Assembly (NCBI GenBank): GCA_001717005.1
Contig: MAGS01000086.1
Span: 23,802 to 64,582 of the forward strand
Length of the DNA stretch: 40,781 bases
Source: Candidatus Methanomethylicus mesodigestus
Lineage (GTDB): Archaea > Thermoproteota > Methanomethylicia > Methanomethylicales > Methanomethylicaceae
Direction: 5' to 3'
In this document: in pieces, positions 1-40,781 of the stretch
How the letters are laid out: each line of letters starts with the position of its first letter
Numbering within the stretch: the stretch's first letter is position 1
Made by a program: the position numbers and the translations under genes
The notes under the pieces: generated by a model
Told to the model about the DNA's origin: nothing
Databases searched by the model: none
The model's input: the letters and a program-made list of their open reading frames with translations, nothing else

Positions 1-2
1 CA

Positions 3-818
3 ATACTAGTGCTGGCATCTTTGCTTTCAGTAGGCGTTGTTATGGCTGGCAACGACGATGGGGACAATGTAGAAATTGGCATAGAATATATAATGAATTA
101 CGCTCCCTTAGGCATATGGTGGATTCCTAATTTAGATAATACTGGTCTAGACGCTCAGGGTTGGTACAATGTCTTGGGCAATCAGGGATTTACACCAGTA
201 TTCAACAACGGCAACCAAAGCGCTGACGAAAGCCACTTTGAGCGCTCCGACGATGCTGACTGGGCGGACAACGTAGACTTCGCTTACTTCGCAGGTCATG
301 GCAATTCAACAGGTTTCCTTTTCGCAACCAATAATCCAAATCATATCGCATCTTACGATCAGATGACCTTAGGCGATCAGGACCTCGAATGGCTTTTTCT
401 GAAATCCTGTGAAGTGTTAGCGTATTCAACCCGTTGGCAATGGTGCAACATATTCGCCTCGTATGGCCTTCACGGAATGACTGGCTTTGAAACAATAGCG
501 ATAGATACTACAGGTTTAGGCTCAACGTTTGCATGTTGTCTAACGGGTACAGGCGGCTATTCACTCATGAGCATCGGCGAGGCATGGACATATGCCACAT
601 ACCAAGATCAACCAACAACCTACCAACAACAAACCTTCCCATTCGAAACCATATATCTTAGAGCCGCAATTCTTTGCCGCGCTCAATATGACCCCGTTAC
701 GGGCATACTAACGTTCAACTATGCTGATGAGTACTTGCCTGGCTACAGTGGCGGAATGTACCCTGATCCAGATCCGATGTTCATTGGCAACTACTTCTAT
801 GACAGCTGGTACCTTTAG
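3..818 (+). CDS. Secreted caspase-like/DUF6345-type protein, 5'-truncated by window edge
   Basis: Frame is open to the left edge (ILVLASLLSVGVVMAG, a signal-peptide-like core). FAYFAGHG histidine motif followed by WLFLKSCEVL cysteine motif, as in clan CD-like folds. The ORF track starts it at GTG 9. Confidence 0.65.
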   Translation: MLVLASLLSVGVVMAGNDDGDNVEIGIEYIMNYAPLGIWWIPNLDNTGLDAQGWYNVLGNQGFTPVFNNGNQSADESHFERSDDADWADNVDFAYFAGHGNSTGFLFATNNPNHIASYDQMTLGDQDLEWLFLKSCEVLAYSTRWQWCNIFASYGLHGMTGFETIAIDTTGLGSTFACCLTGTGGYSLMSIGEAWTYATYQDQPTTYQQQTFPFETIYLRAAILCRAQYDPVTGILTFNYADEYLPGYSGGMYPDPDPMFIGNYFYDSWYL

Positions 819-828
819 GTGATATTAC

Positions 829-1815
829 ATGGTCAGGAAAAAAATAATACTCGTTTCGATTATGTCCATCATTGTGATCTTTAGCCTTTCGCTCTGGTTC
901 GCTAATCCCACCATGAATGGTCTTATTAACCCCGACCAATATGCGGGCAAGGACAGTTTAGGCTATTCCACGACTCCGCAGATGCAAATAATCTGGCAGA
1001 CAATCTGGCAGACCCAGCCCGAGTTGGAGGCGCTGCCAGAATTGCTGATCGAAAAGATCCCTCTGAATGAAAGCATCGTTAGACAGATAGCTGCTAATGC
1101 ACCATTTAACATGCCTGCAAATATGCAATTCCATCAGATTCAATGGGGCAATAACGTTGAGTATGGCGTTTATACAGGCAGCACCTCCAGCTATTACCTG
1201 CTCGGTTTCTTGCAGAACGGTGCCATGTACTACCTTACACCAGGGTGGAACGGTCCATACGACGTTACCCCCATGCCTTCAGAAGCCGAAGCCAAGCAGA
1301 TAGCCGACGACTTCCTATCCGAAGTCCAGAGATCAGGGGCGTTCTTCCCCACGGGTGAGCAGCAGCTTGTCTTCTCAAGCGTCATGCCCGACTCAGTCAG
1401 CAGTAATCCATCGGGCATCGAACAGGTAAACTCTCTGATCGTGCGCTACAACTTTGAATACAACGGCATTCCGATTAAGGGCGGCTATTACGGCGTTTCA
1501 GTGGAGATTGGTGCTGGCGGGCAAGTCCTTGACTGCTTTGCCGAATGGCGGAACCTCGTGCCCTCTGGGCGCAATATTGAAATAACGGTTACGCCGCAGC
1601 AAGCCCTTGATAAACTTCAATCTACCCTTAGCCAAAGCCCGACAACGTCTAACTTCACGATGATTATCCAAGGGGTAAGGCTAGTCTATTCTTGCGGCGC
1701 CGGTATGCTCTATGACCTCGCACCGCTATCACCCTTGTACGAATTCAACGTTCTACTCATTGATGCGGACGGGCAGCAAATATCATCTGTGATACATGCC
1801 AAGGCGACGGCTTAA
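829..1815 (+). CDS. Membrane-anchored or secreted hypothetical protein, possibly PepSY/YycI-like
   Basis: N-terminal hydrophobic segment (KKIILVSIMSIIVIFSLSLWF). C-terminal repeats of the type TPQQALDKL...YEFNVLLIDADGQ. Starts 10 nt after the upstream gene. Confidence 0.6.
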   Translation: MVRKKIILVSIMSIIVIFSLSLWFANPTMNGLINPDQYAGKDSLGYSTTPQMQIIWQTIWQTQPELEALPELLIEKIPLNESIVRQIAANAPFNMPANMQFHQIQWGNNVEYGVYTGSTSSYYLLGFLQNGAMYYLTPGWNGPYDVTPMPSEAEAKQIADDFLSEVQRSGAFFPTGEQQLVFSSVMPDSVSSNPSGIEQVNSLIVRYNFEYNGIPIKGGYYGVSVEIGAGGQVLDCFAEWRNLVPSGRNIEITVTPQQALDKLQSTLSQSPTTSNFTMIIQGVRLVYSCGAGMLYDLAPLSPLYEFNVLLIDADGQQISSVIHAKATA

Positions 1816-1855
1816 CCAAAAATTTCCTCTTTCTTTTCTCGTTTTTTTAAGGTCT
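1816..1855 (+). terminator. T-rich transcription termination region
   Basis: Pyrimidine/T-rich tract (tttcctctttcttttctcgttttttt) directly after the stop codon at 1815. Confidence 0.4.
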
Positions 1856-2110
1856 ACAGCTTTTATATGACAACATATCGTATCATTGCGCCAACTTCAG
1901 CACCACATCCCATAACGCGCTCAACGGACGGCATCCGCAATCTGAGGATCGGCCATAATGTGTTACATATCTGCGCCCCTCCTTTACCCTTTTCGCGGAT
2001 GCCTCTTTCCCAGCCCTCAACCCTAGACCTACCCGCGCACAACACCCCCAAGTAGCACGGCTCCAGTCCTCGAACAAGGCATTATATGCAAAAATATCCA
2101 AGCTTTATCC

Positions 2111-2593
2111 ATGAGCAGCGAGAGCGGCAAGGACGGCTTCAGCAAGGACCTGGCGGAACTCTTCGAGACAGAGGAAGGCACAACGTATATTGGATTCAAT
2201 AGGGAGGCATATTGCCGGAACCTCGCCGCATCGCCGCTGGACTTCCGCTTCGAAGATATCGTCATCGGCATCGAACTTGAAAGCGCCAATTGCTCAGTCG
2301 GAATCGGGCTCATTCAGTCAAGGAATCCTTCAATCTCGAATCCATTCACCGAATGGGTCAGGGTCAACCCGCGCTCCCTAGCAAGAATTAACGGGACGTG
2401 CTACTTCGGTCCATTCGGTCCGGAACCTGAACATGTTCAGGACATGGTAGCAATATACGACTGCTTGGTCGAGGAAGGGTTTGACATACACACAATTATT
2501 ATGACGGTGACCCTCTCAGGCGGATCTCCTTTTGTGCAGGTCGAGAAGACTTTGAGCCTGTCGCACGCGCAAATTGTGCTGTTAAGCTACTGA
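2111..2593 (+). CDS. Hypothetical protein
   Basis: 160 aa ORF with balanced composition and no competing ORF of similar quality; no family recognised. Confidence 0.55.
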   Translation: MSSESGKDGFSKDLAELFETEEGTTYIGFNREAYCRNLAASPLDFRFEDIVIGIELESANCSVGIGLIQSRNPSISNPFTEWVRVNPRSLARINGTCYFGPFGPEPEHVQDMVAIYDCLVEEGFDIHTIIMTVTLSGGSPFVQVEKTLSLSHAQIVLLSY

Positions 2594-2811
2594 TGGAACG
2601 CCAAAACCTGCGCTGCACCCGAACTTCCGTCTCTCGAGCTTACTCTCCTTTAGATGGGCCGCCGCCTGCCGCTCCGGGATTTCTCTAATCCTCTCCGATC
2701 TGACCTCCCCCTTCATGACAAATACACTCTGACAATCGGCGCCCTGAGGCGCGGCTAAGCAAGGATAATTAATCTCTGCATCTCCTTAAGGAAGAGAGGC
2801 AAGCGAACGCC

Positions 2812-4284
2812 ATGTCGTCACAAGCCGCCCCCGCCGCAGCTGCACCCGCCCGTGCATGCGCCGAACCACCGGCGTACAGGCGGCACAACCTCATGATGTT
2901 CATAGTGCTGGTCGGGGTCTTCATGTCCGTCCTCGACGGCATAGTCGTCAACATAGCCCTGCCAACGATAACGACCCACTTCGGAACCGAGCTTGCAAAG
3001 TCGCAGTGGACAATCACCGCCTACCTCCTGACGACGACGAGCACGCTCATGATCTTCGGCAAGATCTCCGAGCGCACAGGCAGGGTCAGGCTGTTCATGA
3101 CCGGCTTCACGATCTTCGTCATAGGGTCCTTCGCCTGCGGCTCTTCCGCCAGCCTCGAGCAGCTCGTGTCATTCAGGGTCCTTCAGGCGCTCGGCGCCTC
3201 GATGGTCTTCTCGATCAGCAGCGCCATGCTCTTCGAGATCGCCCCCCGGCGGAGCAGGGGGCGGGCGATGGGCTACCTCGGCACCACGGTCGCCGTTGGC
3301 AGCATAGCCGGCCCCGCCCTCGGCGGATTCATTGTCGACGCGCTGGGCTGGTCCTACATCTTCCTGATAAACGTCCCCATAGGGATACTGCTCCTCATCC
3401 TGGCCGCTAGGTACATGAAGCTCAACGAGACCCGGTCCCCGCGCCTCGACATGGACTGGATCGGCGCCGGGTCGCTGGTCGCTTTCATGGGGTCGCTAAT
3501 CCTCTTCCTGGGGGACCTCTCGGACACGTCCGCGATAACGCCGGCAGGGGCCGCCTACGCCGCCGTCTTCGCATCCTCGCTGGCGGCCTTCCTCCTGCGG
3601 GAGTCCAGGTGCAAGAAGCCCCTATTGGACCTCTCCGTCTTCAGGGTCAGGGGCTTCTCCATGCCGTCGTTCAGCATGCTCCTCTTCTTCATCTCATCCT
3701 TCATGGTCAGCCTCGTCGGGCCCTTCTACTTCGAGGGGGTGATGGCATTCTCCCCGTCGCAGGTGGGCATCATATACATGATCACGCCGGTCATAATGAT
3801 GATCGCCTCGCCCATCAGCGGCTCCCTCTTCGACAAGCACCACTGGAGGTACCACGCCTCCGTCGGCGTCATGGTCGTGGCAGCCGCGCTGGCCCTCCTC
3901 GGGTTCATGGCCCTCGCCGGAATCCTCGCGCTCATGGCCGCTGCATATGCACTGCAGGGGTTCGGCGGCTCCCTCTTCCAGAGCCCCAACAACACCGAGC
4001 TCATGGGCGCGCTCCCGCCCCCCCAGCGCGGGATTGCATCATCCGTCAGCGCCACATTCAGGAACCTGGGGATGTCGCTGGGCGTCTCATTCGCCAGCAT
4101 ACTGGTGGCGTTCCAGCTCAAGGCTGCAGGCTACCACGGCGCAATACTCGAGGCCGACCGGGCCCTGCTCGCCGGCGTCGTCAGCAACGTCATATTCGTG
4201 GCGGCAGCGCTCTGCGTAGCGGCCGCGGTCGTCTCCCTCATGAGGAGCGGGGCCGAGGCCTGCGACGAGCCCCGGCAGCTTTAG
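2812..4284 (+). CDS. MFS transporter, DHA2 (EmrB/QacA-like) family
   Basis: Around 14 hydrophobic segments; LDGIVVNIALPTI, WTITAYLLTTTSTLMIFGKISERTGR and GPALGGFIVDALGWSYIFLINVPIG motifs. Confidence 0.93.
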   Translation: MSSQAAPAAAAPARACAEPPAYRRHNLMMFIVLVGVFMSVLDGIVVNIALPTITTHFGTELAKSQWTITAYLLTTTSTLMIFGKISERTGRVRLFMTGFTIFVIGSFACGSSASLEQLVSFRVLQALGASMVFSISSAMLFEIAPRRSRGRAMGYLGTTVAVGSIAGPALGGFIVDALGWSYIFLINVPIGILLLILAARYMKLNETRSPRLDMDWIGAGSLVAFMGSLILFLGDLSDTSAITPAGAAYAAVFASSLAAFLLRESRCKKPLLDLSVFRVRGFSMPSFSMLLFFISSFMVSLVGPFYFEGVMAFSPSQVGIIYMITPVIMMIASPISGSLFDKHHWRYHASVGVMVVAAALALLGFMALAGILALMAAAYALQGFGGSLFQSPNNTELMGALPPPQRGIASSVSATFRNLGMSLGVSFASILVAFQLKAAGYHGAILEADRALLAGVVSNVIFVAAALCVAAAVVSLMRSGAEACDEPRQL

Positions 4285-4494
4285 TCTTTCGCATTAATCC
4301 CTCTGCCATCTGCCCTCTCCGTCCCCCTGGCGCCCGCACTCGCGCCCGTGCCCCTTGCCGGCAACGCCTTCCCGCCCCGCGGCGTGCTTCGAATCGGACG
4401 CGCGCCTGCCCATTTCAGGTTCCAAAGCCGCCGGGGATCACAAAAAGTTCTTATCCCTATCCCTTTTTTACTCAACTTGGCGCTGGTGGTCTGA

Positions 4495-5640
4495 ATGGAC
4501 GATGCCGAGCTGACGAGCACATTCAATGAGCAGATCGGGATACTCTTCAAGGACGCGTTCAAGATAGGCGCGAAGGACCCAGCGATGGGCTACTTCCTGC
4601 TGCAGACCGTCCGGAGGCAGAAGAGGGCTGCCAAGCTGCGCACCGGGTGGGAGGAGAATGGGCTCCATGTCCCGCCCTTCCTCATCTACAGCGTGACCAA
4701 GAGGTGCAACCTCAACTGCAAGGGCTGCTACGCGCGCGCCCAGCACAGGTCGGACGCAAACGAGATGGGGGGCGACCGGATCCGCGCCCTCTTCGCCGAG
4801 GCGCGCTCCCTCGGGATATCCTTCATACTCCTTGCGGGCGGCGAGCCGCTGATGCGCAAGGAGCTGATCGAGATCGCCGCGGGCTTCCCCGAGATCATCT
4901 TCCCCTTCTTCACCAATGGGCTGCTCATCGACGGGCCGATGATAAGGCGGCTCAGGAAGCAGAAGAACATGGTGCCGGTGGTGAGCATCGAGGGGTACGA
5001 GGGCGAGACGGACGGCAGGAGGGGCGAAGGGGTGTACGACCGCGCCCTCAGGACAATATCCGCCCTCTCCTCGGGCGGCGTCTTCTTCGGCACCTCGATC
5101 ACCCTCACGAACGGCAACTTCGACACGGTTACAGGAACCGACTTCATCTCAAGGCTCGTCTCGGCGGGCTGCAAGCTCTTCTTCTTCATAGACTACATCC
5201 CAGTGGAGCCCGGCACCGAGCACCTCGTGCTCAGGGAGGAACAGAAGGCAAAGGAGAACGCGATCGTCAAGTCGCTTAAGGACTCCTTCCCCGCCCTCTT
5301 CCTCGCCTTCCCGGCCGGGGAGGTGGAGCTGGGCGGCTGCCTCGCCGCGGGGCGCGGCTTCGTGCACATAAGCCCCGAGGGCAGGGTCGAGCCGTGCCCG
5401 TTCTCGCCCTTCTCGGACGCGTCCCTTGGGGGATCCTCGCTCAAGGAGGCCCTCTCCTCGGAGTTCCTCAGGAAGATACGCGAGAACCACGGCATGCTGG
5501 ACGCGTCCAAGGGAGGATGCGCGCTGTGGGAGAACCGCGAGTGGGTGAGCGCGCTGCTGGTCCACGCCGCCCCGCCAGCCGCCGGGCAATCGAGCGCAGC
5601 CGTTCGGCAGGAGCCTGCCAGCTGCCCCCGGGGAAGCTGA
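4495..5640 (+). CDS. Radical SAM protein, SPASM-like C-terminus
   Basis: CNLNCKGCYA (CxxxCxxC), LAGGEPL, and C-terminal Cys motif GGCLAAGRGFVHISPEGRVEPCPFSPF. Confidence 0.9.
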   Translation: MDDAELTSTFNEQIGILFKDAFKIGAKDPAMGYFLLQTVRRQKRAAKLRTGWEENGLHVPPFLIYSVTKRCNLNCKGCYARAQHRSDANEMGGDRIRALFAEARSLGISFILLAGGEPLMRKELIEIAAGFPEIIFPFFTNGLLIDGPMIRRLRKQKNMVPVVSIEGYEGETDGRRGEGVYDRALRTISALSSGGVFFGTSITLTNGNFDTVTGTDFISRLVSAGCKLFFFIDYIPVEPGTEHLVLREEQKAKENAIVKSLKDSFPALFLAFPAGEVELGGCLAAGRGFVHISPEGRVEPCPFSPFSDASLGGSSLKEALSSEFLRKIRENHGMLDASKGGCALWENREWVSALLVHAAPPAAGQSSAAVRQEPASCPRGS

Positions 5641-5648
5641 CCGCCCCG

Positions 5649-7274
5649 TCAGAAGAACTGCGAGAGCCTGCTCTGGTCCTTGGGCAGCGGCTTGGGGACA
5701 TCCTCCTCGACCATGCGCTGCGTGAACCCGTAGACCTTCTCCACCTTCCTCTTGACGCCTATGAGCTTGTTCCTCTCGTGGGTCTGCATCGTTATCAGCG
5801 CGTACGTCTTCGCCACCGTCTTGCCCTCCGACTGCCTCAGTATCCTGCCGAACCTCTGTATCCACTTCTTCGGGTTGCTCGGCGGGTCGACCCAGACCTC
5901 TATGTCGGCAGCCGGGACGTCGAGCCCCTCCTCCCCTATGCTGGTGCAGATCAGGATGCTCGCCCTCTCCCTGAACTGGAGCAGGGCGGACGCCTGCTGC
6001 TCCATCGACATGCCCCCCTTCCCCACCAGCACGGCGACGTCCTCGTGCCCCCTCTGCCCGTGGAAGACCGCCCCCATCTGCTTGGCCGCCTCCACCGACT
6101 CGACGAAGATTATCGCCTTCCTGAACCTCTCGCACGCGATGATGTCCCTGACGGCGGCGATCTTGTGGTTCTGCCCGCCGCCGAGCACCTCACGGTAGGC
6201 CTCCTGGATGCTCCTGCCGCCTAGCTCGCGGAGCTGCACCTTCAGCTCGCTAACCTTCCACGTCCCGTACTCGCTGACGCTGCTCGCCCCGTCCTCGACG
6301 ATCCTGGACCTCATGACCTTCAGCGCTATCAGGCAGACGCAGAGGCCGTGCTTCGTGCAGTAGCCCCTTGCGTGGGCGGCGCCGTAGACCCTTGCCGCCT
6401 TGACCTGGTACCTCTTGATGACCTCGCCCAGCTGCTGGTATATCGCGAGGAGGCCCGAGGGGGCGGCGACCCGCGTCATCACTATCAGCCTCTCCGGCAT
6501 CTGCGCCTTTATCTCCGGCTCCTCGACGGAGATCGCCTCCACCCTGTCGAATATGCGCTTGAGCTCCCTCAGCCGCTTCGGGGCGTGAAGCTGCGGCGTG
6601 GCGCTGAGCGCCAGGATCTTCGCCCCGGACGCCTTGGCGGCGAGGAGTATGGCGTGTCCGTCCGTCTCGCCTATGTAGCCGTGGCACTCGTCCGCGACCA
6701 CGAGCGAGTAGGGGAAGGTGAATCCTGCGCCCCGGAGCCTGGCCGCAAGCTCGCCCACCGGGTCCTCGCACCCCTTCGCGGCCTCTATGTGCCGGGCGTG
6801 CCTCCTGAGGGCGTCGTTGTAGAAGGTCTGCGGCGTAGTCACTGCGAACCCCGCGTTCCATACGCCCAGCTCCCTCCTCCGATCCGGGGGTATGCTCCCG
6901 GAGATGAAGCACGCATCACTCAGGCCTAGCATCCTCCGCGCGAAGAGGGTCTGCTGCACCCCCAGCGGCACCGAGGGCGTGAGGAAGAGCACCCTGCACC
7001 CCTGGCGCTTCGACTCCTCTGCGATGAACGCCCCCGCGAGGTACGTCTTCCCGAGCCCGGTCGGCAGGCCGACCACGAGGGTGTCCTTCCCCATCCTCTG
7101 GAGTATCTTCTCCTGGAACGGCCAGAGCCTGTAGCCCATCCTCTCGACTGTGACCGTGCGGCGCTCACGGATGGGCTCCGACGGCGAGAGGTTGGACGTC
7201 ATGAGCTGCAGCGAGTAGGGGCTCCCCTCCAAAAACCGAAGGTAGTCGTTCCATGCCCCCTCCCTGTCTGCCAT
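5649..7274 (-). CDS. Hef/FANCM-type superfamily 2 helicase without nuclease domain
   Basis: Walker A VGLPTGLGKTYLAGAF, DECH box VVADECHGYIG, LALSATP, QRFGRILRQSEG motif VI. C-terminus QSRLSQFF. Confidence 0.88.
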   Translation of the reverse strand: MADREGAWNDYLRFLEGSPYSLQLMTSNLSPSEPIRERRTVTVERMGYRLWPFQEKILQRMGKDTLVVGLPTGLGKTYLAGAFIAEESKRQGCRVLFLTPSVPLGVQQTLFARRMLGLSDACFISGSIPPDRRRELGVWNAGFAVTTPQTFYNDALRRHARHIEAAKGCEDPVGELAARLRGAGFTFPYSLVVADECHGYIGETDGHAILLAAKASGAKILALSATPQLHAPKRLRELKRIFDRVEAISVEEPEIKAQMPERLIVMTRVAAPSGLLAIYQQLGEVIKRYQVKAARVYGAAHARGYCTKHGLCVCLIALKVMRSRIVEDGASSVSEYGTWKVSELKVQLRELGGRSIQEAYREVLGGGQNHKIAAVRDIIACERFRKAIIFVESVEAAKQMGAVFHGQRGHEDVAVLVGKGGMSMEQQASALLQFRERASILICTSIGEEGLDVPAADIEVWVDPPSNPKKWIQRFGRILRQSEGKTVAKTYALITMQTHERNKLIGVKRKVEKVYGFTQRMVEEDVPKPLPKDQSRLSQFF

Positions 7275-7373
7275 GGTTCAAGTATCCGGGGAGATTCCCA
7301 ATATACCTTTACCCGCACGGCGCATAGGCGCCTGCGAAAGGCTTAATATTGTTTGTTTTTTGTGACAGAGTAA

Positions 7374-7468
7374 GCTCTGGTAGTATAGTCCGGTCAAGTA
7401 TACTGGCCTCTCGAGCCGCAAGGCGGAGACAGTCAGTGACACGGGTTCGAATCCCGTCCAGAGCACCA
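7374..7468 (+). tRNA. tRNA-Glu(CTC) with 17-nt intron at 37/38, CCA encoded
   Basis: Acceptor GCTCTGG/CCAGAGC, archaeal tRNA-Glu D-arm TAGTATAGTCCGGTC, T-arm ACGGG-TTCGAAT-CCCGT. Anticodon stem CTGGC/GTCAG forms only if 7414-7430 is removed. Confidence 0.9.
7414..7430 (+). other. Predicted 17-nt tRNA intron (canonical 37/38, BHB motif)
   Basis: CUCU-[CG^A]-GCC-GCAA-GGC-GGAG-[AC^A]: 4-bp central helix CUCU/GGAG, 3-nt bulges on both strands, and an inner GCC/GGC helix capped by GCAA. Confidence 0.8.
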
Positions 7469-7574
7469 ATCCGCCTTTTCGCCTCTTAATTGCTGCCTGT
7501 TGAAGGCTGGCGCTTCCAAGAATCTGACCTTGGATCCTCTGCCCCAATAATTCGTTATGCTATGAGCCGCCGCC

Positions 7575-8126
7575 TCACTCGTGGAGCAGGCCGAGGCTCT
7601 TCAGCTTCTCGTGTATCTTGTCGGTCGCCACCCTTGTCTCGTCCTCGTGCTTCGCCCCCGTGCAGACCATCTTCCCGGACGAGAATATCAGGAACACGAC
7701 CTTGGGGTCGGTCATCCTGTATATCAGCCCCGGGAACTGCTCCGGCTCGTACATCACGTTCTCAAGTATGAACGCCGCCTTCTCGAGATTCACCTCCGCG
7801 TTCAGGTTCGCCGATGCCACTATGTTCTGGACCGTGATCTCGGGGGTCCCTATGATCACTATCTTCCTGTCCTTGAGGTTGCTGATTATCTTCTTGACCG
7901 CGTTGTGGACCTCCTTCGAGGACTTTGCCCCGGTGCACACCATCTTGCCGGTCGAGAAGATGAGCGTCGCCGTCCTCGGCTTCGGGATCCTGTAGACCAG
8001 CCCCGGGAACTTCTCCGGGATGTACTCGACGCCTGGTACGTTCTCCGATATCGCATTGAGGTCGAACTTCTGGTTCATCGTAACCGATGCGACAACATTC
8101 TCAATCTGGACCGAGGGGTTTGCCAA
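7575..8126 (-). CDS. tbp: TATA-box-binding protein
   Basis: 183 aa with two TBP repeats (IENVVASVTMNQKFDLNAI..., VQNIVASANLNAEVNLEKAA...); IFSTGKMVCTGAKS / IFSSGKMVCTGAKHE. Confidence 0.97.
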   Translation of the reverse strand: MANPSVQIENVVASVTMNQKFDLNAISENVPGVEYIPEKFPGLVYRIPKPRTATLIFSTGKMVCTGAKSSKEVHNAVKKIISNLKDRKIVIIGTPEITVQNIVASANLNAEVNLEKAAFILENVMYEPEQFPGLIYRMTDPKVVFLIFSSGKMVCTGAKHEDETRVATDKIHEKLKSLGLLHE

Positions 8127-8467
8127 GCTCTGTATCTCCTACTCATAACGTTCCTTCAGCAACCTTATCCTTTTCGTGGTCACTATTTTAAGATGACCTT
8201 GCCTGGAGCCGAATTCCCGCCAAAAAAAGCCCAAAATTCGGGTCGCCGGGAGCGGTCGGCGAGCTTGTGCCGAGCGCGGCACGCTCCGAGGGTCTGCTCC
8301 TCATCGAAATCGAGGACCACGTCGTAGGCATCGGCGCAGATGGCCGGCGCAGCCTCTTCAATCCACTCTTGACCAAAAGCCCAAGGGGATGGGCGCGGCC
8401 CTCCCGGTCGCCAAGAGTTGCATAGGCATTCACGGAGGGACGACAAGCGTTAAGAACAAGCAGGCAA

Positions 8468-8489
8468 GGTTATAACCATAACGATCGTT
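8468..8489. promoter_or_regulatory. Two adjacent perfect 10-bp palindromes upstream of the CHASE4 kinase
   Basis: GGTTATAACC (8468-8477) and AACGATCGTT (8480-8489), about 40 nt upstream of the kinase start. Confidence 0.45.
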
Positions 8490-8527
8490 TTAACCCCCCT
8501 GTAGATGCCCACGGGTAGTGATGAGTC

Positions 8528-10315
8528 TTGAAGATACACCTGAAATCCGTCCTCATCATAGGTGCCATGGCGATCATATTGCTGTCGCTGCTAAGCTTCT
8601 CTACCTACTCTATGATCCTCGCCGGATTCTCAGAGATCGAGACCAAAGAGACGCTTGGCAACATAGCCCTCGCGCAGCGTATAATCGGCAACGACCTGAG
8701 CGAACTGGAGACCACTGCCTCCGACTGGGCTTGGTGGGATGACACCTACTCATTCATGGGTACCATGAGCCAGTCCTACATCGACTCGACCCTCGCCGAC
8801 GCGTCCCTCCAGAACATCCATGTAAACGTCATACTATTCATCGATACCAACGGAAGCCTCTGGTTCGGGAAAGCTGTCAACCTCACGACGGGCGACGGAG
8901 TCGAACTCCCTCCCTCCATCGCCGAGAACCTCTCCTACTTTGAGCCGCTCACAGTCTTCAATGGCACCGCGCGCCACAGCGGCGTTCTGATCATAGGCGA
9001 AACCCCTGCGCTCTTCAGCTCGTCCCCCATACTGACCACCGACCGCGAGGGGCCGAGCGCGGGCACGCTCATCATGATCCGATACTTCGACGAGGTGGCG
9101 GCCGCCAGGATCTCTTCGATCCTGAACATGTCCTTCGAGGCGGTCAATTACAACAGTCCTTCTCTATCTCCGGACTTTGCGGAGGCTAAGGCGTCCCTCT
9201 CCCCCTCCGGCACCTTCGTCAAGATCGTGAGCGAGGACACCATATCCGGATTCGCAGAGTTGCGCGACCCATACGGCGACCCCGCAATTCTCTTCAGGAT
9301 GGATATGTCGAGGGCCCTCTCCGCCCTGAAGGGGGCGGCCCTCTTCTACTTCCTGCTCTCAACGTTTGGCATCAGCATAATGGCGGTCCTGATCGCCCTC
9401 CTACTCCTCAGGTGGGCGATCATACTGCGCATAAGCCGATTGTCTTCCGAAGTCAGCCAGATAGCGTCCTCGAAGAGCTTCGAGTCGAGGGTGGCAGAGA
9501 GTGGCGAGGATGAGATATACGCTCTAGCCCACGACATAAACGGGATGCTGCTCGCCCTCCAGAACTCCCAGATCACGCTGAAGGAGTACAGCGAGCACCT
9601 TGAGGACCTCGTGAATGAGAAGACGAAGCAGCTGAAGGAGGCTGAGCGGCTGGCCACAATCGGCGAGACCGCAGCCATGGTGGGCCACGACCTCAAGAGC
9701 CCGCTCCAGGCTGCCGTCAACACGCTATATCTGGCAAAGGAGACGCTCGGGTCGATGAAGCTCGACGAAAAGGATATGCTATCCATGGACGAATACTGCG
9801 ACCGCCTCTCAAAGTATCTCTCTTACATGAACAGGATAGTCTCCGACCTGCAGGACTTCGCCAGGCCGCTGAAGCCGGAATACGCTTGGGTGGACCTGAG
9901 GCGCCTTCTTTCCGACTCGCTAAACACGATCCAGGTCCCGAAGGGCGTGGGCGTGTCGGTGGACGTCGCCGAGGGCTTCCCCAAGGTGAGGGCGGACCCG
10001 CTCCTGATGCAGCGCCTCTCCACCAACTTGGCCAACAACGCGGTCCAGGCTATGCCTGACGGCGGGTCGCTGCGCATCTCCGCCCGCCTCTCCGGAGGGT
10101 CCCTGACCCTGAAGTTCAGCGATACGGGGGTCGGCATATCTGAGGAGAACTTGGGCAAACTCTTCGTACCCCTCTTCACGACCAAGTCGAAGGGCTCGGG
10201 GCTGGGGCTGGCGATCTGCAAGAGGATCGCAGAGGCGCAGGGCGGCACAATAGCCGTCGAGAGCAAAGTCGGCGCCGGGACGGCGTTCACCGTCACGATA
10301 CCGCAGCCGCCGTAG
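8528..10315 (+). CDS. Sensor histidine kinase, CHASE4-HAMP-HisKA-HATPase
   Basis: Two TM segments; extracytoplasmic LETTASDWAWWDDTYSFM (CHASE4); H-box MVGHDLKSPLQA; ATPase motifs NLANNAVQAM, FSDTGVGI, GSGLGLAI. TTG start. Confidence 0.92.
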   Translation: MKIHLKSVLIIGAMAIILLSLLSFSTYSMILAGFSEIETKETLGNIALAQRIIGNDLSELETTASDWAWWDDTYSFMGTMSQSYIDSTLADASLQNIHVNVILFIDTNGSLWFGKAVNLTTGDGVELPPSIAENLSYFEPLTVFNGTARHSGVLIIGETPALFSSSPILTTDREGPSAGTLIMIRYFDEVAAARISSILNMSFEAVNYNSPSLSPDFAEAKASLSPSGTFVKIVSEDTISGFAELRDPYGDPAILFRMDMSRALSALKGAALFYFLLSTFGISIMAVLIALLLLRWAIILRISRLSSEVSQIASSKSFESRVAESGEDEIYALAHDINGMLLALQNSQITLKEYSEHLEDLVNEKTKQLKEAERLATIGETAAMVGHDLKSPLQAAVNTLYLAKETLGSMKLDEKDMLSMDEYCDRLSKYLSYMNRIVSDLQDFARPLKPEYAWVDLRRLLSDSLNTIQVPKGVGVSVDVAEGFPKVRADPLLMQRLSTNLANNAVQAMPDGGSLRISARLSGGSLTLKFSDTGVGISEENLGKLFVPLFTTKSKGSGLGLAICKRIAEAQGGTIAVESKVGAGTAFTVTIPQPP

Positions 10316-10403
10316 CCTCCTACGCGCCCGCCGCGCAGGTGCCGCCTGCGCTTCATTATCGTTTATAACCCCTCGGATCGAAGTAACCTAGAGGGACGTC
10401 TTT

Positions 10404-12293
10404 TTGTCAGACAGGATCAGCGCACACCATTCCATCAAGGAGATGTACGGCAAGATAAAGTCCGACGGGATCACAAACGTCTGGGACCGGTGGGCTGCCC
10501 AGGAGCAGGTTAGGTGCAAGACCTTCTGCGCCAAGGGGCTCAGCTGCCAGTTCTGCAGCAACGGCCCCTGCAGGATAATCCCCGGCAGGCTCGAGCGGGG
10601 CGTCTGCGGCATCGACGGCGACGCGATGCCCATGCGCTACATGCTCCTTAGGAACGCGATGGGGCTGTCGACCTACACCTACCACGCGCGCGAGGTCGCG
10701 AAGACGCTCATAGCGACCGCCGAGGGCAGGACGCCGTTCGAGATCAGGGACGTCCAGAAGCTGAAGGCGCTGGCGGAAAAGGCTGGGATCGCCCCCTCGC
10801 TGCCGGCGAGGGCCATGGCATCAGCGCTCGGGCAGTACATGCTCGCGTCCATAAACGGCGACCCGCGCACCCCGCTGGGGCTGATCCCTTCCATGGCGAC
10901 GCCCGGGCGGGTCGAGGCGTGGGCGAGGCTTGGCATACTGCCCGGCGGGCCCGCGAACGAGCAGGTGGACGCCGTCTCACACTGCCTCACAAGCGTCGAT
11001 GGCGACTACGTCTCGCTCGCCAAGACCGCGCTCAGGATGAGCATCTCGTGCATCTACGGCTCGCTGATACCCCTCGAGTACGGCCAGGACATCCTCTTCG
11101 GCACGCCGCGCCCCCACACGATCAACTTCGACCTCGGGCTTCTCGACCCATCATACGTCAACATCGTCGTCAACGGGCACGAGCCCTTCGTCGGTATGGC
11201 GCTGATAAGGCACTGCAGGCGCGAGGACGTGCAGCAGGATGCCCGCGGCGCAGGCGCCAAGGGTGTCAGGGTCATAGGCTCCATAGAGACCGGGCAGGAG
11301 ATCCTGCAGAGGACCGAGTCCGACGCCGTATACATGGGGATGACCGGCAACTGGCTGACGGTCGAGCCGCTCATAGCCACCGGCGCCGTGGACCTATTCG
11401 CCATGGACATGAACTGCTCGCCGCCATCGCTCGAGGAGTACGCTAAGAAGTACCCCACGACCTTCGTCTCCGTCTCGCCCCTCGTCAACGTCCCCGGCAT
11501 CGGAACCCACGTGGATTACCTGCCGGAGAGGGTCGAGGCGCAGGCAGCCGAGCTCGCGAGGATGGCGGTCTCCAACTTCAGGAGCCGCCGCGGGAGGCAG
11601 CCGCACGTCCCGGCGAGGGTGCAGTCCGCGGTCGTCGGGTTCTCTACCGAGTCCATACTCGAGGCGCTAGGCGGCACCCTCACCCCGCTCCTCGATGCCA
11701 TAAAGGGCGGCGCCATCAAGGGGGTCGTCGGGCTCGTCTCGTGCACTACCCTGGGCAACGGCCCCCAGGACTCCGCGACGATAGCCATGGCAAAGGAGCT
11801 CATAAGGCGGGACATACTCGTCCTCTCGATGGGCTGCGGCAGCGCCGCCCTCCAGGTCGGCGGCCTCTGCACGCTCGAGGCAGGCGAGCTCGCGGGGCCG
11901 GGCCTCAGGGCCATGTGCGGCGCCCTGAAGGTGCCACCCGTCCTCTCATTCGGGACCTGCACCGACACCGGGCGGCTCTCGGTGCTCGTCTCGGCAATCG
12001 CCAACGCGCTCGGGGTCGACGTGCCCGCGCTGCCTGTGGCCGTGACCGCCCCGCAGTACATGGAGCAGAAGGCCACACTCGACGCCGTCTTCGCCCTCGC
12101 TTTCGGTGTCCTGACCCACGTCTCGCCGACCCCGCCGCTCGTGGGAGGGGCGAGGCTGATGAAGCTCCTCTCGCAGGACCTCGAAGGGCTCACAGGCGGC
12201 AGCCTCCTCCTCGAGGAGGACATGGCAAAGGCCGCCGAGGCTATATCCTCCCACATATCGAAGAAGCGGTCCGCCCTGGGGCTCCCGGCATAG
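10404..12293 (+). CDS. CooS/Ni-CODH-fold protein with altered active-site cluster ligands
   Basis: CQFCSNGPCRI...RGVCG B-cluster motif, VNGHEPF, MDMNCSPPS, VSCTTLGN, SMGCGSAALQ, FGTCTDTGR and APQYMEQKA all correspond to CooS motifs. The GICCTG motif reads GSIETG. Confidence 0.88.
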   Translation: MSDRISAHHSIKEMYGKIKSDGITNVWDRWAAQEQVRCKTFCAKGLSCQFCSNGPCRIIPGRLERGVCGIDGDAMPMRYMLLRNAMGLSTYTYHAREVAKTLIATAEGRTPFEIRDVQKLKALAEKAGIAPSLPARAMASALGQYMLASINGDPRTPLGLIPSMATPGRVEAWARLGILPGGPANEQVDAVSHCLTSVDGDYVSLAKTALRMSISCIYGSLIPLEYGQDILFGTPRPHTINFDLGLLDPSYVNIVVNGHEPFVGMALIRHCRREDVQQDARGAGAKGVRVIGSIETGQEILQRTESDAVYMGMTGNWLTVEPLIATGAVDLFAMDMNCSPPSLEEYAKKYPTTFVSVSPLVNVPGIGTHVDYLPERVEAQAAELARMAVSNFRSRRGRQPHVPARVQSAVVGFSTESILEALGGTLTPLLDAIKGGAIKGVVGLVSCTTLGNGPQDSATIAMAKELIRRDILVLSMGCGSAALQVGGLCTLEAGELAGPGLRAMCGALKVPPVLSFGTCTDTGRLSVLVSAIANALGVDVPALPVAVTAPQYMEQKATLDAVFALAFGVLTHVSPTPPLVGGARLMKLLSQDLEGLTGGSLLLEEDMAKAAEAISSHISKKRSALGLPA

Positions 12294-12399
12294 CCCGCCG
12301 GGCGGTCGCCGTCGGCATGGGCAGGCGGGCCGCCCCCTCCCGACCCAACCCTTTTATCGCATCCCGCCCAAATGTCATCACTGAAAGGAGACTCTTCCC

Positions 12400-13401
12400 A
12401 TGGACCCAAAGGAATCCGCGCGGAACGCACTCCTGTACGTCTTGGATGCGGCGGCCGGCGAGAGGGCAGCCGTGATATGCGACGACGTCAGCCTCGAAGT
12501 CGGCAGGGCCTTCGCCGAGGGTGCCGTAGGCCTCGACCTCTGGTCGCGCCTCTTCGTTCTCAAGACCGGCGGCGAGCCGCGGTCCTCGGTCCCGACCGAG
12601 GTGCGCGAGGCGGTCGCCTCCGGCTCGGCCGACATATACGTGACGATCTTCCGCGAGAGCGAGAGGGAGACGCCCTTCCGCATCAGCATAATCGACCTCA
12701 TAAGCAAGCACCGGAAGTACCGGCTTGGCCACTGCCCGGGCATAACGATGGACATGCTTACCGAGGGCGCTCTGGCCCTCTCCGCCGAGGAGCACAGGGC
12801 GATCTACTCCGACGCGCAGAGGCTGATGTCGCGCCTTGCCGGGGCCGAAAGGGTCAGGGTCACCAGCCCCAACGGGACCGACGCATCGTTCCGGGCGCTC
12901 GGCAGGGACTTCTTCACCGACACCCGGTTCGACTGGAAGACCTACAAGTGGGGGAACCTGCCGACGGGCGAGGTGATGTGCGCCCCCGTGGAGGACTCGC
13001 TCGAGGGCAGGATCGTCTGCGACCTGTCAATAGGCGGCATAGGCCAAATCTCCTCGCCCGTGAAGATCACCGCCAGGGGCGGCCGCGCGGAGCGGTTCGA
13101 GTGCTCCGACGTCGCTGTCCTGAGGCGCGTGGAGGACGCCCTCAGCGTGGACGACGCCGCCAGGCACGTCGGCGAGTTCGCATTCGGGCTGAACAAGAAG
13201 GCGCGGCTCTCGGCGGGCTTCCTTGAGGCCGAGAAGGTCGGCAACACTATCCACTTCGCCTTCGGGCACAACACCGACTTCCCTGGCGGCATGAACGCGT
13301 CCGCCACGCACATGGACTTCCTCGTCTCGAAGCCCACGGTCACGGTCACTACCTCCCCCGGGAGGGAGATCATCGCCATGAGGGACGGGGTCCTGCAGTA
13401 G
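12400..13401 (+). CDS. M29-like (aminopeptidase T-type) metallopeptidase family protein
   Basis: ISIGGIGQISSPVKITARGGR, FAFGHNTDFPGGMNASATHMDFLV resembling M29 aminopeptidase C-terminal motifs. Confidence 0.7.
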   Translation: MDPKESARNALLYVLDAAAGERAAVICDDVSLEVGRAFAEGAVGLDLWSRLFVLKTGGEPRSSVPTEVREAVASGSADIYVTIFRESERETPFRISIIDLISKHRKYRLGHCPGITMDMLTEGALALSAEEHRAIYSDAQRLMSRLAGAERVRVTSPNGTDASFRALGRDFFTDTRFDWKTYKWGNLPTGEVMCAPVEDSLEGRIVCDLSIGGIGQISSPVKITARGGRAERFECSDVAVLRRVEDALSVDDAARHVGEFAFGLNKKARLSAGFLEAEKVGNTIHFAFGHNTDFPGGMNASATHMDFLVSKPTVTVTTSPGREIIAMRDGVLQ

Positions 13402-13403
13402 TG

Positions 13404-14330
13404 CTACTCTCCCGGGCCTGCCTCCCCCCGCCCCGCGCCCCCCTCGAGCCTCCGAGCCATCCCTGCCCACCTGGCATCCAGCTCGTCCTGCAGCCTGGCG
13501 ACCTCCGCGTCCCCGAGCTGGCCGAACCTGCCCTGCATCCTTAGGTAGTCCGCAAGCGGTCTCCTCCTCGACCTGTCCAGCAGCCCCCTCGACGGCCCGG
13601 TGAGTGTGTACCTGCCGCCCTGCCACTCGTAGAGGATCCACGACCCGGTCATGACTGCCATCCTCCCCACATCCACGCCCCTCTCCGTCGGGTACCTCCA
13701 GCCGGGAGGGCAAGGCGTGAGTATGTGGATGTACTTCAGCCCCCTGATCGACATCGCCTTCTTGATCTTGTCCGCAAGGTCCAGCGGGAAGGCCGCGCAC
13801 GCCGTCGCAACGTAAGGCACGCCGTGGGCCGCCATTATCGCCGGGACGTCCTTCTTGGGCTCCGCCTTCCCCCTTATCGCCGTGGTCGTCGCCGCGCCCG
13901 CCGGGGTGGCGCTGCTGCTCTGCGTGCCCGTGTTCATATACGCCTCGTTGTCGTAGCAGACGTAGATGAAGTTCTCGCCCCTCTCGGCCGCGCCGCTGAG
14001 CCCCTGTATCCCTATGTCCGCGGTCCCGCCGTCGCCGGCCCACGCCACTACGCTGGTCTCCCCCCTCCCCGAGAGCTCGAGCGCCGCCGACATGCCGCTG
14101 GCGGTCGCCGCAGCCGCCGCGAAGGCAGTGTTCAGGGTCGGGACCGCCGATGACGACCTCGGATAGTAGCCCTGTATCACCGCGCTGCAGCATGCGGGCA
14201 CCGTCATGACCGTATTCGGCCCCAGCACCTTGAGCGCCATCCTGATGGCAAGCGAGAGCATGCACCCCGGGCACGACGCATTGCCCGGCAGGAAGAGCTC
14301 ATCCTGGCGCAGCTCCTTCAGCGTCACCAC
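13404..14330 (-). CDS. porB: 2-oxoacid (pyruvate):ferredoxin oxidoreductase beta subunit
   Basis: GNASCPGCMLSLAIRMALK, AWAGDGGTADIGIQGLSGAAERGENFIYVCYDNEAYMNTGTQSS (TPP-binding motif). Confidence 0.93.
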   Translation of the reverse strand: MVTLKELRQDELFLPGNASCPGCMLSLAIRMALKVLGPNTVMTVPACCSAVIQGYYPRSSSAVPTLNTAFAAAAATASGMSAALELSGRGETSVVAWAGDGGTADIGIQGLSGAAERGENFIYVCYDNEAYMNTGTQSSSATPAGAATTTAIRGKAEPKKDVPAIMAAHGVPYVATACAAFPLDLADKIKKAMSIRGLKYIHILTPCPPGWRYPTERGVDVGRMAVMTGSWILYEWQGGRYTLTGPSRGLLDRSRRRPLADYLRMQGRFGQLGDAEVARLQDELDARWAGMARRLEGGAGRGEAGPGE

Positions 14331-14331
14331 C

Positions 14332-15528
14332 TCAGGCTCCCCCCTGGCCCCCGGGCGCGCTGGGCGAGCGCCTCAGCCCCCACCACACCTCGTGCCCCTG
14401 GGCGGGATCCCCCGACTCCGCGGCCCTGAGCGCATCCGCCGCCATCCCCATGAAGTCCTCTGGCCTGATGTCCCTGCCGCCGAGCCCCGCGACATACCGC
14501 GCCGCCCTTCCCCCGACCACCGACGCCGCCTCCGTCGCCAGGATGCCCCCCATCCCGAAGGAGTAGTCCCTGTCCACGACCGCGACCGCCTTCGCGCCGC
14601 CAACCGCCCTCACTATCGCCTCGGACGGGAAGGGGCGCACAGCCTTCATCCGCAGGACGCCCGCCCTCGTTCCTTGGTCCCTGAGCGCATCCGCCGCGTC
14701 CTTGGCGTCCCCGCTCGACGCCCCTGCGACCACAATCACCACCTCCGCATCGCCGCACCTGTAATCCTCGACCAGCCCCGCCTGCCTCCTCCCGGATGCC
14801 CTGCCGAACGCGCCCGCCGCCTCCTCTATGACGCGCTTGGAGCGTTCGAGCGCATCCCTTATCGCGCTCCTCACCTCCATCATCGCATCCGGGCCGGTCA
14901 GGTTGCCGTAGGTTGCCGGGCTTCTAGTATCCATCAGAACGGGCAGCATCGACGGGTCCAGCCTCGGCAGGAACGCATCTGCATCCTCCTGCGGCATGAG
15001 GTCCAGCCGCTCCGCCGTATGCGAGAGCGAGAACGCATCTAGGCCGAACATCACCGGCTGCATCACCTCGGCGTCCTCCGCAACCCTGAACGCCATGATC
15101 GAGGTGTCGTATGCCTCCTGCACGCTCTCGCAGATCATCGAGATCCAGCCGGCGTCGCGCTGCGCGAGCTGGTCGGTGTGCTCGTTCCAGATGCTCCACG
15201 GCGGCGCCAGCGTCCTGTTCACGACCGCCATCACCATTGGTATCCTGCCCAGGCCGGTCCAGAAGACCATCTCGTTCATGTAGAGGAGCCCCTGCGAGGA
15301 GGTCGCCGTGAACGCCCTCGCCCCGCACGCCGCCGCCCCGTAGCAGGCGCTGAGCGCGCTGTGCTCGGACTCGACTCTTATGTACCTCCCCCTCATCTCG
15401 CCGCTCGCCATAAACTCCGAGAGCTTCTCCACGATCTGCGTCTGAGGGGTTATCGGGTATGCCGCGACCACCTCTGCCCTCGCCGACCTCACCCCGTACG
15501 CCACCGCGTGGTTTCCTGTCGCTATCAA
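14332..15528 (-). CDS. porA: 2-oxoacid (pyruvate):ferredoxin oxidoreductase alpha subunit
   Basis: GNHAVAYGVRSARAEVVAAYPITPQTQIVEKLSEF, ESEHSALSACYGAAACGARAFTATSSQGL. Confidence 0.94.
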   Translation of the reverse strand: MIATGNHAVAYGVRSARAEVVAAYPITPQTQIVEKLSEFMASGEMRGRYIRVESEHSALSACYGAAACGARAFTATSSQGLLYMNEMVFWTGLGRIPMVMAVVNRTLAPPWSIWNEHTDQLAQRDAGWISMICESVQEAYDTSIMAFRVAEDAEVMQPVMFGLDAFSLSHTAERLDLMPQEDADAFLPRLDPSMLPVLMDTRSPATYGNLTGPDAMMEVRSAIRDALERSKRVIEEAAGAFGRASGRRQAGLVEDYRCGDAEVVIVVAGASSGDAKDAADALRDQGTRAGVLRMKAVRPFPSEAIVRAVGGAKAVAVVDRDYSFGMGGILATEAASVVGGRAARYVAGLGGRDIRPEDFMGMAADALRAAESGDPAQGHEVWWGLRRSPSAPGGQGGA

Positions 15529-15788
15529 TCAGATGCCTCCTCCGCCATCCTTATCGCCTTGACCGGGCAGACCGCCCCGCAGATCCCGCACCCCTTGCAG
15601 TAGTCGTAGTCTATCCGAACGCCGCGCCCCTCGCCCCTCACTACTGACGCATCCGGGCAGTAAAGCCAGCAGATGAGGCACTTCGTGCACCTCCTTTGGT
15701 CTATCTCAGGCCTCCTGAGCCTCCACTGCCCCGTCCTGCCGCTGGCCCCCATGGTGGGGGCAGACGATGCCGCCCCGCAATCCCTCAC
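15525..15788 (-). CDS. porD: 2-oxoacid (pyruvate):ferredoxin oxidoreductase delta subunit (2x[4Fe-4S])
   Basis: CTKCLICWLYCPD and CKGCGICGAVCPVKAI. GTG start overlapping the porG stop (GTGA); an internal ATG at 15752 is an alternative. The longer ORF-track start is rejected. Confidence 0.88.
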   Translation of the reverse strand: MRDCGAASSAPTMGASGRTGQWRLRRPEIDQRRCTKCLICWLYCPDASVVRGEGRGVRIDYDYCKGCGICGAVCPVKAIRMAEEASD

Positions 15789-16327
15789 GGCCCGGCCACC
15801 TCGTATGCGGCGAGCGCCGCCCTGACGTTCCTCTCGCCCAGCTCCCCCCGCCACCTCCTCCTCACGACCTTCTCGAGCGTCGCCCTGCCTACCATGCCCG
15901 ACGCCTTGGAGATCGCCCCGAGCATGGCCGTGTTCACGACCGCCCACCCCGCGACGACGAGCCCGTTCTCGACCGCTATCGCAGTCGCATCGACCGCCGC
16001 ACACCGGACCCCCGGGACATCGGGCGCGGACCTGCCGTTGACCAGCAGGATGCCCCCGCCCTTAATCCCAACGAGCGTCTCCGGGTCGCCGGCCAGCTGC
16101 CGCTCGAAGACCCCCACGATGTCCGGCGAGTAGACCAGCGAGTGCCTCCTGATCGGCGAGTCTGACACCCTGGCCGAGGCGGCGACCGGAGCGCCCCTCC
16201 TCTCTGCGCCGAAGGCAGGGATCGACTGCCCGTATCGCCCCTCCTCAACCGCCGCATCGGCGAGCATCTCCGACGCCGTCACTATCCCCTGCCCTCCCCT
16301 GCCGCGGAGCCTGATCTCCAACAGCAT
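15785..16327 (-). CDS. porG: 2-oxoacid (pyruvate):ferredoxin oxidoreductase gamma subunit
   Basis: MLLEIRLRGRGGQGIVTASEMLADAAVEEGRYGQSIPAFGAERRGAPV. Start moved from ORF-track 16456 to ATG 16327. Confidence 0.92.
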   Translation of the reverse strand: MLLEIRLRGRGGQGIVTASEMLADAAVEEGRYGQSIPAFGAERRGAPVAASARVSDSPIRRHSLVYSPDIVGVFERQLAGDPETLVGIKGGGILLVNGRSAPDVPGVRCAAVDATAIAVENGLVVAGWAVVNTAMLGAISKASGMVGRATLEKVVRRRWRGELGERNVRAALAAYEVAGP

Positions 16328-16579
16328 GAACGAAAAAACCCCCTGCCTTAACCTATGCCGGCGATGTTTTAAAAGGATGCGACGCCGCCCCGGGTATGCC
16401 CCTTCAATGCGCCGCCTGTAGGGGAAAAGCTTATAAGCCATGCCAAGACCCTTCAAAACGGTTTAAAGTACGAAGGCCTCGACAAATAGCGTTAGCCTGC
16501 CATGCTTGCTAATTCTATTGCTTTTGTAGCTTTACTAAAAACAGGCAAAATGAGTTGATGGTTTACGAGATTCGAGGAT

Positions 16580-18037
16580 TTGGATATTGATAAGGATATA
16601 CTAGATTCCATTAAGGAGATCGGCTACGAGGAGCCGACCAAGATACAGAGCGAGGCGATCCCTCTCATAAAGGAGGGCTACGACGTCGTCGGCCAGTCTG
16701 AGACCGGCTCGGGGAAGACCGCAGCGTTCGGGATCCCCCTCGTCGAGAAGGTCACCAAGGGCGGCGGGCTGCAGGCGCTCATACTGGCGCCGACAAGGGA
16801 GCTCGCGCAGCAGATTGCAGCGGAGATCGAGAAGTTCTCCCGCGCCAAGCGCCTCCGGATCCAGTGCGTCTACGGCGGCGCGTCGATAGCGCCGCAGATC
16901 GACGGGCTCAGGAGCGCCGAGATAGTCGTCGGCACGCCAGGCAGGGTCATGGACCACCTTGAGCGCCGGACGATGCGCACGGGCAAGATACAGACTTTCA
17001 TACTCGACGAGGCGGACAAGATGATCGACATGGGGTTCATCGACGACATAAGGCGCATAGAGAGCGAGATACCGCGCGAGAGGCAGACGCTCATGTTCAG
17101 CGCCACAATGCCGGACGACCTGGCGGACATAAGGGACAGCTTCACGAGGGGCGCCAAGAAGGTGAAGACCGAGACCAAGGTCAGCGAGGACATGCTCAAG
17201 CAGTACTGCTGCCTGGTCGACAGGCGCATGAAGTTCTCGCTCCTTGTCCACCTGATGCGGAACGAGAAGCCGGGGCTCGCGATCGTCTTCTGCAACATGA
17301 AGCGCGAGGTGGACCTGGTGGCGAAGAACCTGAAGAAGAACGGCATAAACGCGGAGGCGCTCCACGGCGACATGTCCCAGAGCCGCAGGGAGCACGTCAT
17401 GGAGGACTTCCACAACGGCGAGATCGACGTCCTTGTTGCGACAGACGTCGCCGCGAGGGGGCTGGACTTCAAGAAGGTCACCCATGTCTTCAACTACGGC
17501 ATACCAAAGAACTGCGACGATTACGTCAACCGGATCGGCCGGACAGCGAGGGCTGGCGAGTCGGGCAAGGCCATCGCCATGCTGAGCGAGGAGGACATGA
17601 TCCCGTTCCGGCGGATAGTTAACATCTACAACTTCGGCGTTGAGGAGATCGAATACAACCCCGAGGAGGTGGAGCAGTTGCCGTTCGTCAGGGACTCTTA
17701 CAGCCGCGACGGCGGAGGCAGGAGGGGCTCATTCGGGCGCAGGGGCGGATACGGCAGGGGAGGCGGCGATGGAGGCCGCCGATGGGGCAGGGGCCAAGAC
17801 CGGGACAGGGGATACGGCGGCGACCGACGTGATGACCGCGAGGGCGGAAGGCGCGGTCGGTACGGTGGCGGCGGGCGGTATGGCGGCAGCGGCCGTCGCA
17901 GGCGCTCTGACGGGGGCGACGGCGAAGGCGACCGCAATGGCTACTATGGCTCTCGCAGCTGGGGCGGAGGAAGGCGCGGGTCGTCCGGGCGCGGCGGAGG
18001 GGAGAGCTACGGGCCGCACAGGGAGCCTGCCAACTAG
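16580..18037 (+). CDS. DEAD-box RNA helicase with RGG-rich C-terminal tail
   Basis: TKIQSEAIPL (Q motif), SETGSGKTAAF, PTRELAQQ, DEAD (ILDEADKMI), SAT, HRIGRTARAG-type motif VI (NRIGRTARAG). Tail rich in RGG/GYG repeats. 5' end uncertain (see findings). Confidence 0.93.
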   Translation: MDIDKDILDSIKEIGYEEPTKIQSEAIPLIKEGYDVVGQSETGSGKTAAFGIPLVEKVTKGGGLQALILAPTRELAQQIAAEIEKFSRAKRLRIQCVYGGASIAPQIDGLRSAEIVVGTPGRVMDHLERRTMRTGKIQTFILDEADKMIDMGFIDDIRRIESEIPRERQTLMFSATMPDDLADIRDSFTRGAKKVKTETKVSEDMLKQYCCLVDRRMKFSLLVHLMRNEKPGLAIVFCNMKREVDLVAKNLKKNGINAEALHGDMSQSRREHVMEDFHNGEIDVLVATDVAARGLDFKKVTHVFNYGIPKNCDDYVNRIGRTARAGESGKAIAMLSEEDMIPFRRIVNIYNFGVEEIEYNPEEVEQLPFVRDSYSRDGGGRRGSFGRRGGYGRGGGDGGRRWGRGQDRDRGYGGDRRDDREGGRRGRYGGGGRYGGSGRRRRSDGGDGEGDRNGYYGSRSWGGGRRGSSGRGGGESYGPHREPAN

Positions 18038-18188
18038 ACGCACGCACAACAGACTGCGGCTGATATGCGCCGCCGGTCTTCATTTTTACCCTTTTTTTAG
18101 TGGTCTTTGTTCCCGGATCGTCTCTATCCGTCAGAAGTCGGATGGGGCGATGAGATCGGGCGTAGGGCTCGCTTATTCTGCACCGGTG

Positions 18189-18467
18189 CTAGTCCGCTGC
18201 CCTGTGTATCGCGACAACCACCGCGAATATTATCGCGAAGTAGACCGCGAAGACGCTGACAAACACGACTATGTTGCTTATGAGCCCGTATATCGGGGTG
18301 GGGTCCATCCAGCCGGGCGGAAACGACTGCGGGAAGAAGCTCACCAGGTAGTCCCCGAACGGCCTAACGTAAGCACTAAGCAGGTGGACGCTAGTGAACT
18401 CCAGAAGGCATGCCAGGAACGCGCCCATGGCCGCAACGAACTCATCGACGCGAAGGTCCATCAGCAT
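18189..18467 (-). CDS. Small membrane protein
   Basis: 92 aa with two or three hydrophobic segments (VAAMGAFLACLLEF; IYGLISNIVVFVSVFAVYFAIIFAVVVAI). Confidence 0.55.
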   Translation of the reverse strand: MLMDLRVDEFVAAMGAFLACLLEFTSVHLLSAYVRPFGDYLVSFFPQSFPPGWMDPTPIYGLISNIVVFVSVFAVYFAIIFAVVVAIHRAAD

Positions 18468-18635
18468 CCCCCGTCACAACTAACCACCGCCGACGATAAT
18501 AGCCTATTGGGCGCCCCCGTAGGGCCTGCGCAGCCGCCCCCCGGATACTGTAGAACATTTGCAGGCGGGCCCCGCTGCGGCATGCCTCGCCGTTGATGCT
18601 GCTGCTAGTCTCTGCATCTGCCTTTACCTTTACAT

Positions 18636-19148
18636 TCACTTCTGCATCCACATCTGCTTCTGCATCTCCTGCATGTGGGCCAGTGTAAGTGCTACGACCT
18701 CCCCCATCTTTACCTCGCCCCCGTCCCCTCCCTCGCCCACGCCGGGGCAGAGCTCGTCGTACATGACGACGTATTCCTCGCCTCGTCCTCCTCCGTCCCC
18801 GCCCCCTGCTCCGCCGCTATCGCTGCCGCCTCCTGCCTTGACCCTCTTTGCCCCCTCTCCTATCGGCACCCCGAGCTCCTGGAACTCCGACACAGGCGCG
18901 GCCATGAACGGGTATACCCTGCACAGCTTGGGGCGTGACCCATAGATCCCGCACAGCTTGCCCTCGAGCAGCCCGCATACGAGCTCGCCATCCCTGACCG
19001 CCTTCCTCGTGGTCCTCCACTTGCGGTCGGCGGCCTCCCCGAGCGCCTCCATCTCGCTGTCGCTAAGCATCACGTCGAGCGAGCAGCACCTGGCGCACCT
19101 CCTGCACCTGAATGTCGTCGCCGCCGTGACGAATCGGTACTCGCGCAT
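18636..19148 (-). CDS. YkgJ-type Cys-cluster (zinc/iron-chelating) protein
   Basis: CRRCARCCSLDVMLSDSE ... CGIYGSRPKLCRVYPF. Confidence 0.85.
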   Translation of the reverse strand: MREYRFVTAATTFRCRRCARCCSLDVMLSDSEMEALGEAADRKWRTTRKAVRDGELVCGLLEGKLCGIYGSRPKLCRVYPFMAAPVSEFQELGVPIGEGAKRVKAGGGSDSGGAGGGDGGGRGEEYVVMYDELCPGVGEGGDGGEVKMGEVVALTLAHMQEMQKQMWMQK

Positions 19149-19242
19149 GCTCTTGCCGTAGTCCGGCGACCCAGAAAAGCGTATCTGGTACCCTGACCAG
19201 CAAATTTTTAAAAGGCGCTACATTACACAGAATACCGTCAGT

Positions 19243-19345
19243 GCGGCCATAGTCTAGCCTGGTCTAGGACGTCGGCCTTCCATGGGCCACGCCTAAAGCC
19301 CGAAGATAGCCCATGACCCGGGTTCAAATCCCGGCGGCCGCACCA
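19243..19345 (+). tRNA. tRNA-Gly(TCC) with 25-nt intron at 37/38, CCA encoded
   Basis: Acceptor GCGGCCA/CGGCCGC (one A7-C66 mismatch), D-arm TAGTCTAGCCTGGTCTAGGAC, loop CTTCCA^A, T-arm CCGGG-TTCAAAT-CCCGG. TATA-like ATTTTTAAAA upstream. Confidence 0.88.
19283..19307 (+). other. Predicted 25-nt tRNA intron (canonical 37/38, BHB motif)
   Basis: CUUC-[CA^U]-GGGC-CACGCCUAAA-GCCC-GAAG-[AU^A]: perfect 4-bp central helix CUUC/GAAG, 4-bp inner helix and two 3-nt bulges. Confidence 0.85.
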
Positions 19346-19386
19346 TGTTCTCATTCTAGCAGTCCTGTCTCAACAGGGGTCGGCAG

Positions 19387-20676
19387 TCATCGCCTGCCGC
19401 CCGGCCTGAGCGCCCCCATCCCAGAATACCTGGCGGAGCCGCCCAGCGCCTGCTCTATCCTCATCAGCTGGTTGTACTTCGCGACGCGCTCCCCTCTGGC
19501 GGGCGCCCCCGTCTTTATCTGCCCGTTCCCGAGCGCCACCACCAGGTCCGCGATGCAGCTGTCCTCGGTCTCGCCGGACCTGTGGCTGACCATCACAGTG
19601 TATCCGCTCTCGGCGGCGTACTTCGCGACATCGATGGACTCCGTGAGCGTGCCGATCTGGTTCACCTTCAGCAGCAGCGAGTTCGCGGCCTTCGCCTCGA
19701 CGCCCCTCCTGAACCTCCCCATGTTCGTCACGAAGAGGTCGTCCCCGACGATCTGCACCCTGCCCCCGACGCTCTTGGTGATGGTGGCGAACGACGCATA
19801 GTCGTCCTCCTCGAACGGGTCCTCTATCGAGACGATCGGGTATCCTGACACGAGCGCCTCGTAGTACTCGAGCAGCCCGTCCGCCGTCAAGCTCCTCCCG
19901 TCCACTGTATACTTCCCGTCCCGGTAGAAGCTGGACGCGGCGCTGTCTATCGCAGTCCTGACGTCCCCCTCCCCGTACCCTGCCGCCTTGATCGCCGACG
20001 CTATGGCCCTGAGCGCGTCCTCCGCGCTGGTTATCGGCGGGGCGAAGCCGCCCTCGTCCCCGACGTTGATCGCAGCGGGGCCGTACTTCTCCTTCAGCAG
20101 CCCCTTCAGCGCCATGTAGACCTCGGAGCCCATCCTCATCGCCTCCCTGAACGTCTTGGCCCCGACCGGCGCTATCATGAACTCCTGTATCGCGAGCGCG
20201 TTCCCCGCGTGCTTGCCGCCGTTGATTATGTTCATGAACGGGACCGGCAGCACGCACGCCGAGGCATTCAGGTGCCTGAAGAGCGGCACGGATGCCGCGT
20301 CCGCCGCCGCCTTGGCCGTAGCCAGGGACGCGCCGAGCACGGCGTTGGCGCCGAGCCTTGCCTTGTTCTCTGTCCCGTCGAGCCTTATCATTGCGGAGTC
20401 GACCTCCTTCTGCATCCGTGCGTCCATCCCGGCTATCGCCCTGGCGATCTCCCCATCGACGTTGGCGCACGCCTTGAGGACACCCTTCCCGCCGAACCTC
20501 TTCCCGCCGTCCCTCAGCTCGACCGCCTCGTAGGTCCCGGTCGATGCTCCGGACGGGACCGACGCCCTCCCGAAGCCGCCGGCAGTGCGTACCTCGACCT
20601 CCACCGTGGGGTTCCCCCTCGAGTCGAGTATCTCCCTTGCTGAAACCGACTTTATGATGAAGCGATTCTCTGACAT
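19387..20676 (-). CDS. eno: Enolase
   Basis: [80 protein letters not shown]. Start set at MSENRF. Confidence 0.97.
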
Positions 20677-20711
20677 TTGGATCACCTTTAGCCTTCCATG
20701 GTGGCGTCCGC

Positions 20712-21905
20712 TCACTCCAGCGTGCGCCCCTCCAGCTCCTTGAGTGCCCTCTCCCTGATCGCTGAGGGCGCCTCAGCCGCGACCGGCCTCCCGTTCTCGA
20801 CGACCTTCTTCATCATCGGCTCCATCCTCCTGCCGCACCCGCACGTCGGGGCGCCGGCCGCGAAGAGCGTCGCCCTCCAGCCGTGGCACTCAGGGCAGCG
20901 CCATGCCTGCTTCCTCCCGCTGTATTTGCCCCTCTTGCTCCGGGGCACGCCGTCGACCTCGACGAGGTCCATGGAGAAGTCTACCGTCGGGGCGTTCGAG
21001 ACCGACGTGCCGACGCCGAACCCGTCGACCGGCCCGGCGACCAGCTTAGCGACGCTGCACTCGTCCAGCCCGCCCGAGACGTATATCTTGACCCCGCCAA
21101 AGCCCCTCGAGTCGAGCTCCCAGCGGACCTCCCTTATGATCTCCAGGAAGTCGCCCCTCCTGGATCCCGGCGTGTCGAGCCTTATGCCGCTGAGCCTCTT
21201 CCCGAGCGCCTCCGCGGCCATGACCGCCTCGAACTTCTCGTCGCAGAGGGTGTCAGCCAGCGCTATGCGCGGGACCCCCTTCGGGACGATCTCGTCGAAC
21301 GCCTTCCACGCCTCCTTCTGGTCCCCCATCACCAGTATCATGGGGTGCGGCATCGTGCCGGAGGGCTCGAGCCCGAGCAGCTTTGCGCCGGCAACCCCCG
21401 AGACGCCGTCGAAGCCGCCTATGTAAGCCGCACGGTCGATCATGGGCGCCAGCGCGGGGTGCATCCTCCTTATGCCGAACGCAAACACGCTCCTGCCGCC
21501 CGCCGCCTTCTTGACGCGGGCCGCCGCCGTGGCCACCCCCGATGCCTGGCAGAGGAGCCCGACGGTCGCCGTCTCAACCTGCACGAAAGAGCAGTAGTTG
21601 CCGACTACCGCCATCTGCGGAAGCCTGAACCCCCTGTCGTCCTTGGCCGGGAAGACCGTCCCCTCCGGTATGGAGTAGACATCGACGGGCAGCCCCCTGT
21701 AGAGGCTGACGACCTCGTCCAGCCCGCAGAAGACTCCCCATCCCCATCCGCTGGGCAGCTTGCCTGCCGTGACCTCAGCGACGACCGGCTTGTCTGCCCC
21801 CTTCCGCTCCAGGATATCCTTGGTGCGGATATAGTAGATGTCGGATGTCATTCCGGATTTTATCTCTTCGTCAGTGGCTACATTGAACTGGCGCATATGA
21901 ACCAC
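20712..21905 (-). CDS. Nicotinate phosphoribosyltransferase
   Basis: [63 protein letters not shown]-terminal zinc-ribbon-like Cys pairs. Confidence 0.9.
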
Positions 21906-21913
21906 AACATTAG

Positions 21914-22062
21914 ATTGCCTTGCCTTACTTTACCTTGCCTTTCATTCCATTAACTTGCCTTGCATCCCATCGCGCTGCTTAAAGCCGCTCCGCCCCGCGT
22001 CTGCACAGGCGCATCCCGAGACCGTCCATGGCTGCTCACCGCCCTCCGCCCTCCTTTGCCTT
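21914..22062. repeat. Degenerate short repeats around CCTTGCC
   Basis: TTGCCTTGCC, ACCTTGCC, CTTGCCTTGC and TTTGCCTTGCC occur in a short intergenic stretch. Confidence 0.4.
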
Positions 22063-22176
22063 GCCTCTTATCCTATCCTATCTCATCTTCCCTGATCTGC
22101 TCCGCCCATCGGATGCTGCCATGTCCTGTTTTCTTAATCTTGGGCACTCATAAATAACCTTGTTCGCGTGCACGGG

Positions 22177-24492
22177 TCAGCCGCCGCCACTGCCCCGCCC
22201 ACCTTCCCCCTCGCTCTTACCATTTTCTTCGCCCTCTTCCTCTTCCTCGCCCCCCTCCTCGCGTTCCCCGTAGGACTCGATGAGCAGCTGCTTGGAGCCC
22301 TTCCCCCTGCTGAGCGCCGACCACTCCTCCTTCGAGACCGTGCCGCCCACCTGCTCCTTTATCGACTTGACCGTCTCCGGCCCTATCTGCGGCAGCTTTC
22401 CAAGGTCCGACGGGGCCGCCCTGCGGAGGTCCTCGATGCTCCTGTATCCGGCGGTGTGGAGCGCCCTCGCCCTCACGCGCCCCACCCCCCTCAGGCTTAT
22501 CAGCGGGAGCAGCTCCTCCTTGACGCCGCTCTCTATCCTTATGAGGAGGCTGCGCAGTGGCGCCGCGGACTCGTGGTAGCCCATCAGCCTCGCCAGCTCG
22601 TGGGCGGCATGCACCAGCCACTTGGCGGACTCGACGTAAGCGTGTATGTCGCCCGAACCGATGTCGAACCTCTCGACGATCTGGTCCTCGGTCGACTCCT
22701 CTACCCAGTCCTTGAGCATCAGCGCCGTCTTGACCTCCGCGAGTACCATCTCGTAGTCGAAGGATCCCCCCTCCGGCAGGTCGTAGAGCAGCAGGTCCGA
22801 GTTGCCCTGCAGGTATGCCATCACCTGCTCCGCCTCCTTCCCCCTCACGTACAGCTTCGGCATGTCCGGGGTGTGGCAGACGAGCGTGAGGTAGCTGATC
22901 GACGGCAGCCCCGAGCGCCTGATCCTGAGCCCGTCCAGCATCACCTTGGCGGACGCCGGGTCTATGTACAGCTCCGAGACCCTCGCGCCGAGCGGCGTCG
23001 GCACCAGCCCCTTCCCCTCCTCCCTGATCATCCCCGACGACTTGAGCGACGAGACCGCCTCGAGCACCGACGAGCGGTAGGAGTTCATGCCGTACTGGTA
23101 TGCGCAGAATGACCCGTCCAGGAACTCGAAGATCCCGTCCAGCGAGTGCGCCAGCCCCATCGCGACCGATGCCAGTATGTGCGACCTGAGCGACGACGCC
23201 ACGCCGAGCTTGGACCAGACCTTCTCCGGCGACGCAAGGACATACTGCTCCATCAGGAACTCGCGCTCCTCCTCGGTCCTGGAGAAGAGTATCGCCTCGC
23301 CGACGGTGTCGTACCTGGGCCTGCCCGCGCGCCCCGCCATCTGCTTCTCCTCGAGTATGGGGATGTTGGTCCGCCCCAGCCCCGCCTCGTAGCGCTTGTA
23401 GTCGTATATCAGGACGCGCCGCGAGGGCAGGTTGACCCCCGCCGCGAGGGTCGGGGTCGACGAGATCACCTTGATGAGCTGAGCCCGGAACGCGTCCTCT
23501 ACTGCCTTCCTCTGCTGGTACGTGAGCCCCGCGTGGTGGAACGCCACCCCATACGAGACCGAGCGGGCGAGCTTCTCCGAGAGGCGGGTCCGCTCCCCCA
23601 TCCCGAGCAGTTTCGAGGAGAGTTCCATCAGCCTCCGCTCCTCGCCTGCCTTCAGGAGCTGCCTCACCGGCTCCTCCAGCCTCTTGGCTATGGACGTCGC
23701 CGAGACCCGGCTGCCCGTGAAGACGAGCATCTGCCCCCCTCCCTTTATCGTGTCGGCGGCGATGTCCGCCACCGGGTCCTTCTCGGCTCCCCTGACCTGC
23801 CTCGGTGGCACCTGCCGCACCTCGCCGTCCTTGAACATGATCGAGCCCTTGCAGAAGACGCCCTCCTTGAGCGAGACCGGGCGCCAGCTGCTCGTCACGA
23901 GCCCTGCCTTCAGCCACGCCGCGATCTCGTCCGCGTTCCTTATGGTGGCGCTCAGCGCCAGGACCTGCGCGCGCGGGTTGATCACCCTCAGCCGGGTGAG
24001 GAGCGACTCCAGCGTGGGCCCCCGGGAGCCGTCCCCGAGGAGGTGGACCTCGTCCGCCACGACAAGCGTGATCGCCTCCACCCACGGCGGCCTGTGCCTG
24101 AAGAGCGAGTCCGCCTTCTCGTTCGTGGCGATTATGAGGTCGTACCTGCCCAGCGAGGGGTCGTTGGAGTCGTAGTCGCCGCTGCTGAGGACGACCTTGA
24201 TGCCCAGCCTGCCGAGCCGGGAGAACTCGTCGCGCTTCTCCGATGCGAGCGCCCTGAGCGGCACGAGGTACAGCACCTTGCCCCTCTGCCCCTGGCCCAT
24301 TATGTGCCTTATCGCGCACAGCTCCGCGACGAGGGTCTTGCCCGAGGCGGTCGGTATCGCGAGGACGAGGCTCTTCCCCTCGAGGACGCCGGCGCTGACG
24401 GCGTCGGCCTGGGGCGGGTACAGCTCGGAGATCCCATCTTCAGCGTAGAGCGCCTTGGCCCTGCCGTCAATCGGGAGCTCCTCCACCCTCAA
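22177..24492 (-). CDS. hel308: Hel308 (Ski2-like) DNA helicase
   Basis: LYPPQADAVSAGVLEGKSLVLAIPTASGKTLVAELC, DEVHLLGD, LSATIRN, QMAGRAGRPRYDTVGEAIL; C-terminal HhH; acidic low-complexity tail. Confidence 0.95.
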   Translation of the reverse strand: MRVEELPIDGRAKALYAEDGISELYPPQADAVSAGVLEGKSLVLAIPTASGKTLVAELCAIRHIMGQGQRGKVLYLVPLRALASEKRDEFSRLGRLGIKVVLSSGDYDSNDPSLGRYDLIIATNEKADSLFRHRPPWVEAITLVVADEVHLLGDGSRGPTLESLLTRLRVINPRAQVLALSATIRNADEIAAWLKAGLVTSSWRPVSLKEGVFCKGSIMFKDGEVRQVPPRQVRGAEKDPVADIAADTIKGGGQMLVFTGSRVSATSIAKRLEEPVRQLLKAGEERRLMELSSKLLGMGERTRLSEKLARSVSYGVAFHHAGLTYQQRKAVEDAFRAQLIKVISSTPTLAAGVNLPSRRVLIYDYKRYEAGLGRTNIPILEEKQMAGRAGRPRYDTVGEAILFSRTEEEREFLMEQYVLASPEKVWSKLGVASSLRSHILASVAMGLAHSLDGIFEFLDGSFCAYQYGMNSYRSSVLEAVSSLKSSGMIREEGKGLVPTPLGARVSELYIDPASAKVMLDGLRIRRSGLPSISYLTLVCHTPDMPKLYVRGKEAEQVMAYLQGNSDLLLYDLPEGGSFDYEMVLAEVKTALMLKDWVEESTEDQIVERFDIGSGDIHAYVESAKWLVHAAHELARLMGYHESAAPLRSLLIRIESGVKEELLPLISLRGVGRVRARALHTAGYRSIEDLRRAAPSDLGKLPQIGPETVKSIKEQVGGTVSKEEWSALSRGKGSKQLLIESYGEREEGGEEEEEGEENGKSEGEGGRGSGGG

Positions 24493-24512
24493 CCACCGCG
24501 CCCCCTAGAGAA

Positions 24513-27500
24513 TCAGACCTTCTTCAGCTCGCCGACCTTCGGCTCGTAGAGGACGCCCTGCTGTATCCAGTCGTTCACGAGCTTCTCGGCGTACTTCTCG
24601 CTCATGCCCTCCGCCGCCGCCCTCTTCAGGAACTGCTCCTTCTTGACCGGCCTCCCCTCGTTCTCGCGCTCCATCTTCATGTAAATCTCGAAGATCTGCT
24701 GCATCTTGTCGCCCTGGGACTTCGAGTGCCCGACCACCACCATGTCGATGTCCGCCCTCCCGGTCTGCGAGTCTATCCCGACCTGCGAGAGGTATGACTT
24801 GAGCAGCTTGGTGGCGGCATTCACGTCCTCCTCGGTGACCTCCTTCTTGAGCGCAAGCTTCGCCCTCGCCTCGGAGAGCCTGATGGCTGCCTCGAGCTGC
24901 CTCATCGTGATGGGGACCGGCGAGTCCGCGCCCTGCCCCTGCGCCCGCGTGTCGAGGAAGTACTTCTCGATCGCCTTCGTCGCGGCATCGCTGAGCGCCG
25001 GGGCGCCGTGCTTCCTGATGTAGTAGATGTACTTCTTCAGGAGCTCCGGCTCGATGAGGGAGGTCTTCGAGGTGCGTATCCCCTGGTGCAGCTTGAGGAT
25101 GTGCTCGGTCATGTTCCTGTCCCTCGTCTCGTCCGGCCTGTCCATGAGCGTGAAGATGAGGTCGAACCTCGAGAGGATGGTTACTGGCAGGTCATTGATG
25201 TTCTCGGCTATCGACCTCTGGGGGACGTACCTGCCGAAGCTCGGGTTCGCAGCAGCGAGGATGCTGCTCCGGGCGTTGAGCTGGACGACGATGCCTGCCT
25301 TGGCTATGCTGATGGTGTTGTGCAGTATCAGGCCGCTGCTGACGAAGTTATGCGTCGGCTCCACGGTCACGTCGTAAACATGATCTGCCTTGTAATCTCC
25401 CTCGTTCGGCATTATTTCCGCTCTTATTATGGTGACTTCATCATAGCTGTTTGCAGCGCCTCTCACATGCGCCTCAGTAGGCACGACGGTGGCGAATGAG
25501 CCCTCTATCAGGGACTCCGCCTCTACAGTCGTAACCCTCCCGCCCCGGATCACATAGACAGGGTGCTCAGGCGTGACCGTTAATTGATGGCCGTCCGAGT
25601 ATGTTATCCTGATGAAATGGTCGGGCGCGCGGTGCCTGCTGATGCGGTCCGCATCGACTGCAAAGACCCTCCTGAAGTCTGTGGTGTTCAGCGCGATGTG
25701 CAAGCCTCTCGCGTCTAGGATCTCGCAGTTTATCCCCTGCACATTCCTCTCGGGATATTCTGCCATAAGCCGGTCTACGAAGTCCCCTATCCTGCTCTTC
25801 TTACCGTCTGCAAACATGATCTCGAACGATGGGTGATAGCTCTGCTGCTCCATTGCCTCATGTATTGCCGACCTGTCCTCCGGTCGCATCTTGTCGATCT
25901 CATCGATGCAGTTATGGGAGAACACTCCATCCGAGAAGTAATTGTGGGGCTCCTCGGGCATCATCAGATCGTAGACGTAACCTTCATGATCAACTTCTTT
26001 AATTCTCACGACCTCGTCAAGGAAATAATCCCTTCTCATGATCTGCTGGAGCGCAATCATATGCGCCTTAGAGGTCGGAGGTAATCTCGAAACCACTTTG
26101 AGAACTTGCGCTACTGATGGCTGCCTCTTCTCATGCATGTAATCATAGACGATCGACCAGACGCCGCGCCGTATGAGGTCTGATCTATCCGCGTCCCCGT
26201 AGACCTCTCTGAACAAAGCCGCTACCGGCCTCTTGGGGAGCTTCTCAGAGATGCCGCTTATATTCCGAGACCTTAAAGATGGGACCTTCTCTCGCATCTT
26301 GACGGAGTATGGTGACAATGCGTCCCTGAGTATGCTGACGTCTCTCCTGCTGCTTACCACGACTATGCCGACGCCTCCATGCACCCCTCTGTAAGCGCCT
26401 AGGCAGTCGAGCCGCCTTAATGCTAAAGTCAAATTAAGGTTGGCGTCGGCGTTTCGACTCGCTGTATAAATCACATTCCATGTTTCATAAGATGCCCTTC
26501 CCTTGGTGGTCTTCTTTCTAGAGATGCACCCGTCCGAATCGGTTACTCCTGCCAAAAACGCCTTGAGCAACGGGTCAGGGAGCGATAGCAATCGGGAGAG
26601 GTTCTCCCCTGCGATATACTCATAGACATATCCAAGAACCCTCCGGCTGGCGCTCCAATCAATGCGTCTGCTTGTTGACATCTTCCCTCTTATCTTGAAC
26701 GCCGTCTCTCTGACGCGCCTAAAGTTGATCATATCAAAACATGAACGCCAACACTTCTCGAACTCGTCAATGAAAGCGGCATTCTTTGGAGACTGCGTTA
26801 TGACAATCGATGCGCGCCTCTTTGAGATCTTAACGCTGCCATCGCCAAAGATGAAACCGCAAATATATGCCAGTTCAGGCGTGATCTTGGGCGTGTTTAT
26901 GGGGGACGCGCTGTAGGTGTGGATCGTCTTCTTCCAATCCCCTTCTACACCCATCCCTCTTGTGATGATCTTTAGCTCGCCTAAAGTCGGCTGCAGCCCG
27001 TAGCGCCTGTACTTGGTTATTCTCTCGACGTGAAGCGCTTCAGCAGCAAGCTTCAGACTGCCATATCTTTCTTCCAGTAACCCCATGATGCTCTTCTTCT
27101 CTTGGGATGTCAATGATACCGTGCATCCGTCAGGCAGAATGTCCCAAAGAAGCACCTCGTCATAATCGGGGGGCGGGAATTTCAATGGAGATGCGATCAT
27201 CTCGCCTATTCTAAACTCCGATGCGGCCTTCCATTCTAGCATATTACCATCGATCAGAAGGTGATCCGGAGTTACCTTGACGCTGAATCCAGACTTGAGC
27301 TTAATGATCAGCAAGCGTCCTGAATACTGCCTCCGCTTAATCCGGGATACCTCGTGTCTGTTTACCTCACAACTGCTCCGGTCAAAGGAATATGTACTTG
27401 AGCGTAGCGTCGCAACCTCGCACCTCTCGTCGCCGGAGATTACTGTTGTAAACGGCAGACGCGTGGCTATCTCGCCAACCCTCTCCACCTTGCCCCCAAC

Positions 27501-29834
27501 TATGACTCTACTGTCCGGGTGGAGGCACGCCACTCCTTTGTCGGCTATGACGAGCGCACCGGCCTCGAGGAAGAACTCGCCGGTGTTCTTGTCCCTGACC
27601 ACGGTCGCCGTGAGGCCTGCCGCAGTCGATCCCTTGCCCGAGGTGTAGACGCCTCTCGGCGCGATCTTGGATACGTACTGCAGGAGCTGCGACTTGGCTG
27701 TGTTGTGCGAGACTATCCCATTCGCAATGAACCTGTGGCCGTCCGGCACCTCTATGTCGAAGACGTCCGCCCGCCCGCCGGTTATTATCTTGACTATCCT
27801 CTCGCTCCTCTGTCTCCGGAAGCGCTTGAACGACTGCGCATCCTTGGCGAGCCCTTCGAGCCTGCGCGCCTTTTCCTTGGACGCGAAGCCGACCCTCCTG
27901 CTGAATTCGATTATGTCGCGCCCGCGCCTTATCGTCAGGGCATTCCCAACGATGCGCGAATGTATCCCGAAGCGGAGGAGGAGGAGCTGCACATCCCTCA
28001 GCAGCTCGATCTCCTCCGCCTTCAACGCCACCGCCCTCCTGCCGCGACCGTTGTTGAAGGCGCACCCGTCTGCAGTATAAAGCCACTTCAGGAATGATGC
28101 GACGACCTCGTTGCCTGACTGGAATATCAGGTCCGGCACCCGCTTCCCCCTCAGGAAGGCGAGGTTCGCTGCGATGTCGACATCGCTGAGGTAAACGCAA
28201 TGGAGGCAGCCTTTCCTTCCCTTCTTGACTGTTTTCGTGACCGGCGGGTCGAGGCCGAAAAGCCCCCTCACCATTGAAAGAAGCCCTTCCAGGATGTCGA
28301 CCTCGGGATCTGCAACCACGAAGCCGAGCCGGCAGCCGTCCTCGCAGACCCATCCACCGCCTAGCATGTAGCCGCAGAACGCGGCAAGCCGAGGGTCCAT
28401 CTTTTCCGGAAGCTTCCTGCGGAACCCGGGCCCCATGTTAGACCTCTCGATGGGCGCGAATCCCGTGCCTACGTATGCCTTCCTCGTGCATTGGAAGCCT
28501 GTTACCACCGCGAGCCTGTCGCCCACCTTGAGCTCGTCCAGCCTCCGCCACTCCCTCCTCTCGAATCCGTCCCTCTTGAAGACCGCCAGCAGCGGGTGGT
28601 TGTATGTCCCCTTGATGCTCTTTCCAGACTCGGTGACGACCTCCATAACCGGTCGGTCCCTGTATATGTGGAACGCTGTGGCGACAGCCCTCCTGCATCC
28701 CTGCCCCGTCTGGACCTGCACCCCGAGCGGCTGGAGGTGTGACGCGCCCATCTGGCCGATCTTGGCGATCCTGCCGTCCCCCAGCACGACCCGCTCGTCG
28801 TAGACGAGGCAGCCAGGGTCTCCCACCAGCAGAAGATTGATGTCGCCCCTGATCTTGATGTCCGAGAAGTTCTTGCTGACCCCCCCGACGAGCTGGTACG
28901 CGACCGCCTCCTTTATCTCGTCGTACCCGTAGATGGACGGGGCTATGGACCCTATGAGCTTGGTGTAGAGCTGGGGGTCCTTCGCAAGCGCCCTTATCTT
29001 CCTCTCGTCGTCCGGCGTTATGTTCAGCTCCTCCGCGCCCCTCTCCGAGACCTCCAGGTAGTTCGCGTCGACCCCTGACGAGAACGTGGCGAGGCGGAAA
29101 CCCTTGGTGGTGAACTCCTGCTTAGCCTGCAGCACCCCGACCATCGAGATCCGGTCGCCTGGCCTCGAGAGGTCCACGATGTCCCCCTGCAGCATCCCCT
29201 CCACGCTCCTGGGGAGCTGCCCCGGAGGGAGCTCCTCCGGCTTCTCCTGGAGGGATATCAGCTGCCAGTCGACGAACGATGACTCCTCCGTGATGAGCCT
29301 GAAGAAGCCCTTCCTGGCGCAGTCCTGGTTCGCGCACTGCGGAGGGGGCATGAGTATGCTCCCCGCCTGGTCGATGAGCATCTTCTCGCCGCAGCGGGGG
29401 CACTGGAACATCGCGCTCTTGAGCAGCTGCTTGACCGCCGACGCCCGGGTTATGATCCCCTCGACCATTATCAGCTTGCCCATGTGGTGGGACTTGAGCG
29501 TCCTGAGCGGCGTGACCTCGTCGAGCTTCCTGAACCTCGCCCTGAAGGACTTCACCTTGCCCGCGTACTGCATGTTCTCGACGCGCATGGCATCCCCGAT
29601 CGCGCTGTTGAGCTTCGGTACGATCTCTATCGGCTTCTCCTTCAGGTCGTGCGCGAGGTCGGGGTCGTAGGATATGAGGTCGTCGAAGTCGATGACCAGC
29701 GAGATCTTGCCCTGCGTCGCCAGCGTCCCTATCGCGTCCCTGTACTTGAACGCCCCCGCCCTGTCCTGGAACGACTTGAGGAAGTTCACGAAGCGCTCGC
29801 GGTAATCGACGACCTCCACTGTGACTTCTGCCAT
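24513..29834 (-). CDS. mcm: MCM replicative helicase containing three in-frame inteins (about 689 aa extein)
   Basis: Extein motifs GDPG/TAKSQLLQYV, GVA/CIDEIDKM, MEQQ/TISIAKAGIVVQLNARSSILAAANP and SRFDLIFTL are contiguous once the inteins are removed. Confidence 0.96.
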   Translation of the reverse strand: MAEVTVEVVDYRERFVNFLKSFQDRAGAFKYRDAIGTLATQGKISLVIDFDDLISYDPDLAHDLKEKPIEIVPKLNSAIGDAMRVENMQYAGKVKSFRARFRKLDEVTPLRTLKSHHMGKLIMVEGIITRASAVKQLLKSAMFQCPRCGEKMLIDQAGSILMPPPQCANQDCARKGFFRLITEESSFVDWQLISLQEKPEELPPGQLPRSVEGMLQGDIVDLSRPGDRISMVGVLQAKQEFTTKGFRLATFSSGVDANYLEVSERGAEELNITPDDERKIRALAKDPQLYTKLIGSIAPSIYGYDEIKEAVAYQLVGGVSKNFSDIKIRGDINLLLVGDPGCLVYDERVVLGDGRIAKIGQMGASHLQPLGVQVQTGQGCRRAVATAFHIYRDRPVMEVVTESGKSIKGTYNHPLLAVFKRDGFERREWRRLDELKVGDRLAVVTGFQCTRKAYVGTGFAPIERSNMGPGFRRKLPEKMDPRLAAFCGYMLGGGWVCEDGCRLGFVVADPEVDILEGLLSMVRGLFGLDPPVTKTVKKGRKGCLHCVYLSDVDIAANLAFLRGKRVPDLIFQSGNEVVASFLKWLYTADGCAFNNGRGRRAVALKAEEIELLRDVQLLLLRFGIHSRIVGNALTIRRGRDIIEFSRRVGFASKEKARRLEGLAKDAQSFKRFRRQRSERIVKIITGGRADVFDIEVPDGHRFIANGIVSHNTAKSQLLQYVSKIAPRGVYTSGKGSTAAGLTATVVRDKNTGEFFLEAGALVIADKGVACLHPDSRVIVGGKVERVGEIATRLPFTTVISGDERCEVATLRSSTYSFDRSSCEVNRHEVSRIKRRQYSGRLLIIKLKSGFSVKVTPDHLLIDGNMLEWKAASEFRIGEMIASPLKFPPPDYDEVLLWDILPDGCTVSLTSQEKKSIMGLLEERYGSLKLAAEALHVERITKYRRYGLQPTLGELKIITRGMGVEGDWKKTIHTYSASPINTPKITPELAYICGFIFGDGSVKISKRRASIVITQSPKNAAFIDEFEKCWRSCFDMINFRRVRETAFKIRGKMSTSRRIDWSASRRVLGYVYEYIAGENLSRLLSLPDPLLKAFLAGVTDSDGCISRKKTTKGRASYETWNVIYTASRNADANLNLTLALRRLDCLGAYRGVHGGVGIVVVSSRRDVSILRDALSPYSVKMREKVPSLRSRNISGISEKLPKRPVAALFREVYGDADRSDLIRRGVWSIVYDYMHEKRQPSVAQVLKVVSRLPPTSKAHMIALQQIMRRDYFLDEVVRIKEVDHEGYVYDLMMPEEPHNYFSDGVFSHNCIDEIDKMRPEDRSAIHEAMEQQSYHPSFEIMFADGKKSRIGDFVDRLMAEYPERNVQGINCEILDARGLHIALNTTDFRRVFAVDADRISRHRAPDHFIRITYSDGHQLTVTPEHPVYVIRGGRVTTVEAESLIEGSFATVVPTEAHVRGAANSYDEVTIIRAEIMPNEGDYKADHVYDVTVEPTHNFVSSGLILHNTISIAKAGIVVQLNARSSILAAANPSFGRYVPQRSIAENINDLPVTILSRFDLIFTLMDRPDETRDRNMTEHILKLHQGIRTSKTSLIEPELLKKYIYYIRKHGAPALSDAATKAIEKYFLDTRAQGQGADSPVPITMRQLEAAIRLSEARAKLALKKEVTEEDVNAATKLLKSYLSQVGIDSQTGRADIDMVVVGHSKSQGDKMQQIFEIYMKMERENEGRPVKKEQFLKRAAAEGMSEKYAEKLVNDWIQQGVLYEPKVGELKKV
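25317..25841 (-). mobile_element. Intein 3, 175-aa mini-intein at MCM MEQQ/T, Ser1 nucleophile
   Basis: Begins SYHPSFEIMFADG after MEQQ, block B TVTPEHPVYV, ends THNFVSSGLILHN/T; no LAGLIDADG motif. Confidence 0.9.
25911..27527 (-). mobile_element. Intein 2 in MCM Walker B (539 aa), LAGLIDADG homing endonuclease present
   Basis: Begins CLHPDSRVIVGG, block B TPDHLL, HEN motifs ICGFIFGDGSV and LAGVTDSDGCI, ends YFSDGVFSHN/C. Confidence 0.93.
27702..28811 (-). mobile_element. Intein 1 in MCM Walker A (370 aa), LAGLIDADG-type, degenerate first motif
   Basis: Begins CLVYDERVVLGDG, block B GTYNHPLLA, ends IANGIVSHN/T. HEN motifs CGYMLGGGWV and LKWLYTADGCAF. Codon boundaries checked (TGC at 28811-28809, AAC at 27704-27702). 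Confidence 0.93.
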
Positions 29835-29838
29835 GGGC

Positions 29839-30444
29839 TCACCTCTCTCTGGTCTTCGGCTCGTCCACGAGGATCCTCTGCCTCCAGCCCTCTATCTCGG
29901 ACCTCAGGGCCGTGTACAGCGCCCTCTCCTCCTGCGAGAGGAGGTCTATAAGGGACTTCGTGGGGTTGCGCTCCATCGACAGCCGCAGTATCTTCTGCAG
30001 CCGGCAGTTGATCATGTCCTGCGCCTTCATCTGGGACTGCCGCTGCTCGCTCAGCAGGGTGTGGGTCGGGCTCTGCTTGATGCCTTCGTCGAGGCTCCTG
30101 AGCAGGGCCCGCACCTTGGGGTAGAAGTGGGGCGGGAGCTGGGATAGGACCTCGTTGCGCTCCTCCTTCCATGACAGCTTGTAGAGGTCCCCCGACCTGA
30201 TGATCTTTGCGTCCTCGTCCTTCAGCTTGGCGACGCCGTTCTCCGCGAGGACATCGGCGACCCACAGGGGGACCTTCGCCTCGCGCCCCTCCTCATACGG
30301 GCCGAACTGGCTGCCGCCCGCCATCGACGCCGGGATGGGCTTCAGGAAGACCACCTGTACCGCGTCCTCCTCGAAGAGGAACTGCGCATGGCCTATACCC
30401 TCTGATGCCCTCCTAGACACGACGACGACCCCCAGTGAACCCAA
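29839..30444 (-). CDS. GINS complex subunit (archaeal Gins51-type)
   Basis: VPLWVADVLAENGVAKL, LPPHFYPKVRALL, and position directly upstream of mcm. Confidence 0.85.
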   Translation of the reverse strand: MGSLGVVVVSRRASEGIGHAQFLFEEDAVQVVFLKPIPASMAGGSQFGPYEEGREAKVPLWVADVLAENGVAKLKDEDAKIIRSGDLYKLSWKEERNEVLSQLPPHFYPKVRALLRSLDEGIKQSPTHTLLSEQRQSQMKAQDMINCRLQKILRLSMERNPTKSLIDLLSQEERALYTALRSEIEGWRQRILVDEPKTRER

Positions 30445-30450
30445 GCAACC

Positions 30451-31233
30451 TTACTCTTGTCCCTTCCTCTTTATAGCCCTTAGCGATCTGTATGCGGGGA
30501 GGGCTATGGCTATCCCTATGAGGACCTGCCCGACGTTGAACGGCACCTCAGCCGCGGCGGCGTATCCGAGTATCAGCTGCTCGTACAGGAAGTAGCCGGT
30601 GACCATCACCGCCCCCGAGATTATGGTACAGATGACCGTCCACCCGACCTCCGGGCCCCTCAGCGCCGCAAGCACCAGTATGAGCGCCCCCGTCGCGATG
30701 CCTGCAGCCGCCCACACATACGCGCTGATTGATAGGAGGAGCGTCACCTGGCCGACCAGCGGCAGCCCGACCGTCAGCTCGGACTCGCCGACGTAGAACG
30801 CCGATCCGACCGCGTAGACCGCGGCAGCTATGCCCACCGCTATCGCCGCTGAGAGTGCCCGCCACGACCTCCGGGAGAGCGACGGCTGCCTCGACGACAG
30901 GAGGCCCAGCAGCCCCCCCTCCGCCCCCTTTACGATCAGGGTCGCGGGCGCGAAGATGTAGTAGCCCAGCACGATGTCTGCGATCATCGAACCGACGCCT
31001 CCCGCGAAGGCGCCTGCCCTTGCACCCGCGAGGAGTGCGACCGCGTAGACCGCGGACTCGCCCACATTGAAGTAGCCGCGGGTAGCCGGGACGAATATCG
31101 TGAATATGAGCGTCGCCACCGTCACAAGGCCCGTATAGAATGCGAAGAGCGGTATGGCGCGCGCGGGTATCAAGTATCTTCCCCAACTTAGGTACGCGCG
31201 CAGGCAAAAAAAACTGCCTATCGGGGCACGCAC
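30451..31233 (-). CDS. ECF transporter S component-like membrane protein
   Basis: FNVGESAVYAVALLAGARAGAFAGGVGSMIADIVLGYYIFAPATLIVKGAEGGLLG. Start uncertain: a downstream TTG (LIPARAIPLF) is plausible. Confidence 0.8.
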   Translation of the reverse strand: MRAPIGSFFCLRAYLSWGRYLIPARAIPLFAFYTGLVTVATLIFTIFVPATRGYFNVGESAVYAVALLAGARAGAFAGGVGSMIADIVLGYYIFAPATLIVKGAEGGLLGLLSSRQPSLSRRSWRALSAAIAVGIAAAVYAVGSAFYVGESELTVGLPLVGQVTLLLSISAYVWAAAGIATGALILVLAALRGPEVGWTVICTIISGAVMVTGYFLYEQLILGYAAAAEVPFNVGQVLIGIAIALPAYRSLRAIKRKGQE

Positions 31234-31264
31234 CCCAACTTAATTAAATATCCCGGCGTTAAGA

Positions 31265-32257
31265 ATGAAAGGGGAAGGTGCAAGCTTTTTGCCAGAAGTT
31301 AGGGACGTCATGTGGACCGAGAAGTACAGGCCGAGGACGCTCGGCGATATCGTCAACCAGGCGGACATAGTCGAGCGGCTCAAGCGGTTCGTGAAGGAGA
31401 GGTCGATGCCCCACTGCCTCTTCGCCGGGACGCCGGGCACGGGCAAGACGACCGCCGCCACGTGCCTCGCCCACGACCTGTACGGCCCCGACGTCAGGAA
31501 GAACTACCTAGAGCTGAACGCAAGTGACGAGAGGGGCATAGACGTGGTCAGGACGACCGTGAAGGACTTCGCCCGCACGGTCAGCATGGCCGAGGTCCCG
31601 TTCAAGATACTCGTCCTCGACGAGGCTGACAGCATGACGCCGGAGGCGCAGCAGGCGCTCAGGCGTACCATGGAGATGTACACGAACACGTGCAGGTTCA
31701 TACTCGCCTGCAACTACTTCACAAAGATCATAGAGCCGATCCAGTCCAGGTGCGCCTTCTTCAGGTTCGTCCCGCTCAGGGCCGATGACGTGAAGGGCCG
31801 GATCAAGCTCATCTGCGAGGAGGAGCGTGTCGAGATAACCCCCAAGGGCATGGACGCCCTGGTCTACATCGGCGGCGGCGACCTGAGGCGGACCATCAAC
31901 ACCCTGCAGGCAGCGTCGGCCTCCAGCACCACCGTGGACGAGGCAGTCGTCTACAGGATCTCCGGCAGGGTAAGCCCCAGGGAGCTGAAGGAGGTGCTCG
32001 GCGAGGCGCTCGCGGGCAACTTCAACGGCGCCAGGGAGAGGACGATAAGGCTCATGGTGGACTATGGGCTCTCCGGGCTCGACGTCGTCAAGCAGGTGCA
32101 CCGGGAGGTCCTCGGGATGCAGGTGAGCGAGAAGGCGAAGCTCCAGCTCCTCGACGTGATCGGGGAGGCGGAGTACCGGCTCCTGGAGGGGGGCAGCGAC
32201 GAGATCCAGCTCAACGCCCTGATCGCCAAGATCGCGCTCCTCGCCGGCAGGGCGTGA
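31265..32257 (+). CDS. rfcS: Replication factor C small subunit
   Basis: WTEKYRPRTLGDIVNQ, FAGTPGTGKTTAATCLAHDL, LNASDERGIDVVRT, VLDEADSMT. Confidence 0.97.
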   Translation: MKGEGASFLPEVRDVMWTEKYRPRTLGDIVNQADIVERLKRFVKERSMPHCLFAGTPGTGKTTAATCLAHDLYGPDVRKNYLELNASDERGIDVVRTTVKDFARTVSMAEVPFKILVLDEADSMTPEAQQALRRTMEMYTNTCRFILACNYFTKIIEPIQSRCAFFRFVPLRADDVKGRIKLICEEERVEITPKGMDALVYIGGGDLRRTINTLQAASASSTTVDEAVVYRISGRVSPRELKEVLGEALAGNFNGARERTIRLMVDYGLSGLDVVKQVHREVLGMQVSEKAKLQLLDVIGEAEYRLLEGGSDEIQLNALIAKIALLAGRA

Positions 32258-32279
32258 TGGCGGCGCCGGGAATGGGCGC

Positions 32280-33719
32280 ATGCTAGGAAGCATGATTGCG
32301 ATGTCAGCGACCACAAGCGCGGCCGGGGCCAAGGCAGGGGGGCGGGCGCCCTGGACCGAGGAGTTCATGCCCGCGCGCCTTGAGGATATGGCGGGCAACC
32401 ACGCTGCGGCAGAGCAGCTCCTCAGCTGGATAAAGGGCAGGCTGGCCGGCCTGACGCCCAAGAAGGCGGCGATGCTCCACGGCCCGCCGGGCACCGGGAA
32501 GACCCTCTCCGTCTCGATAATAGCGAGGATGCTCGATGCCGAGCTGATAGAGATGAACGCAAGCGACTTCAGGACCGAGGAGCTCGTAGGGAAGGTCGCC
32601 GGCGGCGCCGCTGCACAGGCCTCGCTCTTCGGCAGGAGGACGAAGATAATCTTCCTCGACGAGCTGGACGGCCTCTCGGGGAGGGAGGACCGGGGGGGCG
32701 TGGGCGCCATAGCCGAGGTCATAAGGGGCGCAAGGTACCCCGTCGTCGTAGCCATGAACGACCCGTGGGACCCGAAGTTCAGGTCGCTGAGGGACCTCTG
32801 CGAGATGATAAGGTTCAGCCGGATCAGGACGCCCAGCGTAGCCGCAATGCTGAAGAAGGTGGCGAGGGCGAAGGGCCTGCTCTTCACGGAGGGGGCGATC
32901 AGCATGGTCGCCGAGAGGGCCGGGGGCGACCTCAGGGCCGCGATAAATGACTTCCAGATGGTGGCCGGCGGGAGGAGGAGCCTCGCAGAGGAGGATGTCG
33001 GGATGCTCTACGAGAGGACGCAGGAGAAGGGGGTATTCGATGTCATGAAGGACATATTCTCCGCGGAGACCGTCCTCGACGCCAAGCTCGCCATGGACGG
33101 GTCGGCAGTCGACGTGGAGATGCTCTTCCAGTGGATAAACGAGAACATCGCCGTGCAGTATCCGTCGCCGTCCGAGAGGGCCGAGGCCTATGACTGGCTC
33201 TCCAAGGGGGACTTCTTCATGAGCAACGCCCGCAGGAAGCAGATGTGGGGGCTCATGGGCTACGGCATAGAGCTGGCGGCTGGCGGGGCGGCCCTTGCGA
33301 GGAGCGGCGATTACAGGTTCGCGAGGTACAGCTTCCCCAGGCGCATAGGGGCGATGGGCAGGACGAAGGACGAGAGGGGGGCCAGGAAGGAGCTGCTCCT
33401 CTCGATAGGCCGGGGCGCTCACGTCTCGATGAAGAAGGCGATGCTCGAGTACCTGCCTTACATCGAGATCATAACGCAGGCAGGCGGCTTCAAGGAAAGG
33501 GGCGCAGCCGCGCCCACGCCTCCGGAGGCCACTGCCACTGCCGCCGGGAAGCCCGATGAGGGCAAGCCATCCGCCCCGAAGGGCAAGGCATCAGCATCCA
33601 AGGGCGAGGTGAAGAAGGGGGGCGCTAGGAGGGGCAGGCGCCCGAAGGCGCAAGCCGCGGCGCCGGCAGAGGGCAAATCCGACATACTCAGCTGGCTTGA
33701 CGATAGTAAGGCTCCCTGA
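32280..33719 (+). CDS. rfcL: Replication factor C large subunit
   Basis: PWTEEFMPARLEDMAGN, LHGPPGTGKTLSVSIIA, MNASDFRTEE, FLDELDGL; lysine/alanine-rich C-terminal tail. Confidence 0.95.
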   Translation: MLGSMIAMSATTSAAGAKAGGRAPWTEEFMPARLEDMAGNHAAAEQLLSWIKGRLAGLTPKKAAMLHGPPGTGKTLSVSIIARMLDAELIEMNASDFRTEELVGKVAGGAAAQASLFGRRTKIIFLDELDGLSGREDRGGVGAIAEVIRGARYPVVVAMNDPWDPKFRSLRDLCEMIRFSRIRTPSVAAMLKKVARAKGLLFTEGAISMVAERAGGDLRAAINDFQMVAGGRRSLAEEDVGMLYERTQEKGVFDVMKDIFSAETVLDAKLAMDGSAVDVEMLFQWINENIAVQYPSPSERAEAYDWLSKGDFFMSNARRKQMWGLMGYGIELAAGGAALARSGDYRFARYSFPRRIGAMGRTKDERGARKELLLSIGRGAHVSMKKAMLEYLPYIEIITQAGGFKERGAAAPTPPEATATAAGKPDEGKPSAPKGKASASKGEVKKGGARRGRRPKAQAAAPAEGKSDILSWLDDSKAP

Positions 33720-34599
33720 GCCTGGTGGCACCCTCGAAGAGGCGCCTGATTTCCCCGTCAGAGCAGCCGGCGCGCATCGGCCCAAGGACGTCTACGAGGT
33801 TGTCCGACCTCATCAGGCACGGCTTCAGCTTCCCGTCGCTCGTGACCCTGAGGCGGGTGCAGTTCGCGCAGAAGTGGGTGCTGTTGGCGGGCCTGACGAC
33901 CTCGACCGCGAGGCTGCCCATGATGTACCTCTTCCTGTTGTTCATGTCGCTCCGTGCCTCGACTCGGTCGGCCATGGTATCGAGCCTGCCCTCCACTGCC
34001 GTCAGGTCGAAGTAGTGCCTCCTGAAGAATTCAGGATCGAGGTTCAAGTCCTCGAGCTCTATGAGCTGGAGCGACCCGCCTATCTCCTTGGCATACCCGA
34101 CCAGTTCGTCCACCTCGTCATCGTTGATGCCCTTCATTATCACGACGTTGATCTTTATGTCGATCCCGAGGTCCTTGGCGACCTTTATCCCCGCGAAGAC
34201 CTCGGCCAGGGCGCCCTTGGTCAGGGATGCGTAGACGCAGGGCCTTATGCTAGGCATCGACACGTTCAGCCTCCTCAGCCCCGCATCCCACAGCTCCCGC
34301 GCCCTCTCCTCCAGGAGCGTCCCGTTCGTTGTTATTGCCACGTCCTCCATGCCCATCGCGATCGTGCCGCTGATTATCTCTGGCAGGTCGCGCCTCAGCA
34401 GCGGCTCGCCGCCCGTATACTTGACCCTCCCCACGCCCAAGGACTTCGCCACCCTGATGATGCGGAGCACCTCGTCTCTGGTCATCTCGGACGAGATTCC
34501 CCCCTCCCCTTCGTGGTGGCAGTAGATGCAATTCAGGTTGCACCTCTGCGTGAGGCTCACCCTGAGGCCGCGGACGGTCCGGCCGAATTGGTCGATCAT
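33688..34599 (-). CDS. moaA: GTP 3',8-cyclase MoaA
   Basis: DQFGRTVRGLRVSLTQRCNLNCIYCHHEG, YTGGEPLLRRDL, C-terminal FCANCTRLRVTSDGKLKPCLM. Confidence 0.95.
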   Translation of the reverse strand: MIDQFGRTVRGLRVSLTQRCNLNCIYCHHEGEGGISSEMTRDEVLRIIRVAKSLGVGRVKYTGGEPLLRRDLPEIISGTIAMGMEDVAITTNGTLLEERARELWDAGLRRLNVSMPSIRPCVYASLTKGALAEVFAGIKVAKDLGIDIKINVVIMKGINDDEVDELVGYAKEIGGSLQLIELEDLNLDPEFFRRHYFDLTAVEGRLDTMADRVEARSDMNNRKRYIMGSLAVEVVRPANSTHFCANCTRLRVTSDGKLKPCLMRSDNLVDVLGPMRAGCSDGEIRRLFEGATRLREPYYRQAS

Positions 34600-35105
34600 C
34601 TGACGGCGCCCCCGCGCGGGAGCTGCCCCGCCATGAACCGTGCAACCTCGACCGGATCGAGCCTCAGGGCAGCCGCGCCGGGCACCGACAGCAGGCCCGC
34701 GGATGCTACCGCCACGACCTCCCTCAGCCTGCTCGCGAGGGCGAGGTCCCCCTCGCCGCGGGCTATGAATATCTTCCTCAGTTCAGAATCCTTGAACCCC
34801 TCGCATATCACGACGTCCGGCTCGAGGTGCGCCATCGCGCATATCGCCCCCTCGAGCCCCTCCCCCGGCAGGTAAACCGATGCCATGCCGCCCGCATCCA
34901 CGAGGGCCGATGCCATCGCGCCGGATTCCCTGAAGAGGTGCGTGTCCTTCCCGCCGTCCGGAGGGGACGAATGGGCCGTGTGCTTCACGACGCACGCCCT
35001 GATGCCGAGCTTGGCGAGCTCCGCTACGACGCCTGTTATCAGGCGTGTCTTGCCGTAGTCGCTGCCTGGCGCCACTATGGCGAAGACGGGGGCTTTCGGT
35101 GGCAT
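34596..35105 (-). CDS. mobB: Molybdopterin-guanine dinucleotide biosynthesis protein B
   Basis: VFAIVAPGSDYGKTRLITGVVAEL, VKHTAHSSPPDGGKDTHLFRESGA, DVVICEGFKDSELRKI. Confidence 0.9.
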   Translation of the reverse strand: MPPKAPVFAIVAPGSDYGKTRLITGVVAELAKLGIRACVVKHTAHSSPPDGGKDTHLFRESGAMASALVDAGGMASVYLPGEGLEGAICAMAHLEPDVVICEGFKDSELRKIFIARGEGDLALASRLREVVAVASAGLLSVPGAAALRLDPVEVARFMAGQLPRGGAVR

Positions 35106-35243
35106 TAACTCACACTAGCAACAAAATGCGAACATGACTTAAATCTTTGCCCCATGCCCGCATCCCCGCCCCAGCCATGCCTGACGGCGATTCCTCAACA
35201 ACATATATTAGAAAAACAATCTAAGGTGAAAGTGGGCACCCTC

Positions 35244-35714
35244 ATGACAAAGGAGAGCTTTAGCGTCCTCATAATTGACGACGACAAGGACGTCGCGGAT
35301 GCGCTGGGTCTCATTCTAGAGAGGCAGGGCTACCGGACAAAGATCGTCCAGAATGGGCAGGATGCCATAGCCGCCTCCAAGAAGAGCAACTACAACGTCG
35401 CCCTCATCGACATAGTGCTTCCAGACATAAGCGGGATAGACCTCTTAAAGAGGCTGAACGAGGGCGTTCCAAGGATACGTAAGATAATAGTGACAGGCCA
35501 TGCCACGCTAGACAACGCCGTGAAGGCGGTGAACCTGGGCGCAGACGCGTACCTGATGAAGCCGGTCAGCCCCGACGTGCTTTTAAGGACCATAAAGCAG
35601 CAGCTGAAGAAGCAGGATCAGGAGATACTGGTTCTGCAGAAGAAGGTAAAGATGTACATCGACAACGTGATCGACGAGCGGATCAAAAGGATAAAGTCCG
35701 GCATACTGGACTGA
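35244..35714 (+). CDS. Stand-alone response regulator receiver protein
   Basis: VLIIDDDKDVADAL, NVALIDIVLPDISG (phospho-Asp), VTGHA, LMKPV; no output domain. Start set at MTKESF. Confidence 0.9.
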   Translation: MTKESFSVLIIDDDKDVADALGLILERQGYRTKIVQNGQDAIAASKKSNYNVALIDIVLPDISGIDLLKRLNEGVPRIRKIIVTGHATLDNAVKAVNLGADAYLMKPVSPDVLLRTIKQQLKKQDQEILVLQKKVKMYIDNVIDERIKRIKSGILD

Positions 35715-35743
35715 GCCATGCCGCCCGGCGCGCACGGGCTACC

Positions 35744-36265
35744 TCAGCCGCGGGCCATCTTGAGGAGGTGCTGGCACTCCGGGAGTATTATCCTCTCCAT
35801 GGCGAGCCGCACCGCATCCGGCGAACCGGGGAGGGCAAAGACGAGCGCCCTGCCGCATATCCCTGCGGTGGCCCGCGAGGCTATTGCGGACGTGCCGATC
35901 GCATCGTAGGACAGGCGCCGGAAGAGCTCCCCGAAGCCGGGCAGCTCCTTGTCCAAGAGGGGGGCGACCGCCTCGACGCTCTGGTCGCGCCCGCTGATCC
36001 CCGTCCCCCCGCTTATGAGTACCACGTCCGCTGCGCCCGTCGATGCTGCCGCCTTGACCGAGTCGCGTATCCTCTCCAGCCTGTTCGGCAGGTAGACCCT
36101 GTCGGCGACCTCGAAGCCCGCCGCGGAGACGAGCTTGATAGCGGTGTCGCCGCTCTCGTCGTTGAACTGCTCGCACTGCGCGATCCTCCTGGATATCGTG
36201 TCGCTGGTGACGATCACTATGAACCTGAGCCCTGACGGGAGCCCTTCGTGGTGGCTTGCGCTCAT
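35744..36265 (-). CDS. moaB: Molybdenum cofactor biosynthesis protein MoaB/MogA family
   Basis: DVVLISGGTGISGRDQSVEAV, FGELFRRLSYDAIGTSAIASRATAG, LPGSPDAVRLAME. Confidence 0.93.
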   Translation of the reverse strand: MSASHHEGLPSGLRFIVIVTSDTISRRIAQCEQFNDESGDTAIKLVSAAGFEVADRVYLPNRLERIRDSVKAAASTGAADVVLISGGTGISGRDQSVEAVAPLLDKELPGFGELFRRLSYDAIGTSAIASRATAGICGRALVFALPGSPDAVRLAMERIILPECQHLLKMARG

Positions 36266-36286
36266 ATCCGTTGCCCCCCTCCCGCC

Positions 36287-36733
36287 TTACTGCGGCTCCC
36301 CCTTCCGCTTCGCCAGCACCCTGATGTCCCTGATCGCGGTCGCGGGATACTGCCCCCTGTCGTCCTTCTCGTACTTCTTGGTCATGTCCCAGACCGTGAG
36401 GAGCGCCGCCGACACGCCGGAGAGCGCCTCCATCTCGACCCCTGTCTTGGCGAAGGCCTTCACGTGGACCGTGGCGGAGACCGAGGAGTCCGCGATCTGG
36501 ATGTCCACGGCGACCTGCTCGATCGGTATGGGGTGGCAGAGCGGCAGAAAGTCCGGCGTCCGCTTCACCGCCTGTATCGCCGCGACCCTGGCAACAGCCA
36601 TGACGTCCCCCTTCTCCAGCGACCCTGCCCTTATCCGGGCCACGGTCGACTCCTTGAGTGCTATCGTGCCTGCGGCGTCAGCCTCCCTGAGGACCGGCGC
36701 CTTGCCGCTGACGTCAACCATCTTCACGCTCAT
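36287..36733 (-). CDS. moaC: Cyclic pyranopterin monophosphate synthase MoaC
   Basis: MVDVSGKAPVLREADAAG, LPLCHPIPIEQVAVDI, GVEMEALSGVSAALLTVWDM. Start set at MSVKMVDV. Confidence 0.94.
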   Translation of the reverse strand: MSVKMVDVSGKAPVLREADAAGTIALKESTVARIRAGSLEKGDVMAVARVAAIQAVKRTPDFLPLCHPIPIEQVAVDIQIADSSVSATVHVKAFAKTGVEMEALSGVSAALLTVWDMTKKYEKDDRGQYPATAIRDIRVLAKRKGEPQ

Positions 36734-37014
36734 GTCTTCTGAACCCTCTTTGCGAACGACTCGAAGAGCGACTGGATCGCCCATGCCCTCGGGTCCTCCT
36801 TCTTGAACCTGAATATCCTGATCCTGCCGAACCGCTTCTCCTCGATCAGGCCAAGGTCGCAGAGCTTGCGCAGGTGCGCTGCCGCCGTGGTATGGTTGAG
36901 GCTGGCTCGCCTGGTGATCTCGGATATGTTCATCTCGCCCTTCTCGGCGAGCGTCTTAAGTACCTTTACCCTCCCCCTAGACGAGAATATGTCCTCCACA
37001 GACATTCCAATCAA
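36730..37014 (-). CDS. Winged-helix (ArsR-like) transcriptional regulator
   Basis: FSSRGRVKVLKTLAEKGEMNISEITRRASLNHTTAAAHLRKLCDLGLIEEKRFGRIRIFR. Confidence 0.85.
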   Translation of the reverse strand: MIGMSVEDIFSSRGRVKVLKTLAEKGEMNISEITRRASLNHTTAAAHLRKLCDLGLIEEKRFGRIRIFRFKKEDPRAWAIQSLFESFAKRVQKT

Positions 37015-38201
37015 TCCCCCTTCGACAGTCCCTTCTCGACTGCCTCCGTCGACAGGTTCAGCAGCCCTATCAGCGTCGTCTTGCCCCTGTAGCCTGCCCC
37101 AGATATCTTTGTGTACAGTATCCCAAGGTTCCTGAGGTTCTGGAGGTACTCCCAGAACTGCGTGTGCCTCCGGGGCTCGATGCCTTGGCTCTCGCAGAGC
37201 ACGCGGTAGGTCGACTCCACGTCCCCCATCGTTACGTACGCCGCCCTGCTCCTCTTCAGGACCTTGGCGACCGAGAGCAGGAAGAGCCGCTCGTGCAGCG
37301 GCAGGTCCAGGACTATATGCATCGGGAACTGGGAGACGTCCAGCTGCGCCTTCCTGACGTGCTCCGGCATCACCTTCATGGCGCCCTCCTCGTCGGCGTA
37401 CTTCCCCGCCCTCCAGAGGAGCTCCAGCGCATACCTCGCGTCACCGCGCGGCGACGAGATGTCCGCTATCATGGATAGGACCTCCTCGCCGACCGCCCCA
37501 TCCTTCATGGCGTCATATGCGCGGAGGCGTATGATGTCGTAGAGCTGCTCGACGCCGTATTTGTCGAACCTCACGACGTTGTGGAGCAGGGTGCTCTGGA
37601 CGCTCCGGTCGAGGCCGGAGACGAACTCGAGGTTCCGCGTGATGAGCATAAGGTTCAGCCTCTGGGGTCGGTTCAGGTACTCGTCCGCGACCCTCGACAG
37701 GTAGTAGAGGGGCGCATCCTTCTCCCCTGCGACGGATATCAGGAAGTCTATCTCATCGAGCGCCAGCAGGAGGTAGATGTTCTCCGCCTCGAGTATCCTC
37801 CAGAGCGTCTGGAACAGCTCCTGCGCCGAGAATCCCCTGTCGGGTATGCTGGGGAGTATCTGCTGCGCCACCTTCTTCACGACCAGGAAGAGCGTGCGGT
37901 CCTTGTAGCAGTTGACGTGGACGTACCTGAGGTTTATCCCCCTCTCCTTCGCCAGCGCCTCCATCGTGGAGCCGAAGCGCTTGGCGACCGCGGTCTTGCC
38001 GACGCCGACATCCCCCACCAGCGTCGCCTTCTGGGCCACCGCCCCCGGGGACTCCATGATGACCCTGAAGACCCTGCCCAGCGCCTTGAGCTGCGTGTCC
38101 CTGTGGACCAGGTTCGTGGGCACGTGGTCTGGGAAGAGCTTCCCCTCATCCTTGAAGAGCGTGGGCCTGCCGATCTCATTAGCGATGATGTCGTAAGCCA
38201 A
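37011..38201 (-). CDS. Orc1/Cdc6 replication initiator-like AAA+ ATPase
   Basis: PTNLVHRDTQLKALGRVF, VGDVGVGKTAVAKRF, LLALDEIDFLI, C-terminal winged-helix region. Confidence 0.88.
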   Translation of the reverse strand: MAYDIIANEIGRPTLFKDEGKLFPDHVPTNLVHRDTQLKALGRVFRVIMESPGAVAQKATLVGDVGVGKTAVAKRFGSTMEALAKERGINLRYVHVNCYKDRTLFLVVKKVAQQILPSIPDRGFSAQELFQTLWRILEAENIYLLLALDEIDFLISVAGEKDAPLYYLSRVADEYLNRPQRLNLMLITRNLEFVSGLDRSVQSTLLHNVVRFDKYGVEQLYDIIRLRAYDAMKDGAVGEEVLSMIADISSPRGDARYALELLWRAGKYADEEGAMKVMPEHVRKAQLDVSQFPMHIVLDLPLHERLFLLSVAKVLKRSRAAYVTMGDVESTYRVLCESQGIEPRRHTQFWEYLQNLRNLGILYTKISGAGYRGKTTLIGLLNLSTEAVEKGLSKGD

Positions 38202-38241
38202 TGCCGTCGACCCGGTACAACATATCTGCCGACGGGGATTT

Positions 38242-38269
38242 AATGTTTTTGTACTTTAGAAGAAACATT
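38242..38269. repeat. 7-bp inverted repeat (AATGTTT...AAACATT) upstream of Orc1/Cdc6
   Basis: AATGTTT at 38242-38248 and AAACATT at 38263-38269 in an AT-rich intergenic region. Confidence 0.4.
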
Positions 38270-38292
38270 TAGCGGAGATAAAACCGAAAGTA

Positions 38293-39309
38293 TTAGTCGT
38301 CGCCCAGCCCCTTCCAGAGCTCATCGGCGCCGGGGGCCTCCAGCCTGCGCTCGGCCCCGTCCGCGAGTACCGCGACTCGCCCCCGCCTGCGCGTGGTCAG
38401 TCCGCCGATCTCTGCGAAGGGGATCCCCTTCTGCCTGAGCGCACCCTCGACTCTGCCGGCGAGGTCCGGCTTCACCGTGAAGAGGACCGACCCCGACCCT
38501 ATGAGCCTGTAAGGGTCCAGGCCGAGCTCGCCGCAGACCGCGGACGTCTCCTCCAGGAGCGGCACGCTCCTCAGCTCCAGGCGTATCCCCGAGGACGATG
38601 CCTCCGCAAGCTCCCACGCCCCGCCCAGCAGGCCGCCCTCCGTGACGTCATGCATCGCCGTGACGCCATCGATGGCGGAGAGCGCCATGCAGTCGCCGAC
38701 GGCGTTTATCTGCCTGATAAGCGCCTTGCAGCGGGCGACGAACCCCTCGCCGAACCGCCTCAATATGCGCCCGTCCGAGGCCAGTATGGCTGTACCTTCG
38801 ATCCCCGCCGTCTTGGTCATGTAGAGCAGGTCCCCCGGAGAGCCGCCGCCAGTCGAGAAGAACCGCCCGTTCCCGACCGTGCCAATCATCGCCCCAACGA
38901 CTATGGGGTTGGCTATCCCCTTCGTGACCTCCGTGTGCCCCCCGACGATCGAGACCCCGACCTCCTTGGCCGCGGCATCGATCTGGGAGCATATCGCGCT
39001 CAGGTCCGAGAGCGAGGAGCCCTCAGGCATCAGTATGCTCTGGATGAACCACCTCGGGACGGCCCCGCGCGTGGCTATGTCGTTGGCGTTGACGTATACC
39101 GCCAGCCAGCCTATCTCGTCCACGGAGCCCGTTATGGGGTCGGTCTTGAACGCCAGGACCTCCCCGCTCATCTTGATCAGGGCCGCGTCCTCGCCTATGC
39201 TCGGCCCGAGGATGACCGACGGGTCGCTGCAGCCCAGCCTGCCGAATACTGTCTCCTTGAGTAGCCTGCTGGGGATCTTTCCGACCTTCAACCTGGTCAT
39301 CCTTGGCAC
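38293..39309 (-). CDS. AIR synthase/HypE/ThiL-related (PurM-like) protein
   Basis: GPSIGEDAALIKM, VYVNANDIATRGAVPRWFIQSILMP, SIVGGHTEVT, AMHDVTEGGLLGGAWELAEAS. Confidence 0.85.
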   Translation of the reverse strand: MPRMTRLKVGKIPSRLLKETVFGRLGCSDPSVILGPSIGEDAALIKMSGEVLAFKTDPITGSVDEIGWLAVYVNANDIATRGAVPRWFIQSILMPEGSSLSDLSAICSQIDAAAKEVGVSIVGGHTEVTKGIANPIVVGAMIGTVGNGRFFSTGGGSPGDLLYMTKTAGIEGTAILASDGRILRRFGEGFVARCKALIRQINAVGDCMALSAIDGVTAMHDVTEGGLLGGAWELAEASSSGIRLELRSVPLLEETSAVCGELGLDPYRLIGSGSVLFTVKPDLAGRVEGALRQKGIPFAEIGGLTTRRRGRVAVLADGAERRLEAPGADELWKGLGDD

Positions 39310-39794
39310 CCCTTCTTGAAGAGTCTGTCCGGGGGTCTAATGGAGATTGCGGTCTGCCCTCCTATAACGTCTATGCGGACCACGATGGAAGGGCTTGCAA
39401 GGTCGATCGCATACCCGGCGCGCCTGAGAAGGTCGCCCACCGCACGCTCCACCTCCAGCGAGGAGCCTATCGCCCGCCCCCTCCTCGCGCACCTCACCGC
39501 CGCCGTCCCTGTCGCTGGGCGGGGAAGGCGCTCCCCGACGGTCTCCATGATGGCATTCATCTCCGACGGGACGATTGCGTCGACCGGTGAGACCGATCGT
39601 ATGAAGCTCGTGGGGGCGCCTGCCATTATTCCCGCGGCGGCATCCGGCTCCAGCGCCGTGCTGATCAGCACGAGCCCCCCGAAAGGCGGGCGCCCCGCCT
39701 TGGCGCCCGGGTCTTGCGGCATGAGGACATCGAGCGCCTCGATCGCGCCTGCCTCCTCCTTGCCATATTCCAGTGTGAGCAGCACTGTTCCCAT
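39297..39794 (-). CDS. THUMP-domain-like protein
   Basis: AVGDLLRRAGYAIDLASPSIVVRIDVIGGQTAISI resembles the THUMP core. Confidence 0.6.
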   Translation of the reverse strand: MGTVLLTLEYGKEEAGAIEALDVLMPQDPGAKAGRPPFGGLVLISTALEPDAAAGIMAGAPTSFIRSVSPVDAIVPSEMNAIMETVGERLPRPATGTAAVRCARRGRAIGSSLEVERAVGDLLRRAGYAIDLASPSIVVRIDVIGGQTAISIRPPDRLFKKGCQG

Positions 39795-39844
39795 CTCAAA
39801 GCACCGCCCTCATTAAAGGGGCACGCCGCGTCCCGCATCCCCGG

Positions 39845-40780
39845 TCACAGCCAGCCGAGCCTCTTGAAGTAGGCTATCATGAAGCCGGCAGGTATGAGCG
39901 AGAGTATGCTCATTATTATGAACGTCGTGTACGGCCCCAAGAACAGCCACGGCTGTTCGTTGACGCTGCCTGGGAGTATGATGTTCATGCCGTAAAGGGT
40001 GCCGATCACCACTGCCGGAGCCGTCAGCGTCGATATGACCGTGAGTATCACGATAGCCCTGTTCATCCTGTGCTGGTAGAGCGTATAGTCTGTGTCCTTG
40101 TAGATCTCGATTATCTCCTTCGAGGTCTCCGAGAGCTCCCAGATCTTCTCTATCCGGTCGTGGACGTCGCTGAAGTATAGGTCGAGGTCGTCCCCCGTCT
40201 GCCGGCGCACGCCGTCTGAGATCTCGACTATCACCCTGCGTATGGGCGAGAGTATCCTGCGGACGTCCGCGATGCTCCTCCTAAGGCGCGTGATCTCGTA
40301 CAGCGCCTCGCTGTTCTTCGAGAAGACGTTCTCCTCGAGGTCCTCAAGGCGGTCCATCAGGCTCTCCATCAGGGGGAAGAGCGAGTTCACTATCGTGCTG
40401 AATATCGTGTAAAAGAGTGAGCCGACGCCGTCCTGCGTGAACTTCCCCGTCTCCTTGAACTTGATCTCGCAAGACGTGAACAGGTCATTGAGCGCCCCGA
40501 TGCTCCCGTCGTGCACGGAGACCAGGTAGTCCCTCCCGACGAAGAATGAGACCTGGGAGGGCGTGCACCCCGAGCCGCCGCAGAGGACCGGGAAGCGGAG
40601 TATGACGAAGAGGTAGTCGTCGTGCTCCTCGACCTTGGTGAGCTGTATCTTGGACATGCAGTCGTCGATGTTCAGGCTGTGGAACGGGAAGTGCCCCGCC
40701 AGAGCCATTACCTCCTCGCGCTTTGGCTTCTCGAGGTTTATCCACCTCACCCCTGAGCAGTTTATCTCGCGAGTTGGCAT
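39845..40780 (-). CDS. corA: CorA-family magnesium transporter (5' end at window edge)
   Basis: Two C-terminal TM segments preceded by YGMN, LTAPAVVIGTLYGMNI; long helical domain. The start ATG lies at the window edge, so the true start may be further out. Confidence 0.92.
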   Translation of the reverse strand: MPTREINCSGVRWINLEKPKREEVMALAGHFPFHSLNIDDCMSKIQLTKVEEHDDYLFVILRFPVLCGGSGCTPSQVSFFVGRDYLVSVHDGSIGALNDLFTSCEIKFKETGKFTQDGVGSLFYTIFSTIVNSLFPLMESLMDRLEDLEENVFSKNSEALYEITRLRRSIADVRRILSPIRRVIVEISDGVRRQTGDDLDLYFSDVHDRIEKIWELSETSKEIIEIYKDTDYTLYQHRMNRAIVILTVISTLTAPAVVIGTLYGMNIILPGSVNEQPWLFLGPYTTFIIMSILSLIPAGFMIAYFKRLGWL

Positions 40781-40781
40781 A

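Follow-up and report, generated by a model that had tools for sequence, protein, structure and literature searches.

Genome surveys use cooS counts as evidence of CO metabolism, and the locus described here raises the question of what such a gene does in a methanogen when a ligand of the catalytic C-cluster is replaced. The window, by which the whole analyzed stretch of 40,781 nucleotides from Candidatus Methanomethylicus mesodigestus (contig MAGS01000086.1) is meant, contains a CooS-type reading frame. A sequence-only reading had proposed that Glu occupies the Cys295 position of Ni-CODHs in its product, that the other ligands and the EQKA lysine are retained, and that the protein is a non-classical, CODH-V-like one with a cluster resembling that of the hybrid cluster protein (Hcp).

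Reading frame, family and fold

The reading frame is open throughout and is preceded by two putative signals.

10404..12293, + strand: CooS-V-type protein (Ni-CODH clade D, structural group D-1), 629 aa, TTG start; assigned by family model, alignment, tree and fold
10362-10368, + strand: putative TATA-like box (TTTATAA), read from the sequence
10391-10395, + strand: putative ribosome site (GAGGG), 8 nt 5' of the TTG start

The protein matches the family model for the CODH catalytic subunit, TIGR01702, with 743 bits (cut-off 478). With the hydroxylamine reductase (Hcp) model TIGR01703 it reaches 34.2 bits, so far under the cut-off of 360.8 that membership in Hcp by sequence is ruled out. Compared by sequence with the Protein Data Bank, it matches 7b7q best, which is CooS-V of Carboxydothermus hydrogenoformans; the two are 54% identical from end to end. 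Its structure as predicted by AlphaFold with 27 clade members as input (pLDDT 92.4, pTM 0.92) lies at 1.1-1.3 Å from the CooS-V structures (TM 0.98) and at 1.6-2.1 Å from the Ni-CODHs listed; the nearest solved structure is thus CooS-V/CODH-V, which supports the suggested likeness to this protein and its Hcp-like cluster.

The properties of C. hydrogenoformans CooS-V have been published (PMC9311411). This protein was crystallized with a [4Fe-3S-nO] hybrid cluster (Jeoung 2022), contains no Ni, and neither oxidizes CO nor reduces CO2; its NO reduction does not exceed background, and hydroxylamine is reduced slowly, with a kcat of 0.13 s-1. The cluster rearranges with redox state, and a channel opens only when it is reduced; its EPR g values are near 1.98/1.90/1.80. 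The midpoint potentials are -390 and -170 mV, and since the cluster potentials are lower than those of Hcp by about 300 mV, the authors expect CooS-V to have a different physiological role.

Cluster residues

In the segment that reads GICCTGNE or a close variant in canonical CODHs, the window protein reads GSIETGQE, with Ile-Glu at the Cys-Cys pair of Ni-CODHs. The relevant residues are located as follows.

10515..10529, + strand: Cys38-X3-Cys42, the D-cluster pair that bridges the subunits; CooS-V has CX2C here, shorter by one residue (alignment, locus comparison)
10545..10607, + strand: B-cluster cysteines C48, C51, C56 and C68 (alignment to CooS-V)
10674..10676, + strand: Tyr91 at the position of the acid-base His93 (sequence comparison); Tyr at this site has been described as characteristic of group D-1 (PMC6344411)
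11178..11180, + strand: His259, hybrid-cluster site (alignment to CooS-V)
11286..11288, + strand: Glu295 (GAG), replacing the C-cluster ligand Cys295 (alignment to CooS-V, locus comparison)
11412..11417, + strand: Asn337-Cys338, the ligand of cluster Fe1 and its neighbor (alignment to CooS-V)
11742..11744, + strand: Cys447, equivalent to CooS-V Cys449 (alignment to CooS-V)
11835..11837, + strand: Cys478, equivalent to CooS-V Cys480 (alignment to CooS-V)
11958..11960, + strand: Cys519, equivalent to CooS-V Cys521, the persulfide cysteine (alignment to CooS-V)
12063..12071, + strand: Glu554, equivalent to CooS-V Glu556 and Hcp Glu494, and Lys556, in MEQKA (alignment to CooS-V)

Every cluster residue of CooS-V (H259, E295, C338, C447, C478, C519 and E554 as numbered in the window protein) is kept, as are Asn337 and Lys556, and through the CooS-V equivalences the protein has the His, two Glu and four Cys of the Hcp ligand set (PMC9311411, PMC10502027). 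Sequence and fold comparison, either of which might have placed a Cys at position 295, both give Glu, and the residues that the sequence-only reading had named as retained (His259, Cys338, Cys447, Cys478, Cys519 and Lys556) are all found. Its residue list was correct as far as it went, but did not include the other Glu of the hybrid cluster (E554), the bridging cluster at C38/C42, which is type-III-like, or the exchange of His93 for Tyr.

The bridging motif is C-X3-C-X5-C, in which both type III cysteines are present, the published motif being C-X2-C-X5-C. Each of the 12 Methanomethylicia copies in the public set has the C-X3-C form, as do four bacterial members of the Glu295 clade; the remaining 61 loci that cover this motif have C-X2-C, as does CooS-V.

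That the protein is a true Ni-CODH tolerating Glu295 and oxidizing CO might be argued from the fold, from Lys556, from the conservation of five of the six C-cluster ligands, and from the family model, which calls it a CODH. However, the catalytic set of Ni-CODHs (five Cys and one His on the C-cluster) is broken by Glu at position 295; the homologue with Glu295 lacks both Ni and CO activity, and CODH-II carrying C295E is Ni-deficient and has lost CO oxidation (PMC9311411). Moreover, only the Lys of the Ni-CODH acid-base pair, His93 and Lys563, is present, Tyr91 standing for the His, a residue that clade C CODHs also lack (PMC6344411). An active Ni-CODH with altered ligands is rejected in view of the published C295E and CooS-V data together with Tyr91, and a CO-oxidizing function retains next to no probability. 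By analogy with the 54%-identical homologue, from which both the cluster structure and the lack of CO activity are taken, it is very probable that the window protein holds a CooS-V-like cluster and is inactive toward CO.

The Glu295 clade

Among 84,980 species genomes scanned, 80 loci related to the window protein were found. The search patterns spanned the Cys338 and Glu554 regions and excluded Glu295, so the count of this residue is free of search bias. Glu295 is present in 80/80 loci, and the full ligand set in all 78 that cover every ligand; Glu295 in the window protein is therefore not due to chance. The 61 Glu295 rows of an 89-protein tree all fall into one group (SH-aLRT 100) that includes both CooS-V and the window protein, the latter inside a 16-row Methanomethylicia group (SH-aLRT 100). 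Its nearest relative, at 90% identity, is that of Ca. Methanomethylicus oleisabuli. One clade member, the CooS-V gene of Candidatus Zipacnadia (L096, 970-2871), is apparently split by a frame break into two overlapping reading frames.

The window protein belongs to an already described kind, since the chemistry of CooS-V (PMC9311411) and the definition of the type as Ni-CODH structural group D-1 (Inoue 2019, PMC6344411) have both been published. Whether its Glu is original is disputed, Glu295 having been proposed as ancestral in PMC10502027 and as derived in PMC9311411; an Hcp-rooted tree places the root at the Glu295 group without rejecting the alternative (AU p 0.625).

Host genome and CO metabolism

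The genome from which the window comes (1.43 Mb, 88 contigs, 89.6% complete) encodes McrA and is that of a Methanomethylicia methanogen. The window cooS is the sole prismane-family match in this 89.6% complete assembly, in which CdhA and CdhC were looked for and not found; the same family model picks up CdhA-sized and Hcp-sized proteins in other genomes. Across 21 relatives in the family, a CooS-type match is found in 16 (a few being fragments only), no match in four, and Hcp instead in one (G013); CdhC was found neither in the window's own genome nor in the 14 family members checked. A canonical Cys295 CODH fragment on a 4115-base contig (L140) was observed in a Methanosuratincola MAG with CooS-V (G021, 5% contamination), where it may be a contaminant. 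A strict exclusion of Hcp by CooS-V was also considered and is not upheld; it rests on small numbers, G013 being the one family member with Hcp and without CooS-V, and high co-occurrence of clade D with Hcp is reported elsewhere (PMC13056359).

CooS-V has been stated to occur only in genomes with further CODH genes (PMC9311411), a statement about occurrence and not a defining property. It does not hold for the window's own genome or for the 17 of 45 host genomes searched in which no second prismane-family gene was found, and a CooS-V type as the only prismane/CODH-family gene found in its methanogen host is new here. A CO-metabolism call from the window cooS would probably be wrong, because the one cooS found in this methanogen belongs to a type in which the member studied is unable to oxidize CO. 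A genome with CooS-V alone offers no background from other CODHs, and because Methanosuratincola petrocarbonis, for which a cultured isolate, LWZ-6, exists (PMC12244365), encodes a 73%-identical protein (L087, isolate record V4), the function of CooS-V is directly testable.

The same caution touches Methanoperedens BLZ2, reported to oxidize CO through several cooS copies, five of which rise under CO with nitrate (PMC13079737). CooS-V-type loci were seen in Ca. Methanoperedens BLZ2 and relatives (L039, L044, L045 and L275), and at least two of the BLZ2 copies (L039, forward strand, and L045) are of the Glu295 type; judged by the published chemistry, these should not be CO oxidizers. The rise under CO and nitrate fits a nitrogen-oxide link as well as a CO link.

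Gene neighborhoods

The genes that flank cooS in the window are the following.

8528..10315, + strand: sensor histidine kinase, upstream (CHASE4-HAMP-HisKA-HATPase, profile domains)
12400..13401, + strand: M29-peptidase-like protein, directly downstream; the adjacency is kept in 9 of the 13 other Methanomethylicia loci having downstream sequence
13404..16456, - strand: pyruvate:ferredoxin oxidoreductase genes (TPP subunit, PorA, ferredoxin, gamma), convergent, in an order conserved in relatives

The M29-like protein is shorter than the M29 profile, and distant relatives of it adjoin Hcp in two genomes, one of them that of Carboxydothermus islandicus (L152, L251). Farther along the window, a replication island (22177-38201) brings a Hel308-like helicase, MCM, clamp-loader subunits and Cdc6/Orc1 close together; its MCM helicase (24513-29834, - strand, 1773 aa) is interrupted by an intein sequence with intein splicing and LAGLIDADG domains.

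The kinase invites the reading that the protein is a sensor, the cluster of which changes state in response to redox potential or NO and passes the signal to a partner, for instance this adjoining kinase, instead of turning over a substrate. The gene directly upstream of cooS, on the same strand, encodes a histidine kinase in the window, in Ca. M. oleisabuli (at 48 bp) and in several other Methanomethylicia; the very slow turnover of C. hydrogenoformans CooS-V (PMC9311411) and the redox sensing proposed by a 2026 context survey, which ties clade D to regulators (PMC13056359), point the same way. However, the sensor domains of these kinases differ (CHASE4 in the window, MASE3 in L026), the kinase is absent beside most CooS-V copies, in the window the kinase is set apart from cooS by a stem-loop, with T-rich sequence after it, and by the TATA-like box, and the redox-gated channel of the C. 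hydrogenoformans protein suggests a reductase. A sensory role is accordingly considered unlikely.

The por genes bear on another reading, in which a hybrid-cluster reductase acts on a substrate outside nitrogen and oxygen stress, such as some metabolic reduction at about -400 mV. The published midpoint potentials, -390 and -170 mV, would suit ferredoxin-level chemistry, and the Methanomethylicia copies adjoin por genes and not stress genes. Against this, the por genes are convergent and of the housekeeping type, probably no part of the CooS-V system, and neighborhoods elsewhere point to stress, so that this reading is judged improbable, to the same degree as a sensory one.

These other neighborhoods are of two kinds. 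In eight marine Methanosarcinales/ANME loci (L051, L054, L057, L059 and L063-L066), rubrerythrin, a flavodiiron protein, the catalytic chain of ferredoxin:thioredoxin reductase and CooS-V follow one another on the same strand; the flavodiiron protein scores 469.6 bits with the flavorubredoxin model, under its cut-off of 635 because the rubredoxin part is missing or the protein is divergent. In four Methanoperedenaceae loci, an AsnC-type regulator with a conserved Cys-rich tail precedes CooS-V, and in six loci a multiheme (Hao-like) cytochrome follows it; in BLZ2, one Glu295 cooS is paired with a Cys295 cooS, with a Hao-like cytochrome and a NarG-like molybdoenzyme adjoining.

Neighbors were compared with those of 48 Hcp loci and 20 canonical CODH loci, the gene families having been chosen from the CooS-V loci. 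In three genomes of the class to which the window belongs, the same Cys-tailed regulator, possibly a sensor of metal or Fe-S, precedes Hcp by 35-79 bp (the regulator was noted in L039, as ORF L039_p_7191, and in L150, L151 and L234). Genes for a 2[4Fe-4S] ferredoxin-like protein, a cupin, an M29-like protein and an Rrf2 regulator are found beside both CooS-V and Hcp. None of these five families was found beside the 20 canonical CODHs. CooS-V neighbor families adjoin 7/48 Hcp and 0/20 canonical CODH loci (p about 0.10), the loci being related and not independent; a statistical claim of sharing was dropped for this p value and because the families had been picked from CooS-V loci. The sharing with Hcp is therefore suggestive, a lead and not proof, because the counts are small and the loci related. 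C. difficile requires FrdX, a ferredoxin-like partner of Hcp, to resist NO (PMC12915319). Literature searches returned nothing on CooS-V with flavodiiron proteins, nor on cooS in Methanomethylicus; the flavodiiron and Hcp-type neighbors offer a concrete hypothesis where the 2026 survey saw no clear pattern for clade D (PMC13056359).

Proposed function

The best explanation, and a reasonably probable one, is that the window encodes a CooS-V-type homodimer with a hybrid cluster, acting as a low-potential reductase for nitrosative or oxidative stress. Each subunit would carry a [4Fe-3S-nO] cluster on H259, E295, C338, C447, C478, C519 and E554 in place of the [Ni-4Fe-4S] C-cluster, and the protein would neither oxidize CO nor reduce CO2. 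Electrons would enter at a [2Fe-2S] cluster that bridges the subunits, on C38 and C42 of each, and pass through the [4Fe-4S] B-clusters to the hybrid cluster, which would open only in the reduced state. Ferredoxin would drive the reduction of small N-O or O-O oxidants, such as hydroxylamine, NO-derived species or peroxide, and in a methanogen without CODH/ACS this would serve as nitrosative/oxidative-stress defense. Ligands, fold, clade, gene content of the genome and neighborhoods are observed directly; substrate, electron donor and physiological role are what we infer here, and their combination (ferredoxin electrons through the D- and B-clusters, an N-O or O-O oxidant, stress defense) stands at about even odds. 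The main counter-evidence comes from C. hydrogenoformans CooS-V itself, because its slow turnover and undetected NO reduction weaken a reductase role in stress. Its lower cluster potentials also speak against that role, as do the finding that no nitrogen-stress gene adjoins the window's own cooS and the BLZ2 response to CO with nitrate, which a CO link would explain equally well.

In a broader and rather doubtful extension, CooS-V types might form a second line of anaerobic nitrosative/oxidative-stress reductases, sharing regulators and donors with Hcp, working alongside flavodiiron proteins, and standing in for Hcp in Methanomethylicia methanogens without CODH/ACS. If so, many archaeal 'CO dehydrogenase' annotations would be wrong on function, including part of the Methanoperedens cooS set credited with CO oxidation.

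Comparison with known systems

The closest known system is CooS-V (CODH-V) of C. hydrogenoformans (PDB 7B7Q/7B7T/7B95/7B97/7B9A), which has the same length, fold, cluster residues and two-cysteine bridging motif as the window protein, but with CX2C where the latter has CX3C; the hosts also differ, that of the window being a methanogenic archaeon without CODH/ACS in which no other CODH was found. The marks of Ni-CODH structural group D-1 (PMC6344411), namely Glu for the first C-cluster Cys, Tyr for the acid-base His and two D-cluster cysteines before the B-cluster, are all present, whereas the published type III motif, C-X2-C-X5-C, is lengthened to C-X3-C-X5-C.

A Cys295 clade D CooS of Methanoperedens BLZ2 (L039 reverse strand, group D-4-like), at 44% identity, has Tyr91, Asn337, Glu554 and TGQE in common with the window protein, but retains Cys295 and a C-X7-CC bridging motif; from its residues, it is possibly an intermediate between the two cluster types. 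Active Ni-CODHs, including CODH-II of C. hydrogenoformans, match in fold, B-cluster, four of five C-cluster cysteines and the equivalents of His261 and Lys563, and differ in that the window protein has Glu for Cys295, Ile for Cys294, Tyr for His93 and the added Glu554. Hcp of classes I-III likewise has His, two Glu and four Cys at its cluster, and some CooS-V relatives have neighbor gene families in common with it; the window protein differs from Hcp in its CODH fold and bridging cluster.
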